The notes beneath the pieces are model-generated. The model saw nothing but the letters and a program-made list of their open reading frames with translations. It was not told where the DNA came from and made no database searches. A stretch of 64,000 nucleotides of DNA from Streptomyces sp. TG1A-60 (lineage in GTDB: Bacteria > Actinomycetota > Actinomycetes > Streptomycetales > Streptomycetaceae), in NCBI RefSeq assembly GCF_037201975.1, contig NZ_CP147520.1, forward strand, positions 2,232,001 to 2,296,000, given 5' to 3'. Positions 1 to 64,000 of the stretch are shown piece after piece (within the stretch, counting starts at the first letter, position 1; every line of letters begins with the position of its first letter). The translations under genes were made by a program, and so were the position numbers.

Positions 1-1056
1 GTCCGCGCCCCGGGCGACCGCCTGGAGGGACCACAGACGGTTGAGGCCGCGGGGCTTGGGGTGGTTGACGCCGCGCCAGTTGACGGGGCCGGCGGCCTGC
101 TCCATGAGCATCCAGGGGCCGCCGCCCGCCTGGGAGCGCGTCATGTCCTGGATCAGCGCCCCGTTCTGGGCACCGAGCGGGTCGCGCGGGTCGGGGTAGA
201 TGTCGACCGAGACGACGTCCTCCTCCTCGGCCCACCGCCAGGCGTCCTGGCCCACCCACATCGGCATGAAGTTGGTGGTGACCGGGAGGTGCGGGGTGTG
301 CCGGCGGACGATGTCGCGCTCGATGACGTAGCACTCCAGGAGCATGTCGCTCGTGAAGCGTCTGAAGTCCAGCACGTGCGTGGGGTTCTTCATGTAGTGG
401 GCGCGACGGGGTGGCAGGATCTCGTGCCAGCCGTCGTAGCGCTGGCTCCAGAAGGCCGTGCCCCAGGCCTCGTTGAGCGCCTCCAGCGTGCCGTATCTCC
501 GCCGGAGCCAGTCACGGAAGGTGACCGCCGCCTCGTCGCCCCAGTCGTAGGTGCAGTACTCGTTGTTGATGTGCCACATCGTGAGGGCCGGGTGGCCGCC
601 GTAGCGGGCGGCGAGGTCCTCGGTGATGGCGGCGGCGTAACGGCGGTAGGTGTCGCTGGAGTGCGAGAAGTGCTGGCGGGAGCCCCACCACTCGATCTGC
701 CCGTGCTCGTCGCGCGGCAGGGTCTCGGGGTGGAGGCGACCCATCCACGGCGGCGGGGAGGAGGTGGGGGTGGCGAGGACGACGCCGATGCCGTGGTCGT
801 GCATGAGGTCCATCAGCTTGTCCAGCCAGCCGAACTCCCGTGCACCCGGCCGGGGTTCGAGTTTCGCCCAGGAGAAGACGCCGAGGGTGACGGAGTTGAC
901 GCCGGCCTCCTTCATGAGGCGTACGTCCTCGTGCCACACCTCCTCGGGCCACTGCTCGGGGTTGTAGTCACCGCCGAACAGGACCCGGCCTCGCGTGGCG
1001 TCGTTCAGGCCGGGGCGGGTGGCGTCCTGCGGGGCCGGGCGGGTCGCCTCCGGCAT
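1..1056 (-). CDS. Beta-galactosidase, GH42 family (C-terminus cut by window edge)
   Basis: Cleaves terminal beta-galactosides from oligosaccharides. The visible 352 codons cover the GH42 TIM barrel: FGGDYNPEQWPEEVW near residues 27-41, the acid/base Glu in HINNEY (about E166) and the likely nucleophile Glu in LMEQAAGPVNW (about E319). No signal peptide is seen, so it should act in the cytoplasm on imported sugars. The ATG at 1056-1054 shares its A with the TGA of the upstream GH74 gene (TGATG), which implies translational coupling and makes this the end of a sugar operon. The trimerisation and C-terminal domains lie beyond position 1. GH42 enzymes vary in linkage preference, so the substrate is inferred from the neighbours. 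Confidence 0.9.
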   Translation of the reverse strand, partial: MPEATRPAPQDATRPGLNDATRGRVLFGGDYNPEQWPEEVWHEDVRLMKEAGVNSVTLGVFSWAKLEPRPGAREFGWLDKLMDLMHDHGIGVVLATPTSSPPPWMGRLHPETLPRDEHGQIEWWGSRQHFSHSSDTYRRYAAAITEDLAARYGGHPALTMWHINNEYCTYDWGDEAAVTFRDWLRRRYGTLEALNEAWGTAFWSQRYDGWHEILPPRRAHYMKNPTHVLDFRRFTSDMLLECYVIERDIVRRHTPHLPVTTNFMPMWVGQDAWRWAEEEDVVSVDIYPDPRDPLGAQNGALIQDMTRSQAGGGPWMLMEQAAGPVNWRGVNHPKPRGLNRLWSLQAVARGAD

Positions 1057-3287
1057 CAGACCGGCTCCCCGTACTGGACGCCCCGCCCGTTCGTCGCGAG
1101 GTACACGCGGCCGTGGACGCGCGGGTCGCCGATGATGACCTCGCCGATCCAGCCCCACTGGTGGGCGTCGTCGTTGATACGGATCCAGGTCTTCGCGCCG
1201 TCGTCCGAGCGGTAGACGGCGGTGATGGCCTCGGTCGAGCCGACCTGGTAGACGGCCGGGTAGTCGGCGCCGTCCGCGGCCTTGCCGAAGCCGAGGGTGT
1301 ACGAGGCCCAGCAGCTGTCGACCTTCGAGAAGGCGGCACCGCCGTCGGTGGAGCGGTACAGCCCGTTCCACTTCACGCTCAGCCACAGGTCGCCCTTGCG
1401 TCCCGGGGCCGCGACCAGCTTGAACTGACTGTCTCCCTTGGGTAGTCCGGTCGCACGCGCCGTGAACGAACGGCCGCTGTCGGTGCTGGCGAACAGTGTT
1501 CCCGCGTCGGTGTCGTACGCGTAGAAGACCGTCGGGTCGGCCGGGTCGGCGACCGGCGTGGCGCCCTTCGGGAAGGAGGAGACCTCGGTCCAGGTCGCGC
1601 CGTTGTCGGTGGAGCGGTGGGCCGCGTACTTCGTGCCGTCCCAGTGCACGAAGGACCACAGCAGCACACTGCCGTCGGCGTTGGTGGCGATCGGCCCCGG
1701 CGCGTCCTTGGCGATGGCGGGCTGGGTCTTGAAGGGCGCCCAGGTCCGGCCCCCGTCGTTCGAGTAGGCGCCGTTGCCGTTGTCGCCCCAGCCGGTGCGG
1801 ACCACGTACGACGGCTTCTCCGCGGCCTGCGCGAGGCCCGTCGCCGATCCGAACACGGGGTTCGTCGCCATGCCGCGCGAGGGGGACGCCGTGAGCCGCT
1901 CGTGGTACATCGTGCCGATGTCCCCGGACCCGCTGATCAGGTGCGCCTCTCCGACCGGCGGCGAGACCAGCTGGCGCACGGACGTCTCCTCCAGGCCGCG
2001 GATCTGCGGGGCCCAGCGCCTGAGGTCGCGGGTGCCGTAGAGAGTCGCACCGGTGCCGTACACGATGTGCTTCGAGTCGTACGGGTCGAGCGCCAGCGCC
2101 TGGATCCACCAGCCGAACTTCGGCTCGTCGGCACCCCACTTGAGGTAGGGCGTCTCGGACACGTCGAAGACGGCGGAGTCCTTGAGGGACGTCCAGGTAC
2201 GGCCGCCGTTCGTGGAGCGGTACACGGTGTCGATGTCGGCCCAGCGGTTGTTGGTGGAGACGACGACGGTGCCAGGGCGGCAGGCGTCCACGTCCACCCC
2301 GCCGTAGCCGAAGCTGTCGGCGCTGCCGTCGGCCGTGGTGCCGCCCGGCTTCACGGGGGTGACGTCGGTCCACTTGCCGCTGGTGGTGCGGAGCTTGTGC
2401 ACGCTGCCGTCGGACTGGCCGTTGGGGCCGGGCGCGTTGGCGTACGTCACGTACAGCTCGCGGGTGTGCTTGTCGTACGCGGCGCGGATCGGGACCTTGG
2501 CGGAGGTGCCGGTGGGCTGCCCGGGGACGGCTTTCCAGGTGGTGCCGTCGGTGGTGCGGTAGAGGTTGGCGGAGGTGCCGTCGCCGTCGCCCCAGCCGGC
2601 GTAGACGGCGCGGCCGGCGGCGACGAGGAGGGTGACGCCCTGGCCGGAGCTGCTGGGACTCGCCGGGAAGCCGGTCGCCGGCGCCCAGGTGGCGCCCCGG
2701 TCGGTCGACTTGAGCAGGCCGTCGTGTCGGGTGCCCAGCCACAGGGTGTCGCTGTCGCGCGGGTCGACGAGGAGGCGCTCGCCCGTGCCCCGGCCGTCCT
2801 CGTTGGCGCCGAGCTTCACGGTGAGGTCGGTGCGGCTCCAGGTGGCGCCGCGGTCCTCGGAGCGGAGGATCGCGCCGTTGCCGGCCCAGGACTGGGCGTA
2901 GGTGCCGAGGGCGAGGTAGAGCCGCTTCGGGTGGGCGGGATCGACGGCGATGGCCTCCACGCCGAGGAGGTTCCAGTCGTCCCAGCCGAGGTGGTCGGTC
3001 AGCGGGGTCCAGCGGGCCTTGCGGTCGTCCCAGCGGTAGGCGCCGCCGATGTCGGTGCGGGCGTAGGCGAGGCCGCGGACCGAGGGGTGGAAGAGAACGC
3101 CGGTGACGAAACCGGTGCCGCCGATCACGGCGGTGCGCCAGCGGTAGCCGCCGGCGGCGGGCTCCGCCCCGGCCGCCCGGGCTTCTGCGGCGTGGGCCGG
3201 GGCCCCCAGCGTGGGGAGGGCGGTGAGGGCGGCGGCGACCGCGGTTCCGGTGAGTACGGTGCGGCGGCTCGGCTGGGGCGTGCGCAT
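1056..3287 (-). CDS. Secreted GH74 xyloglucanase-like glycoside hydrolase (Tat signal)
   Basis: Predicted endo- or oligosaccharide-acting xyloglucanase of 743 aa. The N-terminus has a twin-arginine signal (SRRTVLTG, residues 7-14) followed by a hydrophobic stretch and an AHAAE cleavage region, so export by Tat is expected. The mature part carries repeated BNR/sialidase-like motifs (SxDxGxTW, for example SEDRGATW, STDRGATW, STNGGRTW), which form the paired seven-bladed propellers of GH74. The Asp of ARTDIGGAYRW (D79) matches a conserved catalytic Asp of the family. An in-frame Met 23 codons upstream is possible, but the ATG at 3287 is preceded by GAGG at good spacing and starts the Tat signal. 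No carbohydrate-binding module is visible. It follows the ABC transporter genes on the same strand. Confidence 0.88.
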   Translation of the reverse strand: MRTPQPSRRTVLTGTAVAAALTALPTLGAPAHAAEARAAGAEPAAGGYRWRTAVIGGTGFVTGVLFHPSVRGLAYARTDIGGAYRWDDRKARWTPLTDHLGWDDWNLLGVEAIAVDPAHPKRLYLALGTYAQSWAGNGAILRSEDRGATWSRTDLTVKLGANEDGRGTGERLLVDPRDSDTLWLGTRHDGLLKSTDRGATWAPATGFPASPSSSGQGVTLLVAAGRAVYAGWGDGDGTSANLYRTTDGTTWKAVPGQPTGTSAKVPIRAAYDKHTRELYVTYANAPGPNGQSDGSVHKLRTTSGKWTDVTPVKPGGTTADGSADSFGYGGVDVDACRPGTVVVSTNNRWADIDTVYRSTNGGRTWTSLKDSAVFDVSETPYLKWGADEPKFGWWIQALALDPYDSKHIVYGTGATLYGTRDLRRWAPQIRGLEETSVRQLVSPPVGEAHLISGSGDIGTMYHERLTASPSRGMATNPVFGSATGLAQAAEKPSYVVRTGWGDNGNGAYSNDGGRTWAPFKTQPAIAKDAPGPIATNADGSVLLWSFVHWDGTKYAAHRSTDNGATWTEVSSFPKGATPVADPADPTVFYAYDTDAGTLFASTDSGRSFTARATGLPKGDSQFKLVAAPGRKGDLWLSVKWNGLYRSTDGGAAFSKVDSCWASYTLGFGKAADGADYPAVYQVGSTEAITAVYRSDDGAKTWIRINDDAHQWGWIGEVIIGDPRVHGRVYLATNGRGVQYGEPV

Positions 3288-3389
3288 GACATACCTCGTT
3301 TTGCGGGAGGGGGTGCGTTTGTTTGGGTGCCGGGGAATTCGGTCGACGCGGATCATCGGCGACTGTGGGTGTGTGTGTGGGGGGGGCTG

Positions 3390-3413
3390 GTCGCGCGGTT
3401 CCCCGCGCCCTTG
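3390..3413. repeat. Streptomyces-type dispersed intergenic repeat, copy 1
   Basis: The core TCGCGCGGTTCCCCGCGCCC lies in the 232-bp gap between the permease gene and the GH74 gene. A near-identical core occurs at 12278-12302. A (GT)n tract running into eight G residues (3366-3386) lies next to this copy. I recognise this GC-rich core as a common intergenic motif in Streptomyces genomes; its function is not known to me. Confidence 0.6.
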
Positions 3414-3519
3414 AAGTCGCGCCCCTGTGCCAAAGGGGCCCTTGGGAGCCCGCCGTGCCCGGCCGGGTGACAGGCACGGCCGGACGCGGCGGGGGTCGGA
3501 GGTGGTGCGGGTGCGGGCG

Positions 3520-4473
3520 TCAGCCCTTGACCGCGCCGGTGAGCATGCCCTTCTTGAAGTGTTTCTGGACGAAGGGGGAGAGGACGGCGACGGGGACGAG
3601 GGCCATCACCATGACGGCCATCTGGATGGCGAGCGGGGAGAGCTGTCCGGTGTTGATCTGGGTCTGCAGCCCGACCGGGCGTTCCTGCATCTGGACCAGC
3701 TGGATCATCACGTTCTGCAACGGCATCATCTCCTGGTCGGTCAGGTAGATCGACGCGTTGAACCAGGCGCTCCAGTAGCCGACGGCGTAGAAGAGGGCGA
3801 TCACCGCGATGACCGCCCGGGAGAGCGGCATCACGATCTTCCACAGGATGCGCCACTCGCCCGCCCCGTCGATGCGGGCGCTGTCCATCAGTTCCTGGGA
3901 GATGTTCATGAAGAACGCGCGCAGGACCAGGATGTTGAAGATGCTCACCGCGCTGGGGAGGACGAGCGCCAGATAGGTGTCCGTCAGGCCGAGGGCCTGT
4001 ACCAGCAGGTAGGTCGGGATGAGGCCGGCGCCGAAGAACATCGTCGCGAGCAGGGTCATCAGGATCCAGCGGTGGCCGAGTGAGCCGCTGCGCGAGAGGC
4101 CGTAGGCGCACAGGATCGACACGGCCATGCTGAACAGCGTGCCCACGACGGTGACGCCGACGCTGACCAGGGCGGCGCGCTGCACCTGGCCGCCGCCGAG
4201 GAGTTCCTGGTAGGCGATGAAGGTGATGCCCTTGGGGATCACCACCAGGCCGCCCGCCTCGTCGATGGTCTTCTTCGACTGGAGACTGGTGACGATCACG
4301 ATCCACAGGGGGAAGAGGATCGCGAAGCAGGCGATGCCCAGCACCAGTCCCTTGCCCGCGATCCCGACCCTGGACGGTTTCTCCTCCCAGACCGGGCGGG
4401 CCGGTGCCGCCCACGGGCTGGGCTTCTTGAGGCGCGGCTTGTCATCGGCCCGCTGGTCGAGGACGGCGGTCAT
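3520..4473 (-). CDS. Carbohydrate ABC transporter permease (LplC/AraQ-like)
   Basis: Inner-membrane permease of 317 aa with about six hydrophobic segments. The EAA-type cytoplasmic loop is seen in MDSARIDGAGEWRILWKIVMPLSR, where the ATPase docks. The C-terminus reads HFKKGMLTGAVKG, which is typical of LplC-type sugar permeases. The start overlaps the stop of the partner permease by 4 nt (ATGA), so the two are co-translated. No ATP-binding gene is in the operon; many Streptomyces sugar importers share the ATPase MsiK encoded elsewhere, which is likely here. Substrate inferred from the neighbouring glycosidases. Confidence 0.9.
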   Translation of the reverse strand: MTAVLDQRADDKPRLKKPSPWAAPARPVWEEKPSRVGIAGKGLVLGIACFAILFPLWIVIVTSLQSKKTIDEAGGLVVIPKGITFIAYQELLGGGQVQRAALVSVGVTVVGTLFSMAVSILCAYGLSRSGSLGHRWILMTLLATMFFGAGLIPTYLLVQALGLTDTYLALVLPSAVSIFNILVLRAFFMNISQELMDSARIDGAGEWRILWKIVMPLSRAVIAVIALFYAVGYWSAWFNASIYLTDQEMMPLQNVMIQLVQMQERPVGLQTQINTGQLSPLAIQMAVMVMALVPVAVLSPFVQKHFKKGMLTGAVKG

Positions 4474-5519
4474 TTCTTGTACACCCCCTGCTCACCCATG
4501 AGATGGGCGACCTTGTTCGCGGTCAGCACCAGTGCCAGGCCCACCACGCCCTTGATGAGGCCGGCGGCGGCGGCGTAGCTGAAGTCCTGGTTGCGGATGC
4601 CGTTCCACCACACATAGGTGTCGAGGACGTCGGAGGCGCCCGGCCCCACCGCCTGTCTCTGGAGCAGGAACTGCTCGAATCCGACGGTGAGGGCGTCGCC
4701 GACGCGCAGCACCAGCAGCAGGGCGATCACCGGGCGAAGGGCGGGCAGGGTGATGTGCCAGATGCGCCGCCAGCGGCCGGCGCCGTCCATGGCGGCAGCC
4801 TCGTACAGGTCGTCGGAGACGGACGACAGCGCGGCGAGGAAGACGATGATGCCCCAGCCGGCGTCCTTCCAGATGGTCTCGAACGTGACCAGGTACTTGA
4901 AGACCTCCGGGTTGGTCATCAGGTCGAAGCCCTCGTAGCCGTGCTGGCGGAGGGTCTGCGCGATGATGCCCGCGCCGCCGAAGATCTGCATGAAGACCGT
5001 GACGACGAGGACCCAGGAGAAGAAGTGCGGCAGGTACATGACCGCCTGGGCGATCGCCCGGACCCGTGGCCTGACCACGCTGTTGATGAGCAGCGCGAGC
5101 AGGATCGGGATCGGGAAGTACAGCACCAGCTGGAGGAAGAAGAACACGAAGGTGTTCTGCACCGCGTGCCAGAAGGCCGAGTCCGCGAAGATCCGCTCGA
5201 ACTGCTCCAAACCGATCCAGGGGCTCTCGAAGACGGCGACGAAGCCGTTCTCGCTGAGGTACGGGTCGTAGTCCTGGAAGGCGACCACGTTGCCGAGGAT
5301 CGGTATGTAGTTGAAGACCAGTACCAGCAGCACGGCCGGCAACGTCATCAGGAGCAGCGTGCGGTCACGCTTGAATCTGAGCCGGAAACCCAGCTTCCCC
5401 GAAGGCTTCTCGCCCTGGGGCGGGGGCCCGGCGGTGCCGGACCCCTCCGGGGTCTTCGCGCGGGTCTTCGCGCGGGTCTTCGCCTCGGTCTCGCTCCGAG
5501 GCACCGTGCTGTGGGACAC
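4470..5519 (-). CDS. Carbohydrate ABC transporter permease (LplB-like)
   Basis: Second permease of the sugar importer, 349 aa. It has an extended charged N-terminus (about 45 aa), then LLLMTLPAVLLVLVFNYIPI and further membrane segments, and an EAA loop (LYEAAAMDGAGRWRRIWHI). The start is GTG at 5519, preceded by AGGAGAAGGCC, a strong ribosome-binding site. The N-terminal KTRAKTRAKT comes from a short tandem DNA repeat. It sits 26 bp downstream of the binding-protein gene and overlaps the next permease by 4 nt. Confidence 0.9.
   Translation of the reverse strand: MSHSTVPRSETEAKTRAKTRAKTPEGSGTAGPPPQGEKPSGKLGFRLRFKRDRTLLLMTLPAVLLVLVFNYIPILGNVVAFQDYDPYLSENGFVAVFESPWIGLEQFERIFADSAFWHAVQNTFVFFFLQLVLYFPIPILLALLINSVVRPRVRAIAQAVMYLPHFFSWVLVVTVFMQIFGGAGIIAQTLRQHGYEGFDLMTNPEVFKYLVTFETIWKDAGWGIIVFLAALSSVSDDLYEAAAMDGAGRWRRIWHITLPALRPVIALLLVLRVGDALTVGFEQFLLQRQAVGPGASDVLDTYVWWNGIRNQDFSYAAAAGLIKGVVGLALVLTANKVAHLMGEQGVYKK
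5451..5486. repeat. 12-bp tandem repeat inside permease N-terminus
   Basis: Two exact copies and one degenerate copy of the 12-mer GGTCTTCGCGCG run head to tail (5451-5462, 5463-5474, 5475-5486). On the minus strand they encode repeated Ala-Lys-Thr-Arg in the cytoplasmic tail of the permease. Copy number could vary without breaking the frame. Confidence 0.75.
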
Positions 5520-5545
5520 GGCCTTCTCCTTGCCTCAGCCCCGGG

Positions 5546-7230
5546 TCAGTTCGCCGAACCGCTGTCGTCGAGCAGCTTCTTGTACCAGTCGCGCAGGTCG
5601 TCGCCGCCCCTGCTCTTCCAGTCCGACACCGCCTGCTGCACGTCGCTGATCTTCTTGCGGCCGCGCACGACGTCGTCCTCCAGCTGCTCGAAGTCGTCTG
5701 CGAGGTTGGCCCAGCGGTTGGGCTCGGTGACGGTCAGCCCGAAGAAGGAGGACTTCTTGGTGAAGGCGCCCATCCGCTGCTGCCACTCGACCATGGCCCG
5801 GGTGACGTCGGGGAGGTCGGGGTAGGCGATGTACGGGGCGGGGTTTCCGGTGTAGTCGAAGGCGCCGTTGACCTCGTTGATGCCCTGCTGGGTCTTGGAG
5901 GGCAGGCCGTCCTTGATCTCGTAGTCGGTGCCCTCGACACCGTAGGCGGTGAGCATGAACTCCTTGGTGCCGTACGGGGCCGCGCAGAAGTTGCAGACGG
6001 CGAGGAAGTCCTTGATCTGCTGCTCGGACGCCTTGTTGCTGATGAAGGTGAAGATGTTGGCCGGCTGGCCCGCCCACAGTGTCGGGTCGCCGCCGTCGGG
6101 ACCGAAGATGTCGAACGCGGCCATGTCGAAGTCCGAGTCCCTGGTGCCCTGCTCGGCCGTCTTGCCCCACCAGTCGGCGATGTTGTTGTTGTAGACCAGC
6201 ACCTCTCCGGCGGTGAAGCGGTTGCCCGAGGTGCCGCCAGCCTTGCCGTTGACCGCGTCCGGATGGACCACCTTGGCCGCGTAGAGCTTGCGGACCCACT
6301 CCAGGGCTTCGAGGTACTCGTCGGTCTCGATGCGGTTGATCAGCTTGCCGCCGTCCATGTTCCACCACAGCGCCTTGTCGCTGCCCTGCAGGACGCCGAA
6401 GACGTTGAAAGCCGTCCACTTCATGTCGTCGCAGGCCCAGAGCTTCGACCGGGCGTCGGTGGCCTCCTTGGCCCAGGACAGGAACTCGTCCGGGCTCTTG
6501 GGGACGCTGTAACCCTTCTTCTTGAAGAGGTCCCTGCGGTACAGGGGCGCGATGTCGGTGACGTAGGAGCCGGGCATCGGGATCGCGCGCAGCTTGCCGC
6601 CGAAGATGCCGCGCTGCCAGGCCTCGGTGGGAACGGCCGCGAGGTTCGGGTACTCCTTGACCTCGTCACCGGACAGGTACGGGCCGAGGTCGGCGAACTT
6701 GGCGTTGACCGCGCTGGGGATCCTGCCGTTCAGGTTCCAGCCGGGCACGACCACGACGTCGGGGATGTCGCTGGAGGCCAGGATCGCCCCGAGTTTCTGG
6801 TCGTAGGTGACGCCGTCCTGGTTCTGCCAGGTGACCTCGACGCCGATGGCCTCGTTCATCGCCGTGTAGTACGGGTTGTCGCCCTTCGGCGGGGTTCCCC
6901 AGAACGGAGACATGATCTTCAGCTTGCCGCCGCTGCCGAGCTTCTTCGACACGGAGGTCTTCAGGTCGGCGGTGGCTATCGCCTTGGTGAAACCGGCCGC
7001 CGAGCCGTTCTTCGCCGGGATGTCGGGGGCCACGACCGTCGAAGCGACGAACGTCGGAAGGATCCCCTGCGCGTCCTTCCCCGACGTCGTGCCGTCCTTG
7101 CGGCCTTCCTGCGACCCGCCGCACGCGGACAGCAGGGGCACACCCCCGCCACTACGGCGGCGGCGACCGCCGTGGAGGCGAGGAAACTTCTCCGGCTGGG
7201 CGCGGAGGAGGAGGCGGAGTTCGGCGTCAT
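5546..7230 (-). CDS. Extracellular sugar-binding lipoprotein of ABC importer, frameshifted in its signal peptide
   Basis: Large (about 561 aa) LplA-like solute-binding protein. The main frame starts only at the lipobox region (PLLSACGGSQ). The start and signal peptide lie in another frame: ATG at 7230 with AAGGG upstream, then MTPNSASSSAPSRRSFLAST and a hydrophobic AVAAAVVAG core, running out of frame after GGGGG. Adding one G to the run (plus strand C5 at 7143-7147) joins the frames into AVVAGGVPLLSACGGS, a perfect lipoprotein signal, and gives exactly 562 codons. SRRSFLA also suggests Tat export. As given, the signal peptide is uncoupled from the mature protein. The body (for example FSVPKSPDEFLSW-type segments and YNNNIADWWGK) is intact. 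First gene of the sugar operon. Confidence 0.85.
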
Positions 7231-7362
7231 TGCGTCAACCCTTCATGGCGCACACCAGGACACCCGGCGGTGGCCGTCGGCTGCGGTGTCTTGAGTGGGA
7301 CTGGCTGTGCTGAAGCGAGGAACATCGGAGGGATGTGAGCACGCGAAGCGTTCCCTCCGCAG

Positions 7363-7376
7363 TCGAAGCGCTTCGA
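7363..7376. promoter_or_regulatory. Perfect 14-bp palindrome, likely LacI-family operator O1
   Basis: TCGAAGCGCTTCGA is a perfect palindrome with the central CG typical of LacI/GalR-family operators. It lies about 10 bp downstream of the minus-strand -10 element, over the expected transcription start of the sugar operon, where bound repressor would block initiation. An identical copy lies at 7557-7570. Confidence 0.8.
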
Positions 7377-7386
7377 TGTTGCTGCG

Positions 7387-7415
7387 AGGTTAAGTGAACG
7401 ACCGGGGGTGCACAA
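7387..7415 (-). promoter_or_regulatory. Candidate promoter of the sugar-transport operon
   Basis: Reading the minus strand, TTGTGC (complement of 7410-7415) is followed after 17 bp by TAACCT (complement of 7387-7392), which fits a TAnnnT -10 box. The operator at 7363-7376 follows directly. The -35 match is only moderate. Confidence 0.45.
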
Positions 7416-7527
7416 GGGTCGATTCGAAGATTCCTCCGAGGCGTGGAGGACCGGAACGAGCACGTCCGACCCCTGATAGGGAGGCCGATATGACAGTGAG
7501 GAAACGGATCTGTTGCGCCTTGGTCTC

Positions 7528-7557
7528 TTGACACCCACCCCACGGTCGAATCAGCAT
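7528..7557 (+). promoter_or_regulatory. Candidate promoter of the GH3 gene
   Basis: A consensus -35 TTGACA (7528-7533) is followed after 18 bp by CAGCAT (7552-7557), a weak -10 that abuts operator O2. The GH3 start codon lies 50 bp downstream. The exact -10 is uncertain. Confidence 0.45.
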
Positions 7558-7570
7558 CGAAGCGCTTCGA
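7557..7570. promoter_or_regulatory. Perfect 14-bp palindrome, likely LacI-family operator O2
   Basis: This is a second exact TCGAAGCGCTTCGA, 194 bp from the first, just downstream of the GH3 promoter elements. One repressor could control both divergent units or loop between the sites. No LacI-type gene is in this window, so the regulator would be encoded to the left of position 1 or elsewhere. Confidence 0.8.
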
Positions 7571-7606
7571 AAGCGCCTCGTCGCTCCACCGCAAAGGGAT
7601 CCTCAC

Positions 7607-10459
7607 GTGACCGCACCGACGCCGCCCACGCCGCCTTTCCGCGATCCGCAGCTGCCGCTCGCGAAGCGCATCGACGATCTGCTCCAGCGGCTCACCCTGG
7701 ACGAGAAGATCGCCTTCCTGCACCAGTTCGCACCCGCCGTCGAGCGCCTCGGGGTGGCTGCCTTCCGCACCGGTCAGGAGGCTCTGCACGGCGTGGCCTG
7801 GATGGGCCCGGCGACGGTGTTCCCGCAGGCCGTCGGCCTCGGCGCGACCTGGAACGAGGACCTTGTGCGCCGCGTCGGCGAGGCCGTCTCCACCGAGACC
7901 CGCGCCATGCGCGCCCGCGACGAACGCGTCGGCCTCAACGTCTGGGCCCCGACGGTCAACCTGCTGCGCCACCCCCTGTGGGGCCGCAACGAGGAGGGCT
8001 ACTCCGAGGACCCCAGGCTGACCTCCGCTATCGCGACCGCGTACACCCGCGGCCTGCGCGGCGACCACCCCACGTACTGGCGCACGGCCCCCGTCCTCAA
8101 GCACTGGCTGGCGCACAACAACGAGACCGACCGCTCCGTCACGTCCTCCTCGGTCCGCCCCCGCGTACTGCGCGAGTACGATCTGCGCGCCTTCCGACAG
8201 ACGGTCGAGGCGGGCGCGGTGGCCGGGGTCATGCCCGCGTACAACCTGGTCAACGGCCGCCCCAACCACGTCTCGCCCTACCTGTCCGAGCACCTGCGCA
8301 CCTGGACGGACGAGCATCTGCTGGTCTGCTCGGACGCGGGCGCGCCGTCGAACCTGGTCGACTCCGAGCACTACTACGACACCCACGAGGAGGCGACCGC
8401 CGCCTCGCTGCGGGCGGGCGTCGACAGCTTCACCGACCACGGCACGGAGAGTTCGACGATGATCGGACGAATCCAGGGTGCCCTGGACCGGGGACTGCTG
8501 ACCGCGGACGACATCGACGAGGCGGTCCGCCGCCAGTTGTCGGTCCGCTTCCGCCTCGGCGAGTTCGATCCGGAGCGGGACCCGTACGCCGACACCGAGG
8601 ACTTCGACACCCCGGGCCACCGCGCCCTCGCCCAGGAGGCCGCCGAGCAGGCGATCGTCCTGCTGAAGAACGAGGGCGGCCTGCTGCCGTTCGCCGCGGA
8701 CGCCCGTATCGCGGTCGTCGGACTGCTCGCCGACGAGTGCAAGCTCGACTGGTACAGCGGCACCCTCATCCACCGCTCGACCCCGCTCGAAGGGCTGTAC
8801 GACCGCTTCGGCGCCGAGCGCGTGACCTTCGCGGAGGGCGTGGACCGCGTACGCCTGCGGGCACTGTCCACGGGCGCGTACGTGTCCGTGCCCGAGGCGG
8901 CCGACGCCGGCGACGAGGTGCGCGGCGCGGAGGGCGCCCTCGACCCGGCGCTCCTGGCCGGCCGCACCGACCTGCCGCCGCTCACCACGGACGCGGAGGG
9001 CACCGAACTGGCCCTCATCGACTGGGGTGACGGCGTGCTCACCCTCCGCGCGCCGGACGGCCGCTATCTCTCGGTCGCCGACGACGGCCGGCTGCGTGCC
9101 TCGGCCGACCAGCCGGGCGGCTGGGTCGTCCAGGAGACGTTCCGTCTCGAAGCCCACGCGAACGGTCACCTCCTCAAGCACACAGGGACAGGCCGGTACG
9201 TCACTGTCGCCGCCGACGGAGTGAAGGTTGCCGACGCCGATCCGGAAATTTTCGACCTGATTGTGGTCGAACGGGGTGAGGAATCCGTCACGCGCGTGGC
9301 CGCCGAGGCCGACGTGGTCCTCGTGGTCGCGGGCAACGACCCGCACATCAACGGCCGCGAGACCGAGGACCGCCGGACCCTCTCTCTCCCCGCCCACCAG
9401 GAGCGCCTGCTGCGCGCGGCCCGCACCTCCAACCCGAACACCACACTGGTCCTGGTCTCGGCCTACCCGTACGCGGTCGACCCCTCCGACCTGCCCGCCG
9501 TGCTGTGGACCGCCCACGGCGGCCAGGCCGCGGGCACCGCCCTGGCCCGTGTCCTAGCCGGCGATGTCTCCCCCGCCGGCCGCCTGCCGCAGACCTGGTA
9601 CGCCTCCGACGCGGACCTGCCCGGCCTCCTCGACTACGACGTCATCGGCACCCGCCAGACGTACCTCTACTTCGAGGGCGCCCCGCTGTTCCCGTTCGGC
9701 CACGGCCTGTCGTACACGGAGTTCACCTACGGAAACCTCGTCGCCCACGTGGGTGACGGCGAGCTGACGGTCTCCTGCACGGTCACCAACACGGGCCCGG
9801 TGACCGCCGACGAGGTCGCCCAGCTCTACGTCCGCGCCGAGGCCCCCTCGGTCCCGCGCCCGCGCCGTGAACTGGCGGGCCACCGCCGCGTCACCCTCGA
9901 CCCCGGCGCCTCGACGGAGCTGGCCTTCCGGCTCCCGCTGTCCGTCCTGGAGTTCTGGGACGTGGCGCACGGCACCTGGCACCTGGAGCCGGGCTCGTAC
10001 GAACTGCTCGTCGGCGCGTCGAGCGAGGACATCCGCCTCCGTACGACCGTCACCGTCGAGGGCGAGCCGGTCGCCCCGCGCCCGGTCCTCGCCCACGGCC
10101 TGGACGCGGCGGACTTCGACGAGCAGCGCGGCACGGAGATCGTCGACCGCGCGAAGGTGTCGGGCGACGCGGTGCGCCCGGCGGGCGAGGCGTCCGACGG
10201 CTCGGGCGAACTCGTCTTCCAGGACTGCGACTTCGGCGCGGGGGCCACCGAGATGACGGCGGAGGTGGCGGGCGAGGGGAGCGTCGAGTTCTCCCTCATC
10301 GGCGGCCCGGTGCTGGCGACGCTGACCCTCGACACACCCACCGGGGACCCGTACACGTACACGACCCTGCGCGCCGGGGTCTCGGCCGCCGGTGTGCACG
10401 ACGTCCACCTCAAGCTGCGCGGCCCGTTGCGGCTGGCGCACGTCGGCTTCTCCGGCTGA
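7607..10459 (+). CDS. GH3 family beta-glycosidase with beta-trefoil-like insert
   Basis: Exo-acting beta-glycosidase of 950 aa (beta-glucosidase or beta-xylosidase class; the substrate cannot be read from sequence). The (beta/alpha)8 domain (about 15-330) carries LNVWAPTVNLLRHPLWGRN, KHWLAHNNE and the nucleophile Asp in VCSDAGAP (D243). The second alpha/beta domain contains NGRETEDRRTLSLP and FPFGHGLSYTEF. Between them, residues about 425-560 form a fascin/ricin-like beta-trefoil segment (LRAPDGRYLSVADDGRLRAS, HTGTGRYVTVAADG). A fibronectin-III-like domain follows (about 710-820), then a CBM6-like tail (about 840-950). No signal peptide, so cytoplasmic. Start is GTG with AAAGGGA upstream. It is divergent from the transporter operon and shares its operator sequence. 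Confidence 0.9.
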   Translation: MTAPTPPTPPFRDPQLPLAKRIDDLLQRLTLDEKIAFLHQFAPAVERLGVAAFRTGQEALHGVAWMGPATVFPQAVGLGATWNEDLVRRVGEAVSTETRAMRARDERVGLNVWAPTVNLLRHPLWGRNEEGYSEDPRLTSAIATAYTRGLRGDHPTYWRTAPVLKHWLAHNNETDRSVTSSSVRPRVLREYDLRAFRQTVEAGAVAGVMPAYNLVNGRPNHVSPYLSEHLRTWTDEHLLVCSDAGAPSNLVDSEHYYDTHEEATAASLRAGVDSFTDHGTESSTMIGRIQGALDRGLLTADDIDEAVRRQLSVRFRLGEFDPERDPYADTEDFDTPGHRALAQEAAEQAIVLLKNEGGLLPFAADARIAVVGLLADECKLDWYSGTLIHRSTPLEGLYDRFGAERVTFAEGVDRVRLRALSTGAYVSVPEAADAGDEVRGAEGALDPALLAGRTDLPPLTTDAEGTELALIDWGDGVLTLRAPDGRYLSVADDGRLRASADQPGGWVVQETFRLEAHANGHLLKHTGTGRYVTVAADGVKVADADPEIFDLIVVERGEESVTRVAAEADVVLVVAGNDPHINGRETEDRRTLSLPAHQERLLRAARTSNPNTTLVLVSAYPYAVDPSDLPAVLWTAHGGQAAGTALARVLAGDVSPAGRLPQTWYASDADLPGLLDYDVIGTRQTYLYFEGAPLFPFGHGLSYTEFTYGNLVAHVGDGELTVSCTVTNTGPVTADEVAQLYVRAEAPSVPRPRRELAGHRRVTLDPGASTELAFRLPLSVLEFWDVAHGTWHLEPGSYELLVGASSEDIRLRTTVTVEGEPVAPRPVLAHGLDAADFDEQRGTEIVDRAKVSGDAVRPAGEASDGSGELVFQDCDFGAGATEMTAEVAGEGSVEFSLIGGPVLATLTLDTPTGDPYTYTTLRAGVSAAGVHDVHLKLRGPLRLAHVGFSG

Positions 10460-10484
10460 GGGTCCGGAAGCAGGCCGGCGCACA

Positions 10485-10526
10485 GAAGGGGCCCGGCACC
10501 GGAAGGCATCGGTGCCGGGCCCCTTC
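10485..10526. terminator. Bidirectional hairpin terminator
   Basis: A perfect 17-bp inverted repeat (10485-10501 with 10510-10526, arm GAAGGGGCCCGGCACCG) with an 8-nt loop lies between the converging GH3 and aldehyde dehydrogenase genes. A U-tract is lacking, as is common in Streptomyces. Confidence 0.85.
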
Positions 10527-10551
10527 ATCCCGGGATCTGACCCAGACTACA

Positions 10552-10566
10552 TGAAAACGATTGTCA
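10552..10566. promoter_or_regulatory. Zur-box-like 15-mer without an obvious target gene
   Basis: TGAAAACGATTGTCA is an AT-rich imperfect palindrome in GC-rich DNA and resembles the actinobacterial zinc-regulator (Zur) site. It lies between the terminator and the 3' end of the aldehyde dehydrogenase gene. No gene starts beside it on either strand, so it may be a remnant or a chance match. Confidence 0.3.
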
Positions 10567-10601
10567 GGATCTAGAGGTGTGCGGGACCTGTTCAGGGCTG
10601 T

Positions 10602-12059
10602 TCAGAGCTGGATCCCCGTCAGCACCATCACCCGCTCGTAGGTGTAGTCGTCCATGGCGAACCGCACGCCCTCCCGCCCGACGCCGGACTGCTTCACCCC
10701 GCCGTAGGGCATCTGGTCGGCACGGTAGGACGGCACGTCACCGACGACCACGCCGCCCACCTCCAGCGCGCGGTGGGCGCGGAACGCGGTCCGCAGGTCG
10801 TGCGTGAACACGCCCGCCTGGAGGCCGTACTTGGAGTCGTTGACGGCGGCGAAGGCCTCGGCCTCCCCTTCCACCTTCCGCACGGTGAGGACGGGCCCGA
10901 AGACCTCCTCGCAGGAGAGGGTGACGTCGCCGGGCACGTCGGCCAGAACCGTCGGCGCGTACGAGGCGCCGTCCCGCTTGCCCCCGGCGAGGAGCGTCGC
11001 GCCGGCGTCGACCGCTTCCCGGACCCATGCCTCGACGCGCCGCGCCGCGTCCTCACTGACCAGCGGACCGACGTCGGTGGCGCCGTCGGACGGGTCGCCG
11101 GTCACCTGGGCCTCGACCGCGGCGACGATGCGCGGCAGCAGCCGGTCGTACACGGACGCGTCCGCGATCACCCGCTGCACGGAGATGCAGGACTGGCCGC
11201 CCTGGTAGTTCGAGAAGGTCGCGATGCGGTTCGCCGCCCGGTCGAGGTCCTCGTCGCTCGCGTAGTCGGCGAGCACGACCGCCGCGCCGTTGCCGCCCAG
11301 CTCCAGCGTGCAGTGCTTGCGCGGCACCGAGTCCATGATCGCGTAGCCGACCTTCTCGGACCCGGTGAAGGAGATGACCGGCAGCCGCCCGTCCTGGACG
11401 AGGGCGGGCATGCGGTCGTTGGCGACGGGGAGGATGCTCCAGGCCCCGGCCGGGAGGTCTGCCACGGTCCGGGCTTCCGCGAGCAGTTCCCCGATGACCA
11501 GGCCGGAGAGCGGGGTGGCCGGAGCGGGCTTCAGGATGATCGGCGCACCGGCCGCGATCGCCGGGGCGATCTTGTGGGCGCAGAGGTTGAGCGGGAAGTT
11601 GAAGGGCGCGATACCGAGGACGACGCCCTTGGGGAAGCGGCGCGTGAACGCCAGCCGGCCCTCCCCGCCGAGGTCGGTGTCGAGCCGCTGCGCCTCACCG
11701 CCGTTGAACCGCCGGGCCTCCTCGGCCGCGAACCGGAACACGGAGACCGCGCGGCCGACCTCGCCGCGCGCCCACTTGACCGGCTTGCCGTTCTCGGCGG
11801 AGATCAGCTGCGCGATCTCCTCGGTCCGCTCGACGAGACGCCCGCTGACGTGGTCCAGGGCGGCGGCCCGTACGTGCGCCGGCGTGGCCGCGAACTCGCC
11901 CCGTACGGCGTACGCGGCGGCCACGGCCTCTTCGACCTGCTCGTCCGTCGGCACGCTCACCCTGCCGACCAGGCGGCCGTCCCAGGGCGACGTCACATCG
12001 AGCGCGGTCTCACCGGTGGCCTGGCGGCCGGCGAGCCAGAAGGCGTGGGTGGCGGTCAT
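10602..12059 (-). CDS. NAD(P)-dependent aldehyde dehydrogenase, GABA/amine-catabolism neighbourhood
   Basis: Cytoplasmic aldehyde dehydrogenase of 485 aa. The family landmarks are present: Asn in PFNFP (N154), the FTGS cofactor loop (231-234), the general base Glu in LELGGNG (E253) and the catalytic Cys in GGQSCISV (C291). It oxidises an aldehyde to the acid. Succinate semialdehyde (after GabT) is a reasonable substrate given gabT 5 kb away and the adjacent PucR-type regulator, but this is inference. Monocistronic, converging on the GH3 gene. Confidence 0.88.
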   Translation of the reverse strand: MTATHAFWLAGRQATGETALDVTSPWDGRLVGRVSVPTDEQVEEAVAAAYAVRGEFAATPAHVRAAALDHVSGRLVERTEEIAQLISAENGKPVKWARGEVGRAVSVFRFAAEEARRFNGGEAQRLDTDLGGEGRLAFTRRFPKGVVLGIAPFNFPLNLCAHKIAPAIAAGAPIILKPAPATPLSGLVIGELLAEARTVADLPAGAWSILPVANDRMPALVQDGRLPVISFTGSEKVGYAIMDSVPRKHCTLELGGNGAAVVLADYASDEDLDRAANRIATFSNYQGGQSCISVQRVIADASVYDRLLPRIVAAVEAQVTGDPSDGATDVGPLVSEDAARRVEAWVREAVDAGATLLAGGKRDGASYAPTVLADVPGDVTLSCEEVFGPVLTVRKVEGEAEAFAAVNDSKYGLQAGVFTHDLRTAFRAHRALEVGGVVVGDVPSYRADQMPYGGVKQSGVGREGVRFAMDDYTYERVMVLTGIQL

Positions 12060-12378
12060 AGTCGATCCCGGCCCTTCGGTGGGTACACATCAGCTTCCGG
12101 CTCCACGGTAGGGCCGGGGCGGCGGGGGGTCGTTTGTCCGGTGCGTATGAGTAGGGCCGGGGGGTGTGCCGGATTGGCATGGTGGACCGTCCCGTCCCGG
12201 GGGAGGTGCCCTCGCGCGCGAGTCGCGGGAGGGCTCAGGGGGTGGGGGTGGGGGCGGCCGTGGGTTGTCCGTGGCTTGTCGCGCAGTTCCCCGCGCCCCT
12301 TCAGGGCGCGGGGCGTGACGGGGTCCGGGGCGGAGTGCCCTTAAGGGGACGGGCAGGGGCAGGAGCGAGGGAACGCCT
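12060..12378. other. Gene-free 319-bp spacer
   Basis: No convincing coding region is present. The segment holds G-rich simple sequence (GGTGGGGGTGGGGGCGG near 12240) and the second copy of the dispersed intergenic repeat with its hairpin (12278-12313). The promoter of the aldehyde dehydrogenase gene should lie at its left end. Confidence 0.6.
12278..12313. repeat. Dispersed intergenic repeat, copy 2, with terminator-like hairpin
   Basis: The core GTCGCGCAGTTCCCCGCGCC matches the copy at 3390-3413 apart from one internal base. Here the repeat continues into a 10-bp inverted repeat (12289-12298 with 12304-12313, arm CCCCGCGCCC, 5-nt loop). It lies downstream of the PucR gene stop, so it may end that transcript. 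Confidence 0.6.
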
Positions 12379-14178
12379 CTACTCCCCCGCCGCGGCCGTC
12401 GCCTTCAGCGCCAGCCACAGCTCCATCCGCACATCGGGATCATCCAGCGACCGCCCCAGGATCTCCTCCACCCGCCGCATCCGGTACCGCAACGTGTGCC
12501 GATGCACTCCCAGATCGGCGGCAGCCGCATCCCACTGCCCGTGCCGCGACAGCCACGCCCGCAACGAGGCCACGAGATCCCCCCGCCCGGTCGCGTCATG
12601 CTCGCGCAAGGGTCGCAGCAGACTGTCCGCGAAGGCACGCACCGCATCGTCTGCGAGAAGAGGCACGACAGACCCGGCCGCCAGCTCCTCGTGCTCGACG
12701 AGGCAACGCCCCCGCCGCCGGGCCACGGACAACGCCTGCTCGGCCTGCTTGTACGCGGCGGCGGCAGCGATCGGCCCGGCGGGCGCGGACAGCCCGACGA
12801 CGAGTTCCTCTTCCTCGACGGCCGCGGAGGGGCCGACGCCGGCGGCCACGGGACCGGTCGCCCCCGGCTCCCGACCGGCCGCCCGGGACGTCTCCAACGC
12901 CACCGCGAACTCCCCGCACGCGGCCACCGCCGCACCTCCGTCGACGGCGAGCACGACGAGCCGCTCCCCCTCGGGTACGACGAGCACGGTCTCCCCGGCC
13001 CGCGCGGCGGACGCCTCCACGACCTCGACGAGCTGCCCGAGCAGATCTCCGTCCGAGTCGACGACAGCCATGGCGACCCGTCCGGCACCCGCCTTGCCCC
13101 GAGGCTCGGCCCCGGTCCCGGGCCGATCGCCGGCCCCCGTCGTACGCGCACCCGGGGAAGAACTCGTGCCCCCCGCCCCTGACGCTGCCGTCGCCCCCAC
13201 CGCAGCCGCCGCCCCGTCCACCCGTGCCCGCGCCGCCGACGCCGAGGCCGACTCCGCGAGGATCAGCCGGAACGGCGCGTCCAGCAGCTCTCCGAACAGG
13301 TCGCCGGCGACGGCCCGCGCGTGATCGGGCTCCCCGGCCAGCAGCATGCGCAGCACCGCCGCGCCGATCCGCTGCTCGGCGGCGTGGAGCGCGCGCGACC
13401 TCTCGGTGGTGAGGGTGAGGAGCGCGACGGCCGAGTGGACGGCGTACCGCTCGGCGGTGCCCAGGGCCGCGGCCGTGCCGACGGCGAGGGCGGCGCGGGC
13501 CCGGCGTCCGGTGCCGAGGGAGTGCAGTTCGACGCGGTCCTCGCCGCCGACTACCGCGCTCGCCGGCGCGGGCCGGTCCCGCAGCCGCTGGACGTCGGCG
13601 GAGAGCCGCCCGGCCCGCCGCTCCGCCCACTCGGGTGCCACCGCGACGGCGGCACCGGAGGCGTCGTACAGGGCGGCCCACCCGTCGACCTGTGCGGCGA
13701 GCGCGGTGAGCAGCCCTTCGGGGCCGTCGGCCAACGCCTGCTTGGTGAGCTCCCGCTGCGCGGCGAACCCCGCCGTCACCGCCCGGTACTGATCGGCGGC
13801 GATGGCGGCCGACACCGCCTTGCTGATGGCGAGGAAGGGGGTGCGGCGGGGCACTTCCAGGAGAGGCAGCCCCTCCCCCTCCGCCGCGTCGACGAGCGCC
13901 TTGGGGATCTCCTCGTAGTTCACGCCGACGGCGAAGCCGAGCCCGACGACGCCCGCCCCCACCAGCCGCCGCACGTAGCTTCGCATCGCCTCCGGATCCT
14001 CCGCGTCCAGCTTCAGCGCGGTGATCAGCAGCAGCTCCCCGCCTTCCATGTACGGCACGGGATCGGCGAGCTCACTGACGTGCGCCCAGCGCACCGGTAC
14101 GTCCAGGCGGCCCTCGCCGGCCCGCACGGTCAGCTTGAGCGCGGAGTGGTGGACGAGCGAGGCGAGCGTGGGAGGCAT
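12379..14178 (-). CDS. PucR family transcriptional regulator
   Basis: DNA-binding regulator of 599 aa. The N-terminal PucR domain spans about residues 5-130 (RWAHVSELADPVPYMEGGEL, LLEVPRRTPF). The middle part is GGDEF-like and degenerate, with an Ala/Gly-rich low-complexity insert near residues 320-360. The C-terminal PucR-type helix-turn-helix is clear: AADLGVHRHTLRYRMRRVEE near 560-580. Family members control purine, GABA or amino-acid degradation. It lies between the aldehyde dehydrogenase and gabT regions and is a likely activator of one or both; the effector is unknown. ATG at 14178; the 240 bp beyond it hold its promoter. Confidence 0.88.
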   Translation of the reverse strand: MPPTLASLVHHSALKLTVRAGEGRLDVPVRWAHVSELADPVPYMEGGELLLITALKLDAEDPEAMRSYVRRLVGAGVVGLGFAVGVNYEEIPKALVDAAEGEGLPLLEVPRRTPFLAISKAVSAAIAADQYRAVTAGFAAQRELTKQALADGPEGLLTALAAQVDGWAALYDASGAAVAVAPEWAERRAGRLSADVQRLRDRPAPASAVVGGEDRVELHSLGTGRRARAALAVGTAAALGTAERYAVHSAVALLTLTTERSRALHAAEQRIGAAVLRMLLAGEPDHARAVAGDLFGELLDAPFRLILAESASASAARARVDGAAAAVGATAASGAGGTSSSPGARTTGAGDRPGTGAEPRGKAGAGRVAMAVVDSDGDLLGQLVEVVEASAARAGETVLVVPEGERLVVLAVDGGAAVAACGEFAVALETSRAAGREPGATGPVAAGVGPSAAVEEEELVVGLSAPAGPIAAAAAYKQAEQALSVARRRGRCLVEHEELAAGSVVPLLADDAVRAFADSLLRPLREHDATGRGDLVASLRAWLSRHGQWDAAAADLGVHRHTLRYRMRRVEEILGRSLDDPDVRMELWLALKATAAAGE

Positions 14179-14418
14179 GGGACCTTCAGGTCGTCGTCAG
14201 AGAGGCGGAGACGGATACGGTGCGGATGCGACGCAGACGCGATGCGGAGAGACGCGGAAACGGACCGATCTTGATGATCGATCAGCGCCACCTTTTGGCC
14301 GCCTCGTATGAACGGCCTCTACCGATTCTGCCTCACCGTACGGTCACAAGTCCCCCACACCTCGCACCGAATGGCTCAAACCGAACGGTGCCACCCGCCG
14401 CCGCACTGCTCGCTCCGC

Positions 14419-16548
14419 TCAGCCCCGCAGATCCACCAGCAACGGCGGCGCGTGCTCGCCCCGCACGTTCGTCAGGGACAGCACGGCGTGCCCCGGCGGC
14501 ACACCGTGCGCCAGTTCGGAGGCGGACCAGCGCTCCCGTTCGACCTGACGTACGGTCACGGCGCGGGCGGTCGGCGCGTTGCCCGTGATCGCCCGGCGCA
14601 GCGCGTGCCAGGCCTTGCCCGCCGGGGAGTCGGCGACGATCTGCCGGTCGGTGACGTCCCGCGCCTCGGTCCACTCCTTGCCCCAGACCTCGGCGAAGTC
14701 CTGCCCGTCCCACGGGGTGAGCCCGGACAGCGCCATCCGGCAGCCGATGGTGCCGAGGAGCGGTCCGCGCAGGGGCCGGGGCACGTCGTCCAGGGTCCGG
14801 AGGGTGAGGACGGTACCGGCGTTGGCGGACCGCAGCCGCTGGATGCCGCGTACGGCCTCGGGGGTGACGATCCCGGTCGCGTCGTCCAGCACGAGGCAGG
14901 CGAACAGCGACCGGTCCTCCCGTACCGCGACGCTCGCCGCGAACTGGGCGAGCACCAGCCGCGCCAGGATGCGGGAGGCGTCGGCGTGGCCGCGCTGGGG
15001 GAGGTCGATGCGGACCCGTACGGGATGGTCGAGGGCCCGCAGGGAGAACGGCCGGGACCGGCCGGAGGTGTCGAAGAACCCTGCGAAGGCGGGCCGGTCG
15101 AGGAGGGCGACCCGGTCGGCCAGTACGGCGCCGACGTCGCCGGGGTGGCTGAGCTGGCGCTCCCGCGCGTCCAGCTCCCGCAGCAGCGACTCCTGCCCTG
15201 CGTCCTGGAGGGCCTCGCGCAGCTCGCCCAGCGGGCCGGGCGCGCCGTCCAGCAGCTGCCGCAGCTGCGGCACCGACGGGAACCGCCCGTGCACGGCCCG
15301 AAACGGCCCCAGCAGCTGGGCGAGCACGGTGGTGGAGCGCCGGCTGTCACCGCCGGGGTGCGGGTCGGCGAGGTCCCCGACGAGCGCCTCCGCGAGCACG
15401 GCCGCGGCCTCGTCGGGGTCGGTGGTCCCGCCGTAGAGGTCGAGGTCGTAGACGGACTCCGGGTTTCCGATGCGTACGACGACGTCGTAGGCGTCGGCCG
15501 GGCCGAGTCCGGCGCCCGCCGCGCCCACGACCACCACCGCCGCGCGTCCGGCGAGCGCGTGCAGGCACAGCGACTCGGCGACGGGCCACACGACGGCCCC
15601 GGTCTTCCCCGACCCGGCGGGCCCGACGGCCAGCAGGGAGGTGCCGAGCAGTTCGGGGCCCAGGGCGAGGCCCGTGCCCCGGTAGGCGTACGGGTTGCGC
15701 GGGTCGTCGACGGTGCCGCCCAGCCGGACCTGCCCGGTGACCATGTCGTGCCGGGCCAGCCGGGCCGGCAGGTCCCGCTCCCCGGACGGATGCGGACAGG
15801 CGGCGGCGCCGTCCTTCAACACCGCCCCCGTGAACGTCGCCAGACTGTGCCGCCCGCTGCGCACCCCCTGCCACGTCCGCATGATCCGCGCGTGATCCAC
15901 ATCCCGCATGAGCCCGGCCCGCGCCTCGGCGGCAAGCCGCTCGGCGGCTTCGGCGGCCCCGGCCTCCCGGAAATGGTTCCACTGGGCGGGGTCGTCCTCT
16001 GGTGGCGGTACGGCCTGCCGCTCCCGCGACTGCCGGAAGCGCGGGGCACCGTACCGGCGCCAGACCTCGCCCCAGCGACCGAGCCGGCCGACGCCGATCA
16101 TGATCGCCAGGGCGACGATCGTGTACCAGACATAGCTGAGGACGACCGCGGAGTAGGAGTGGGCGGGCGCCCAGGAGTCCGGGATCATCGCGTAGAGCGG
16201 CACCAGCCACCAGCCGCCGAGGTACCCGTTCCAGAGCAGGGACCAGATCAGCCAGCCGATGAGGAAGGCGATCAGGGCGCCGCCGAGCAGCTGCCGGCCG
16301 GGGACGGTCTCCGGCTCCTCCTCCGGCCGGGGCCGATGCCCGAACCGCCACACGCCGGGCGCCGCGTCCGGTCGCGGTGTCCGCAACCAGGACAGGAAGG
16401 CGTTCCCGTCCGGCCTGGGCGGCGCCCCCGGTGCCCCCGTGGGCAGGGGAGGCACGGGAGGTGCCGCGGGCATCTCCGGCGACCCCGCCGGACGCGGCAC
16501 GGGATGCGCATGCGTGCCCCGCGCGTCCCGCGTTCCGTCGCTGTTCAT
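14419..16548 (-). CDS. VirD4/TraD-like membrane ATPase of unknown role
   Basis: Protein of about 709 aa. It has a Pro-rich N-terminus, two membrane segments (LIAFLIGWLIWSLLW and VVLSYVWYTIVALAIMIGV), then a P-loop GPAGSGKTGAV (near residue 310) and a Walker B-like FACLVLDDAT. This layout resembles type IV coupling proteins, but no relaxase, integrase or other conjugation gene is nearby, so it is probably a chromosomal Streptomyces family and not part of an element. ATG at 16548 is preferred because GGGGG precedes it; an in-frame ATG at 16584 lacks a ribosome-binding site. Divergent from gabT. The function is not known to me. Confidence 0.7.
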   Translation of the reverse strand: MNSDGTRDARGTHAHPVPRPAGSPEMPAAPPVPPLPTGAPGAPPRPDGNAFLSWLRTPRPDAAPGVWRFGHRPRPEEEPETVPGRQLLGGALIAFLIGWLIWSLLWNGYLGGWWLVPLYAMIPDSWAPAHSYSAVVLSYVWYTIVALAIMIGVGRLGRWGEVWRRYGAPRFRQSRERQAVPPPEDDPAQWNHFREAGAAEAAERLAAEARAGLMRDVDHARIMRTWQGVRSGRHSLATFTGAVLKDGAAACPHPSGERDLPARLARHDMVTGQVRLGGTVDDPRNPYAYRGTGLALGPELLGTSLLAVGPAGSGKTGAVVWPVAESLCLHALAGRAAVVVVGAAGAGLGPADAYDVVVRIGNPESVYDLDLYGGTTDPDEAAAVLAEALVGDLADPHPGGDSRRSTTVLAQLLGPFRAVHGRFPSVPQLRQLLDGAPGPLGELREALQDAGQESLLRELDARERQLSHPGDVGAVLADRVALLDRPAFAGFFDTSGRSRPFSLRALDHPVRVRIDLPQRGHADASRILARLVLAQFAASVAVREDRSLFACLVLDDATGIVTPEAVRGIQRLRSANAGTVLTLRTLDDVPRPLRGPLLGTIGCRMALSGLTPWDGQDFAEVWGKEWTEARDVTDRQIVADSPAGKAWHALRRAITGNAPTARAVTVRQVERERWSASELAHGVPPGHAVLSLTNVRGEHAPPLLVDLRG

Positions 16549-16820
16549 CGCGCCTGCCCCCTGACCAGCCGTTCCGTCCACCATCAGCGAGTCAATCTAA
16601 CGCTCCCGCAAGGGGAGTTCACCGTTTGCGTGGCCGGGTGGGCCCCGTGACCACCGTATTACGCGGCTGGGCGCACACCCGTGCCCACCGTTCCTCCATG
16701 TCCAACGCGGACAAGACGAGCCCTCGACAACGCCCACATGGAGCATGCCCACCCCCCGGCCCTCGCCCTAGCCTGCGAGAAAAGAAGGCAAGCGTCCGTA
16801 AGACCTCCCAGGAGCCCCAC

Positions 16821-18155
16821 ATGAGCGCACTTCCCCAGGAGCGCCGCGTAGTCACCGCCATCCCCGGACCGAAGTCCCAGGAGTTGCAGGCGCGTCGTAG
16901 TGCCGCGGTCGCGACGGGGGTGGGGTCGGTGTTGCCGGTGTTCACCGCGCGCGCGGGCGGCGGCATCATCGAGGACGTCGACGGCAACCGGCTCATCGAC
17001 TTCGGCTCGGGCATCGCCGTGACGAGCGTCGGCGCGAGCGCCGAGGCCGTCGTCCGCCGGGCCACCGCGCAGCTGCGGGACTTCACGCACACCTGTTTCA
17101 TGGTCACGCCGTACGAGGGGTACGTGGCGGTCGCCGAGGCCCTCGCCGAGCTGACCCCTGGCGACCACGCCAAGAAGTCCGCGCTGTTCAACAGCGGCGC
17201 CGAGGCCGTCGAGAACGCCGTGAAGATCGCCCGCTCGCACACCGGGCGGCAGGCCGTGGTCGTGTTCGACCACGGCTACCACGGGCGCACCAACCTCACG
17301 ATGGCGCTGACCGCGAAGAACATGCCGTACAAGCACGGCTTCGGCCCGTTCGCGCCCGAGGTGTACCGCGTCCCGGTGGCCTACGGCTACCGCTGGCCGA
17401 CCGGTCCCGAGAACGCCGGCCCCGAAGCCGCCGCGCAGGCGATCGACCAGATCACCAAGCAGGTCGGCGCGGAGAACGTGGCCGCCGTCATCATCGAGCC
17501 GGTGCTCGGCGAGGGCGGCTTCATCGAGCCGGCCAAGGGCTTCCTGCCCGCGATCAGGAAGTTCGCCTCCGACCACGGCATCGTCTTCGTCGCCGACGAG
17601 ATCCAGTCCGGTTTCTGCCGTACCGGGCAGTGGTTCGCGTGCGAGGACGAGGACATCGTCCCGGACCTGATCACCACCGCCAAGGGCATCGCCGGCGGTC
17701 TCCCGCTCGCCGCCGTGACGGGCCGCGCGGAGATCATGGACGCGGCGCACGCGGGCGGCCTGGGCGGCACCTACGGCGGCAACCCCGTCGCCTGCGCGGG
17801 CGCCCTCGGCTCGATCGAGATGATGAAGGAGCTGGATCTCAACGCCCGCGCCCAGTCAATCGAGGCGACGATGAAGGCCCGGCTGGCCACCATGGCCGAG
17901 AAGTTCGACGTCATCGGCGACATCCGGGGCCGCGGCGCCATGATCGCCGTCGAACTGGTCAAGGACCGCACGACGAAGGAGCCGCACCCGGAGGCGACCG
18001 CCGCGCTGGCGAAGGCCTGCCACCAGGAGGGCCTGCTGGTCCTGACCTGTGGCACCTACGGCAACGTGCTCCGCTTCCTGCCCCCGCTCGTCATCGGTGA
18101 GGACCTGCTGAACGAGGGCCTGGACATCATCGAGCAGGCGTTCAGCCGCGTCTGA
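16821..18155 (+). CDS. gabT: 4-aminobutyrate aminotransferase
   Basis: PLP-dependent class III aminotransferase, 444 aa. It transfers the amino group of GABA to 2-oxoglutarate, giving succinate semialdehyde and glutamate. Landmarks are FNSGAEAVENAVKIAR, the cofactor Asp in VFVADEIQSGF (D259) and the Schiff-base Lys in TTAKGIAGG (K288). The ATG at 16821 follows AGGAG, and the N-terminus MSALPQERRVVTAIPGPKS is typical of actinobacterial GabT. It forms the GABA end of polyamine breakdown together with the aldehyde dehydrogenases and pot-like operon in this window. Confidence 0.93.
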   Translation: MSALPQERRVVTAIPGPKSQELQARRSAAVATGVGSVLPVFTARAGGGIIEDVDGNRLIDFGSGIAVTSVGASAEAVVRRATAQLRDFTHTCFMVTPYEGYVAVAEALAELTPGDHAKKSALFNSGAEAVENAVKIARSHTGRQAVVVFDHGYHGRTNLTMALTAKNMPYKHGFGPFAPEVYRVPVAYGYRWPTGPENAGPEAAAQAIDQITKQVGAENVAAVIIEPVLGEGGFIEPAKGFLPAIRKFASDHGIVFVADEIQSGFCRTGQWFACEDEDIVPDLITTAKGIAGGLPLAAVTGRAEIMDAAHAGGLGGTYGGNPVACAGALGSIEMMKELDLNARAQSIEATMKARLATMAEKFDVIGDIRGRGAMIAVELVKDRTTKEPHPEATAALAKACHQEGLLVLTCGTYGNVLRFLPPLVIGEDLLNEGLDIIEQAFSRV

Positions 18156-18351
18156 TCCCGGCATGAGCCCCTTTTCCGGCGCCGACGCGGATGCGGAACC
18201 CCCCATCCGTCTCCGACGATCCCGCGCCTCCCGGAACCGGAATCCGGCCTCGGGTCCCGGGCCCTGTGGACGAGCGTCGGACGGCGTGAAGAAGGTGTGC
18301 AAGGTGCATGTCGGGGCGCGGTTCCGCCTGTCGTCACCGCGTTCCCTGCCG

Positions 18352-18357
18352 TAGGTT
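18352..18357 (+). promoter_or_regulatory. Candidate -10 box for a leaderless PAP2 transcript
   Basis: TAGGTT fits the TAnnnT -10 pattern and ends 9 nt before the ATG at 18367. No Shine-Dalgarno sequence precedes that ATG. Transcription would begin at or next to the start codon. No good -35 is seen. Confidence 0.3.
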
Positions 18358-18366
18358 TTCACGTAG

Positions 18367-19206
18367 ATGAGAGATACACCCCGCCCACAGGGGACTGTGG
18401 ACGGCACCGGGTCGGGGCCTCCCCAGCTTCGTCCTGGGCGTGCCCTCGCGCACACACCCGGAGCTTCCGGCTCCGGATCTTCTCACCGATCGGACGGCCG
18501 CCCGCCCCAAACCCCCCGGGGCGTGCGGCACACCGATCCGGTCGGCCGCCCTCGAACCACCCCCCCTGTTCGAGGGCGGCCGACCGTCTTCTCCGGCCGT
18601 CGCGCCGCGCTCCTCCTTCTCGGCCTCCCGGCCCTCCTCTTCGCGCTGGTCACCTGGCAGGTCGTCGCGCACGGCCCGCTGGCCCGCGCGGACGAACGCC
18701 TCAGCGACTCCCTCGTCCACCGGGGCGCCCCCACCCAGTTCCTCGCCGACCTCGGCAACCTCACGGTCGCCGTCCCGGTCCTCGCCCTCGTCGTCCTGTA
18801 CGTGGCGTGGCGTACGCGTGCCACCGGTCGGGACCACTGGTGGCGGCCCTCCGCCGCCGCGACGCTCCTCATGGCCGCCGTACCGCTCTGGGTGATCCCG
18901 CTGAAGGAGCTCATCGCCCGGTCGGGCCCGCCGGTCATGGGTCCGGGCACGGGTTTCTACCCGTCCGGTCACACGGCGACCGCCTCCATCGCGTACGGCG
19001 GTGCCGTCCTGCTTCTGCTGCCCTGGCTGCGCGGCGCCCCCGCACGCCGCGCGATCGTCGTCGTCGCGGTCGTCCTGAACATCGGGGTCGGCTTCGGCCT
19101 GGTGCGTCAGGGCTACCACTGGCCGCTGGACGTGGTGGCGAGCTGGTGCGTGTGCGCGGTGCTGCTCTTCTCACCGTGGGGGTGGTCCCGTCGCTCCACG
19201 GGGTGA
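18367..19206 (+). CDS. PAP2-family membrane phosphatase
   Basis: Integral membrane phosphatase of up to 279 aa, acting on lipid phosphates such as phosphatidic acid or undecaprenyl pyrophosphate. The three PAP2 motifs are recognisable: K-x4-R in KELIARSGPP, PSGH in YPSGHTATA and R-x3-H-x3-D in RQGYHWPLD. Five or so hydrophobic segments follow a long, low-complexity N-terminus of about 75 aa, so the true start could be downstream. There is no Shine-Dalgarno at the ATG used. It stands alone between gabT and a transposase relic. Confidence 0.8.
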   Translation: MRDTPRPQGTVDGTGSGPPQLRPGRALAHTPGASGSGSSHRSDGRPPQTPRGVRHTDPVGRPRTTPPVRGRPTVFSGRRAALLLLGLPALLFALVTWQVVAHGPLARADERLSDSLVHRGAPTQFLADLGNLTVAVPVLALVVLYVAWRTRATGRDHWWRPSAAATLLMAAVPLWVIPLKELIARSGPPVMGPGTGFYPSGHTATASIAYGGAVLLLLPWLRGAPARRAIVVVAVVLNIGVGFGLVRQGYHWPLDVVASWCVCAVLLFSPWGWSRRSTG

Positions 19207-19261
19207 GGTCCGCGAGCGCGGCGCGGTCGGGGGACGGCCGCCGTCACGACGTGTGGCGGTC

Positions 19262-19440
19262 AGCCCTCGGCCGGCGCTGTGGGTGATCCCGGCCGTGGCC
19301 GTGGACAGCGGGTCACGCCAGTCGCGGGAGCGGTGGCAGGAGCCGTTGTGGTCAGTACCCGTTCCACGGTGATCCCGGCCTGGGCGAAGAACGACTGGGC
19401 GCGGATCCAGACGCCCTCACGCCCGGCCGACCGCCCGCCA
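19262..19440 (-). pseudogene. IS481-type transposase relic
   Basis: The minus strand encodes AQSFFAQAGITVERVLT and, after one missing base near 19349/19350, NGSCHRSRDWRD. Together these match the second Asp region (ITVERVLTDNGSCYRS) of the DDE integrase core of IS481-family transposases. The remains run from about 19440 down to about 19262. No start, no first or last catalytic residue and no terminal inverted repeats are seen. It lies between the PAP2 and PuuB-like genes and is a dead fragment. Confidence 0.7.
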
Positions 19441-19454
19441 CCGGCTGCCCCGCG

Positions 19455-20873
19455 TCAGCTGTCGAAGCCCAGCCCCAGCCGGTCCATGGTCTTCAGCCAC
19501 AGGTTGCGGCGGCCGGCGTGGGAGTCGGCTCGGGCCAGGGACCACTTGGTGAGGGCGATGCCGGTCCAGGCGAACGGCTCCGGCGGGAACGGCAGCGGCT
19601 TCTTGCGGACCATCTCCAGCTCGGTGCGTTCCGTACGCTCCCCCGCCAGCAGGTCGAGCATGACCTCCGCGCCGAACCGGGTGGCGCCCACCCCCAGCCC
19701 CGTGTAGCCGGCCGCGTACGCGACCCTGCCCTGGTGGGCAGTGCCGAAGAACGCCGAGAAGCGGGAGCAGGTGTCGATGGCGCCGCCCCAGGCGTGGGTG
19801 AAGCGGACGCCCTCCAACTGCGGGAAACAGGTGAAGAAGTGCCCGGCGAGCTTGGTGTAGGTCTCCGGCCGGTCGTCGTACTCGGCGCGCACCCGGCCGC
19901 CGTACTGGTACACCGCGTCGTAGCCGCCCCAGAGGATCCGGTTGTCGGCGCTGAGCCGGAAGTAGTGGAACTGGTTGGCCGAGTCCCCGAGCCCCTGCCG
20001 GTTCCTCCAGCCGACCGATGCCAGCCGGTCGGCGGTCAGCGGCTCGGTCATCAGCGCGTAGTCGTAGACGGGGACGGTGTACGCGCGGACGCGTCTGACC
20101 AGGCTGGGGAAGACGTTCGTGCCGAGCGCCACCTGCCGGGTACGGACCTGGCCGTAGGGTGTCCGGACGGCCATGCCGGCGCCGTACGCCTTCAGGGTCA
20201 GCGCGGGGGTGTGCTCGTAGACGCGGACGCCGAGGTCCCGGCAGGCCCGCTTCAGGTTCCAGGCGAGTTTGGCGGGGTGCAGCAGGGCGACACCCCGGCG
20301 GTCGTGGAGGCCCGCCTCGAAGGTGGGTGAGGCGACCTGGTCGCGGACGGCGTCGGCGTCGAGGAACTCGATGCCGACCGAGAGACCCTTGCGTTCGATC
20401 TCGTCGTACCAGTCGCGCACTTCCCAGGCCTGGTACGCCTCGGTGGCGACGTCGATCTCGCCGGTGCGTTCGAAGTCGCAGTCGAGGTCGTGCCGGGCGA
20501 CCGCCGCCTCGATCGCGTCGAGGTTGCGGGCGCCCAGCTCCTGGAGCTTGTGGATCTCGTCGGGCCAGCGGGCGAGACCGTTGGCCAGACCGTGGGTGAG
20601 CGAGGCGGCGCAGAAGCCGCCGTTGCGGCCGGAGGCGGCCCAGCCCACCTCACGGCCTTCCAGCAGCACGACGTCCCGTCGCGGGTCGCGCTCCTTGGCG
20701 ATCAGCGCGGTCCACAGTCCGCTGTAGCCGCCGCCGACGACCAGCAGGTCGCAGGTCTCGGCGCCGGTGAGCGCGGGTTCGGGGTGGGGCTTGCCGGGGT
20801 CGTCGAGCCAGTACGGGACCGGCCGTGCGTCGGAGAGAGACTTCGTCCAGCGGTTCATGGCGCTCGGGGCCAT
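19455..20873 (-). CDS. FAD-dependent oxidoreductase, PuuB/OrdL-like (gamma-glutamylputrescine oxidase type)
   Basis: DAO-family flavoenzyme of 472 aa. The FAD-binding Rossmann motif is CDLLVVGGGYSGLWTALIAKE near residues 41-61, followed by VGWAASGRNGGF, typical of PuuB/OrdL-like amine oxidases. The C-terminal substrate/FAD segment is GYTGLGVGATRFGAEV. It should oxidise an amine such as gamma-glutamylputrescine to an aldehyde in the cytoplasm. GGGAG lies 8 nt before the ATG at 20873. It is the last gene of the polyamine transport operon (39 bp after the potC-like stop), which supports a polyamine role. Confidence 0.85.
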   Translation of the reverse strand: MAPSAMNRWTKSLSDARPVPYWLDDPGKPHPEPALTGAETCDLLVVGGGYSGLWTALIAKERDPRRDVVLLEGREVGWAASGRNGGFCAASLTHGLANGLARWPDEIHKLQELGARNLDAIEAAVARHDLDCDFERTGEIDVATEAYQAWEVRDWYDEIERKGLSVGIEFLDADAVRDQVASPTFEAGLHDRRGVALLHPAKLAWNLKRACRDLGVRVYEHTPALTLKAYGAGMAVRTPYGQVRTRQVALGTNVFPSLVRRVRAYTVPVYDYALMTEPLTADRLASVGWRNRQGLGDSANQFHYFRLSADNRILWGGYDAVYQYGGRVRAEYDDRPETYTKLAGHFFTCFPQLEGVRFTHAWGGAIDTCSRFSAFFGTAHQGRVAYAAGYTGLGVGATRFGAEVMLDLLAGERTERTELEMVRKKPLPFPPEPFAWTGIALTKWSLARADSHAGRRNLWLKTMDRLGLGFDS

Positions 20874-20912
20874 GATGTCAACTCCCTACAGAATGAGTCC
20901 GGGTCATCGGCG

Positions 20913-21713
20913 TTACGCCTTCTGCCGCTTTCTGCGGTTTCCGATGACCATTCCGGCCACCACGAACAGTACGGCGACCAGGAACATGGCCGTACCGATG
21001 ACATTGATCTGGACGGGCGTGCCGCGCTGCGCCGAACCCCAGACGAACATGGGGAAGGTGACGGTCGAGCCCGCGTTGAAATTGGTGATGATGAAATCGT
21101 CGAAGGAGAGCGCGAAGGCGAGCAGCGCCCCCGCCGCGATGCCGGGGGCGGCGATGGGCAGGGTGACCCGGACGAACGTCTGGACGGGACCGGCGTACAG
21201 ATCGCGCGCGGCCTCCTCCAGCCTCGGGTCCATCGACATCACCCGTGCCTTGACGGCTACGACGACGAAGCTGAGGCAGAACATGATATGGGCGTTCAGA
21301 ATCGTCCAGAATCCCAACCGCGCACCCAGATTGAGAAACAGGGTGAGCAGTGAGGCGGCCATCACGACCTCGGGCATCGCCATCGGCAGGAAGATCAGCG
21401 AGTTCACCGCGCCCCGCGCGCGGAAGCGGTACCGCACCAGCGCGAACGCGATCAGCGTGCCGAGGACGGTCGCGCCCAGCGTCGACCAGGCGGCCAGCTG
21501 AAGGCTCAGGGAGAGCGAGCCGCACAGGTCGGCGACGCCGCACGGGTCGCTCCAGGCGGCCGTGGAGAATTCCTGCCACTCGTAGTTGAAGCGGCCCTTC
21601 GGCTGGTTGAAGGAGAAGACCGTGACGACGACATTCGGCAGAAGCAGATAACCGAGCGTCAGAAGTCCCGCGATGACGACGAGACGGCGCTTGAGCCAGG
21701 TGACGAAGGCCAT
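20913..21713 (-). CDS. potC: Polyamine ABC transporter permease (PotC-like)
   Basis: Membrane permease of 266 aa with about six hydrophobic segments. VVVTVFSFNQPKGRFNYEW near the N-terminus and the loop LEEAARDLYAGPVQTFVRVTLP (the EAA contact with the ATPase) are typical of PotC. ALSFDDFIITNFNAGS is the family's C-terminal signature. The ATG at 21713 abuts the TAA of the potB-like gene with no gap, so the pair is translated together. The symbol is assigned by similarity and operon position. Confidence 0.88.
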   Translation of the reverse strand: MAFVTWLKRRLVVIAGLLTLGYLLLPNVVVTVFSFNQPKGRFNYEWQEFSTAAWSDPCGVADLCGSLSLSLQLAAWSTLGATVLGTLIAFALVRYRFRARGAVNSLIFLPMAMPEVVMAASLLTLFLNLGARLGFWTILNAHIMFCLSFVVVAVKARVMSMDPRLEEAARDLYAGPVQTFVRVTLPIAAPGIAAGALLAFALSFDDFIITNFNAGSTVTFPMFVWGSAQRGTPVQINVIGTAMFLVAVLFVVAGMVIGNRRKRQKA

Positions 21714-22646
21714 TTAAACCAGATCCTCCGTCCCGGACTTTCGGATGTAGAGCGTGACCATGAGGAGGATCGCGGCCATGAGAATGAAAGAAAGGGCCGC
21801 CGCCGTCGGATAGTCGAGAATCCTCAGGAACTGGCTCTGGATGACGTTGCCGATCATCTGGGTGTTGGTGGAGCCGAGGAGTTCGGCGTTCACGTAGTCG
21901 CCGCTCGCCGGGATGAAGGTCAGCAGTGTGCCGGAGACGACGCCCGGGGTGGAGAGCGGCAAGGTGACCTTGCGGAAGGTCGTGAAGGGCTTGGCGTAGA
22001 GGTCGCCGGCCGCCTCGTGCAGCCGCCCGTCGACGCGCTCCAGCGAGGTGTACAGCGGCAGGATCATGAACGGCAGGAAGTTGTACGTGAGGCCGCAGAC
22101 CACCGCGAGCGGGGTGGCCAGCACACGGTCCCCGGCCGTGAGGCCGAGCCAACTGGTGACGTCCAGGACGTGCAGCGAGTCGAGGACGCCGACGACCGGG
22201 CCGCCGTCGGACAGGATCGTCTTCCAGGCGAGGGTGCGGATCAGGAAGCTGGTGAAGAAGGGGGCGATCACCAGGATCAGGATCAGGTGGCGCCAGCGGC
22301 CCGCGCGGAAGGCGATCAGGTACGCCAGCGGATAGCCGAGCAGCAGGCACAGGAGGGTCGCCGTCCCCGCGTAGAGCACCGAGCGCAGGAACTGCGGGTA
22401 GTACTCACTCAGCGCGTCCCAGTAGGTCGCGACGTGCCAGGTGACCTGGTAGCCCTCCTCCAGCGAACCCGTCTGCACGGACGTGGAGGCCTGGTAGACC
22501 ATCGGCATCGCGAAGAACACCAGCAGCCAGACGAGGCCGGGCGCGAGCAGCAGATACGGCGTCCAGCGGCCTCTCCCACGGGGCGGCTTCGCCGTCGGCA
22601 CCCGGGCGAGCGGCGGTGGCGCCTCGGCTTCGGTGAGGGTCGACAT
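21714..22646 (-). CDS. potB: Polyamine ABC transporter permease (PotB-like)
   Basis: Permease of 310 aa with about six hydrophobic segments after a 30-residue cytoplasmic tail. Features are LLLAPGLVWLLVFFAMPMVY, IAPFFTSFLIRTLAWKTIL and the EAA loop LHEAAGDLYAKPFTTFRKVTLP, all usual for PotB/PotH. The ATG at 22646 shares its A with the TGA of the ATPase gene (TGATG). It pairs with the downstream PotC-like protein. Confidence 0.9.
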   Translation of the reverse strand: MSTLTEAEAPPPLARVPTAKPPRGRGRWTPYLLLAPGLVWLLVFFAMPMVYQASTSVQTGSLEEGYQVTWHVATYWDALSEYYPQFLRSVLYAGTATLLCLLLGYPLAYLIAFRAGRWRHLILILVIAPFFTSFLIRTLAWKTILSDGGPVVGVLDSLHVLDVTSWLGLTAGDRVLATPLAVVCGLTYNFLPFMILPLYTSLERVDGRLHEAAGDLYAKPFTTFRKVTLPLSTPGVVSGTLLTFIPASGDYVNAELLGSTNTQMIGNVIQSQFLRILDYPTAAALSFILMAAILLMVTLYIRKSGTEDLV

Positions 22647-23812
22647 CAGACGGCCGCCCCTTCGTCACCCGCGGAGGCCGCCGTCCCAGCCAGCGGGGAC
22701 CGGGCGGCGTCGAGGCCGAACGTGTGCGCGGGACTCCAGTGCAGGACGACGTCGGCGCCCGGGACGAGCCGGGCGTCGCGGTCGATGTTCTGCGCGTACA
22801 CCTCGAACTCGGGGCAGACGGAGCCGTCGATCACGTACTGCGTGGAGACGCCGGTGAAACTGGTGGCGGCGATCCTGCCGGTGACGCGGTTGCGGCCGGC
22901 CGGGATCTCCCCGGCGTCGTCCGCGTGCGTGAGGGTGATCTTCTCGGGGCGGACCCCGACGAGGACCTTGCCGCCGGTCCGGGGGGACGCGCCGCAGCGC
23001 GCCTCGGGGAGGACGAGCTTGCCGTCGCCCGCCTTGAGCACGATGTCGTCGCCGCTCCTGGAGTCGACCTCGGCCTCGATGAGGTTGGAGGTGCCGAGGA
23101 AGTCGGCGACGAAGGTGGTCCGCGGGTACTCGTACAGGTCGGCGGGTGAGCCGAGTTGTTCGACGCGACCGCCGTTCATCACGGCGACCGTGTCGGCCAT
23201 GGTCATGGCCTCCTCCTGGTCGTGCGTGACATGGATGAAGGTGATGCCGACCTCGGTCTGGATGCGCTTCAGCTCCAGTTGCATCCGACGGCGCAGCTTG
23301 AGGTCGAGGGCGCCGAGCGGCTCGTCGAGGAGGAGCACCTTGGGGTGGTTGATGAGCGCGCGGGCGACCGCGACCCGCTGCTGCTGGCCGCCCGACAGTT
23401 GGTGCGGCTTCTTGCGCGCCTGCTCCCCGAGCTGGACCAGCTCCAGCATCTCCCCGACCTGCTTCTTGACGCTCCTGATGCCGCGTCGGCGCAGGCCGAA
23501 GGCGACGTTCTCGAAGATGTCGAGGTGCGGGAAGAGGGCGTACGACTGGAAGACCGTGTTCACCGGCCGCTTGTACGGCGGCAGGTTCGTCACATCCTGG
23601 TCGCCGAGCGAGACCGTGCCGCAGGAAGGTTCCTCCAGGCCGGCGATCATGCGCAGGGTGGTGGTCTTGCCGCAGCCGGAGGCACCGAGGAGGGCGAAGA
23701 AGGAACCCTCCGGCACGGTCAGGTCGAGCGGATGGACGGCGGTGAAGGAGCCGTAGGTCCTGCCGATGCCGGAGAGGCGGACGTCACCGCCGCTGTGCTC
23801 TGTCGTCTTCAT
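22646..23812 (-). CDS. potA: Polyamine ABC transporter ATP-binding protein (PotA-like)
   Basis: ATPase of 388 aa that energises polyamine uptake. Walker A is GASGCGKT (residues 43-50), the signature is LSGGQQQRVAVARAL, Walker B is VLLLDEPLGALD, and the switch His is in FIHVTHDQEEAM. A C-terminal TOBE domain (about 270-370) includes VGVRPEKITL. ATG at 23812 is chosen, with GAGGA close upstream. A GTG at 23824 that overlaps the binding-protein stop as GTGA is equally plausible and would add four residues. Length is normal for PotA. Confidence 0.9.
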   Translation of the reverse strand: MKTTEHSGGDVRLSGIGRTYGSFTAVHPLDLTVPEGSFFALLGASGCGKTTTLRMIAGLEEPSCGTVSLGDQDVTNLPPYKRPVNTVFQSYALFPHLDIFENVAFGLRRRGIRSVKKQVGEMLELVQLGEQARKKPHQLSGGQQQRVAVARALINHPKVLLLDEPLGALDLKLRRRMQLELKRIQTEVGITFIHVTHDQEEAMTMADTVAVMNGGRVEQLGSPADLYEYPRTTFVADFLGTSNLIEAEVDSRSGDDIVLKAGDGKLVLPEARCGASPRTGGKVLVGVRPEKITLTHADDAGEIPAGRNRVTGRIAATSFTGVSTQYVIDGSVCPEFEVYAQNIDRDARLVPGADVVLHWSPAHTFGLDAARSPLAGTAASAGDEGAAV

Positions 23813-23820
23813 CGTCCTCG

Positions 23821-25269
23821 TCACGCCCCCGTCAGCTTCGCGAACTTTTCTTCGTACGCCGTCTCTTCCTTCTGGCTGAGGGAGCGGAAGGCGCGGGACT
23901 CGGCCGCCATGGCCGCGTCGGGAATGATCAGCGGGTTGTTCGCCGCGTCCTCGTCGATCCTGGCCAGCTCCGCCTTCACGCCGTCGACGGGACACACGTA
24001 GTTGATGTACGCGGCGAGTTCGGCGGCCGGCTTCGGCTCGTAGTAGTAGTCGATGAGCCGTTCGGCGTTGGTCTTGTGCCGGGCCCTGTTCGGGATCAGC
24101 AGGTTGTCCGTCGAGGTCATGTAGCCGCTGTCGGGGATGACGAAGTCGACGTCCGGGGTGTCGGCCTTGAGCTGGACGACGTCACCGGCCCAGGCGATAC
24201 AGGCGGCCAGGTCGCCCTTGCTGAGGTCCGAGGTGTAGTCGTTGCCCGTGAAGCGGCGTATCTGGCCCTTGTCGACGGCCTTCTGGAGACGGGCGATTGC
24301 GGCGTCGTAGTCGTCGTCGGTGAACCTCGCGGGGTCCTTGCCCATGTCCAGCAGGGTCATCCCGACGCTGTCGCGCATCTCGGAGAGGAAGCCGATGCGG
24401 CCCTTGAGCCCGGGGTTGTCGAGCATGTCGGAGACGGACCTGACCTCCTGGCCGTCGAGCGCCTTCTTGTTGTAGGCGATGACGGTCGAGATGCCCTGCC
24501 AGGGGTAGGAGTAGGCGCGGCCGGGGTCCCAGTCGGGATCACGGAACTGCTGGGAGAGGTTCGTGTAGGCGTGGGGCAGGTTCGACGCGTCCAGTTTCTG
24601 GACCCACCCGAAGCGGATCAGCCGGGCCGCGAGCCAGTCGGTGACGCATATCAGGTCGCGTCCGGTGTCCTGGCCGGCCGCGAGCTGTGGCTTGATCTTG
24701 CCGAAGAACTCGACGTTGTCGTTGATGTCCTCGGTGTACTTGACCTTGATACCGGTGCGCCGGGCGAACTGCTCCAGGCTGGGGTGGTGCTTGCCGCTGT
24801 CGTCGACGTCCATGTACTCGGTCCAGTTGGAGAAGGCGACTTCCTTCTCCTTGGCCGAGTGGTCCTCGGACGAGCCGCCCGAGGTGTTCCTCGCCGCGGG
24901 GATGCCGCAGGCGCTCAGCGCCCCGAGCCCGCCGGCGGCGAGCGCGCCGCCCGTTCCGGCGCGCAGCAGCGCACGGCGGCTGAGGGCGGCCCTGCCGCCC
25001 GTGAGGCCGCGCCGCACGGCGGTCGCCCGGGCCGGGGACAGGCGGTCGGGCTCGTACTGCTCCATGCGCGTGGCGGCCACGGCCGAGTCCACGTCGTCCG
25101 GCCCGGCCGGCTCGTGCCTGAGGACCTCGTCACCGGCCGCGGGAGCGACGCCCGTGTACGTACGACCCGAGGTGCCCTTCACCAGGCGGCCGGCGACGTA
25201 CTGCGCGCCGTCCGCGAGGCGTTCCGCTGCGGGGAATCGGTCCGGGGTGGCGGTGGCCGGGTTCTGCAT
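23821..25269 (-). CDS. potD: Polyamine-binding lipoprotein (PotD-like) fused to an aldehyde dehydrogenase N-terminus
   Basis: Chimeric reading frame of 482 aa. Residues 1-68 (start ATG 25269 after GGAGGAGAG) are the beginning of an aldehyde dehydrogenase. Residue 69 (ATG 25065) begins a normal PotD-type precursor, with Tat-like LSRRALLRAG and lipobox LSAC about 50 residues further on. The rest is a periplasmic-type binding protein (FSNWTEYMDVDD, YPWQGISTVIAYNKKAL). Native PotD would start at 25065 (414 aa), but no ribosome-binding site precedes that ATG. Translation from 25269 would bury the signal peptide at residues 97-121, where export is doubtful. An in-frame deletion that removed most of an upstream dehydrogenase gene is the likely origin. 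First gene of the transport operon. Confidence 0.85.
   Translation of the reverse strand: MQNPATATPDRFPAAERLADGAQYVAGRLVKGTSGRTYTGVAPAAGDEVLRHEPAGPDDVDSAVAATRMEQYEPDRLSPARATAVRRGLTGGRAALSRRALLRAGTGGALAAGGLGALSACGIPAARNTSGGSSEDHSAKEKEVAFSNWTEYMDVDDSGKHHPSLEQFARRTGIKVKYTEDINDNVEFFGKIKPQLAAGQDTGRDLICVTDWLAARLIRFGWVQKLDASNLPHAYTNLSQQFRDPDWDPGRAYSYPWQGISTVIAYNKKALDGQEVRSVSDMLDNPGLKGRIGFLSEMRDSVGMTLLDMGKDPARFTDDDYDAAIARLQKAVDKGQIRRFTGNDYTSDLSKGDLAACIAWAGDVVQLKADTPDVDFVIPDSGYMTSTDNLLIPNRARHKTNAERLIDYYYEPKPAAELAAYINYVCPVDGVKAELARIDEDAANNPLIIPDAAMAAESRAFRSLSQKEETAYEEKFAKLTGA
25066..25269 (-). pseudogene. Remnant 5' end of an aldehyde dehydrogenase gene
   Basis: These 68 codons read YVAGRLVKGTSGRTYTGVAP and DDVDSAVAATR. 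They align with YIDGEFRDAVDGRTTEVVNP and ADVDAAMAAAE at the same place in the dehydrogenase at 32697-34133. The gene's own strong ribosome-binding site is kept. Everything from about codon 69 on, including the catalytic domain, is missing, and the frame runs straight into potD. Confidence 0.8.
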
Positions 25270-25365
25270 GTCGCTCTCCTCCGCCGTCGCCCCCTCTGGC
25301 CCCGGGGACGGGTGGCGTAGCTCCAGCTCGATTTGAGTGCCGATACTGACAGAGGCAAGTGGCAT

Positions 25366-25409
25366 CAACAAGGGATTCCGTTGTTGCCTTTTGGTTACGC
25401 GACGGAATC
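25366..25409. promoter_or_regulatory. Interlocked inverted repeats, candidate operator
   Basis: CAACAA (25366-25371) pairs with TTGTTG (25381-25386), and GATTCCGT (25374-25381) pairs with ACGGAATC (25402-25409). These AT-richer arms lie in the 212-bp divergent region between the pot-like operon and the NADAR gene, where a regulator of polyamine uptake could bind. Confidence 0.45.
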
Positions 25410-25481
25410 TGTCGAGGAGCTGGCCAGCCGGAGGGGAAAACAGAGGACGGATCGTCAGCGGTGGCTGCCAGACTCTTCGCC

Positions 25482-26048
25482 ATGGAGAAGATCGATTCCT
25501 GGGACACGCTGACGGAGGCGGTCCGCTCGGGGGAGAAGGTCAGGTACCTGCCTTTCTGGGGGCACCGGCCACGGCCCGACGGCCGGATCGGCGCGAGCTG
25601 TCTGAGCCAGTGGTGGCCGTCGCCGTTCACGGTGGACGGCGTGGAGTACGCGACGGCCGAGCACTGGATGATGGCGTCCAAGGCCCGGCTCTTCGCGGAC
25701 CCGGAGGCGGAGCGTCAGGCCGTCGCCGCGTCGGGCCCCGCCCGGGCCAAGAAGATCGGCCGGCTCGTCCACGGCTTCGACGACACCGTGTGGGAGCGGG
25801 AGCGCTTCGCGATCGTCGTCGAGGGCAGCGTCCACAAGTTCGCCGCGCACCCGGACCTGCGGGCGTTCCTGCTGGGCACGGGGAACCGGGTGCTCGTCGA
25901 GGCCAGCCCCCTCGACCGCGTCTGGGGCATCGGTCTCGCGGCGGACGACGAACGCGCCATGGACCCCACGCGCTGGCGGGGCCCCAACCTGCTGGGCTTC
26001 GCGCTGATGGCGGCTCGGGAGCGGTTGCTGAGCGGCGGCGAAGCGTAG
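25482..26048 (+). CDS. NADAR (YbiA-like) family protein
   Basis: Protein of 188 aa belonging to the NADAR superfamily. Members include YbiA/RibX-type N-glycosidases and enzymes that remove ADP-ribose from modified guanine. Visible motifs are FWGHRP, LSQWWPSPF, YATAEHWMMASKARLF, and WGIGL with RWRGPNLLGFALM at the C-terminus, where family active-site residues lie. Length is typical. ATG at 25482 is used; a GTG at 25461 is in frame. It is divergent from the polyamine operon, and no DarT-type toxin gene is adjacent, so a housekeeping or damage-repair role is as likely as a toxin-antitoxin one. Confidence 0.85.
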   Translation: MEKIDSWDTLTEAVRSGEKVRYLPFWGHRPRPDGRIGASCLSQWWPSPFTVDGVEYATAEHWMMASKARLFADPEAERQAVAASGPARAKKIGRLVHGFDDTVWERERFAIVVEGSVHKFAAHPDLRAFLLGTGNRVLVEASPLDRVWGIGLAADDERAMDPTRWRGPNLLGFALMAARERLLSGGEA

Positions 26049-26131
26049 GCGGGGCGTTCGGGGGCCGCGCGTCGTCGGGCTGCGGGAGGCGGTGGTCGCG
26101 GCTGCACGGCCGGGCCACGGCGGACCGGCGG

Positions 26132-27292
26132 TCAGGTCAGGGCCGCCGGGGTGCTGCCTTCGGTCGGCAGCACCAGGGACAGCGAGGTGGAGTAGCCGTC
26201 GTAGAAGGGGTCGGGGTCCGAGTCGTGGCCGCCACCGCCGGGCGCCACGATGATGAGGACGAGGAAGCCGACGCCGACCAGGATGCCGACCGCTCCGCAG
26301 ATGATCCCGGCCAGCGCGTGCCCCGGGTTCGTCGCCTCGCCCCGGCGCACCTTGGCCCGGCCCACGAACCCGAAGATCACGGCCGTGACCCCGAGCGGAA
26401 TCGCCAGCGGCCACAGGCAGAACAGCGCGGCGGCGCAGATCCCGAGCACCATCGCCGCGATGCCCATCCCGTTGCTCGGCGGCGGCGCCATCACGGGCCA
26501 GGCATGGGCGGGGGCGGGATAGCCGACGCCGGGGTGGACGTGCCCGCCCGGGTACCCCGGATACCCGGAGTACTGGGGGTAGCCGTACGGGATGTGCCCA
26601 GGGCCCTCGGGGCTGATCGGCGGGGGCGGGACGGGCGCGCCGGTGGCGCCGGCTCCGGGCGGCGGGAAGGAGGCCTCGGGCGCGGGGGCGGCGAACGGGT
26701 TCGGGGTGGGGGCGGACGACATGGCGGGCCGTGGGCCGCCCGGGGGTGCGAACGCGCTGGGGCCGGCCCACGGCTGCGGGGTGGTGGCCGGGGGAGGCGT
26801 CGGCGCACCCGTGCCGTGCGGCGCGGGGGTGCTCACGTCGACGCCCGGCAGGGACGTGACCGTCACCTGGTCGTGCACCGAGGGCGGGGCGGCCGGGGTG
26901 GGGCTCGGTGCCGCGGTACCGGTCGGCGCGGCCCACGGGTCGTGTGCGGCCGGGGCGGCGGAGCCGGCGGGGGCGGAGAGCCCTGCGGAATCGGCGGACG
27001 CAGGCGCATCGGCGGAACCGTCAGCGGGCACGCCGGAACCGGTGGACCCGCCGTCCGGCCCCGGGGACGCGGCCGGCTTGTCCAGCGGGACCTTCTGCCG
27101 CGCCGGCACCGCGTCCCCGGGCTGCGGGGCGGCGTCCCGGTCGGTCGGCAGGGGGACACCGTCGGCCATGGTCGGCGGGGGAACGCTGTCGGCTGCGGCC
27201 GGCGGGGGCGGGACGCGGTCCTGCGGGGATGCCCGGGGGTCCGGCTGCGGGCCGGCCGGTGTTTTCGGAGTCGGTGCCTCGTCGGACGACAT
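26132..27292 (-). CDS. Pro/Ala-rich membrane protein with DUF4190 domain
   Basis: Protein of 386 aa. The first 250 residues are low-complexity Pro, Ala, Gly and Thr. The last 110 hold the DUF4190 domain: two hydrophobic segments (IAAMVLGICAAALFCLWPLA and ALAGIICGAVGILVGVGFLV) with the linker GRAKVRRGEATNPGHAL. The Pro-rich part is probably cytoplasmic. Function unknown; such proteins are common and numerous in Streptomyces. ATG at 27292 follows GGGGGA; an upstream in-frame Met has no ribosome-binding site. It converges on the NADAR gene. Confidence 0.82.
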   Translation of the reverse strand: MSSDEAPTPKTPAGPQPDPRASPQDRVPPPPAAADSVPPPTMADGVPLPTDRDAAPQPGDAVPARQKVPLDKPAASPGPDGGSTGSGVPADGSADAPASADSAGLSAPAGSAAPAAHDPWAAPTGTAAPSPTPAAPPSVHDQVTVTSLPGVDVSTPAPHGTGAPTPPPATTPQPWAGPSAFAPPGGPRPAMSSAPTPNPFAAPAPEASFPPPGAGATGAPVPPPPISPEGPGHIPYGYPQYSGYPGYPGGHVHPGVGYPAPAHAWPVMAPPPSNGMGIAAMVLGICAAALFCLWPLAIPLGVTAVIFGFVGRAKVRRGEATNPGHALAGIICGAVGILVGVGFLVLIIVAPGGGGHDSDPDPFYDGYSTSLSLVLPTEGSTPAALT

Positions 27293-27498
27293 ACGTGGAT
27301 CCCCCTGTAGCGTTCCGTGCCGCTCTGCGTCGCGCTTCCCGCCGTACAGCACCCAGCTGTACGTTCGGTCATGCTAAGGCCCGGGGTGTGGCGTGCGGAC
27401 CGCCGCCTACGATGATCCCCGAGTCATCGATCAGCCGATCACCCGCGTCCCCCGACGAGGCCACGGTCCGGGGCGGGCGCCGTTCCCGGGGAGGAACC

Positions 27499-28608
27499 TT
27501 GACCGACCACCGCACCACGCAGGGCGTGCCCGTCACCCCCGACGTTCCCGGCATGTCCGACCCCGGCCGCTCCGGCACCCGAGACCTGCGCTCCTTCATC
27601 GCCGGCCTGCCGAAGGCCGAACTGCATGTGCACCACGTCGGCTCCGCCTCCCCCCGTATCGTCTCGGAGCTGGCCGCACGCCACCCCGACTCCCAGGTGC
27701 CGACGGACCCCGAGTCGCTCGTGGACTACTTCACGTTCACGGACTTCGCCCACTTCATCCAGGTGTATCTGTCCGTCGTCGACCTGATCCGCACACCGGA
27801 GGACGTCCGGCTGCTGACGTTCGAGGTGGCGCGGGACATGGCCCGGCAACAGGTGCGGTACGCCGAGCTGACCATCACGCCGTACTCCTCGACCCGACGC
27901 GGGGTCGACGAGGTGGCCTTCATGGAGGCGATCGAGGACGCGCGGAAGGCGGCGGAGGCCGAGTTCGGGACCGTACTGCGCTGGTGCTTCGACATCCCCG
28001 GCGAGGCGGGGCCGGCCTCCGCCGAGGAGACGGTCCGGCTCGCCACCGACGACCGGCTGCGGCCGGAGGGGCTGGTGTCGTTCGGGCTCGGCGGGCCCGA
28101 GGTCGGCGTGGCCAGGCCGCAGTTCAAGCCGTACTTCGACCGTGCGATCGCGGCCGGGCTGCACTCCGTTCCGCACGCCGGCGAGACCACCGGCCCCGAG
28201 ACGGTGTGGGACGCCCTGCACGCCCTGCGGGCGGAGCGCATCGGGCACGGCACGAGCGCGGCCCGCGACCCGAAGCTCCTCGCGCACCTGGCCGAGCACC
28301 GGATCGCCCTGGAGGTCTGTCCGACCTCGAACATCGCCACACGCGCGGTCCGCACCCTCGACGAGCATCCCCTCAAGGAGTTCGTGGAGGCCGGGGTCCT
28401 CGTGACCGTCAACTCCGACGACCCGCCGATGTTCGGCACCGACCTCAACACCGAGTACGCGGTCGCCGCGCGTCTCCTCGACCTCGACGAGCAGGGGCTG
28501 GCCGCCCTCGCGAAGAACGCGGTGGAGGCGTCCTTCCTCGACGAGCCCGGCAAGGCCCGTCTGTCCGCCGAGATCGACACCTACACGTCGGCCTGGCTCA
28601 CCCCCTGA
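27499..28608 (+). CDS. Adenosine deaminase family protein
   Basis: Amidohydrolase of 369 aa, likely deaminating adenosine or a related compound. Metal ligands are seen in AELHVHHVGS (H43, H45), the catalytic Glu in PHAGETTGPE, a family segment in ALEVCPTSNIAT, and the metal Asp pair in VNSDDPPMFGT. HVHH in place of the usual HVHLEG is slightly atypical, so the substrate may differ. The start is a TTG at 27499, chosen because GGGAGGAACC precedes it at ideal spacing. Short spacing (about 70 bp) to the GDPD gene suggests co-transcription. Confidence 0.85.
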   Translation: MTDHRTTQGVPVTPDVPGMSDPGRSGTRDLRSFIAGLPKAELHVHHVGSASPRIVSELAARHPDSQVPTDPESLVDYFTFTDFAHFIQVYLSVVDLIRTPEDVRLLTFEVARDMARQQVRYAELTITPYSSTRRGVDEVAFMEAIEDARKAAEAEFGTVLRWCFDIPGEAGPASAEETVRLATDDRLRPEGLVSFGLGGPEVGVARPQFKPYFDRAIAAGLHSVPHAGETTGPETVWDALHALRAERIGHGTSAARDPKLLAHLAEHRIALEVCPTSNIATRAVRTLDEHPLKEFVEAGVLVTVNSDDPPMFGTDLNTEYAVAARLLDLDEQGLAALAKNAVEASFLDEPGKARLSAEIDTYTSAWLTP

Positions 28609-28678
28609 CCCGACCGCGATCCCACCGCCCCAGCCCCCCGTCGACTCCGCATCGGACACCAGATCCACAAGGAACCCC

Positions 28679-29428
28679 ATGCGCACCGTCACCACCGTGG
28701 CTCATCGCGGCGCCCCCTACCACCACCGGGAGAACACCCTCGGCTCCCTGCGGGCCGCGCTCGAACTCGGCGCGGACGCCGTCGAGTTCGACGTACGGAC
28801 GACCCGTGACGGCGTCCCCGTCCTGCTCCACGACCCGACGCTGAACCGGCTCTGGGAGCTGGACCGGCCGCTGGCCGCGCTCTCCGCCGCGGAGCTGCGC
28901 GGGCTGACGGCCGACGGGGTGCCGACGCTGGCCGACGCGCTGCTCGCCACCGACGACAGCCGGATCATGGTCGACCTGCCGGGGGCGGACGGCCCCCGGG
29001 CGGTGCGGCAGGTGCTGGACGTCGTACGGGAGTACGAGGCAGAGGACCGGGTCTACTACAGCGCCGACCCGGCGACCGTGCTCGCCGTGCGGGAGGCCGC
29101 CCCCACCGCCGAGATCGCCCTCACCTGGAAGACCCTCGCCCCACCGCGCCCCGCCCTCCTCGACGCCATCCGCCCCCGCTGGCTCAACTACCGCTTCGGC
29201 CTGGTCACCCGTGCCCTCGCGGACCGCGTCCACCGCGACGGCTGTCTTCTCTCCGTCTGGACCCCCGACACCCGCCGCTCCATGCGACGCCTGATGGACC
29301 TGGGCGTCGACTCGATCACCACGAACCGGATCGACGCGCTGTGCCTCCTGCGAGACGGCCAGGGCCCGACCCCTACACCTCGGACCGCTGCGCCACCGTC
29401 GCCGCGTCCTCCGGCTCGTTTCGGGTGA
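28679..29428 (+). CDS. Glycerophosphodiester phosphodiesterase family protein
   Basis: TIM-barrel phosphodiesterase of 249 aa that hydrolyses glycerophosphodiesters to glycerol 3-phosphate and an alcohol. It has the GDPD N-terminal signature VAHRGAPYHHRENTLGSL (catalytic His, Arg and Glu) and AVEFDVRTTRDGVPVLLHD (metal Glu/Asp and second His). The C-terminal WTPDTRRSMRRLMDLGVDSI is usual for the family. It has no signal peptide, so it is cytoplasmic. The last 56 bp overlap the 3' end of the convergent sigma-factor gene. The Pro-rich tail is probably not part of the fold. Confidence 0.88.
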   Translation: MRTVTTVAHRGAPYHHRENTLGSLRAALELGADAVEFDVRTTRDGVPVLLHDPTLNRLWELDRPLAALSAAELRGLTADGVPTLADALLATDDSRIMVDLPGADGPRAVRQVLDVVREYEAEDRVYYSADPATVLAVREAAPTAEIALTWKTLAPPRPALLDAIRPRWLNYRFGLVTRALADRVHRDGCLLSVWTPDTRRSMRRLMDLGVDSITTNRIDALCLLRDGQGPTPTPRTAAPPSPRPPARFG

Positions 29429-31085
29429 CGTACTGCGGGACCGGTGCCGTGTCCTTGCCGTTGTCACGGACGAGGCCGTAGCGGACGGCGCCCTGGTCGG
29501 GGCCGTGGTTGACGTCCTCGGTGACGGTGTCCCAGGTGGCGGGGGCGACCGTGAGGTTGTAGTCGGCGCCGCGTTCGTTCTGGGTGAGGGTGACCGTGCC
29601 GTCGAGGTAGAAGTACTCGTTCTGCCACATCTGCTGGGTGCCTTCGGGCAGGACTGTGTATCCGGTGTCGGGGCCACCCATGCCGGAGGTTTTGCCGTCG
29701 GCGGACATCGGGTCGTCCATGCGCCGGCCGCCGCCCGAGGCCACGTGGAAGAGCCTGCCCTTCAGACCGGTCCAGGACGGCATGACCAGGGCGCCCGCCC
29801 GGTACTGGGGCGCGATCTGCCAGCGGACCAGGACGTAGCCCTCGCCGGTGAGGGTCACGTGGTCGCCGCGGTGGTTCATCGTGGCCCTCGTGCCGCCGCT
29901 GCTGGTGAGGCCGGTCTCGGGTCGGCGCGGGAGGGCGGCGGGCGGAGTCCTTGGAGCCGGCGCCTCGTCCACGGTGTCGACCACGGTGCCGTACAGATCC
30001 GTCTTCGCCGTCGGCGAAGGGGTGGCGGAAGGGGACGGTGCGGACGAGGGCGACGCGGACCGAGGCACCGGGGCGGCGGGCGCGCGGGCCGTACTGAGCG
30101 CGGTGGGCGCGGCCTGCGAGGGCCGGTCGTCCGGGGGCTGCGTCACGACGTACGCGCCACCGGCGGCGATCGTCGCGCCCGCCGTCACCGCGACGGCGGG
30201 CTTGGTGAGGGCGCCGAGCACCTTGGCGGACCAGCCCACCGAGGCGGTGGCGGCGGTCGCGGCCACGGCGGTCTTCCCGCCGAACGCCAGTGACAGGGTG
30301 AAGCCGACGGGCACGGGGACCAGGGCGAGCCCGACGAGGAGGCGTTCGGCGGGGACGACGACCTGGCCGGGGCCGTCGTCGGCGCACCGGGCGCAGCCGC
30401 GGATGTGCCGGGCGATGCGCTTGCGCCACACCGAGTCGGGCCGGCCGCTCCAGCGGACGGTGACCCGGCCCAGCTCGGCACAGGAGGAGTCGAGGGCGCG
30501 GACGATGCGGCGCGCGGTTTCGAGGCGGGCCTTCATCCGCTGCACGCGGACGGCGGCGTGCTGCCGGCTGATGCCGACGGCGGCGGCGAGTTCGCGGCGG
30601 GTAAGTTCACCCGCCACCTCCAGCCACCACAGCGACAGCAGTTGCCGGTCCTCGTCGTCGAGCCAGCGGACCGCCTCCGCGACCTCACGTCGCTGACCCT
30701 CCAGCTGGAGCCGCAGCACGGTCAGTTCGGCGAAGTCGGTGGCACCGTGGGCGTCGCTGTCGTCAAGCTGGTCGGCGGTGCGCCGACGCGCCCGGTCCCG
30801 TATCTGCCGCATCGCGATCGCGACCAGCCAGGAGCGGAAGCTGTCCGGATCACGCAGCGTGTCGAGGTTGTCGACGGCACGCAGCATGGTCTCCTGCACG
30901 ACGTCGTCGACGTCGGCGTGGCCGTTGAGGGCCCGGCCCACGATGTTGTAGACGAGCGGCAGCCACCCCTCGACCAGCTCGTCGAGAGCGCGCCTGTCCC
31001 CTGCCTGCGCGGCCGCGATGGTGGAGCGCCACTGCCGCCCGTCCACGTACGTTCCTTCCGGTCCTGCTGGTCTCACCCTGTTCAC
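29373..31085 (-). CDS. ECF sigma factor fused to zinc-binding, transmembrane and extracytoplasmic domains
   Basis: Protein of 570 aa. Sigma region 2 spans about 25-100 (DVDDVVQETMLRAVDNL, SFRSWLVAIAMRQIRDRARR) and region 4 about 130-195 (LTRRELAAAVGISRQHAAVR). Residues 227-234 (HIRGCARC) look like the H-x3-C-x2-C of zinc-binding anti-sigma domains. Hydrophobic stretches near 245-315 would anchor it in the membrane. After a Pro/Ser-rich linker comes an outside domain (about 390-570) of unknown fold with WQIAPQYRAG and YFYLDGTVTLTQNERG. Some actinobacterial ECF groups carry such fused control domains, so the sigma part may be self-inhibited or released by proteolysis. Converges on the GDPD gene. 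Confidence 0.82.
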   Translation of the reverse strand: MNRVRPAGPEGTYVDGRQWRSTIAAAQAGDRRALDELVEGWLPLVYNIVGRALNGHADVDDVVQETMLRAVDNLDTLRDPDSFRSWLVAIAMRQIRDRARRRTADQLDDSDAHGATDFAELTVLRLQLEGQRREVAEAVRWLDDEDRQLLSLWWLEVAGELTRRELAAAVGISRQHAAVRVQRMKARLETARRIVRALDSSCAELGRVTVRWSGRPDSVWRKRIARHIRGCARCADDGPGQVVVPAERLLVGLALVPVPVGFTLSLAFGGKTAVAATAATASVGWSAKVLGALTKPAVAVTAGATIAAGGAYVVTQPPDDRPSQAAPTALSTARAPAAPVPRSASPSSAPSPSATPSPTAKTDLYGTVVDTVDEAPAPRTPPAALPRRPETGLTSSGGTRATMNHRGDHVTLTGEGYVLVRWQIAPQYRAGALVMPSWTGLKGRLFHVASGGGRRMDDPMSADGKTSGMGGPDTGYTVLPEGTQQMWQNEYFYLDGTVTLTQNERGADYNLTVAPATWDTVTEDVNHGPDQGAVRYGLVRDNGKDTAPVPQYVTRNEPEDAATVAQRSEV

Positions 31086-31278
31086 TCGGCTGTGATCCGT
31101 ACCTTCTCAGCCAACCCTGTGACGTGGGGAACCTCCGAGGCGGAGATCACACTGCCCATACGGCTCACTCCTGTACGTGGGGAAACAGGGGATACCCGGG
31201 GAGACGCGGTGAGGGCGCCCGGGATAACAGTTTTTCCACCCGGCCCGTACGGCCGCCGCCCGGGGCGTCAGAAGTGAG

Positions 31279-31306
31279 TGGGGCCCACCGGACGGGGTGG
31301 GCCCCA
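31279..31306. terminator. Hairpin terminator after the YceI gene
   Basis: A perfect 11-bp inverted repeat (TGGGGCCCACC at 31279-31289 with its complement at 31296-31306) and a 6-nt loop lie 20 bp past the YceI stop codon on the minus strand. Confidence 0.75.
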
Positions 31307-31325
31307 ACGGGAGGTCGAGGGGCTG

Positions 31326-31988
31326 TCAGCCGCCGGGGAGATAGCGGATCGCGGCGATGTCGAACTGCAGGCGCACCTTCTCGCTCACCATGGCACCGCC
31401 CTCCGCCAGGCGCTGGTCGTACGTGAGACCCCATTCGGAACGGTTGATGGTGGTGGTGCCGTCGAAACCGACCCGCTCGTATCCGAACGGGTCCATGACG
31501 TGTCCTATGTAGGTGAGTTCCAGATCGACGGGACGGGTGATGCTCTTGATGGTGAGTTCGCCGGACATGCGATAGACGTCACTGTCCACCGGACGCACCG
31601 CCGTACTGACGAAACGCATCCGTGGAAAGTTCGCGGCGTCCAGGAAGTCGCGGCCCGTCAGATGGGCGTCGCGCTGTTGCACACCGGTGTCGACGGACGC
31701 GGTGGACATGACGATCTCGGCCCGCGAGCGCGTCGGATCACGGCCGTCGAAGTACAGTCGGCTCTGGTACTCCGTGAACGCCCCGCGCACTGTCGTCACC
31801 AGGGCGTGGCGGACGGAGAAGCCGATACGGCTGTGCGCCGCGTCGATCACCCACTCTCCGGTCAGTGTCGCCAGGGCGGGATCGGACGGGTCGGTGGGAG
31901 CGAAAGCCGCTGACTCGTGGGGGAGTTGGGTGGCTGTGGGGGGTGCCGGGCGGCGTAGTGAGGACGCAGCACGGTTGAACAGGTTCAT
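31326..31988 (-). CDS. YceI family protein
   Basis: Protein of 220 aa with the YceI lipocalin-like beta-barrel that binds isoprenoid-type lipids in characterised members. Motifs are WVIDAAHSRIGFSVRHALVT, GAFTEYQSRLYFDG, HLTGRDFLDAANFPRMRF, and the final NRSEWGLTY with KVRLQFDI. No clear signal peptide is seen, although a 35-residue low-complexity N-terminus precedes the domain. It stands alone with its own terminator. Function in Streptomyces is not established. Confidence 0.88.
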   Translation of the reverse strand: MNLFNRAASSLRRPAPPTATQLPHESAAFAPTDPSDPALATLTGEWVIDAAHSRIGFSVRHALVTTVRGAFTEYQSRLYFDGRDPTRSRAEIVMSTASVDTGVQQRDAHLTGRDFLDAANFPRMRFVSTAVRPVDSDVYRMSGELTIKSITRPVDLELTYIGHVMDPFGYERVGFDGTTTINRSEWGLTYDQRLAEGGAMVSEKVRLQFDIAAIRYLPGG

Positions 31989-32322
31989 GATTCACGTAAC
32001 TACGTCACGACGGAATCCGCCGCAACCCTTCGGTGACGGACCCGTCGGGTCCGTATCGGCACCGAAAGGCCGATAAAGCGGCACCGAGCGGCAGGCACTC
32101 GCACGATCTCCACAGCGCCGCCACGTATTGTCCGCCTGAAGTCGCCACCGGACGGCCGGAATTCGACCCGTGCGATCAGTGGGTCCACGGCGCCGCGCCG
32201 GTCCATCGCTGTGAACCCGGAGACCCGCCCGGGGACGGCTTCCGCGAGGAGAACACTCCCGCGGTCGGCCTGGTCCGCGCGATCGACAGGCCCTGGGTGA
32301 ACTCCCTCTGCTGCGCCGCGCA

Positions 32323-32551
32323 CGCCACATCCTCAACCCGCCCGGCACCGCCGCCCCGCGTCCACCAGCACCTCGACCTCGGCCGGGGCGAGGTCGACCG
32401 GTACGCCTTCTTCGGCACGCTCCGCGAGCTGGACTTCGACGGCGTCGCCACCGCACGCGGCTTCGCCCGGGAGGAACGCGCCCGCGAATTTCCCGCCTCC
32501 CTGTCCTTCCTGTCCTTCCTGCTGAACCGCATCACCAAGGAGTTCGCCTGA
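32323..32551 (+). pseudogene. Relic of a sugar phosphate isomerase/epimerase (TIM-barrel, IolE-like)
   Basis: The plus strand reads RHILNPPGTAA and then, after an extra C in the run at about 32352-32356, RVHQHLDLGRGEVDRYAFFG and TLRELDFDGVAT, ending REFPAS..RITKEFA and TGA. In intact AP-endonuclease-like sugar isomerases this is the C-terminal part (NPPG, HQHLDIGQGEVDW, FAWEERARES). The upstream three quarters of the gene are absent. A doubled 9-mer (CTGTCCTTC) near 32507-32524 further distorts the end. The rest of the 31989-32696 gap shows nothing else I can name. Confidence 0.7.
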
Positions 32552-32696
32552 CAGGGCGGCCCGGTGTGCGACCCGGCCACGAACGAACTCCCCGCGCTCC
32601 TGGGGCCGAAGGCCTCCAGCGACGCGGGGAGCCGTACGGACAACCGCAGTCCGCCCGCGGCCCCAGCCGGCCGCAGCCACAGCCGCCGGCGAACCC

Positions 32697-34133
32697 TCAG
32701 TCCAGCGACGTCATCACGTGCTTGATCCGCGTGTAGTCGTCGAACCCGTAGCCCGACAGGTCCTTGCCGTACCCGGACTTCTTGAACCCCCCGTGCGGCA
32801 TCTCCGCGACCAGTGGAATGTGCGTGTTGATCCACACGCACCCGAAGTCCAGCGCCTTCGACATCCGCATCGCCCGCCCGTGGTCCTTCGTCCACACCGA
32901 CGAGGCGAGGGCGTACTCCACGCCGTTCGCCCACTCGACGGCCTGTCCCTCGTCCGCGAAGGACTGCACGGTGATGACCGGTCCGAAGACCTCCTTCTGG
33001 ATGATCTCGTCGTCCTGCTTCAGCCCGGAGACGACGGTCGGCGCGTAGAAGTACCCCTTCTCGCCGACCTGGTGACCGCCGGACTCGACCTTGGCATGGG
33101 CCGGCAGCCGCTCGATGAACCCGGCGACCTGCTTGAGCTGGTGGGGGTTGTTGAGCGGCCCGTACAGCACGTCCTCGTCGTCCGGCTGCCCGGTCTTCGT
33201 CTCTGCGGCGGCCTTCGCCAGCGCGGCCACGAACTCGTCGTGGACGGACTCCTGGACGAGGACGCGGGTCGCGGCCGTGCAGTCCTGCCCGGCGTTGAAG
33301 AAGCCCGCCACCGAGATGTCCTCGACGGCCTTGGCGATGTCGGTGTCGCCGAAGACGACGACCGGCGCCTTGCCGCCCAGCTCCAGGTGGACGCGCTTGA
33401 GGTCCTTGGACGCGGTCTCGGCGACGGACATGCCCGCGCGCACGGAACCGGTGATGGAGGCCATCGCCGGGACCGGGTGCTCGACCATCAGACGCCCGGT
33501 GTCACGGTCGCCCGTGATCACGTTGAAGACGCCCCTCGGCAGGATCGCACCGATGATCTCGGCGATCAGGACGGTCGACGCCGGGGTGGTGTCCGACGGC
33601 TTCAGTACGACCGTGTTGCCCGCGGCGATCGCCGGCGCGAACTTCCACACGGCCATCATCATCGGGTAGTTCCACGGCGCGACCTGTGCGCAGACACCGA
33701 CCGGCTCACGGCGGACGATGGAGGTCATGCCCTCCATGTACTCGCCGGCCGAGCGGCCCTCCAGCATCCGCGCGGCGCCCGCGAAGAATCGGATCTGGTC
33801 GACCATGGGCGGGATCTCCTCGGAGCGGGTCAGGCCGATCGGCTTGCCCGTGTTCTCCACCTCCGCCGCGATGAGCTCCTCGGCCCGCTCCTCGAACGCG
33901 TCGGCGATCTTCAGCAGGGCCTTCTGGCGCTCGGCGGGGGTCGTGTCCCGCCAGGCCGGGAAGGCGGCCTCGGCGGCGGCCATCGCCGCGTCGACGTCGG
34001 CCTGCCCGGACAGCGGCGCGGTCGCGTAGGCCTCGCCGGTCGCGGGGTTGACCACCTCGGTGGTCCGTCCGTCGACGGCGTCACGGAATTCCCCGTCGAT
34101 GTAGTTACGCAGACGACGCAGCTCGGTGCTCAC
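32697..34133 (-). CDS. Aldehyde dehydrogenase, gamma-aminobutyraldehyde/betaine-aldehyde type
   Basis: NAD-dependent enzyme of 478 aa. Landmarks are Asn in APWNYP (N155), ITGS, base Glu in LELGGKAP (E251) and catalytic Cys in NAGQDCTAATR (C285). ARMLEGRSAGEYMEGMTSIV and the C-terminal GGFKKSGYGKDLSGYG fit aminobutyraldehyde or betaine-aldehyde dehydrogenases. Start is GTG at 34133 after GGAGGG; a longer frame lacks a ribosome-binding site. It is divergent from an AsnC regulator and a class III aminotransferase, which together would convert putrescine to 4-aminobutyraldehyde and then to GABA. This may be the only complete enzyme for that step in the window, since another gene of the class is reduced to its first 68 codons. 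Confidence 0.9.
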   Translation of the reverse strand: MSTELRRLRNYIDGEFRDAVDGRTTEVVNPATGEAYATAPLSGQADVDAAMAAAEAAFPAWRDTTPAERQKALLKIADAFEERAEELIAAEVENTGKPIGLTRSEEIPPMVDQIRFFAGAARMLEGRSAGEYMEGMTSIVRREPVGVCAQVAPWNYPMMMAVWKFAPAIAAGNTVVLKPSDTTPASTVLIAEIIGAILPRGVFNVITGDRDTGRLMVEHPVPAMASITGSVRAGMSVAETASKDLKRVHLELGGKAPVVVFGDTDIAKAVEDISVAGFFNAGQDCTAATRVLVQESVHDEFVAALAKAAAETKTGQPDDEDVLYGPLNNPHQLKQVAGFIERLPAHAKVESGGHQVGEKGYFYAPTVVSGLKQDDEIIQKEVFGPVITVQSFADEGQAVEWANGVEYALASSVWTKDHGRAMRMSKALDFGCVWINTHIPLVAEMPHGGFKKSGYGKDLSGYGFDDYTRIKHVMTSLD

Positions 34134-34245
34134 TGCCGGCCCTCCAGTTGTGGGTGTCCGGGGCTGGGGTGTCCATCCCTTGAGACACCACCCTAATCCG
34201 CCGCCTCGCGTTTTCAACAACCCCGACACCTCGACTTCTGCGAAA

Positions 34246-34298
34246 TCCGCAAGGTTGACGCCCATAGACAACGAATTTCATCGATCCTGCCTTGCGGA
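34246..34298. promoter_or_regulatory. Long-spaced inverted repeat, candidate AsnC/Lrp site
   Basis: TCCGCAAGG (34246-34254) and its complement CCTTGCGGA (34290-34298) flank 35 bp of AT-rich DNA in the divergent region between the dehydrogenase and the regulator gene. A -35-like TTGACG (34255-34260) lies inside. The position suits autoregulation by the AsnC-type protein. Confidence 0.5.
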
Positions 34299-34327
34299 AC
34301 TGTCGATACCTCGTGCACAGTGAGGTC

Positions 34328-34849
34328 GTGGCCAGTCGAAACGCAGACCAGAGAGACTCCAGGGAAGCCGGGAAGGACTCCAAGGAGCCCAGGAGCGGCA
34401 CACCGCAGCTGGACGCCGTCTCCCTCGCCATCGTCGAGCAGCTCCAGGAGGACGGACGCCGGCCGTACGCCGCGATCGGCAAGGCCGTCGGCCTGTCCGA
34501 GGCGGCCGTGCGCCAGCGTGTCCAGAAGCTGCTCGACCAGGGCGTGATGCAGATCGTCGCCGTCACCGACCCGCTCACCGTGGGCTTCCGTCGGCAGGCG
34601 ATGCTCGGCGTCAACGTCGACGGCGACCTGGATCCCGTGGCGGACGCGCTGACGGCCATGGCGGAGGTCGAGTACATCGTGATCACCGCCGGCTCCTTCG
34701 ACCTCATGGTGGAGATCGTCTGCGAGGACGACGACCACCTCCTGGAGGTCATCAACAAACGCATCCGGACCCTGCCCGGCGTGCGGTCCACCGAGAGCTT
34801 CGTCTACCTCAAGCTCAAGAAGCAGACCTACATGTGGGGAACCCGATAG
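34328..34849 (+). CDS. Lrp/AsnC family transcriptional regulator
   Basis: DNA-binding regulator of about 173 aa. The AsnC-type helix-turn-helix is LDAVSLAIVEQLQEDGRRPY then AAIGKAVGLSEAAVRQRVQK (about residues 30-70). The C-terminal RAM ligand-binding domain includes GSFDLMVEIVCEDDDHLLEV and a final TESFVYLKLKKQTYMWGTR. Start GTG at 34328 is uncertain; GTGAGG lies just before it, and GTG and TTG codons upstream are in frame. It precedes the aminotransferase by 2 bp and is divergent from the aldehyde dehydrogenase. Probably a local regulator responding to an amine or amino acid. Confidence 0.85.
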   Translation: MASRNADQRDSREAGKDSKEPRSGTPQLDAVSLAIVEQLQEDGRRPYAAIGKAVGLSEAAVRQRVQKLLDQGVMQIVAVTDPLTVGFRRQAMLGVNVDGDLDPVADALTAMAEVEYIVITAGSFDLMVEIVCEDDDHLLEVINKRIRTLPGVRSTESFVYLKLKKQTYMWGTR

Positions 34850-34851
34850 CC

Positions 34852-36225
34852 GTGAGCGACGACACTTCCAAGGACCTCAGCAGGACCGCGTACGACCACC
34901 TGTGGATGCACTTCACCCGCATGTCCACGTACGAGAAGGCCCCGGTCCCCACCATCGTCCGGGGCGAGGGCACGTACGTCTACGACGACCGGGGCAAGCG
35001 GTACCTCGACGGTCTCGCGGGACTGTTCGTGGTCCAGGCGGGCCACGGCCGCACCGAGCTCGCGGAGACGGCGTTCAAGCAGGCGCAGGAGCTGGCCTTC
35101 TTCCCGGTGTGGTCCTACGCCCACCCGAAGGCCGTCGAACTGGCGGAACGTATCGCCTCCTACGCTCCGGGCGATCTGAACAAGGTCTTCTTCACCACCG
35201 GCGGCGGCGAGGCGGTCGAGACCGCCTGGAAGCTCGCCAAGCAGTACTTCAAGCTCCAGGGCAAGCCGACCAAGTACAAGGTCATCTCGCGTGCCGTGGC
35301 CTACCACGGCACCCCGCAGGGCGCCCTGTCCATCACCGGCCTGCCGGCCCTGAAGGCCCCCTTCGAACCGCTGGTGCCGGGCGCGCACAAGGTCCCGAAC
35401 ACCAACATCTACCGGGCCCCGCTCTTCGGCGACGACCCGGAGGCCTTCGGCCGCTGGGCCGCCGACCAGATCGAGCAACAGATCCTCTTCGAAGGCCCGG
35501 AGACGGTCGCGGCGGTCTTCCTGGAGCCGGTGCAGAACGCCGGCGGCTGCTTCCCGCCCCCGCCCGGCTACTTCCAGCGGGTCCGGGAGATCTGCGACCA
35601 GTACGACGTACTGCTGGTGTCGGACGAGGTCATCTGCGCCTTCGGCCGGCTCGGCACGATGTTCGCCTGCGACAAGTTCGGCTACGTCCCGGACATGATC
35701 ACCTGCGCCAAGGGCATGACCTCGGGCTACTCCCCGATAGGCGCCTGCGTCGTCTCGGACCGCATAGCCGAGCCCTTCTACAAGGGCGACAACACCTTCC
35801 TGCACGGCTACACCTTCGGCGGCCACCCGGTCTCCGCGGCCGTCGGCCTCGCCAACCTCGAACTGTTCGAGCGCGAGGGCCTCAACCAGCACGTCCTCGA
35901 CAACGAGGGCGCGTTCCGGTCGACGCTGGAGAAGCTGTACGACCTGCCGATCGTCGGCGACGTCCGAGGCAACGGCTACTTCTACGGAATCGAGCTGGTC
36001 AAGGACAAGGCGACGAAGGAGAGCTTCGACGACGAGGAGACCGAGCGGATCCTCTACGGCTTCCTGTCGAAGAAGCTGTTCGAGAACGGCCTGTACTGCC
36101 GTGCCGACGACCGGGGCGACCCGGTCGTCCAGCTCGCCCCGCCGCTGATCTCCGACCAGTCGGCCTTCGACGAGATCGAGCAGATCCTGCGCGCGACCCT
36201 GACGGAGGCGTGGACCCTGCTGTAA
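34852..36225 (+). CDS. Class III aminotransferase, putrescine/polyamine type (SpuC-like)
   Basis: PLP enzyme of 457 aa. Landmarks are FFTTGGGEAVETAWKLAKQY, AYHGTPQGALSITG, the cofactor Asp in LLVSDEVICAFGRLG (D258) and Schiff-base Lys in TCAKGMTSGYSPIG (K287). The family includes omega-amine:pyruvate and putrescine:pyruvate aminotransferases, and the dehydrogenase next door supports putrescine or a related diamine as donor. GTG at 34852 is used, 2 bp after the regulator stop. A GTG at 34834 inside the regulator gene is also possible. Confidence 0.88.
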   Translation: MSDDTSKDLSRTAYDHLWMHFTRMSTYEKAPVPTIVRGEGTYVYDDRGKRYLDGLAGLFVVQAGHGRTELAETAFKQAQELAFFPVWSYAHPKAVELAERIASYAPGDLNKVFFTTGGGEAVETAWKLAKQYFKLQGKPTKYKVISRAVAYHGTPQGALSITGLPALKAPFEPLVPGAHKVPNTNIYRAPLFGDDPEAFGRWAADQIEQQILFEGPETVAAVFLEPVQNAGGCFPPPPGYFQRVREICDQYDVLLVSDEVICAFGRLGTMFACDKFGYVPDMITCAKGMTSGYSPIGACVVSDRIAEPFYKGDNTFLHGYTFGGHPVSAAVGLANLELFEREGLNQHVLDNEGAFRSTLEKLYDLPIVGDVRGNGYFYGIELVKDKATKESFDDEETERILYGFLSKKLFENGLYCRADDRGDPVVQLAPPLISDQSAFDEIEQILRATLTEAWTLL

Positions 36226-36269
36226 CCCTCCGGCGGTCACGCCGGAACACCCCGGCACCCGCGCGATCC

Positions 36270-36314
36270 GGCCCGGGACGCGCCCATCCGAGTGAGATGG
36301 GGGCGTCCCGGGCC
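36270..36314. terminator. Hairpin terminator after the aminotransferase gene
   Basis: A 19-bp inverted repeat with one mismatch (36270-36288 with 36296-36314, arm beginning GGCCCGGGACGC) and a 7-nt loop lies 45 bp past the aminotransferase stop. Confidence 0.8.
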
Positions 36315-36438
36315 GTGTGCTGTCCGGCCCCGGCCGCCCCGACTCCCTAGCGTGCCCCTGTAACCGATCGGCCCTGCCTTCGTTCCCCCGGACGGGGGAC
36401 TCCCCCGGCAATCCTGATCCGAACCGAGGTGTACGCCC

Positions 36439-37200
36439 ATGGTGGCCCCGCCGGACAACGACGTGCTCTGGGCACGTGGTCTGACCTACGCGCACGACGG
36501 CTCGCCCGCCCTGCAAGGCGTGTCGATGGGCGTCCGCGAGGGCGAGATCCTCGCCGTCACCGGCCCGCGCGGCAGCGGCAAGACCACCCTCCTGCGGTGC
36601 CTGTCCGGACAACTGCGGCCCCAGCAGGGCGCGGTGTGGTTCAACAGCATTCCCGTGCACACCATGGGCCCGCTCGCCCGGGAACGGCTGCGCCGCGACC
36701 GCTTCGGCTGGATCGACCCCGAGCCGGTCCTCGTGCCCGAGCTGAACGCCTGGGAGAACACCGCGCTGCCGCTGATGCTCCGCGGCACCGGCCGCCGGGC
36801 CGCCAAGGCCGCCGCCCTGGAGTGGCTGGAGCGCCTCGACATCCGCGACGCGGCCCGCAAGCGCCCGCACGCCCTGCTCCAGTCCGAGCGCCAGCGGGTG
36901 GTCGTCGCCCGCGCCCTGGCCGCCGCCCCCACCGTGCTCTTCGCGGACGAACCGACCGCCCCGCTGCACCGGGCCGACCACACCCATGTACTGCGCACCC
37001 TCACCGCGGCGGCCCGCTCGCACGACATCACGGTCGTCCTCGCCACCCACGACACCGCGACCGCGTCCCTCGCGGACCGCGCGGTGTCCCTGCTCGACGG
37101 GCGGTGCGTGAAGACGGTCCGTCTGCCCTCCGCCGCCGCGGGGGAAGGCCGGGCAGCCCCCGCGGGAGGAGGCCGCGCCGCGTGCTCGCTCTCCGCCTAG
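36439..37200 (+). CDS. ABC transporter ATP-binding protein with degenerate signature motif
   Basis: ATPase of 253 aa, similar to LolD/MacB-type exporters. Walker A is GPRGSGKTT (residues 42-50), Walker B VLFADEPTAPLH, and the switch His is in VLATHDTATA. The signature normally reading LSGGQ is replaced by LLQSERQRVVVARAL, and the Q-loop region reads RFGWIDPEPVLVPELNAWEN. Overlap of 19 bp with the next gene, a membrane protein, shows a two-gene unit. Substrate unknown. The altered signature could lower ATPase turnover. Confidence 0.85.
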   Translation: MVAPPDNDVLWARGLTYAHDGSPALQGVSMGVREGEILAVTGPRGSGKTTLLRCLSGQLRPQQGAVWFNSIPVHTMGPLARERLRRDRFGWIDPEPVLVPELNAWENTALPLMLRGTGRRAAKAAALEWLERLDIRDAARKRPHALLQSERQRVVVARALAAAPTVLFADEPTAPLHRADHTHVLRTLTAAARSHDITVVLATHDTATASLADRAVSLLDGRCVKTVRLPSAAAGEGRAAPAGGGRAACSLSA

Positions 37201-38483
37201 CCCGCCGGGCCCACCCCGTCGTCCAGCTCCGCCGCCTCCTGGTCACCGCCGCCACCGGCGGCACCGGCTTCCTGCTGCTCTGTGCCCTCGGCCACGCCCT
37301 GGCCCATCCGCACGCCCCGGCCGGTTCGGTGCTCCGGCTGGCCTGGTGCGTCGCGCCCGCCGCCGCCACCGTGTACTTCGCGGTGACGGTGGCCCGCACC
37401 GACCCGGGCACCCGGCCGCGTCCCGGCCTGTCCGCGATCGGCCTCGGCCCCGGCCGGCTGGTGGTCATCTCGGCGGTCACGACGGCCCTGTCCACCGTCC
37501 TCGGCTCGCTCCTCGCGCTGCTCTTCTTCCTCCACCTGCGCGGCGACCTCACGGGCATGCCGTTCGACGGCGCCGCCGCCGACATCCTCGCCGCCGGACG
37601 GCCCCTGCCCCTGCCGGCCGCCCTCACCCTCCTCTCCGTGGTGCCGGCCGTCGCCTCCGCGACGACCGCCCTCGTCCTGCGCCCCAAGGGCACCCGGGCC
37701 CGGCCCGTCGGCCCCCGGACCCGCTTCACGGCGTACGACACCTTCGATCTCCGCCGGTGGGCCGCGTCCCCTGCGGGTGCGACGAGATACGAGGAGGAAC
37801 CGGACGAGGAGGAACCGGACCAGGAGGCCGCCGCCCCCACAGGCCCACGGGAGCTGTCGGAACCGCCGACGCCACGCCCCGCGCCCGGCGGCCTCCCCTG
37901 GGGCGTCGCCATGCTCCCCATCGGCCTCGCCGTCGCGACGTACGCCGGAGAGCCCGACGCCGGCTCCGGCGTCACACTCCCCGGCGGCTTCGCGAACAGC
38001 CCCGCCGGAGTCCTCGGCGGCTGGCTGCTCACCGCGCTCGGGCTGGTCCTCGCCGGGCCCGGTCTCACCCACCTCACCGGACGGCTGCTCCAGGCCGTGC
38101 GCCCCGGCGCACTGCGGCTCCTCGCCGGGCGCGTGCTCCAAGAGGATGCCCGGCGCATCGGGCGCCCCCTCGGAGTGGTGTGCGCGGTGACCTCCGGGGC
38201 GTACGTCATGGTGACGCTCTCCTCCGGCGCGCGTCCCACGGTCGGCCCGCTCACCCTGCTGGGCACGTTCGTGGTGGCCGGCTGCGCCGTGCTCACCCTC
38301 GCCACGGCCGCCGTCGAGGCCCGGCGGGCACACGCCGACACCACGGCCGCGCTGTTGCGGCTGGGGGCACCCGGCATGCTGCCCCGCCAGGCGGCGCTGC
38401 TCCGCGCGGGCGCCCTCCTCGCCGTGTTCGGCCCGCTGACCTGGACGGTCGCCCAGCTGGCGGCGCTCCCGCCGACCGCCTGA
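37182..38483 (+). CDS. ABC transporter permease-like membrane protein
   Basis: Membrane protein of 433 aa with roughly eight hydrophobic segments (for example LLVTAATGGTGFLLLCALGH, VISAVTTALSTVLGSLLALL, LLRAGALLAVFGPLTWTVAQ) and a charged Glu-rich loop (EEEPDEEEPDQEA, about residues 203-215). The layout fits an FtsX/MacB-like permease partner of the upstream ATPase. GTG at 37182 follows GGGAGGAGG and overlaps the ATPase gene, so translation is coupled. The function and substrate are not known to me. Confidence 0.75.
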   Translation: MLALRLARRAHPVVQLRRLLVTAATGGTGFLLLCALGHALAHPHAPAGSVLRLAWCVAPAAATVYFAVTVARTDPGTRPRPGLSAIGLGPGRLVVISAVTTALSTVLGSLLALLFFLHLRGDLTGMPFDGAAADILAAGRPLPLPAALTLLSVVPAVASATTALVLRPKGTRARPVGPRTRFTAYDTFDLRRWAASPAGATRYEEEPDEEEPDQEAAAPTGPRELSEPPTPRPAPGGLPWGVAMLPIGLAVATYAGEPDAGSGVTLPGGFANSPAGVLGGWLLTALGLVLAGPGLTHLTGRLLQAVRPGALRLLAGRVLQEDARRIGRPLGVVCAVTSGAYVMVTLSSGARPTVGPLTLLGTFVVAGCAVLTLATAAVEARRAHADTTAALLRLGAPGMLPRQAALLRAGALLAVFGPLTWTVAQLAALPPTA

Positions 38484-38502
38484 GCACCCCTGCCCGAGGG
38501 TG
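38483..38502 (+). terminator. Small hairpin at the end of the ABC unit
   Basis: GCACCC (38483-38488) pairs with GGGTGC (38497-38502) across an 8-nt loop directly at the permease stop codon. It is short and could be a weak terminator. Confidence 0.35.
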
Positions 38503-38605
38503 CCGGAAAACTCGTGCGAAAAAGATTCGCGAACGCCGATAAGTTCCGCGGGAGCCCCCGGTCTACCCCTGCGAACGGACCGCAACCTACGGGAGAGACC
38601 TCGCC

Positions 38606-39013
38606 ATGTACCAGCAGATGATCTTCGTCAACCTGCCCGTGAACGACCTCGACGCCTCGAAGAAGTTCTTCACGGAGCTCGGGTACTCGATCAACCCCCA
38701 GTTCAGCGACGAGAACGCGGCCTCGGTCGTGATCAGCGAGACCATCGTGGCAATGCTGCTCACCAAGCCGTTCTACGCGTCCTTCACCAACAAGGAGATC
38801 GCGGACTCCACGAAGACCAGCGAGGTGATGCTGGCTCTGAGCGCCGAGAGCCGCGCGCAGGTGGACGAGCTGGTCGACAAGGCGGTCGCCGCCGGCGGCA
38901 CCGCCTCGGAGAAGGTCCAGGAGATGGACTTCATGTACGGCCGCGCCTTCGACGACCTCGACGGCCACACCTGGGAGGTCGTGTGGATGGACCCGGCCGC
39001 GATCGAGGGCTGA
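38606..39013 (+). CDS. VOC/glyoxalase-like fold protein
   Basis: Small protein of 135 aa with the paired beta-alpha-beta-beta-beta modules of the VOC superfamily. Visible elements are FVNLPVNDLDASKKFFTELG at the start and YGRAFDDLDGHTWEVVWMDP at the end, as in PhnB/YdeN-like glyoxalase-related proteins. The Glu in HTWEVVW may be a metal ligand, but the first His ligand seems replaced by Asn, so enzyme activity is uncertain. GGGAGAG precedes the ATG. It appears monocistronic. Confidence 0.85.
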   Translation: MYQQMIFVNLPVNDLDASKKFFTELGYSINPQFSDENAASVVISETIVAMLLTKPFYASFTNKEIADSTKTSEVMLALSAESRAQVDELVDKAVAAGGTASEKVQEMDFMYGRAFDDLDGHTWEVVWMDPAAIEG

Positions 39014-39071
39014 GCCCCGTCCCGTCGGCCGCCGTACGAGCGGTCGCGCGGACCGTGCCCAGCATGGGCGG

Positions 39072-39670
39072 GTGCAGACGGTGCCCGCCCATGCGGCCCA
39101 CCACGACGACCACGAGATCGAGACGATCGAGGAGTTCGACGAACTCGTCTCGGCCCGTGGCGCCCTCTCCGGATTCCGGGTGCAGGCCGTCGACCTGACG
39201 GACCGTACCCGCGAACTCCTCACCGCCGACGCGGCGGGCGCCGTCTTCCTCGGCTGCCCGATGCGCGAGGCGGCGGCGGCGAAGATCCGCGCGGACGGCG
39301 CCCTGGTCTTCCCGCCCGTACCGGGTCTGCCCTTCGCCCCCTACCGCGGTCGGCTGTCCCTCCCCGACGAGTTGTTCGCGTCCCTGTCGGACGGCGGTTA
39401 CGAGGCGACGCCCGACGCCCGCTCGTACACCCGGTTCCAGCGGACCAGGCCGACCGGGACGTCTTCGCGTCCACGCTGCACGCCGTCCACGACGACTCCG
39501 CCTCGGACGCCCGCGGCGAAGTCCTCCTCGGCACACGGGTGGTGGGGGTGATGGACGGCCACGCGATGGCCCCGCGGCACCGAGGCGTACGAGGGCGCCG
39601 CCCGGCCCGGATCGCCCTGGTGGAGCGGATCGAGGAGGCCCCGGAGGCCCTGACGCGGCTGGGGGACTGA
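39072..39670 (+). pseudogene. Decayed LOG-family Rossmann-fold nucleotide-binding protein gene
   Basis: The intact N-terminal frame (GTG 39072) encodes AVFLGCPMREAAAAKIRADG and ALVFPPVPGLPFAPYRGRL up to SYTRFQRT. There a missing base near 39448 moves the frame to DQADRDVFASTLHAVHDD and GTRVVGVMDGHAMA. An extra C near 39567-39570 moves it again to RGTEAYEGAAR. A large internal deletion then joins to the C-terminal IALVERIEEAPEALTRLGD ending at 39670. The glycine-rich nucleotide-binding centre of LOG proteins is missing. Two frameshifts plus a deletion mean the gene is dead even if one shift were a reading error. Confidence 0.75.
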
Positions 39671-39777
39671 GCCGGGAACGAGACCGGGGGCGAGAATTCC
39701 GCAGGCTGCCGACCGGTGCTCAAACATTCGGACGGTTCATCACCGGACAGAGCCAACCGCTCGGACGCTTCTTCGGA

Positions 39778-39805
39778 TTGACAGTACTTATCGCGCGCTT
39801 ATAAA
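39778..39805 (+). promoter_or_regulatory. Strong vegetative-type promoter of the LAETG protein gene
   Basis: Consensus TTGACA (39778-39783) is followed after 16 bp by TATAAA (39800-39805). An alternative -10, TAAACC, has an 18-bp spacer. The leader to the GTG at 39890 would be about 75 nt. It is the clearest housekeeping-type promoter in the window. Confidence 0.7.
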
Positions 39806-39889
39806 CCTGTGAGGCACATGGGGAAGCCGCTGTTCCGGCGGCGCCCCCGTCACCCCCCAACTTCCCTGCGCTTCCCGTGAAGGGCAAAC

Positions 39890-40573
39890 GTGTCCATATC
39901 CCCCCGTATCGCGCGGACTTCGCGTTGTATCGGTGTTGCCGTCGCATCCGCCGCACTCGTGTTCGGCGCCGCGGGCAACGCCATGGCCAGCAGCATCAAG
40001 GACTTCTCCGCCGTCGCCGAGTGCGACGGTGACAAGGGCGTCATCCGCGTCACCGACGTGGACCCGCTGGGCATCAAGGCCGAGATCACGGTCTACCTGG
40101 AGAACAACGGGGCCGACCTGCGCAAGGTCGGCAGCCGGACGATCGAGAACTCCACCGCCGAGGGTGTCACCATCACCTTCGAGGAGGACTGGGAGCCGAA
40201 CGCCGAGTACCGCATCCACGTCACGGCGGACAAGTACGTCGACGAGGACATCGCGCCGAACCTGGTCGCGCCCGCCGAGGCGTGCGGGAAGGAGGCGGAC
40301 ACCCCGCCGGCCCCCGCCGAGAGCCCGGAGAAGCCCGCCCAGCAGGAACCGTCCGAGGCCGAGAAGTCCCCCACCCCGCCGACCTCGAAGAACACCGCGT
40401 CGGCGGGCACCAGCAACAACAACGTCCCGTCCGCCGAGGGCGGCTCCGACCTCGCCGAGACCGGCACCGATGCCGGCACCGGCCCGATAGCCGGTGCCGC
40501 GGCGGCCCTGGTCGCCCTCGGCGCCGGCGCCATGTACTACAGCACGCGGCGGCGTGGAGCCTCCACCCGCTGA
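39890..40573 (+). CDS. Sortase-anchored surface protein with LAETG motif
   Basis: Secreted protein of 227 aa. A signal peptide (RIARTSRCIGVAVASAALVF, cleavage near NAMASS) is followed by a beta-rich domain of about 100 aa (IKAEITVYLENNGADLRKVG, WEPNAEYRIHVTADKYVDED), a Pro/Ser/Glu wall-spanning region, and the C-terminal sorting signal LAETG, a hydrophobic stretch and YYSTRRRGASTR. LAxTG fits the class E sortases of Streptomyces, which attach chaplins and other surface proteins. Start is GTG at 39890 with GAAGGG upstream. The beta domain may be an adhesion or structural fold; no enzyme motif is seen. Monocistronic with a strong promoter and terminator. Confidence 0.88.
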   Translation: MSISPRIARTSRCIGVAVASAALVFGAAGNAMASSIKDFSAVAECDGDKGVIRVTDVDPLGIKAEITVYLENNGADLRKVGSRTIENSTAEGVTITFEEDWEPNAEYRIHVTADKYVDEDIAPNLVAPAEACGKEADTPPAPAESPEKPAQQEPSEAEKSPTPPTSKNTASAGTSNNNVPSAEGGSDLAETGTDAGTGPIAGAAAALVALGAGAMYYSTRRRGASTR

Positions 40574-40581
40574 TCGGTTGC

Positions 40582-40632
40582 ACACGGCTGTGGCCCGCAC
40601 CCCTCTGTGAGGGGTGCGGGCCACAGCCGTGT
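40582..40632. terminator. Long perfect bidirectional terminator
   Basis: A perfect 23-bp inverted repeat (40582-40604 with 40610-40632, arm beginning ACACGGCTGTGGC) and a 5-nt loop separate the converging LAETG protein gene and the mycothiol-dependent enzyme gene. Confidence 0.9.
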
Positions 40633-40666
40633 CAGGGAGAGCCGGTTCTCGGCCTCGGCCGCCCGC

Positions 40667-41482
40667 TCACCCGAACGTCGCCCGCTCCAGCCAGAAGTCC
40701 AGCAGCCCCCGGTCCCCCAGCACCTCCAGTTGCCCGCCGTCCGGCGGGAGTCGACGGTAGAAGGCGAGCAGGACCTCGGTGAGCGGGCCGCGCAGCGCGA
40801 CCGTCGCCTTCTCGTGGCCACGGCGCCAGCGCACGACGTCCTCGGTCAGTTCCACGGTCCACTCGGCGTTCACGTCGTCGGAGGCGTCGGTGGCGTGCAG
40901 GTGGATGCTGCGCCCGGCACCGCGCAGTTCGGCCGCCTCGTCGTGCGGCATGGTCCGCTGGACGAACTCGACGATCTCCAGCCACTCGTCGATCGCGTCG
41001 GCGGCGATCTCCGGCGCCACCTCGACCGGCCGTCCCACGGTGAGCGCGGCGTCGGCGCCGTGGATGACCTGTTCATGGGCCATCCGGCGGGCCCAGAACC
41101 CCGCGCTCCGCTCCCACCCCCACGACCACACCGGCGCCTTTGGCCCCGCCTCACGCAGCGTGGCGACGATGGTCGCGCCGGTCTCCGCGAGCCACGCGTC
41201 CAGCGCGGCGGGGTCCCCCTGCTTCTCGGGGCCCTCGCAGAGCGGGACGTCCGACTCGGGCACCTCTTCCTTCGACCGGGTCCGTACGTTCAGTTCGACC
41301 CAGCGCAGGGCGCCGCCGGTGTGGCGTATCAGCTCTTCCAGTGACCAGTCGGGACAGGTCGGCACGGTCGCCGACAGATCGGCGCCGGAGGTCACGATGT
41401 CCCTCAACCGCCGTACCTGGAACTCGATCTCGGTGCAGTAGCGGTCGTGCCGGACTCGGGGTTCTTGCCTGCTCATGGTCAT
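40667..41482 (-). CDS. Maleylpyruvate isomerase family mycothiol-dependent enzyme
   Basis: Protein of 271 aa in the DinB-like MDMPI superfamily found in mycothiol-producing actinobacteria. The N-terminal domain has CPDWSLEELIRHTGGALRWV and WARRMAHEQVIHGADAALT, where a metal-binding His triad is usual (H in IRHTGG, and H-x3-H in AHEQVIH). A C-terminal domain contains LHATDASDDVNAEWTVEL. The reaction is unknown. ATG at 41482 is used (ATG 41476 possible), 11 bp after the thiQ-like stop, so it is probably the last gene of the thiamine operon, though a direct role in thiamine uptake is not evident. Confidence 0.85.
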   Translation of the reverse strand: MTMSRQEPRVRHDRYCTEIEFQVRRLRDIVTSGADLSATVPTCPDWSLEELIRHTGGALRWVELNVRTRSKEEVPESDVPLCEGPEKQGDPAALDAWLAETGATIVATLREAGPKAPVWSWGWERSAGFWARRMAHEQVIHGADAALTVGRPVEVAPEIAADAIDEWLEIVEFVQRTMPHDEAAELRGAGRSIHLHATDASDDVNAEWTVELTEDVVRWRRGHEKATVALRGPLTEVLLAFYRRLPPDGGQLEVLGDRGLLDFWLERATFG

Positions 41483-41493
41483 GGTGCCGCACC

Positions 41494-42528
41494 TTATGCG
41501 GCCGGACCGCCCTCCAGCACGACGATTTCGGCCGCGTCGAAGCTCACGCCGACCTCGTCCCCGGGCTCCGGCGCGTCCCGCAGGGCGCACGCCGCCTCCA
41601 AACGCGGCGCATCCCCCGGCTGAAGGTGCACGGCGACATGGGTGCCCCGGAAGGTGCGCGCGGCCACGGTGCAGCGCAGCCCGTCGGCCGCGTCGACCAG
41701 CCGTACCCCGGCGGCCCGGACCAGGAGCGCGCACGGCCCCTGCGGTGCGCCCTCCGGCACCGGCACCTTGCCCCACGGGGTGTCCGCGGCCTGCCCGGCC
41801 ACCGTCGCGTCGACCACGTTGTCGAAGCCGAGGAAGCGAGCCACGAACTCGTTCACGGGCCGCTGCCAGACCTCAAGGGGCGTGCCGGACTGGGCGATCC
41901 GGCCGTCCCGCATCACCACGACCCGGCCGGCCAGCGCGAACGCCTCACCCTGGTCGTGCGTGACCGCCAGCACGGTGGTGCCCAACACCCCGAACAGCTC
42001 CCGCAGTTCGACGACGAGCCGCTCCCGCAGCGAGCGGTCCAGCTGACCGAGGGGTTCGTCGAGCATCAGCAGCCGGGGGCGCGGGGCGAGGGCGCGGGCC
42101 AGCGCGACCCGCTGCTGCTCACCGCCGGACAGCTCTCCGACCCGCCGGCGCGCGGCCCCGGGCAGCCCCACCAGCTCCAGCAACTCCCTCACCCGTCCGG
42201 CCCGTTCGTCCTTCGCGGCCCCGCGCATACGAGGCCCGAAGGCGACGTTGCCGGCCACGTCCCGCTGCGGGAAGAGCTGGTGGTCCTGGAACATCAGGCC
42301 GACGCCACGCTGGTGCGCGGGCACGCCCGACTGGTCCCGGCCGTCGAGCAGCACCCGCCCGCCGTCGAGGGGTTGGAGCCCGGCGACCACCCGCAGCAGC
42401 GTCGACTTGCCACTGCCACTGGGCCCCAGCACACACACGACCTCGTGCTCCGCGACCTCCAGGTCGACCGCGTCGAGCACGGGCCGCCCGTCGAACCGTA
42501 CGGTCGCCTCCGCAAGCCTGAGCAACAT
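41494..42528 (-). CDS. thiQ: Thiamine-type ABC transporter ATP-binding protein
   Basis: ATPase of 344 aa. Walker A is GPSGSGKST (residues 35-43), signature LSGGEQQRVALARAL, Walker B LLMLDEPLGQLD, and the switch His is in LAVTHDQGEAF. A C-terminal TOBE-like region (about 260-340) makes it longer than E. coli ThiQ and closer to PotA/FbpC. The ATG at 42528 shares its A with the TGA of the permease gene (TGATG). The role is assigned from the operon, which starts with a TPP riboswitch. Confidence 0.87.
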   Translation of the reverse strand: MLLRLAEATVRFDGRPVLDAVDLEVAEHEVVCVLGPSGSGKSTLLRVVAGLQPLDGGRVLLDGRDQSGVPAHQRGVGLMFQDHQLFPQRDVAGNVAFGPRMRGAAKDERAGRVRELLELVGLPGAARRRVGELSGGEQQRVALARALAPRPRLLMLDEPLGQLDRSLRERLVVELRELFGVLGTTVLAVTHDQGEAFALAGRVVVMRDGRIAQSGTPLEVWQRPVNEFVARFLGFDNVVDATVAGQAADTPWGKVPVPEGAPQGPCALLVRAAGVRLVDAADGLRCTVAARTFRGTHVAVHLQPGDAPRLEAACALRDAPEPGDEVGVSFDAAEIVVLEGGPAA

Positions 42529-44246
42529 CAGAACTCCCCCGTGCGATCGGTACGGAGTCGTTCCAGCACCAGCAGGGCCACCGCGCACACCACCATCAGA
42601 ATCGTCGAAAGGGCCATGGCCTGGCCGTAGTTGAGGTCCCCGGGCCGGCCGAGCAGCCGTGCCACGGCGACCGGCAGCGTCGGGTTGTCGGCGCGCGCGA
42701 TGAACACGGTCGCCCCGAACTCCCCGAGCGACACGGCGAAGGCGAACCCGGCGGCGATCAGCAGCGCCCGCCGCACCATCGGCAGGTCGACCTCGCGCCA
42801 CACCCGCCAGGGCGACGCCCCGAGCACGGCCGCCGCCTCCCGCAGCCGCTCGTCCACCGCCCGCAGCACGGGCAGCATGGTCCGTACGACGAAGGGGACG
42901 CCCACCAGTGCCTGGGCGAGCGGCACCAGGATCCAGGACGACCGCAGGTCCAGCGGCGGCTCGTCCAGCGCGATCAGGAACCCGAAGCCGACGGTCACCG
43001 CGGACACCCCGAGCGGCAGCATGAGCAGCGCGTCGAAGCCCCTGACGAGCCGGCCGGCCCGCCGGGTGAGCGCGGCGGCGGAGAGGGAGCCGATCAGCAG
43101 GGCGATGGCGGTCGCGGCCAGCGCGTAGCTGAGCGAGTTGCCGACCGCCTCGATCGGCGCCACCAGGAAGATCCCGCTGTCGTCACCGGTCAGCGCCTTG
43201 TAGTAGCCGAATCCCGGCGCGTCGAGCGACCGCTCCACCAGCACGCCCAGCGGCAGCAGAATCAGCACCACGACGGTGGCGAGGACCATGCCCAGCAACG
43301 CCCACTGTCCCGCCCCGCGTGGCTTCCGGGCCGTGAGCGACGCGTCCCCCAGCCGCAGCGCGCTCTCCCGCCGCCGTACGGTCCAGGCGTGCACGACGAG
43401 GACCAGAGCGACCGCGACGAACTGCACGAGCGTCAGCACGGCGGCCGTCGCCAGGTCGAAGATCTCCGAGGTCTGCCGGTAGATCTCCACTTCGAGCGTC
43501 GAGAAGGTCGGCCCACCGAGAACCTGCACCACCCCGAACGAGGTGAAGGTGAAGAGGAACACCATCAGCGTGGCGGCGGCCACGGCGGGCCCGAGCGCCG
43601 GGAGCGTCACCTTCCGCCAGGCCGCGAGCGGGGACGCCCCGAGCATCCGCGCGGCCTCCTCCTGCCGGGGGTCGAGCTGCGCCCAGAGGCCGCCCACCGT
43701 CCGTACGACGACGGCGTAGTTGAAGAACACATGCGCGAGCAGGATCGCCCAGACCGTCGTGTCCAGACGTACGCCCCACAGGTCGTCGAACATCCCGCCA
43801 CGCCCGACCAGCGCCAGGAACGCCGTGCCGACGACCACGGTGGGCAGCACGAACGGCACGGTGACGACCGCCCGCAGGATGTCCTTGCCCCTGAAATCGA
43901 AGCGCGCGAAGACATACGCGCCAGGGAGCGCGATCAGCAGCGTGAGCGCGGTCGAGACGAGCGCCTGCCAGGTGGTGAACCACAGCACGTGCCGGATCCC
44001 GGAGTCCCCCAGCACCTCCGCGATCCGCCCGAACCGCCAGCCCCCGCCTTCCCCTTCGGCCTTCAGCCCCCGTGCGACGATCGCGGCGACGGGATAGGCG
44101 AAGAACACCGCGAAGAAAACGACGGGCAGGACCATGAGCCCGAGCCGCGCCGCGCTGCCTGTGCGGGCCCTCCGCCGAGGGGCCTTCGCCGCCTCGGCAG
44201 GTGTCCCGGTTACTTCAGTACGAGCGAGGTCCACGACTTGACCCAC
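42528..44246 (-). CDS. thiP: Thiamine ABC transporter permease, two-half type
   Basis: Permease of 572 aa made of two fused six-helix halves, as in ThiP/FbpB. Each half has an EAA loop: RQEEAARMLGASPLAAWRKV and LREAAAVLGASPWRVWREV. GTG at 44246 lies 37 nt inside the binding-protein gene. GTG at 44234 is also possible, and there is no start codon after the thiB stop, so the overlap is real. The halves would form the complete membrane channel. Confidence 0.88.
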   Translation of the reverse strand: MGQVVDLARTEVTGTPAEAAKAPRRRARTGSAARLGLMVLPVVFFAVFFAYPVAAIVARGLKAEGEGGGWRFGRIAEVLGDSGIRHVLWFTTWQALVSTALTLLIALPGAYVFARFDFRGKDILRAVVTVPFVLPTVVVGTAFLALVGRGGMFDDLWGVRLDTTVWAILLAHVFFNYAVVVRTVGGLWAQLDPRQEEAARMLGASPLAAWRKVTLPALGPAVAAATLMVFLFTFTSFGVVQVLGGPTFSTLEVEIYRQTSEIFDLATAAVLTLVQFVAVALVLVVHAWTVRRRESALRLGDASLTARKPRGAGQWALLGMVLATVVVLILLPLGVLVERSLDAPGFGYYKALTGDDSGIFLVAPIEAVGNSLSYALAATAIALLIGSLSAAALTRRAGRLVRGFDALLMLPLGVSAVTVGFGFLIALDEPPLDLRSSWILVPLAQALVGVPFVVRTMLPVLRAVDERLREAAAVLGASPWRVWREVDLPMVRRALLIAAGFAFAVSLGEFGATVFIARADNPTLPVAVARLLGRPGDLNYGQAMALSTILMVVCAVALLVLERLRTDRTGEF

Positions 44247-45295
44247 TGGTCACGCTTCTCGGCGATCTTCTCCGGCGCCATGGTCTCGGGGTCCTTCGCC
44301 GCGGGCCCGTACTCGGTGAACTCGGCGGGCACGGACGCCCCCTCGACCACCGGGTACACGAACATGTTGAGCGGCATGTCCTCCTGGAACTCCTTCGAGA
44401 TCAGGAAGTCGATCAGCGCCTTGCCGCCCTCGGCGTTCTTCGCGTTGCTCAGCAGCCCCGCGAACTCGATCTGCCGGAAACAGGTGCCGGTCGCGACCCC
44501 GGTCGGCGCGGTCTTCGGGCGCGGGTCCGCGTAGACGACCTCGGCGGGCGGCGAGGAGGCGTACGACACGACGAGGGGCCGGTCGCCCCCGGCCTTCTTG
44601 CCGTCCGTCGAACCGGAGAACTCCTGGTAGTACGCCTGTTCCCAGCCGTCGACGACCTTCACACCGTTGGCCTTGAGCTTCTGCCAGTATCCCTCCCATC
44701 CCTCGTCGCCGTACTTCGCGGCCGTACCGAGGACGAATCCGAGTCCGGGCGAGGATGTGGAGGCGTTCTCGGTGACGAGGAGATCCTTGTACTCGGGCTC
44801 GACCAGATCGTCGAACGTCTGCGGCGGATCGATCTTGTGCTCGGTGAAGTACGCCTTGTCGTAGTTGACGCAGATGTCACCGGAGTCGACGGGCGTCACC
44901 CGGTGCTCGTCCTTGTCGAGCTGGTACTCGGCGCCGACCTTGTCGAGGCCCTTCGCCTCATACGGCTGGAAGAGGCCGTTGTCGAGCGCGCGCGACAGCA
45001 GCGTGTTGTCGACGCCGAAGAAGACGTCGCCCTGCGGGTTGTCCTTGGTCAGGATCGCCTGGTTCACGGCCTGGCCGGCGTCACCGCTCTTGAGGACCTT
45101 GACCTTGTAGCCGGACTCCTTCTCGAACGCCTTCAGCACGTCCTTGGAGTAGGCGAAGGAGCCGTGGCTGACGAGGGTGACGGTCTTGGAATCGGTGCCA
45201 CCGTCGCTGCCACCCGATCCGGACGACCCGCACGCCGACAGAGTGACCAGGCCCAGCCCGACGACCAGGACCGTTGCCTTCTTGGTGATGCCCAC
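44210..45295 (-). CDS. thiB: Thiamine-binding lipoprotein of ABC importer
   Basis: Substrate-binding protein of 361 aa. The lipoprotein signal is MGITKKATVLVVGLGLVTLS with lipobox LSACGSS. The mature part has TVTLVSHGSFAYSKDVLKAF, VFFGVDNTLLSRAL, TPVDSGDICVNYDKAYF and PSGRP-like loops as in ThiB/TbpA proteins of thiamine import. A TPP riboswitch lies about 100 bp upstream on the same strand, which ties the operon to thiamine or a precursor. TCCTCC on the plus strand (45305-45310) gives GGAGGA as ribosome-binding site. Confidence 0.92.
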   Translation of the reverse strand: MGITKKATVLVVGLGLVTLSACGSSGSGGSDGGTDSKTVTLVSHGSFAYSKDVLKAFEKESGYKVKVLKSGDAGQAVNQAILTKDNPQGDVFFGVDNTLLSRALDNGLFQPYEAKGLDKVGAEYQLDKDEHRVTPVDSGDICVNYDKAYFTEHKIDPPQTFDDLVEPEYKDLLVTENASTSSPGLGFVLGTAAKYGDEGWEGYWQKLKANGVKVVDGWEQAYYQEFSGSTDGKKAGGDRPLVVSYASSPPAEVVYADPRPKTAPTGVATGTCFRQIEFAGLLSNAKNAEGGKALIDFLISKEFQEDMPLNMFVYPVVEGASVPAEFTEYGPAAKDPETMAPEKIAEKRDQWVKSWTSLVLK

Positions 45296-45388
45296 TGACT
45301 TGATTCCTCCTGGGGGTGACCAGGAAGAGACGCGGCCCTGCCCGGGATCCCGAAGGGTTCCCGCGCAGGGCGCAACAGCTTGAGTGAT

Positions 45389-45481
45389 GACCGAACTTCC
45401 TACCCAGAATGACCTGGGCGAGGTTCAGAGGGTCTGCGGCCTGGTTGCCGCACTCTCAGCGCTGTGGCGCTCCCCTGTCGG
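45389..45481 (-). ncRNA. TPP (THI-box) riboswitch
   Basis: Reading the minus strand, the conserved blocks appear in order: ACAGGGGAGC, GCTGAGAGTGCGG, CCGCAGACCCTCTGAACCT, CCAGGTCATTCTGGG and TAGGAAGTT. These form the P1-P5 core that binds thiamine pyrophosphate; the CTGAGA and ACCCTCTGAACCT pieces are diagnostic. It lies between the start of thiB (45295) and the rlmN stop. When TPP is abundant it should switch off the transport operon, in actinobacteria usually by hiding the ribosome-binding site. Confidence 0.95.
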
Positions 45482-45556
45482 AATATGAAGATGTGTACGA
45501 AGGTCAGAGTACCCCGTGGCCGGATCCTGACTCCCGCCCGGTGGCCGGCACTCCGC

Positions 45557-46663
45557 CTACCTCTCGGTGGCCGCCAGTTGCCCGCACGCCCCGTCGATCT
45601 CCTGCCCCCGGGTGTCCCGGACGGTCACCGGCACACCGTGCGCGGCGATGGCGTCGACGAACGCCTTCTCGTCCTCGGGACGGGAGGCGGTCCACTTGGA
45701 GCCCGGCGTCGGGTTGAGCGGGATGAGGTTGACGTGCACGGGCCTGCCCTTGAGCAGCCGGCCCAGCCGGTCACCGCGCCACGCCTGGTCGTTGATGTCC
45801 CGGATGAGTGCGTACTCGATGGACAGCCGCCGCCCGGACCTGGCCGCGTACTCCCACCCGGCGTCCAGGACCTCGCGCACCTTCCACCGCGTGTTCACCG
45901 GTACGAGCGTGTCCCGCAGCTCGTCGTCCGGCGCGTGCAGCGAGATCGCGAGCCGGCACTTGAAGCCCTCGTCCGCGAACCGGTGGATGGCCGGCACGAG
46001 CCCGACCGTCGACACGGTGATCCCCCGCTGCGAGAGCCCGAGCCCGTCCGGCTCGGGATCGGTGAGCCGGCGGATGGCCCCGACGACGCGGTTGTAGTTG
46101 GCGAGCGGCTCACCCATCCCCATGAAGACGATGTTGGAGAGCCGCGCGGGCCCACCCGGGATCTCCCCGTCCCGCAGCGCCCGCATCCCGTCGACGATCT
46201 GATGGACGATCTCGGCGGTGGACAGATTCCGGTCCAGCCCGGCCTGCCCGGTGGCGCAGAAGGGACAGTTCATCCCGCACCCGGCCTGCGAACTGATGCA
46301 CATGGTGACCCGGTCCGGGTACCGCATCAGCACCGACTCGACGAGCGTCCCGTCGAACAGCCGCCACAGCGTCTTCCGCGTAGTCTCCTGGTCGGTCGAC
46401 AGATGCCGCACGACCGTCATCAGCTCCGGAAGCAATGCCTCCCGCAGCTTCGTGCGCGCACCCGCGGGGATGTCGGTCCACTGTTCCGGGTCGTGCGCGT
46501 ACCGCGCGAAGTAGTGCTGCGACAGCTGCTTGGCGCGAAACGGCTTCTCCCCGACCGCGGCAACAGCCTCCTTACGCTCCGCAGGCGTGAGATCAGCGAG
46601 ATGCCGCGGCGGCTTCTTGGCTCCGCGGGGGGCGACGAAAGTGAGTTCTCCGGGTGCAGGCAT
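45557..46663 (-). CDS. rlmN: 23S rRNA (adenine2503-C2)-methyltransferase
   Basis: Radical-SAM enzyme of 368 aa that methylates A2503 of 23S rRNA and A37 of some tRNAs. The iron-sulfur motif C-x3-C-x2-C is in [10 protein letters not shown] (C129, C133, C136). Other marks are [44 protein letters not shown] and the late Cys in IDGACGQL that carries the methyl intermediate. ATG at 46663 follows GAGGGTT. It lies downstream of cdsA beyond a strong hairpin, so it probably has its own promoter. Confidence 0.95.
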
Positions 46664-46743
46664 AACCCTCCCAGTGTCGCAGATCAACTCTGGTGGCCCA
46701 GGCCACAGCGTGCCAGGGGCCGACTGCCCCGGAGTTCACGCCA

Positions 46744-46779
46744 GTGGGCCCCGTCCCGGCGAACCGGGGCGGGGCCCAC
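46744..46779 (-). terminator. Hairpin terminator after cdsA
   Basis: A 16-bp stem with one G-U type pair (46744-46759 with 46764-46779, arm GTGGGCCCCG...) and a CGAA loop lies 28 bp past the cdsA stop. It should end the frr-cdsA transcript. Confidence 0.8.
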
Positions 46780-46806
46780 ACGCGTCACGTACGCATCGCC
46801 GACCGG

Positions 46807-47933
46807 TCAGCCGGAGCCCACGAACAGCACCAGGAGCAGCCAGACCACCGGAGCGGTCGGGAGGAGGGAGTCCAGGCGGTCCATGATGCCGCCGTGGCCC
46901 GGCAGCAGGGTGCCCATGTCCTTGATGCCGAGATCCCGTTTGATCATGGACTCGCCGAGGTCGCCCAGCGTGGCGCTGGCGGCGACGGCGAGGCCGAGGA
47001 GCAGGCCCTGCCACCAGATGCCGTCGTCGATGACGAACTGCATGAGCAGCGCGCCCGCGGCCATGGCGAAGGCGACCGCGCCGAGCAGACCCTCGCGGGT
47101 CTTGCCGGGGCTGATGCGGGGCGCGAGCTTGTGCTTGCCGAAGCGCCAGCCGACGGCGTACGCGCCCGTGTCGCTGACGACGGTCAGCACCAGGAACACG
47201 AGGACCCGCCGCGGCCCGTCGTCGGCGGTGAGCATGAGCGCGACGAACGTGGCCAGGAACGGCACGTAGAAGGCCGCGAAGACCCCTGCCGTGACGTCCT
47301 TGAGGTAGTTCTCCGGCGGTTCCGTCATCCGCCAGACGAGCACGGCGAGCGCGGTGAGCGCCATGGCCACCCACGCGCCCTCGGGCCCGCGTACGTACCC
47401 GGCGACGACCATGGCGGCCCCGCCGACCGCGAGCGGCACGAGGGGCGCCTTGATGCCCCTGCGTTCCTGCAGGCGGGAGGTGAGCTCCCACAGCCCCACC
47501 ACCACGGCGACCACTATCACGCCGACGAAGGCCGCCTTGACGATGAACAGCGACGCGACGATGACCACGCCGAGCCCGACGCCGACTCCTATGGCGGCAC
47601 TCAGGTCACGGCCCGCGCTCTTCTTCTGCGGGGCGGGTTGCGGGGCGTCGGGCATGGGATCCGGCTTCTGCGGCGCCCCCCCGTGGGGACGCGCCGACGG
47701 CGTCTCGTCGCGGAACGGGGGCCGCCCTCCCGGGCGGCCCCCCGGTCGTCGTCCTGGTTCCCGCCATGCGAGGGTACATCGGGCACGATGGGCATGGCCT
47801 GAGTCTGCATCGGACGCTGGTCCTCGGACGCATCGTACGTGGGACCCGCCGGGGCGTGCCCCTGGACAGGTCCCCGGTCGGTCGGCGCCCAGTACCCGGC
47901 TTGTGGCGGCGCCCCCCAGGAAGAGTCGTTCAT
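46807..47933 (-). CDS. cdsA: Phosphatidate cytidylyltransferase, frameshifted as given
   Basis: Makes CDP-diacylglycerol from CTP and phosphatidic acid at the membrane. The C-terminal part is intact, with about eight hydrophobic segments and the CDS signature near GDLGESMIKRDLGIKDMGTL and LPGHGGIMDRLDSLL. The true start [15 protein letters not shown] (ATG 47933, overlapping the frr TGA as TGATG) is in another frame. The frames meet at a C5 run on the coding strand (plus-strand G5, 47717-47721). One more C would read REGGPPFRDETP and give exactly 376 codons. The hydrophilic N-terminus (about 100 aa) precedes the first helix. CdsA is expected to be essential, so an undercalled base is more likely than a null allele. 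Confidence 0.9.
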
Positions 47934-48493
47934 CAGACCTCGAGGAGCTCCGCTTCCTTGTGCTTGAGCAGCTCGTCCACCTGAGCGACGTACTTCGCGG
48001 TGGTGTCGTCGAGCTCCTTCTCCGCACGACGGCCCTCGTCCTCACCGACCTCGCCGTCCTTGACGAGCTTGTCGATCGCGTCCTTGGCCTTGCGGCGAAC
48101 AGAGCGGATGGACACCTTGGAGTCCTCCGCCTTGCTCTTGGCGACCTTGATGTAGTCGCGGCGGCGCTCCTCGGTCAGCTCGGGGAACACCACCCGGATG
48201 ATGTTGCCGTCGTTGCTCGGGTTGACACCGAGGTCGGAGTCGCGGATCGCCTGCTCGATGTTGCGCAGGGCGGTCTTGTCGAACGGGGTCACCACGGCCA
48301 TTCGCGGCTCCGGCACCGAGAACGAGGCCAGCTGGTTGATCGGCGTCAGCGCACCGTAGTAGTCGGCCACGATCTTGTTGAACATCGCCGGGTGCGCACG
48401 ACCGGTACGGATCGCCGCGAAGTCGTCCTTGGCGACCACGACGGCCTTCTCCATCTTCTCCTCGGCCTCGAGGAGGGTCTCTTCGATCACCAC
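47933..48493 (-). CDS. frr: Ribosome recycling factor
   Basis: Cytoplasmic protein of 186 aa that, with EF-G, splits post-termination ribosomes. Typical segments are [41 protein letters not shown] and [20 protein letters not shown], with the long final helix containing [20 protein letters not shown]. Length is normal. GTG codons at 48493 and 48490 both sit behind AGGAG. The TGA overlaps the cdsA start. Confidence 0.97.
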
Positions 48494-48645
48494 TTGCTCC
48501 TGCGTGTCTTGAGTAGGCCCGGCAGCTGTACTTGGTCTGGTCGGCGGCCGGCTGCGTCGCGTCTTGTTCCTGCACGGTTCCCGACCGGCAGGACATTGTC
48601 CATCCCCCGGTCAGGCTCCGTCCCCCGGGCAGGGGAGGGACCCGG

Positions 48646-49404
48646 TCAGGCCCGGCTTCCCTGATCACCCACGAGAGTGCCGATCTTCTCACCCTTGACG
48701 GCCCGCGCGATATTGCCCTCCTTGAGAAGCTCGAACACGAGGATCGGGAGCTTGTTGTCACGGCAGAGCGTGATGGCGGTGGCATCGGCGACCTTGAGCT
48801 CGCGGGTGATGACCTCGCCATAGCCGAGGGAGTCGAACCTGACCGCGTCCGGGTTGGTCTTGGGGTCGGAGTCGTAGACCCCGTCCACGCCGTTCTTGCC
48901 CATGAGCAGCGCCTCGGCGTCGATCTCCAGGGCACGCTGGGCGGCGGTGGTGTCGGTGGAGAAGTACGGCATGCCCATACCGGCGCCGAAGATGACCACG
49001 CGGCCCTTCTCCAGGTGGCGCACGGCGCGCAGCGGGATGTACGGCTCGGCGACCTGGCCCATGGTGATGGCGGTCTGGACCCGGCTGTCGATGCCCTCCT
49101 TCTCCAGGAAGTCCTGGAGGGCGAGACAGTTCATGACCGTGCCGAGCATGCCCATGTAGTCCGAACGGGCCCGGTCCATGCCGCGCTGCTGGAGTTCGGC
49201 GCCGCGGAAGAAGTTGCCGCCGCCGATGACTACGGCGATCTCCGCTCCGTCACGTACGACGGCCGCGATCTCCCGGGCGATGGCGTGCACCACGTCCGGA
49301 TCGACGCCGATGGCACCGCCCCCGGAGAACGCCTCTCCGGACAGCTTCAGCAGGTACCGGCCGCTTACTTTGCCGTCGTCGCTCTTCTGGGGCTTGGTGG
49401 TCAT
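48646..49404 (-). CDS. pyrH: UMP kinase
   Basis: Hexameric UMP kinase of 252 aa that phosphorylates UMP to UDP in pyrimidine synthesis. Amino-acid-kinase-fold motifs are [54 protein letters not shown] and [18 protein letters not shown]. Start ATG at 49404. The conserved order tsf-pyrH-frr is kept, with a hairpin on the tsf side. Confidence 0.97.
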
Positions 49405-49435
49405 GGAGATCTCGCCTCTTTACGTGTCGCACATA

Positions 49436-49496
49436 CGAAGAAGGCCATTGCCGGTGGGGTGGTGTTCACATCCCATGCGCGGCAACGGCCTCCTCG
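49436..49496 (-). terminator. Hairpin between tsf and pyrH
   Basis: Arms around GGCCATTGCCG (49443-49453) and CGGCAACGGCC (49480-49490), extended on both sides, form a stem of about 16 bp with a mismatch and a bulge and a 26-nt loop. It could attenuate read-through from rpsB-tsf into pyrH. Confidence 0.6.
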
Positions 49497-49513
49497 TCAG
49501 ATCTGCTGTCGTC

Positions 49514-49534
49514 CGTCACGCGTCACGCGTCACG
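49514..49534. repeat. Three tandem copies of a heptamer
   Basis: CGTCACG is repeated exactly three times head to tail in the tsf-pyrH spacer. It is too short and unspaced to be a CRISPR. Possible slippage site. Confidence 0.7.
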
Positions 49535-49606
49535 CGCGCAGGTGGCGGCGTACGCGAACGACTGCCCTCGACCCTATCGGGGTCGGGTGCCCGTCGCGTA
49601 ACGGAC

Positions 49607-50443
49607 TCAGATGCCGACCTTGATGCGCGTGAAGCGCTTCAGGGTGACACCGGCCTCGTCCAGGACCTTCTGGACGGACTTCTTGTTGTCGAGCGCGTAC
49701 GGCTGGCCGAGCAGCGTGGCGTCCTTGAAGAAGCCGCCCAGGCGACCCTCGACGATCTTCGGCAGGGCGGCCTCGGGCTTGCCCTCGGCGCGTGTGGTCT
49801 CCTCGGCGACGCGGCGCTCGGACTCGACGACCTCGGCCGGCACGTCCTCCCTGGAGAGGTACTTCGGCGCGAAGGCGGCGATGTGCTGGGCGACACCCTT
49901 GGCGAGCTCGGCGTCGGCCTTGTCCAGCTCGACCAGGACACCGATCTGCGGGGGCAGATCGGGCATGGTGCGGTGCATGTAGGCGAAGACGAAGCCGTCG
50001 GCGAACTGCGCGAAGCGGTCGAGGACGATCTTCTCGCCGAGGTTGGCGTTGGCCTCGTCGACGTACGCCTGGACGGTCTTGCCAGCCTCGATCTCGGAGG
50101 AGAGCAGGGTGTCGATGTCGGCCGGGGAGGTCTTGGCGACATGCTCGGCGATCGCGGCGGCGGCGGCCTGGAACTTCTCGCCCTTGGCGACGAAGTCCGT
50201 CTCGCACTTCAGCTCGACGAGGACACCGGAGGTGTTGTCGTCGGCGATGAGGGATACCACTGCACCGTTCTCGGCGGAGCGGCCCTCGCGCTTGGCGACG
50301 CCCTTCTGGCCCTTGATACGCAGGGCCTCGACGGCCTTGTCGACGTTGCCCTCGGCCTCGTCCAGCGCCTTCTTGCAGTCCATCATGCCGGCGCCGGTGA
50401 GCTCACGGAGCTTCTTGACGTCGGCGGCGGTGTAGTTCGCCAT
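49607..50443 (-). CDS. tsf: Translation elongation factor Ts
   Basis: Guanine-nucleotide exchange factor for EF-Tu, 278 aa. The N-terminal UBA-like domain reads MANYTAADVKKLRELTGAGM and MDCKKALDEAEGNVDKAVE, and the EF-Tu contact TDFVAKGEKF is present at about residues 80-90. The rest forms the dimerisation core and C-terminal module. Start ATG at 50443, 159 bp after rpsB with a hairpin between. Confidence 0.97.
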   Translation of the reverse strand: MANYTAADVKKLRELTGAGMMDCKKALDEAEGNVDKAVEALRIKGQKGVAKREGRSAENGAVVSLIADDNTSGVLVELKCETDFVAKGEKFQAAAAAIAEHVAKTSPADIDTLLSSEIEAGKTVQAYVDEANANLGEKIVLDRFAQFADGFVFAYMHRTMPDLPPQIGVLVELDKADAELAKGVAQHIAAFAPKYLSREDVPAEVVESERRVAEETTRAEGKPEAALPKIVEGRLGGFFKDATLLGQPYALDNKKSVQKVLDEAGVTLKRFTRIKVGI

Positions 50444-50541
50444 GATCTGTGAATCTCTTCTCGGAGTTCGAAGTCTCGAAGTCGGCGTCAGCCGCCGCTC
50501 GTGGGGCGGGCCTCCGCCGAAGATCTACGGGCTATGGGTGA

Positions 50542-50574
50542 ACGGCGGGCGGCGCGCTCGGCGCCACCCGCCGT
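50542..50574 (-). terminator. Hairpin between rpsB and tsf
   Basis: ACGGCGGGCGGCGC (50542-50555) pairs with GCGCCACCCGCCGT (50561-50574), with one mismatch and a 5-nt loop, 29 bp past the rpsB stop. It may act as a partial terminator that sets the S2:EF-Ts ratio. Confidence 0.65.
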
Positions 50575-50602
50575 CGTGTCGTCAGCCCTACGACCGTGAA
50601 GG

Positions 50603-51526
50603 TCAGGCCTGCTCGGCGTCCGCGGCCGGAGTCTCGGCGGCTGCCGGGGCCTCCTCTGCGGCGGGGGCCTCGGCAGCGGCCTCGGCCGGAACCTCAGCGG
50701 GGGCCTCGGCGGCAGCCGGAGCCTCAGCGGCGGCCGGGGCCTCCTCGGCCTTCTTCTCGCCCTCGAGCAGGTCGCGCTCCCACTCGGCCAGCGGCTCGCC
50801 GGCGGCCTTCTCGCCCTTGCCCTCGGTGGCGACACCGCTGCGGGAGATGAGGCCCTCGGCGACGGCGTCAGCGATCACGCGGGTGAGCAGGGTGACGGAG
50901 CGGATCGCGTCGTCGTTGCCCGGGATCTTGTAGTCGACCTCGTCGGGGTCGCAGTTGGTGTCGAGGATGGCGACGACCGGGATGTTGAGCTTCCGGGCCT
51001 CGCCGACCGCGATGTGCTCCTTCTTGGTGTCCACGATCCAGACGGCGCTGGGCACCTTGGACATCTCGCGGATACCGCCGAGGGTCTTCTCCAGCTTGGC
51101 CTTCTCGCGCGAGAGCACGAGAAGCTCCTTCTTGGTCAGACCGGACGCGGCGACGTCCTCGAAGTCGATCTGCTCAAGCTCCTTGAGGCGCTGCAGACGC
51201 TTGTAGACGGTCGAGAAGTTGGTGAGCATGCCGCCCAGCCAGCGCTGGTTGACGTAGGGCATGCCGACGCGGGTGGCCTGCTCGGCGATGGCCTCCTGCG
51301 CCTGCTTCTTCGTGCCGACGAACATGACCGTGCCGCCGTGGGCGACGGTCTCCTTGACGAACTCGTAGGCGCGGTCGATGTACGACAGCGACTGGAGCAG
51401 GTCGATGATGTAGATGCCGTTGCGCTCGGTGAAGATGAAGCGCTTCATCTTCGGGTTCCAGCGACGGGTCTGGTGACCGAAGTGGACGCCGCTCTCCAGC
51501 AGCTCCCGCATCGTGACGACGGCCAT
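50603..51526 (-). CDS. rpsB: 30S ribosomal protein S2
   Basis: Ribosomal protein of 307 aa. The S2 fold is clear: [74 protein letters not shown] and [20 protein letters not shown]. The last 55 residues are an Ala/Glu/Pro tail that makes it longer than E. coli S2 (241 aa); such tails are common in actinobacterial S2. ATG at 51526 follows AAGGAG. First gene of the rpsB-tsf unit. Confidence 0.97.
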
Positions 51527-51557
51527 GGCCGTTCTCCTTGAATTTCTCGGTTGTGCC

Positions 51558-51579
51558 GCGGGAACCGGACGGCTCCCGC
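51558..51579 (-). promoter_or_regulatory. Leader hairpin upstream of rpsB
   Basis: GCGGGAGCC and GGTTCCCGC (minus-strand reading) form a 9-bp stem with one G-U pair and a GTCC loop 31 bp before the rpsB start, in the expected mRNA leader. It might serve in autogenous control by S2, but no known S2-leader motif is recognised. Confidence 0.4.
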
Positions 51580-51801
51580 GCCTGACGCCCACGATGCGCC
51601 GTTGCCACAAAGGACCGAGGGGCGCTGATACGGACCACTGACGGGGCCTCGTACCGGGGCGTGCGAAGTCGACCCGGTGACCCGGATCGCCATCAAGAAG
51701 TGTACGGGACCCACGAGGCCCCGGGTGACGCCGATATCCACAACCGCCGAGTACTCCACAGGACCCGGCCATGAGCGCCCCGTTCACGGGACGCTGCCGC
51801 C

Positions 51802-52389
51802 ATGTCTCACGAGCGAACGAACCGACGGCGTACGGGTACGTGGGCGGCGTTGCCGTTGTTCCTGGCGGCTGTCCTCCTGGGCACGACCTGGACCACAGCC
51901 CCGCGCGCGACCCCGGGACCACCGCCGGGCCCCGCTGAGCCGGTACCCGCCATGGGCCGTGCCTGGCCGGTGGGCCTGCGCCCCCTGGTGGTCCGCGCCT
52001 GGGAACCCCCGCCCACCCCCTATGCCCCGGGCCACCGAGGCGTCGACCTGTCCGCCCCGGCCGGCTCCCCGGTGCGGGCGGTCGCCCCGGGCCGGGTGTC
52101 CTTCGCGGGCCGGGTAGCCGGCCGAGGAGTCGTCTCGGTCGAACTGACCGACACCGGCGACCCGCCCCTGCGCACCACCTACGAACCGGTACGACCGTCG
52201 GTCGAGAAGGGCGACGAGGTGGCCGCGGGCGATCCTTTGGGCACCCTGGAACCCACCCCGTCCCACTGTCCGACGGCCTGCCTGCACTGGGGTCTGCGCA
52301 GAGGTGAGACCTACCTGGACCCGCTGTCCCTCCTACCGCACTGGCTCCTGCGGAGGGGCCCGTCCCGTCTGCTGCCGGTGCCCGGGTAG
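51802..52389 (+). CDS. M23 family metallopeptidase (LytM-type cell-wall enzyme)
   Basis: Secreted protein of 195 aa. The N-terminus has a positively charged start and the hydrophobic stretch [18 protein letters not shown], so export is expected. The LytM domain shows H-x3-D in [17 protein letters not shown] (H78, D82) and the second zinc site in [10 protein letters not shown] (near H161). The short size and absence of other domains suggest a cell-wall hydrolase or a structural LytM factor. It is divergent from rpsB and convergent with the TetR gene. Confidence 0.87.
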
Positions 52390-52540
52390 GACGCGGCCGC
52401 GGTCGCTTGGTAGAGGGGCTGCGGGCAGTCGTGCCGCTGGGGCGACAGGGGCCCCTCCCGCTGAGCGAAGTCGAGAGCGGGGAGGACGGGCGCGGCGGCA
52501 CCCTGCGAACGCCGGGGAGCGAAACCCCGCCCCAGGTTCA

Positions 52541-52571
52541 GCTCTGACGCCGGGGCGCCCGGCGTCAGAGC
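52541..52571. terminator. Bidirectional hairpin terminator
   Basis: A perfect 14-bp inverted repeat (GCTCTGACGCCGGG, 52541-52554 with 52558-52571) and a 3-nt loop lie between the converging M23 peptidase and TetR genes. Confidence 0.85.
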
Positions 52572-52580
52572 CGCGAAGCC

Positions 52581-53171
52581 TCAGCCCCGGACGCCCCGCA
52601 GAGCCATCGCCACAGCCGCCTCGGTGATCGCGGAGGGCTCCTCCGCCGTCGCCGACTCGATGCGTCGCACCGCCGCGTCCACGACCCCCTGCAACAGCAT
52701 CGCGGCCAGCCGGGGCTCAGCCTTCCCGAGCGCCGCGAGCGCCTCCACGATCATCGCGACGAGACCACCGTGGGCGGCTCTGATCTTCTCCCGCGCCCCG
52801 GCGTCCAGCTCGCTCGCCGAGATCGCGACCACGGCCCGGTGCCGCCGGTCCCCGACCAGCTCCAGCTGCTTGCGGACGTACGCCTCGACCTTGTCCTCGG
52901 GCCGCTCGACCGAGGCCATCGCCGCCCCGACCTCCGCCGCCCAGACGGGAAAGTCGACCTCGCACAGCTCCTCGACCACGGCCGCCCGCGACCGGAAGTA
53001 CTCGTACACGGACGACCGCGCCAGCCCCGTGCGCTCGGCGAGCGCGGGGAACGTCAACGCCTCCGTCCCGCCCTCGGACAGCAGGGATCGCGCCGCGTCC
53101 AGCAGGGCGGCTCGCTGCATCGACCGGTGCTCGGCCACGGAGGCCGCTCGAATCCTTGGCACGTCAACCAC
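52581..53171 (-). CDS. TetR family transcriptional regulator
   Basis: Repressor-type DNA-binding protein of 196 aa. The N-terminal helix-turn-helix is in ALDAARSLLSEGG-like residues 22-65, ending TFPALAERTGLARSSVYEYF, which is the classic TetR recognition-helix pattern. The ligand-binding domain (about 75-190) is Ala-rich with no further identity. It sits between the M23 peptidase and whiG and is transcribed in the same direction as whiG. The target genes and ligand are unknown. Confidence 0.88.
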   Translation of the reverse strand: MVDVPRIRAASVAEHRSMQRAALLDAARSLLSEGGTEALTFPALAERTGLARSSVYEYFRSRAAVVEELCEVDFPVWAAEVGAAMASVERPEDKVEAYVRKQLELVGDRRHRAVVAISASELDAGAREKIRAAHGGLVAMIVEALAALGKAEPRLAAMLLQGVVDAAVRRIESATAEEPSAITEAAVAMALRGVRG

Positions 53172-53264
53172 TTTACGGACGTACCGCCACCCACGGGAGT
53201 GGCTTCCCCCTACCGGCCCCGCCGAGGTCGGCTCCCGACCCGCTTGCGGCCGGGCCGTACCGGC

Positions 53265-54098
53265 TCAACGGCCGAAACTCGCCAGCTTCGCCCTCAGCTG
53301 CAGCACCGACTTCGTGTGGATCTGGCTCACCCTGCTCTCCGTCACCCCGAGCACGTTCCCGATCTCGGCGAGCGTGAGCCCCTCGTAGTAGTACAGCGTG
53401 ACGACGGTCTTCTCCCGTTCGGGCAGCGTGTTGATGGCCCGTGCCAGGAACCTCCGCAGCTCCCGGTCCTCGGCGACCTCGACCGGGTTGTCCGCGGCGG
53501 TGTCCTCCAGCGTGTCCATCAGGCTCAGCCGGTCGCCCTCGCCGCCGACGTGCAGCAGCTCCTCCAGTGCCACCACGTTGGCCAGCGACAACTGGCTGAA
53601 GACGGCGTGGAGTTCGTCGACCGGGATGCCCATCTCGGCGGCGACCTCCCCCTCGCTGGGAGTGCGTCGGAGCCGCGACTCCAGCGTGGCGTAGGCCCGC
53701 TCCACGTTGCGCGCTTTCTGCCGCACCGACCGGGGGATCCAGTCCAGCGCGCGCAGTTCGTCGATCATCGCGCCCCGGATCCGGGTGATCGCGTACGTCT
53801 CGAACTTGATCTCCCGCTCGATGTCGAACTTCTCGATCGCGTCGATGAGCCCGAAGACCCCGGAGGAGACGAAGTCGGCCTGCTCGACGTTGGCCGGCAG
53901 GCCGACGCTCACCCGGCCCGCGACGTACTTCACCAGGGGCGAGTAGTGGAGGATCAACTGCTCGCGCAGCCGTTCGTCGCCTGTCGTCTTGTACGTCCGC
54001 CACAGCTCGTCGAGTGTCGAGGGGGCGGGCGGGCGCACGGTGCCGCGAGCGGCGGCGGGTACCGCCGCCCGGTCAGACCCGGAGGTGTGCTGGGGCAT
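53265..54098 (-). CDS. whiG: RNA polymerase sigma factor WhiG (sporulation)
   Basis: FliA-family sigma factor of 277 aa that starts sporulation-specific transcription in Streptomyces aerial hyphae (whiH and whiI are known targets). Region 2 includes [20 protein letters not shown] and [20 protein letters not shown], with [20 protein letters not shown] typical of the FliA group. Region 4 is [20 protein letters not shown] with the recognition helix [22 protein letters not shown] at 54098. In other species WhiG activity is held by the anti-sigma factor RsiG with c-di-GMP; that gene is not here. It follows dprA by 272 bp and should have its own promoter there. Confidence 0.96.
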
Positions 54099-54189
54099 TC
54101 GTCGCCTTGTGCCGTTCTGCCGTGAACTGGGAGTGACTGGGTGCGCTGTCGGTCTGATGTCGAGTTGCCTGTCCTGAGTCGCAATCCTC

Positions 54190-54206
54190 GTGAGCGTAGC
54201 GTGACT
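54190..54206. promoter_or_regulatory. Possible BldD-binding site upstream of whiG
   Basis: On the minus strand AGTCACGCTACGCTCAC lies about 92 bp before the whiG start. It carries TCAC half-site elements like those in BldD boxes. whiG is an established BldD target in Streptomyces, which makes the match worth recording, but the second half-site is imperfect. Confidence 0.35.
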
Positions 54207-54370
54207 GAAGAGTCGCAGTGCGCGAAGGGCGACGGATCGCTCGTGCGCAGATACGTTCCGCTGGACGCCCCATAGGGTCACGGAGGTGGCACTGTGTGAC
54301 CGGCCCGGAACGCCAACTGCCGGAAACCGCAAGGCTGTCGGCGTTCCCCCGGACGGCCGAACACGCTCGG

Positions 54371-55531
54371 TCAACTTCGCCTCCGATCCGGCGAGACGGA
54401 GATCATCGCCTGGCGTGTCAACTTCCAGCCGTCGCCGTGTCGTTCGACGTAACCAAGTGAGCGGAGTTCGTACAGTCTCCCGACCGCGTCGTCCACCGTC
54501 GTCCCCGCGCCCCGGGCGACCTCCTCGACGGCCTCGGTCCCTCGCCCCGGCAGTGCGGCGAGCACCTGCCGCGCGCCGGGTTCCAGCAGGTCGCGGGGGA
54601 GCACGGGCCCGCGTCGGTCCGGCGCCAACTCCCCCATGTCGCCCACAAGCTCGACGACTTCCGCGGCGTCGGACACGAGCACCGCCTCGCCCCGCAGAAG
54701 TTCGTGGACTCCGGCCGAGAGGGCCGAGGTCGCGGGGCCCGGGACACCCATCGTGAACCTCCCCAACCGCTGCGCGGCCCGTGCGGTGACCAGCGCTCCG
54801 CTGCGGTAGGCCGCCTCCACGACCACGGTTCCCCTGGTGAGCGCGGCGATCACCCGGTTCCGCAGGATGAACCGGCTCGGCGTCGGATGGTCCCCCGGCG
54901 GCAACTCCCCGACCACCAGTCCCTGTTCGGCGATCCGCCTGATCAGCTGCACATGCCCCCTGGGATACGGCCGGTCCACCCCGCAGGCCAGCACGGCGAC
55001 GGTCGCCCCACCGACCCCGAGCACGCCCCGGTGCGCGGCCCCGTCCACCCCGTAAGCCCCGCCGGACACGACCACCCACCCTCGCTCGGCCAGCCCCGAC
55101 CCCAGCGCGGCAGCCATGTGCGCCCCGTACTCCGTGCAGGCCCGCGCCCCCACCACGGCCACCGACCGCAACGCCCACATCCGCACATTGGCCTTCCCCC
55201 GCACCCACAGCCCCACCGGCCGCCCGTCCCCGAGGTCGTCGAGCTGTCCGGGCCACTCGGCGTCGCCGGGGACGAGGAAACGGACCCCGGCCTCCCTCGC
55301 CCGGGCCAGGTCCCCTTCGGGTTCGGCGTGCCCGGCGCGGGCGCACAGCCCCGCCCACCGCTTCTCCGAGGCGTCCGGCAGCGGCCGTCCGCCGCCGGAG
55401 AGCCTCAGCACCACTTCACGGGCGCCGAACTCCCGCAGCCACCGTCCGCCGAGTTCGTCTCCGGGTTCGATGACACGGGCGAGGAAGGCACGGTCGAGCC
55501 TCTCGGCGTCCGCCGCACCGCCGCCGGTCAT
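54371..55531 (-). CDS. dprA: DNA-processing protein DprA (Smf)
   Basis: Protein of 386 aa, known in other bacteria to load RecA onto incoming single-stranded DNA during transformation. The Rossmann-like core shows [37 protein letters not shown] and [20 protein letters not shown], all DprA hallmarks. A C-terminal winged-helix-like segment (about 310-375) includes [20 protein letters not shown]. Streptomyces is not known to be naturally competent, so the role here is unclear. It lies 34 bp after the ComM-like gene in a conserved order. Confidence 0.92.
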
Positions 55532-55565
55532 GGCTCACCCGCCGACGAGCCACCGGTCTCGGGGC

Positions 55566-57188
55566 TCATGTCAGTGCCCCGATCGCCATCGGTACGCCAC
55601 GGGGGACTCCGGTGCGCAGTTGCAGGGCCAGGTTGACGTCCGTGGCGTCGGGGCGGTCGTGGCCGACGAGGTCCGCGATGGTCCAGGCGACCCGGAGCAC
55701 CCGGTCCAGGCCGCGCGCGGTGAGCACTCCCCGCTCCAGGGAGCGCTCGGCCTCGTCCAGGGCGCCCGACGACGCGTGCCACCGGCTCCGCAGTTCACGT
55801 CCCGGTACCTCGCTGTTCGTCCGCCAGGGCGTGCCGAGCAGACGCGCGGCCGACCGCTCCCGGGCGGAGCGCACCCGGTCGGCCACCGTCGCCGTGGGCT
55901 CGCCCCTGGCACCGCGCCGGGTGAGTTCGGACCGGGTGACCCGGTCGACCTCGACCCTGAGGTCGACCCGGTCCAGCAGCGGCCCGGAGAGCCGGGCCTG
56001 ATAGCGGCGGATCGAGGCGGGCGGGCACTCGCACAGGTCGTCCGTCCGCGAGAAGCGACCGCAAGGACAGGGATTGGCGGCGAGCACCATCAGGAACTTC
56101 GCCGGGAAGCGCACGACTCCGGCGCTGCGCGCGATCACGACGTGCCCCGCCTCCAGCGGCTGGCGCAGGGCGTCCAGTGTCTGACCGCTGAACTCCGGGG
56201 TCTCGTCGAGGAAGAGCACCCCGCGATGGGCCAGTGAGACCGCGCCGGGCCGTGCGATGCCCTGACCGCCCCCGACGAGAGCCTGCATCGTGGCCGAGTG
56301 GTGCGGGGCGCAGTAGGGCGCCACGTCGACCAGGGGCTTCCCCGCCGGCAGCAGGCCGGCGATCGAATGGACCGCCGTGACCTCCAGCGACTCCTCCCTG
56401 CCCAGCTTCGGCAGAATGGCCGGAAGCCGCTCGGCGAGCATCGTCTTGCCGGCGCCCGGCGGCCCTTCCAGGAAGAGGTGGTGCCCACCGGCCGCCGCCA
56501 CCTCTACGGCGGTCCGGGCCGCGAGCTGACCCACGACATCGGCGAGGTCATGGCCCTGGTCCTGCTGCGCCGCTCCCGTGGTGTGCATACCGGTGGCCGC
56601 TCCCGTACCCGGCATGCGCAGTCCCGCCATGAGCGGGTCGGGGCGGCCCTCGTGTGGCTCCTCGTCCGGCACGGGTTCGTCCGAGAGCACGGCGATCAAC
56701 TGCCGCAGGGTACGCACGCCCAGTACCGAGACACCGGGCACCAGCGAGGCCTCCGCGGCGGCGCACTCCGGCACCACCACCTGTTCGTATCCGGCCTCGG
56801 CGGCGGCCAGCACAGCGGGCAGGATGCCCCGCACCGGCCGGACGCGCCCGTCGAGTCCCAGCTCGCCGATCATCACGATGTCGCAGAGCACCCGTGGGTC
56901 GATACGCTCGGAGGCGCCCAGGACCGCACAGGCGACCGCCAGGTCGAAGCCGCTGCCGGCCTTCGGTACGGAGGCGGGGCTGAGCCCCACCGTCAGCTTC
57001 CTCTGCGGCCACTCGGCGCCCGAGTTGACCACCGCCGCCCTGACCCGGTCCTTGCTCTCCGTCAGGCTCTTGTCCGGCAACCCCACCAGCGTGAAGGCCG
57101 CCACGCCGGGTTCCAGGTCGGCCTGGACCTCGACGACCACGCCCTCGACACCGACGAGGGCCACGGAGCAGGTGCGGGCGAATCCCAT
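55566..57188 (-). CDS. ComM/YifB-type Mg-chelatase-like AAA+ ATPase
   Basis: ATPase of 540 aa. The N-terminal Lon-protease-like domain (about 1-170) starts [20 protein letters not shown] and contains LPDKSLTESKDRVRAAVVNS. The AAA+ part carries Walker A GPPGAGKTMLAE, Walker B HRGVLFLDETPEF, the Cys-rich CPCGRF..CECPP insert and the arginine-bearing RYQARLSGPLLDRVDL. ComM is a branch-migration helicase in transformation of some bacteria; function in Streptomyces is not known. The ATG at 57188 shares its A with the yraN TGA (TGATG). Confidence 0.9.
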   Translation of the reverse strand: MGFARTCSVALVGVEGVVVEVQADLEPGVAAFTLVGLPDKSLTESKDRVRAAVVNSGAEWPQRKLTVGLSPASVPKAGSGFDLAVACAVLGASERIDPRVLCDIVMIGELGLDGRVRPVRGILPAVLAAAEAGYEQVVVPECAAAEASLVPGVSVLGVRTLRQLIAVLSDEPVPDEEPHEGRPDPLMAGLRMPGTGAATGMHTTGAAQQDQGHDLADVVGQLAARTAVEVAAAGGHHLFLEGPPGAGKTMLAERLPAILPKLGREESLEVTAVHSIAGLLPAGKPLVDVAPYCAPHHSATMQALVGGGQGIARPGAVSLAHRGVLFLDETPEFSGQTLDALRQPLEAGHVVIARSAGVVRFPAKFLMVLAANPCPCGRFSRTDDLCECPPASIRRYQARLSGPLLDRVDLRVEVDRVTRSELTRRGARGEPTATVADRVRSARERSAARLLGTPWRTNSEVPGRELRSRWHASSGALDEAERSLERGVLTARGLDRVLRVAWTIADLVGHDRPDATDVNLALQLRTGVPRGVPMAIGALT

Positions 57189-57553
57189 CAGGCCACCCCT
57201 CGCACGTGTTCCACGACGGGTGCGCCGCGGTCGGGGAGGACGACGCCCACGATGTCGATGCGCACGCCGCCCGGCGGGGCCCCGCCGTGTTCCTGGAGCC
57301 AGTGTTCGGCGAGGCGGCGCAGCCGTTGGGCCTTGCTGGTCGTGACGGCCGCCATCGGGTTTTCGAAGGGGCCTGCCCTGCGGGTCTTCACCTCGCAGAC
57401 GACCAGCGCGTCCCCGTCCCGGGCCACGATGTCGATCTCACCGGTCCTGCCGCCGCGCCAGTTGCGCTCCAGGACCGTCATCCCGGCCTCGGCCAGCCGC
57501 CGCGCGGCCAGCTCCTCGCCGTACCTGCCGAGTGCACCTCGTGCGTTGCTCAT
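57188..57553 (-). CDS. YraN family (UPF0102) nuclease-fold protein
   Basis: Protein of 121 aa with a restriction-endonuclease-like fold. Motifs are [20 protein letters not shown], the acidic [19 protein letters not shown] and the E-x-K of [11 protein letters not shown], which would make a nuclease active site. GGAGGTGG lies before the ATG at 57553. It overlaps the ComM-like gene by one base. The biological role of the family is unknown; the association with ComM and DprA hints at DNA processing. Confidence 0.92.
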
Positions 57554-57660
57554 GTCGGCACCACCTCCGGCGCCAACACTGAGGGCAGCTCAGCCCGCTA
57601 TTGGATCTTGGTGGACAAGCAGGCCTTTGTGGACAACTTCGCCACCCACACGGATTACCC

Positions 57661-57678
57661 GGCAGCCACACGGCTGCC
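57661..57678 (-). terminator. Short hairpin after the DUF2469 gene
   Basis: GGCAGCC (57661-57667) and GGCTGCC (57672-57678) pair around an ACAC loop, 15 bp past the DUF2469 stop on the minus strand. Confidence 0.5.
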
Positions 57679-57692
57679 CGACCGCCGTCCGC

Positions 57693-58001
57693 CTAGCTGC
57701 CCGGCAGCTCCAGGTCGCTCTTGTTCAACTCCTCGATGTTCACGTCCTTGAACGTGAGTACCCGCACCTGCTTCACGAACCGAGCCGGCCGGTACATGTC
57801 CCACACCCAGGCGTCCGCCATGGAGACCTCGAAGAACACCTCACCCTGGACCGAGTGCACCTGCATTTCGTAGTCGTTGGTCAGATAGAAGCGCCGCTCG
57901 GTCTCGATCACGTATTTGAACAGACCGACGACATCGCGGTACTCCCGGTAGAGCTTCAGCTCCATCTCGGTCTCGTACTTCTCGAGGTCCTCGGCGCTCA
58001 T
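57693..58001 (-). CDS. DUF2469 family protein
   Basis: Small, highly conserved actinobacterial protein of 102 aa, rich in acidic and aromatic residues: MSAEDLEKYETEMELKLYRE, FKYVIETERRFYLTNDYEM, EVSMADAWVWDMYRPARFVK. No signal peptide or membrane segment. It is found next to yraN and the signal peptidase genes in this order in many actinobacteria. Function unknown. Confidence 0.93.
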   Translation of the reverse strand: MSAEDLEKYETEMELKLYREYRDVVGLFKYVIETERRFYLTNDYEMQVHSVQGEVFFEVSMADAWVWDMYRPARFVKQVRVLTFKDVNIEELNKSDLELPGS

Positions 58002-58057
58002 GGCATGTTCCCCTTCAGCCGTGCGGTCCCACCATTGTGCGCCAGTCCCGCGAGCCC

Positions 58058-58573
58058 CTAGACGATTTCGGTGTCGAGGACCACGGGTCTGGCCGGGGGA
58101 CCCTCGTCGAGCAGTGTGCGAAGCAGTTCGGCGAGTCTGGTCGGGTACACCGTCTCATGTGCCCGGACCAGTTCCCCGCACGTCCACCAGCGTGCTCCGG
58201 CGATGCTGCGCCGTTCCAGTTCGGTGAGGCCCGCCGCGACGGGCGCCGCCTGGTGCGTATCGGTGGTACGGGCGAGGTAGTACCACTCGTCCTGGTCCCA
58301 GCGGCGTCCGGCGAAGGGGAAGGAACACATCCGCCGCCAGAGCACGGGGCCCAGTTCGACGTCCGTGATCCCGGTCTCCTCCGCGAGTTCCCGCAGGGCG
58401 GCCTCCTCGCGGGTCTCCGCGCCCTCCACACCGCCGCCGGGCGTGAACCACCAGTCGTCCGCCGGATCGTCCGGCTCGTGCCCGTGCAGCAGCAGGACGC
58501 GCCCCTGCGGATCCAGCAGGATCACCCGGGCCACCTTGCGCAGCCCGCCCTCGTACGTGTCCTCAGCCGACAC
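58058..58573 (-). CDS. Nudix hydrolase
   Basis: Hydrolase of 171 aa for a nucleoside-diphosphate-linked substrate. The Nudix box G-x5-E-x7-RE-x2-EE-x-G is complete: G47, E53, R61-E62, E65-E66, G68 (GVEGAETREEAALRELAEET). A preceding WWFTPGGG and the following RMCSFPFAGRRWDQDEWYYL are common in actinobacterial members. The substrate cannot be told. It starts 11 bp inside the end of the sipZ gene, so the two are coupled. Confidence 0.92.
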   Translation of the reverse strand: MSAEDTYEGGLRKVARVILLDPQGRVLLLHGHEPDDPADDWWFTPGGGVEGAETREEAALRELAEETGITDVELGPVLWRRMCSFPFAGRRWDQDEWYYLARTTDTHQAAPVAAGLTELERRSIAGARWWTCGELVRAHETVYPTRLAELLRTLLDEGPPARPVVLDTEIV

Positions 58574-59309
58574 CGGCCGACTCCGACCGCGCCGTACGGC
58601 CGCCCCCGCCGAACCGCTTGGCGACCGGTCCGTAGGCCGCTCCGCCCAGCACGAGCACCATGCCCACGACGAGCGCGGTGGTGATCAGCGGAAGCGGGCC
58701 GGGAGAGGAGAGCGGGCCGAGCTCCTCGAAGCCCGTGGGGCGGTCCAGCATGCCCTCCATGGGCCAGACGACGGCGTCCACGCGTGCGTCCACGTTGGTC
58801 CGCGGCACCGTTCCGCTGCCGGCCTCCGTGAGATGCGCGGTGGAGTCCAGGGAGCCGCTGCGCTCGTCTCCGAGGAGGAACAGCCGGCCCTTGGGGACCG
58901 TGATCTCGGGGATGCCGGTCAGCTCGGCGTCCTGGCCCTTGGGCAGGTAGCCCTCGTCGATCTTCTTGCCGTTGACGGTGAGCTTGCCGTCGGTGCAGCA
59001 GGCCACCGTGTCGCCGCCGACCGCGACGACCCGCTTGACCATGGGCGAGTTGCCCCAGGTCTCCTGGCGGAAGACCACGACGTCACCGCGCTCGATGTCG
59101 GCGCCGTCGATCCGCTCGGCGAGTATGCGGTCCCCGGAGGTGATGGTGGGGGCCATGGAGTCGGTCGGCACCGAGTAGGGCTGGTAGGCGACCGCGCCCC
59201 AGAGGAAGGCGCCCAGGAAGAGCACACAGCCGAGGGCCACGGCCAGCCCCGACAGCTTGCTGCCGAGCCGTCCGCGGCCCTCGTCCGTGCGACGTGTCGT
59301 CCCGCTCAT
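58563..59309 (-). CDS. sipZ: Type I signal peptidase, SipZ-like
   Basis: Membrane-bound signal peptidase of 248 aa. The N-terminal anchor is LAVALGCVLFLGAFLWGAVA. The catalytic Ser is in SVPTDSMAPTI and the general-base Lys in MVKRVVAVGGDTV. LFLLGDERSGSLDST is the conserved C-terminal box, with ERS where most enzymes have HR. A second hydrophobic segment (ITTALVVGMVLVLGGAAYG) near the end gives a two-anchor topology. ATG at 59309 follows GGGGGAG. It is the last of four adjacent paralogues. Confidence 0.9.
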   Translation of the reverse strand: MSGTTRRTDEGRGRLGSKLSGLAVALGCVLFLGAFLWGAVAYQPYSVPTDSMAPTITSGDRILAERIDGADIERGDVVVFRQETWGNSPMVKRVVAVGGDTVACCTDGKLTVNGKKIDEGYLPKGQDAELTGIPEITVPKGRLFLLGDERSGSLDSTAHLTEAGSGTVPRTNVDARVDAVVWPMEGMLDRPTGFEELGPLSSPGPLPLITTALVVGMVLVLGGAAYGPVAKRFGGGGRTARSESAGVG

Positions 59310-59389
59310 CCCAGTGCTCCCCCAGGTCGGAGAATCGACCGTCCGGGCGCCGTACGGGCCGCGGAAGATCGGCGATCTGGGACGGCACC

Positions 59390-60388
59390 CTACCCGGCGG
59401 TACCCGAGCCAGAAACCCTCGGGCCCTCGCCGGCGAGAAGGCGTCGGCGGCGCCACAGGACCAGCGGGACCGCGCCCGCGAGGCCGAGCGCTCCGGGGGC
59501 TGCGGCGCTCAGGTTCTGGTCGAAGGTGTCGGGAACGGGCAGCGTGGACCAGCGGGTGGGCGGCCAGGCGACGACGATGGCTCGACCCACGGACTGGCTC
59601 GCGGGGACCATGCCGCCGTTCTCGTCGTTCTGGTGGTAGCGGGAGTCCAGCGAGTTCTGCCGGTGGTCACCCATGACCCAGATTCTGCCTTCGGGCACCT
59701 TCACCCTGAACTGACCGCCGATGTCGTCGACGGTGCACGGGGTGTTGCCCGGGTACACGTACGGCTCGTTGAGCGCCTTGCCATTGACCTTGAGCGGGCC
59801 CGTGCCCTTGCACTCGACGGTGTCGCCGGCGACACCGATGACGCGCTTGATGAGGTCCTTCTCCTCGGCGGACGGCATCAGGCCGATCCAGCCGAGAACC
59901 CGCTGCACGGCGTTGGGCTCCAGGGTGGGCTCGCCGTCCAGCCAGCCGGCCGGGTCGTGGAAGACGACGACCTCGCCCCGCTCGGGCTCGGAGCCGAACC
60001 ACGGGGTGAGCTTGTCGACCAGGACCCGGTCGCCCTCCTGCAGGGTGTTCTGCATCGAGTCGGACGGGATGGAGAACGCCTGCACCAGGAAGGTCTTGAT
60101 CAGCAGCGCGAGCACCAGCGCGATACCGATCAGGAGCGGCAGTTCCTTCCAGAAGGAACGCTGCTTCTTCCTGGGCCTCTCGTCCTGACCGCCGTCGTCG
60201 ACCGGGGTCCGGGCGCTGTCCCCGCCGTCCGCTCCGCCCGGGGAGTCACTCCCGGCGTCGGCGGAACCCTCGGCGTTCAGAACGCTCTCCGCGTTCTCCG
60301 CGGCCGGGGAAGCCGCCTCGTCGGATCGCTCCGGCCGTTCTTCGGAACCACCGTGTCCGGACCGTGCGCCGACTGCCACATCCCCCAC
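59390..60388 (-). CDS. sipY: Type I signal peptidase, SipY-like
   Basis: Signal peptidase of about 332 aa. A 75-residue acidic cytoplasmic N-terminus precedes the anchor ELPLLIGIALVLALLIKTFL. Catalytic Ser is in SIPSDSMQNTL, Lys in LIKRVIGVAGDTV, and IWVMGDHRQNSLDSR is the conserved box. A second anchor (PGALGLAGAVPLVLW) lies near the C-terminus. The start is a GTG. That at 60388 has GAGGAG at good spacing; the GTG at 60394 is also in frame. It begins inside the 3' end of the sipX reading frame. Confidence 0.9.
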   Translation of the reverse strand: MGDVAVGARSGHGGSEERPERSDEAASPAAENAESVLNAEGSADAGSDSPGGADGGDSARTPVDDGGQDERPRKKQRSFWKELPLLIGIALVLALLIKTFLVQAFSIPSDSMQNTLQEGDRVLVDKLTPWFGSEPERGEVVVFHDPAGWLDGEPTLEPNAVQRVLGWIGLMPSAEEKDLIKRVIGVAGDTVECKGTGPLKVNGKALNEPYVYPGNTPCTVDDIGGQFRVKVPEGRIWVMGDHRQNSLDSRYHQNDENGGMVPASQSVGRAIVVAWPPTRWSTLPVPDTFDQNLSAAAPGALGLAGAVPLVLWRRRRLLAGEGPRVSGSGTAG

Positions 60389-61373
60389 ATCCACTCCTCA
60401 CTCCGTACCGCCGCCCACGCCACATCCGGTGCAGGCCCACCACTCCCATAACGAGCGGGAGTTCCGCAGGGGTCGGGAGGGGGATCAATCCGATTCGATC
60501 CGCGGAGGCCACCCTATGCGAAGCGCCGAGGGCGGTGGTCGACCCGCTCGGCACGGCGGAGAACGTGTCCGGCTCCTCCAGCTGCCCCCAGTGACCGACC
60601 GGCCAGGCGATGACGACGGCCCGGCCGACGACGGACTCCTCGGAGACCGTACCCCCGTACTGGGCCGTCTTCGAATCGTCGGACTGGTGGGCGCGGGAGT
60701 CGGCGGAGTTCTCCCGGTGGTCGCCCATGACCCAGAGGCGGCCCTCGGGGACGCTGACCTCGAACGGCTGGGTCGAGGGTGTGTTGCCGGGGTGGAGGTA
60801 CGCCGTCTCGTCCAGCGGCATGCCGTTGACGGTGACGCGGCCCTGGAGGTCGCAGCACTTGACGGTGTCGCCGCCGACCGCGACGACCCGCTTGATGATG
60901 TCCTTCTCGTCGTCGGACGGCAGGAGGCCGATGACCTGCAGGCCGTCCTTGATCTGCTTGATGACGATCGGGTCCTCGGTCGGGGGCACCGTCTGCTCGT
61001 CCTCCAGCCAGCCGCCGGGGTCCTTGAAGACGACGACGTCCCCCCGGGTGGGTTTGGAGCCGAACCAAGGGGTGAGCTTGTCGACCAGGACGCGGTCACC
61101 GATCTGGATCGTCTGCTCCATGGAGCCCGAGGGGATCACGAACGCCTGGACGAGGAAGGTCTTCAGGACCAGGGCTATGAGGACGGCGACACCGACGAGG
61201 AGCGGGATCTCCTTGGCCGCGGAGCGGCGCCTGCGCCGCTTGATCTTGCGAGCGAGCTTGCGCCGCTCGACGCGGCTCGGCCGGGCGGCCCCGCCGGCCC
61301 GGCGGGTACCGGTGGGCAGCAGGTTGTCGGAGGTGGCGCTGGGGGCACCGCGGGGTTTGCCACGGTTACCCAT
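60246..61373 (-). CDS. sipX: Type I signal peptidase, SipX-like, with long 3' overlap into sipY
   Basis: Signal peptidase of 375 aa as read. The anchor EIPLLVGVAVLIALVLKTFL follows an Arg-rich tail. Catalytic Ser is in VIPSGSMEQTI, Lys in IIKRVVAVGGDTV, and LWVMGDHRENSADSRAH is the conserved box. A second hydrophobic segment (ELPLVMGVVGLHRMW) should be near the true end. The last 50 residues are Arg/Gly-rich and come from a 143-bp overlap with sipY, which is unusual. In another frame a TGA at 60398-60400 would give about 324 aa. ATG at 61373 overlaps the sipW stop by 8 bp; GTG at 61379 is an alternative. Confidence 0.87.
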   Translation of the reverse strand: MGNRGKPRGAPSATSDNLLPTGTRRAGGAARPSRVERRKLARKIKRRRRRSAAKEIPLLVGVAVLIALVLKTFLVQAFVIPSGSMEQTIQIGDRVLVDKLTPWFGSKPTRGDVVVFKDPGGWLEDEQTVPPTEDPIVIKQIKDGLQVIGLLPSDDEKDIIKRVVAVGGDTVKCCDLQGRVTVNGMPLDETAYLHPGNTPSTQPFEVSVPEGRLWVMGDHRENSADSRAHQSDDSKTAQYGGTVSEESVVGRAVVIAWPVGHWGQLEEPDTFSAVPSGSTTALGASHRVASADRIGLIPLPTPAELPLVMGVVGLHRMWRGRRYGVRSGCGGCGSRRTVRTRWFRRTAGAIRRGGFPGRGERGERSERRGFRRRRE

Positions 61374-62091
61374 GCGCACCGCCGGAGGCGGGCACGCGCG
61401 CGTAGACGTCCGGGCGGTCCAGACGCGTCCAGTGGTCGGCGGGCCACGCGATCCAGTCGGCCCGGCCGATGACGGCGTCGAGGGGGATCATGCCACCGCC
61501 GGGCGATCCCAGGTGGTCACGGGAATCACTGGAGTCACCGCGGTGGTCGCCGAGGAGGAACAGGGTGTCCTCGGGGACGACCACGTCGAAGGGTACGTTC
61601 GACGGGCTGTCACCCGGATGCAGAAACGACGACTCGTCGACCCACCGGCCGTTCACCTCAAGCCTCCCCTGCTGGTCGCAACAGACCACCCGGTCTCCCC
61701 CCACGCCGACAACGCGCTTGATGTAGTCGGCGTTCCCGAAGTAGCCGGTGCCGTCGAACACCACGACGTCACCGCGCTGCGGCTCAGATCCGAAACGGTA
61801 CGCCAACTTATTTACGAGAACGCGGTCCCCGATCCTCAATGAGCGGGCCATGGAGCTGCTGGGAATCTGGAAGGGCTGCATCACGAAGTTGCTGAAGAGG
61901 GCCAGAAAAAGCAGGCAGATCAGTGCGGTCAGGGTGTAGCGCCCGCCCGGCACCCACGCGGCACCTCGGTCCACCCATGCCGAACGCGACCGCCCCTCCG
62001 GCCCTTCTGTGTCGGAGATCTCCTCGGAGAGCTCGTCAGAAGGGCGGGAGGAACGGTCGCGTTCGCCGTGCTGCCGTGCTTCGGTGTCCAT
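61366..62091 (-). CDS. sipW: Type I signal peptidase, SipW-like
   Basis: First of the four signal peptidase genes, 241 aa. The anchor is YTLTALICLLFLALFSNFVM. Catalytic Ser is in QIPSSSMARSL, Lys in YIKRVVGVGGDRV, and LFLLGDHRGDSSDSRDHLG is the conserved box. No second hydrophobic segment is seen near the C-terminus, unlike SipX, SipY and SipZ. The codons for VLVNKL (about 61802-61819) are unusually AT-rich. It follows rplS and overlaps sipX by 8 bp, so the set is co-translated. Confidence 0.92.
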   Translation of the reverse strand: MDTEARQHGERDRSSRPSDELSEEISDTEGPEGRSRSAWVDRGAAWVPGGRYTLTALICLLFLALFSNFVMQPFQIPSSSMARSLRIGDRVLVNKLAYRFGSEPQRGDVVVFDGTGYFGNADYIKRVVGVGGDRVVCCDQQGRLEVNGRWVDESSFLHPGDSPSNVPFDVVVPEDTLFLLGDHRGDSSDSRDHLGSPGGGMIPLDAVIGRADWIAWPADHWTRLDRPDVYARVPASGGAHG

Positions 62092-62139
62092 CGCGGCCAG
62101 ATCGTATCCGGCCCCCGTGTGAACGCCTTGAGAGCGCGC

Positions 62140-62490
62140 TCAGTTGTCGCGCTTCTCCTTGATCTTCGCCGCCTTGCCGCGCAGCTCGCGCAGGTAGTAC
62201 AGCTTGGCGCGACGGACGTCACCGCGGGTCACGAGCTCGATCTTCTCGACGATCGGGGTGTGCACCGGGAAGGTGCGCTCGACGCCGACGGAGAACGAGA
62301 CCTTGCGGACCGTGAAGGTCTCGCGGACACCGGCGCCCTGGCGACGGATCACCACGCCCTTGAACTGCTGCACACGGGAGCGGTTGCCCTCGATGACGCG
62401 GACGTGGACGTTGACGGTGTCACCCGGGCGGAAGGCCGGGATGTCGCTGCGCAGCGACGCGGAGTCGACCGAGTCGAGCAGGTGAGACAT
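62140..62490 (-). CDS. rplS: 50S ribosomal protein L19
   Basis: Ribosomal protein of 116 aa. It reads [60 protein letters not shown] and ends [20 protein letters not shown], which covers the whole L19 fold. ATG at 62490 is chosen; an upstream in-frame Met would add nine residues not found in L19. It lies in the conserved order rimM-trmD-rplS-sip. Confidence 0.97.
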
Positions 62491-62624
62491 TTCGTCTGCT
62501 TTCTTCGCCCATGCCACAGGTCATAGGCGGGAGCTAGGTGTTTCGAGAGGATGCTGTCCGTGTCGGGGCGGGCGTCGTCTCCCCCTGTGGCAGGGGCGCG
62601 CGCCGGACGACGCACAACATCGGC

Positions 62625-63458
62625 CTATTGTTCCACGCCCTCCGACCGCCGCCAAAATCGGCCGTGCCGCTCTCCCTCCGGATCCGGGGCCCAGCCCAGG
62701 ATGGAGAGCATCTCGCGGTCCCTCTTGTCGAACGCCTTGGGTTCGCAGCACTCGATGAGGTCGGGCCGGTTGGCCGCCGTACGCTTCAGGGCCTCGTCCC
62801 GGCGCCAGCGCGCGATCTTGCCGTGGTGGCCGCTGAGCAGCACGTCCGGGATGTCACGGCCACGCCACTCGGGGGGTTTCGTGTAGACCGGCCCCTCCAG
62901 GAGACTGGCCATGGCGCCGGGTGCGAAGGAGTCGTCCCGGTGGGACTCGGCGTTGCCGAGGACGCCGGGCAGCAGTCGCGCCACGGCCTCGGTCATGACG
63001 AGGACGGCCGCCTCGCCGCCGGCGAGCACATAGTCGCCGATGGACACCTCGTGGACGGGCATCCGGGTGGCGTACTCGTCGATCACCCGGCGGTCGATGC
63101 CCTCGTAGCGCGCCGGGGTGAAGATCAGCCAGGGCCGCTCGGAGAGTTCGGCTGCGAGCGCCTGGGTGAAGGGGCGTCCGCTGGGAGTGGGGACGATGAG
63201 CGCGGGCTCGCGGGCGCCCGTCTCGTACCCGTCGGCGAGGACGGAGTCCAGGGCGTCACCCCAGGGGTCGGTCTTCATGACCATGCCGGGGCCGCCGCCG
63301 TACGGCGTGTCGTCGACCGTGTTGTGCCGGTCGTACGTCCACTCCCGCAGGTCGTGCACGTGCACGTTCAGCTGCCCCCGCGCGCGTGCCTTGCCGACGA
63401 GGGAGACGTTCAGGGGTTCGAGGTACTCGGGGAAGATCGTGACGACGTCGAGTCGCAT
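62625..63458 (-). CDS. trmD: tRNA (guanine37-N1)-methyltransferase
   Basis: SPOUT-class methyltransferase of 277 aa that makes m1G37 in tRNAs read by CNN codons and guards against frameshifting. Motifs are [47 protein letters not shown], and the knotted SAM site FTPARYEGIDRRVIDEYATR with SIGDYVLAGGEAAVLVMTEA. The length is slightly above E. coli TrmD. The ATG shares its A with the rimM TGA (TGATG). Confidence 0.96.
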   Translation of the reverse strand: MRLDVVTIFPEYLEPLNVSLVGKARARGQLNVHVHDLREWTYDRHNTVDDTPYGGGPGMVMKTDPWGDALDSVLADGYETGAREPALIVPTPSGRPFTQALAAELSERPWLIFTPARYEGIDRRVIDEYATRMPVHEVSIGDYVLAGGEAAVLVMTEAVARLLPGVLGNAESHRDDSFAPGAMASLLEGPVYTKPPEWRGRDIPDVLLSGHHGKIARWRRDEALKRTAANRPDLIECCEPKAFDKRDREMLSILGWAPDPEGERHGRFWRRSEGVEQ

Positions 63459-64000
63459 CAGGCCCCGTCCCCGGCCCGGTCTGCGGACTCACCGGCGGCA
63501 CCCTCGGTGCCCCGGTCGTCCAGGGCGTCTCTGGCGGAGGCGATCTCCGCGCGGTCGTCGATCAGACCGGGCGGCGGGTCGATGACGGCCCGCTGCTCCT
63601 TCAGGTCGACCTCCGTGACGATCTCCTCGACGAACGGGATCAGCACCTCGCTCCCGTCGGGCCGCTCGACGATGAAGAGGTCCTGGGAGGGCAGGTGGGA
63701 GATCTCGGTGATCCGGCCGACCTCGGCGCCGTCCACGGTGACCACGTCGAGGTCCATGAGCTGGTGGTCGTAGTACTCGTCCTCTTCCTCCGGCAGCTCC
63801 TCCGGGTCCACCTCCGCGATCAGGAGGGTGTTGCGCAGGGCCTCGGCGGCGTTGCGGTCGCGGACGCCCTCGAAGCGCAGGAGCAGCCGGCCGCTGTGGA
63901 CGCGGCCGGTCTCGATGGTGAGCGGGCCCGTCGGGGCGGGATCCGTGAGCAGGACTGCGCCGGGGGCGAGCCGGAGTTCCGGCTCGTCGGTACGGACCTC
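63458..64000 (-). CDS. rimM: Ribosome maturation factor RimM (N-terminus outside window)
   Basis: The C-terminal 180 residues are visible. RimM helps 30S assembly around protein S19. Typical pieces are [40 protein letters not shown], the PRC-barrel stretch [20 protein letters not shown] and [20 protein letters not shown]. The frame is open to the window edge at 64000, so the start is beyond it. An internal GTG at 63811 is not the true start. Confidence 0.92.

What the first reader, a model, noticed from the sequence alone, without database searches (positions are those of the whole stretch)
23821..25269. Aldehyde dehydrogenase N-terminus fused in frame to the PotD lipoprotein
Codons 1-68 match the start of aldehyde dehydrogenases, including the complete one at 32697-34133, and retain a strong ribosome-binding site. 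Codon 69 is the natural ATG of a PotD-type precursor, whose signal peptide then starts nearly 100 residues in. The junction is precise. An in-frame deletion of a dehydrogenase gene seems to have put potD under the dehydrogenase start. Export of the binding protein, and so polyamine uptake, may be impaired, or translation may start internally at 25065.
Basis: partly seen in the sequence, partly recalled or inferred. Interest (0 to 1): 0.75.

Follow-up and report, generated by a model that had tools for sequence, protein, structure and literature searches.

The report
Enzyme gene remnant fused to transporter protein
In this Streptomyces genome a deletion removed most of an aldehyde-dehydrogenase gene and joined its first 68 codons, in frame, to the next gene, which encodes a polyamine-binding lipoprotein; some related strains have lost the same enzyme gene too, so this is a real but modest case of operon remodelling.

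Summary
ORF 25269..23821 (-) has 482 codons. Codons 1-68 are the start of a SCO5666-type gamma-aminobutyraldehyde dehydrogenase (72% identity over 69 residues, E 4e-24); codon 69 (25065) is the native potD start. In 76 of 80 named relatives a full dehydrogenase gene lies directly upstream of potD, including the two nearest, so the deletion of about 1.4 kb arose on this lineage. It removed potD's own ribosome-binding site; the dehydrogenase start keeps a strong one. The remnant shows relaxed constraint while PotD stays conserved, which argues against an assembly artefact and against a dead PotD. The likely product is a 482-residue precursor whose Tat-type lipoprotein signal (RR at 98, lipobox Cys at 121) still delivers normal mature PotD; this step is inferred. 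The dehydrogenase is lost or decayed at this locus in 6 of 353 potD-bearing genomes surveyed, the window included. A second start fusion (G180) and a start capture (S. flaveus, S. ureilyticus) lie elsewhere on the PotD tree. New member of a known kind: operon gene loss with start-site capture.

The parts
25066..25269 (-). Remnant of the SCO5666-type aldehyde dehydrogenase: start codon and codons 1-68, in frame with potD
   Evidence: 72% identity to P0122 residues 1-69, E 4.4e-24; 5 of 23 otherwise invariant residues changed
25066..25073 (-). Junction zone CCACGCGC: at most 8 nt shared by the two sides of the deletion
   Evidence: Relatives' alignments overlap here; junction alignment
23821..25065 (-). 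potD: polyamine-binding lipoprotein precursor from its native ATG, 414 codons plus stop
   Evidence: SBP_bac_8 and PotD/PotF models; P0001 and relatives start here; PDB relatives PotD/PotF
24902..24979 (-). Tat-type lipoprotein signal core: SRR motif to lipobox LSAC (RR at residue 98, Cys at 121 of the fusion)
   Evidence: coordinates computed from residues 97 to 122 approximately
25270..25285 (-). Strong ribosome-binding site of the former dehydrogenase, GGCGGAGGAGAGCGAC
   Evidence: Pairing energy -10.2 kcal/mol
25343..25409 (-). Conserved leader: inverted repeat GATTCCGT-N20-ACGGAATC and promoter-like TTGTTG-N17-CAGTAT
   Evidence: Found in the window; the repeat is in 74 of 80 named loci; the generic promoter scan found nothing
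20913..23812 (-). potA (23812-22646), potB (22646-21714), potC (21713-20913): rest of the transporter, open reading frames intact
   Evidence: PotA, PotB and PotC models match
32697..34133 (-). Intact paralogous aminobutyraldehyde dehydrogenase (SCO5657 type), possible backup for the lost enzyme
   Evidence: PRK13473 707 bits, above its cut-off of 615; 50% to P0122

Best explanation
The ancestral operon was leader, SCO5666-type dehydrogenase, potD, potA, potB, potC (shown by relatives). On this lineage a deletion of about 1,415 bp removed the dehydrogenase from codon 69 on, the spacer and potD's own ribosome-binding site, joining dehydrogenase codons 1-68 in frame to the potD start codon (shown). 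Ribosomes now start at the dehydrogenase ATG and make a 482-residue precursor (inferred). The extra residues only lengthen the n-region before the twin-arginine motif; the precursor is still exported, lipidated and cleaved at Cys121, so the mature PotD is unchanged and the extension is discarded (inferred). The paralogue at 32697-34133 covers the lost enzyme step (inferred).
For: 76 of 80 named loci have the full dehydrogenase upstream of potD. Start-to-start distance is 1,618-1,620 bp in the closest relatives and 204 bp here. No orthologue of the dehydrogenase elsewhere in G000. Ribosome-binding site -10.2 kcal/mol at the dehydrogenase start, -5.5 at codon 69, native potD sites in 78 relatives -9.1 to -7.4. 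Remnant relaxed, PotD conserved. RR-to-Cys spacing of 23 is kept in five divergent precursors while the stretch before RR varies, RR at 13, 23, 49, 60 and 98.
Against: No expression or protein data. The database record of the own genome starts at codon 69. In 185 of 194 PotD proteins held RR is at 30, so an n-region of 97 is far outside the norm. PMC10924467 notes a Streptomyces Tat protein whose very long n-region went away when the start codon was reassigned (passage), so long n-regions can be start-site errors. 42% of shuffles of the 204-nt remnant are also stop-free, so the open frame is weak evidence. The relaxed omega is not unique: window ranks 2nd of 26.
Confidence: 0.65

Rival explanations
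1. The deletion is real, but PotD is made mainly from its old start codon at 25065 by weak or translation-coupled internal initiation, giving the ordinary 414-residue precursor; the remnant is incidental.
For: The native n-region start MEQYEPDRLSP is kept; the own-genome protein record starts there; in G180 a good site before the native ATG is kept beside the fused start.
Against: The native ribosome-binding site is deleted; -5.5 kcal/mol is reached by 41% of 986 ATGs in the window.
Confidence: 0.22
2. The fused precursor is made but exported poorly, so polyamine uptake through this transporter is impaired or lost.
For: 97 residues before the RR motif against 29 normally.
Against: PotD shows 1 of 265 relatives-invariant positions changed and omega 0.235 against 0.20 among relatives, while the remnant has drifted; potABC remain open.
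Confidence: 0.1
3. The junction is an assembly or sequencing artefact and the full dehydrogenase gene is present.
For: Reads were not available to check.
Against: The genome is one contig, 99.97% complete, with no orthologue elsewhere; at most 8 nt shared at the junction; remnant-specific substitutions; comparable losses in other strains.
Confidence: 0.03

Closest known systems
S. coelicolor SCO5666 dehydrogenase followed by SCO5667-70 polyamine ABC transporter (PMC5403932, PMC9397018, passages)
   Same: Same predicted functions in the same order; PotD and PotABC kept here
   Different: The dehydrogenase is reduced to 68 codons fused to PotD
Streptomyces genome G180 (locus L149)
   Same: Same leader, dehydrogenase start joined in frame to PotD
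   Different: Only about 17 codons kept; the short piece is weakly similar by BLAST (E 4.8) and rests on leader, position and RFAxGAQ; a good ribosome-binding site before the native ATG remains (-10.7)
S. flaveus (L091) and S. ureilyticus (L115, same record as G377)
   Same: Dehydrogenase absent; potD sits behind the dehydrogenase leader and ribosome-binding site
   Different: A few or no dehydrogenase codons kept and the PotD n-region is shortened (RR at 23 and 13); sister rows on the tree, possibly one event
PotD/PotF polyamine-binding proteins of solved structure (1pot, 1a99, 8y5h)
   Same: Homologous over the mature domain, best E 4e-27
   Different: The solved chains lack any dehydrogenase-derived extension; the match begins after the signal

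Membership tests
PotD/PotF-type polyamine-binding lipoprotein | Solute-binding domain of the family | tested here: met
   SBP_bac_8 95.7 bits against cut-off 27; PotD/PotF chains in the PDB. The E. coli-type equivalog cut-offs for PotD and PotF are not reached (105.6 of 582 and 98.4 of 636)
PotD/PotF-type polyamine-binding lipoprotein | Signal peptide with lipobox cysteine | tested here: met
   LSAC with Cys121; S119, C121 and G122 invariant in the 19-row alignment; by motif only, no signal-peptide predictor available
PotD/PotF-type polyamine-binding lipoprotein | Binds polyamines | not testable with these tools
   No binding data; S. coelicolor SCO5667 is itself only predicted
Twin-arginine (Tat) substrate | S-R-R-x-hydrophobic-hydrophobic motif before the hydrophobic core | tested here: met
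   SRRALL; R98 and R99 invariant in 19 rows
Twin-arginine (Tat) substrate | Tat-dependent export, also with the long n-region | not testable with these tools
   Needs a tat mutant
Gamma-aminobutyraldehyde dehydrogenase | Full-length enzyme including the catalytic part | tested here: not met
   Only residues 1-68 of about 511 remain; it is a remnant, not a member
In-frame gene fusion by deletion | Both parents adjacent and separate in relatives, fused here | tested here: met
   76 of 80 named loci; junction
In-frame gene fusion by deletion | A fused protein is produced | not testable with these tools
   Needs proteomics; start-site strength favours it

The most novel reading that the evidence does not exclude
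Streptomyces lineages repeatedly shed the first gene of this operon while keeping its leader and translation start, and hand that start to potD; the retained dehydrogenase residues serve as an unusually long but tolerated, perhaps tuned, n-region of a Tat lipoprotein, so the fusion is kept for PotD output rather than being a mere scar.
Probability: 0.2. Interest if true: 0.6.

Novelty: new member of a known kind. Interest (0 to 1): 0.42.

Why it matters
It is a clean natural experiment: an exported binding protein whose only strong start now lies in the remains of a cytosolic enzyme, yet which still evolves like a working protein. With G180 and the short n-regions of S. flaveus and S. ureilyticus it bears on how free the region before a twin-arginine signal is, and on how an operon can lose its first gene and keep the next one expressed. 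It is also a warning for annotation: the database record starts at codon 69, although the ribosome-binding site there is gone.

Tried and rejected
Chance similarity of codons 1-68 to dehydrogenases was rejected: family models are weak, but the orthologue match is strong and the DNA runs into the dehydrogenase gene of relatives. Origin from the paralogue at 32697-34133 was rejected: the remnant is 72% identical to P0122, which is 50% identical to that paralogue. An ancestral short extension without a dehydrogenase was rejected by gene order. A structure model of the fusion from 19 sequences had mean pLDDT 39.6 and was not used. The generic promoter scan found no site. Seven literature searches listed no title or abstract start that describes this fusion; they cover open-licence PMC papers only and I read no whole paper. 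Passages were seen of PMC5403932, PMC9397018, PMC10924467 and PMC8998196; the others only as search listings.

Limits on counts. In some searches the lists of genomes without a match were cut, so the 13 genomes with PotD but no dehydrogenase at the strict cut-offs were worked out by hand from the listed positives. G028, G050, G102 and G198 have PotD cut by a contig end (coordinates) and say nothing. G008 holds only dehydrogenase residues 206-511 next to potD, in an open frame of 337 aa (contig end or frame break, not resolved). G224 and G344 have the gene in place but broken in frame. G000, G180, G192, G359, G377 and G387 have lost or decayed it. One search read nine loci: eight of the twelve other genomes plus G351 as an intact control. 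For the other 340 genomes with both genes I did not check adjacency one by one. The unnamed and named sets overlap (G377 is L115, G139 is L061). The 87-row tree was enriched for loss cases: to the window and the 80 named loci I added only G351 and five unnamed lost or broken ones (G224 and the contig-end genomes were left out), and its 10 labelled rows include two frameshifted ones; its change count (6, at least 4 forced by well-supported branches) is a rough guide. Of 11 relatives measured, one (L069) has a mis-set start because the alignment did not reach its ATG. The 25 relatives are those nearest by PotD whose dehydrogenase alignment began at residue 1. G000 has one PotD match at E<=1e-3 but 27 members of the wider SBP_bac_8 family, so I do not claim that it is the only polyamine-binding protein.

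Full report
What is there. The minus-strand ORF 25269..23821 has 482 codons. GGCGGAGGAGAGCGAC precedes its ATG. Codons 1-68 are the start of an aldehyde dehydrogenase and codon 69 is the start codon of potD. Family models see the first part only weakly (best NCBIfam E 4e-4, no Pfam match), but the orthologous P0122, named gamma-aminobutyraldehyde dehydrogenase in Streptomyces, matches residues 1-69 at 72%, E 4.4e-24.

What relatives show. In S. coelicolor SCO5666 is a predicted gamma-aminobutyraldehyde dehydrogenase and SCO5667-70 a predicted polyamine ABC transporter (passages of PMC5403932 and PMC9397018). In the printed upstream sequence of 29 of 29 unnamed relatives the end of a dehydrogenase gene precedes potD. 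Among 80 named loci 76 have a full dehydrogenase directly upstream, one has it in two pieces and three lack it. A 450-bp query across the window's junction aligns end to end only in G000 among the alignments listed for 392 genus genomes; relatives listed split it near 278-285 (list cut at about 150 rows). A search of about 5.8 billion proteins with residues 1-110 gave 101 hits, none covering more than 55% of the query.

The deletion. The distance from dehydrogenase start to potD start is 1,619 bp in five close relatives and 1,618-1,620 in the two nearest, against 204 bp here, so about 1,415 bp are gone. The breakpoint lies in CCACGCGC, 25073..25066; the ancestral shared stretch is at most these 8 nt and may be shorter, because the dehydrogenase copies of relatives differ there. 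PotD's spacer and its CGAAAGGGC ribosome-binding site went with it. The PotD tree places the window with S. caniscabiei and Streptomyces sp. MNU76 (support 96/80), both with a full dehydrogenase gene, so the event belongs to the window's own lineage.

Which start is used. Pairing with the 16S 3' end (recalled sequence) gives -10.2 kcal/mol before the dehydrogenase ATG and -5.5 before codon 69; 8% and 41% of 986 ATGs in the window are as strong or stronger. Native potD sites in 78 relatives lie between -9.1 and -7.4. Initiation at the dehydrogenase start and read-through in frame is therefore the likelier route. This is inference: the own-genome protein record starts at codon 69.

Is it alive. 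Against 25 relatives codons 1-66 show median omega 0.53 (0.26 among relatives), and 5 of 23 residues invariant in the relatives are changed, against at most 2 in any one relative. Omega alone is not unique: the window ranks 2nd of 26. In PotD 1 of 265 invariant residues is changed and omega is 0.235 against 0.20 among relatives. So the remnant has drifted while PotD is kept, which speaks for a real deletion that is not recent and for a working PotD. The open frame is weak evidence by itself: 42% of shuffles of the remnant are open too.

Export. The twin-arginine motif is at residue 98 and the lipobox cysteine at 121, against 30 and 53 from the native start. RR is at 30 in 185 of 194 PotD proteins held (5 at 31, one at 32, one at 41, two without the motif). 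In five divergent precursors RR lies at 13 (S. ureilyticus), 23 (S. flaveus), 49 (G180), 60 (G008) and 98 (window), each time 23 residues before the cysteine. The part before RR can thus differ in length, though some of these starts are my reading. If the signal works, cleavage at the cysteine discards all dehydrogenase residues. Against this, PMC10924467 describes a Streptomyces Tat protein whose very long n-region went away with a reassigned start (passage). The structure model was too poor to help.

Loss in other strains. Of 392 genus genomes 353 have the PotD orthologue (E<=1e-140) and 343 the dehydrogenase orthologue (E<=1e-240); 13 have the first without the second. Four are cut by contig ends, one is unresolved, two have the gene broken in frame, and six have lost or decayed it at the locus: G000, G180, G192, G359, G377 and G387. 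Among named loci S. flaveus and Streptomyces sp. S.PNR 29 add two; S. ureilyticus is G377. On the PotD tree the label needs 6 changes, at least 4 forced by well-supported branches, with the sampling limits told elsewhere. G180 keeps the leader and joins about 17 residues in frame to PotD; the similarity of this piece is weak by BLAST (E 4.8) and rests on leader, start position and RFAxGAQ. G180 also keeps a good site, -10.7, before its native ATG. In S. flaveus and S. ureilyticus potD follows the dehydrogenase leader and ribosome-binding site almost directly. In L095, G192, G359 and G387 the native potD site remains. G180, G192, G359, G377 and G387 each hold a dehydrogenase 48-49% identical to P0122, as the window does at 50%; G180 and G377 also hold one at 68% and 70% elsewhere.

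Leader. An inverted repeat GATTCCGT-N20-ACGGAATC followed by TTGTTG-N17-CAGTAT lies at 25409..25343. The repeat is in 74 of 80 named loci and in 5 of 9 loss or broken loci tested; some of the other four do not reach that far upstream. It is a candidate operator and promoter, by my reading; no regulator was tested, and the generic promoter scan found nothing. PMC8998196 reports binding of EpuRI and EpuRII to promoters of other polyamine genes, sco5657 among EpuRI targets (passages).

Verdict. The consequence is more likely a tolerated longer precursor than lost uptake. It is a well-supported case of a known kind of event, made more interesting by comparable losses at the same operon.

Noticed in passing
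25343-25409 (-): Conserved inverted repeat GATTCCGT-N20-ACGGAATC with a promoter-like TTGTTG-N17-CAG(G/T)AT in the operon leader, in 74 of 80 named loci and kept in several strains that lost the dehydrogenase: a candidate operator for an unidentified regulator.
   Followed up: partly
L149, L091, L115, L095, L150, L152, L153: Loss or decay of the SCO5666-type dehydrogenase in front of potD in other Streptomyces, with different junctions.
   Followed up: partly
window 16377-18155 (+), 19455-20873 (-), 34292-34849 (+), 34834-36225 (+): Neighbouring genes fit polyamine catabolism: GABA transaminase, FAD oxidoreductase (best model aminophosphonate oxidoreductase, below its cut-off), a small gene without an NCBIfam match at E<=1e-20 in the place of the Lrp-type regulator SCO5656, and an aspartate-aminotransferase-family enzyme.
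   Followed up: no
window 44210-45295 (-): Another ABC-type binding protein (SBP_bac_8 match at G000:C1:2276309-2277136; ORF); not a close PotD relative.
   Followed up: no
L116 (Streptomyces sp. SW4), L147 (G344), L155 (G224): Dehydrogenase gene present upstream of potD but broken in frame in these assemblies, by mutation or sequencing error.
   Followed up: no
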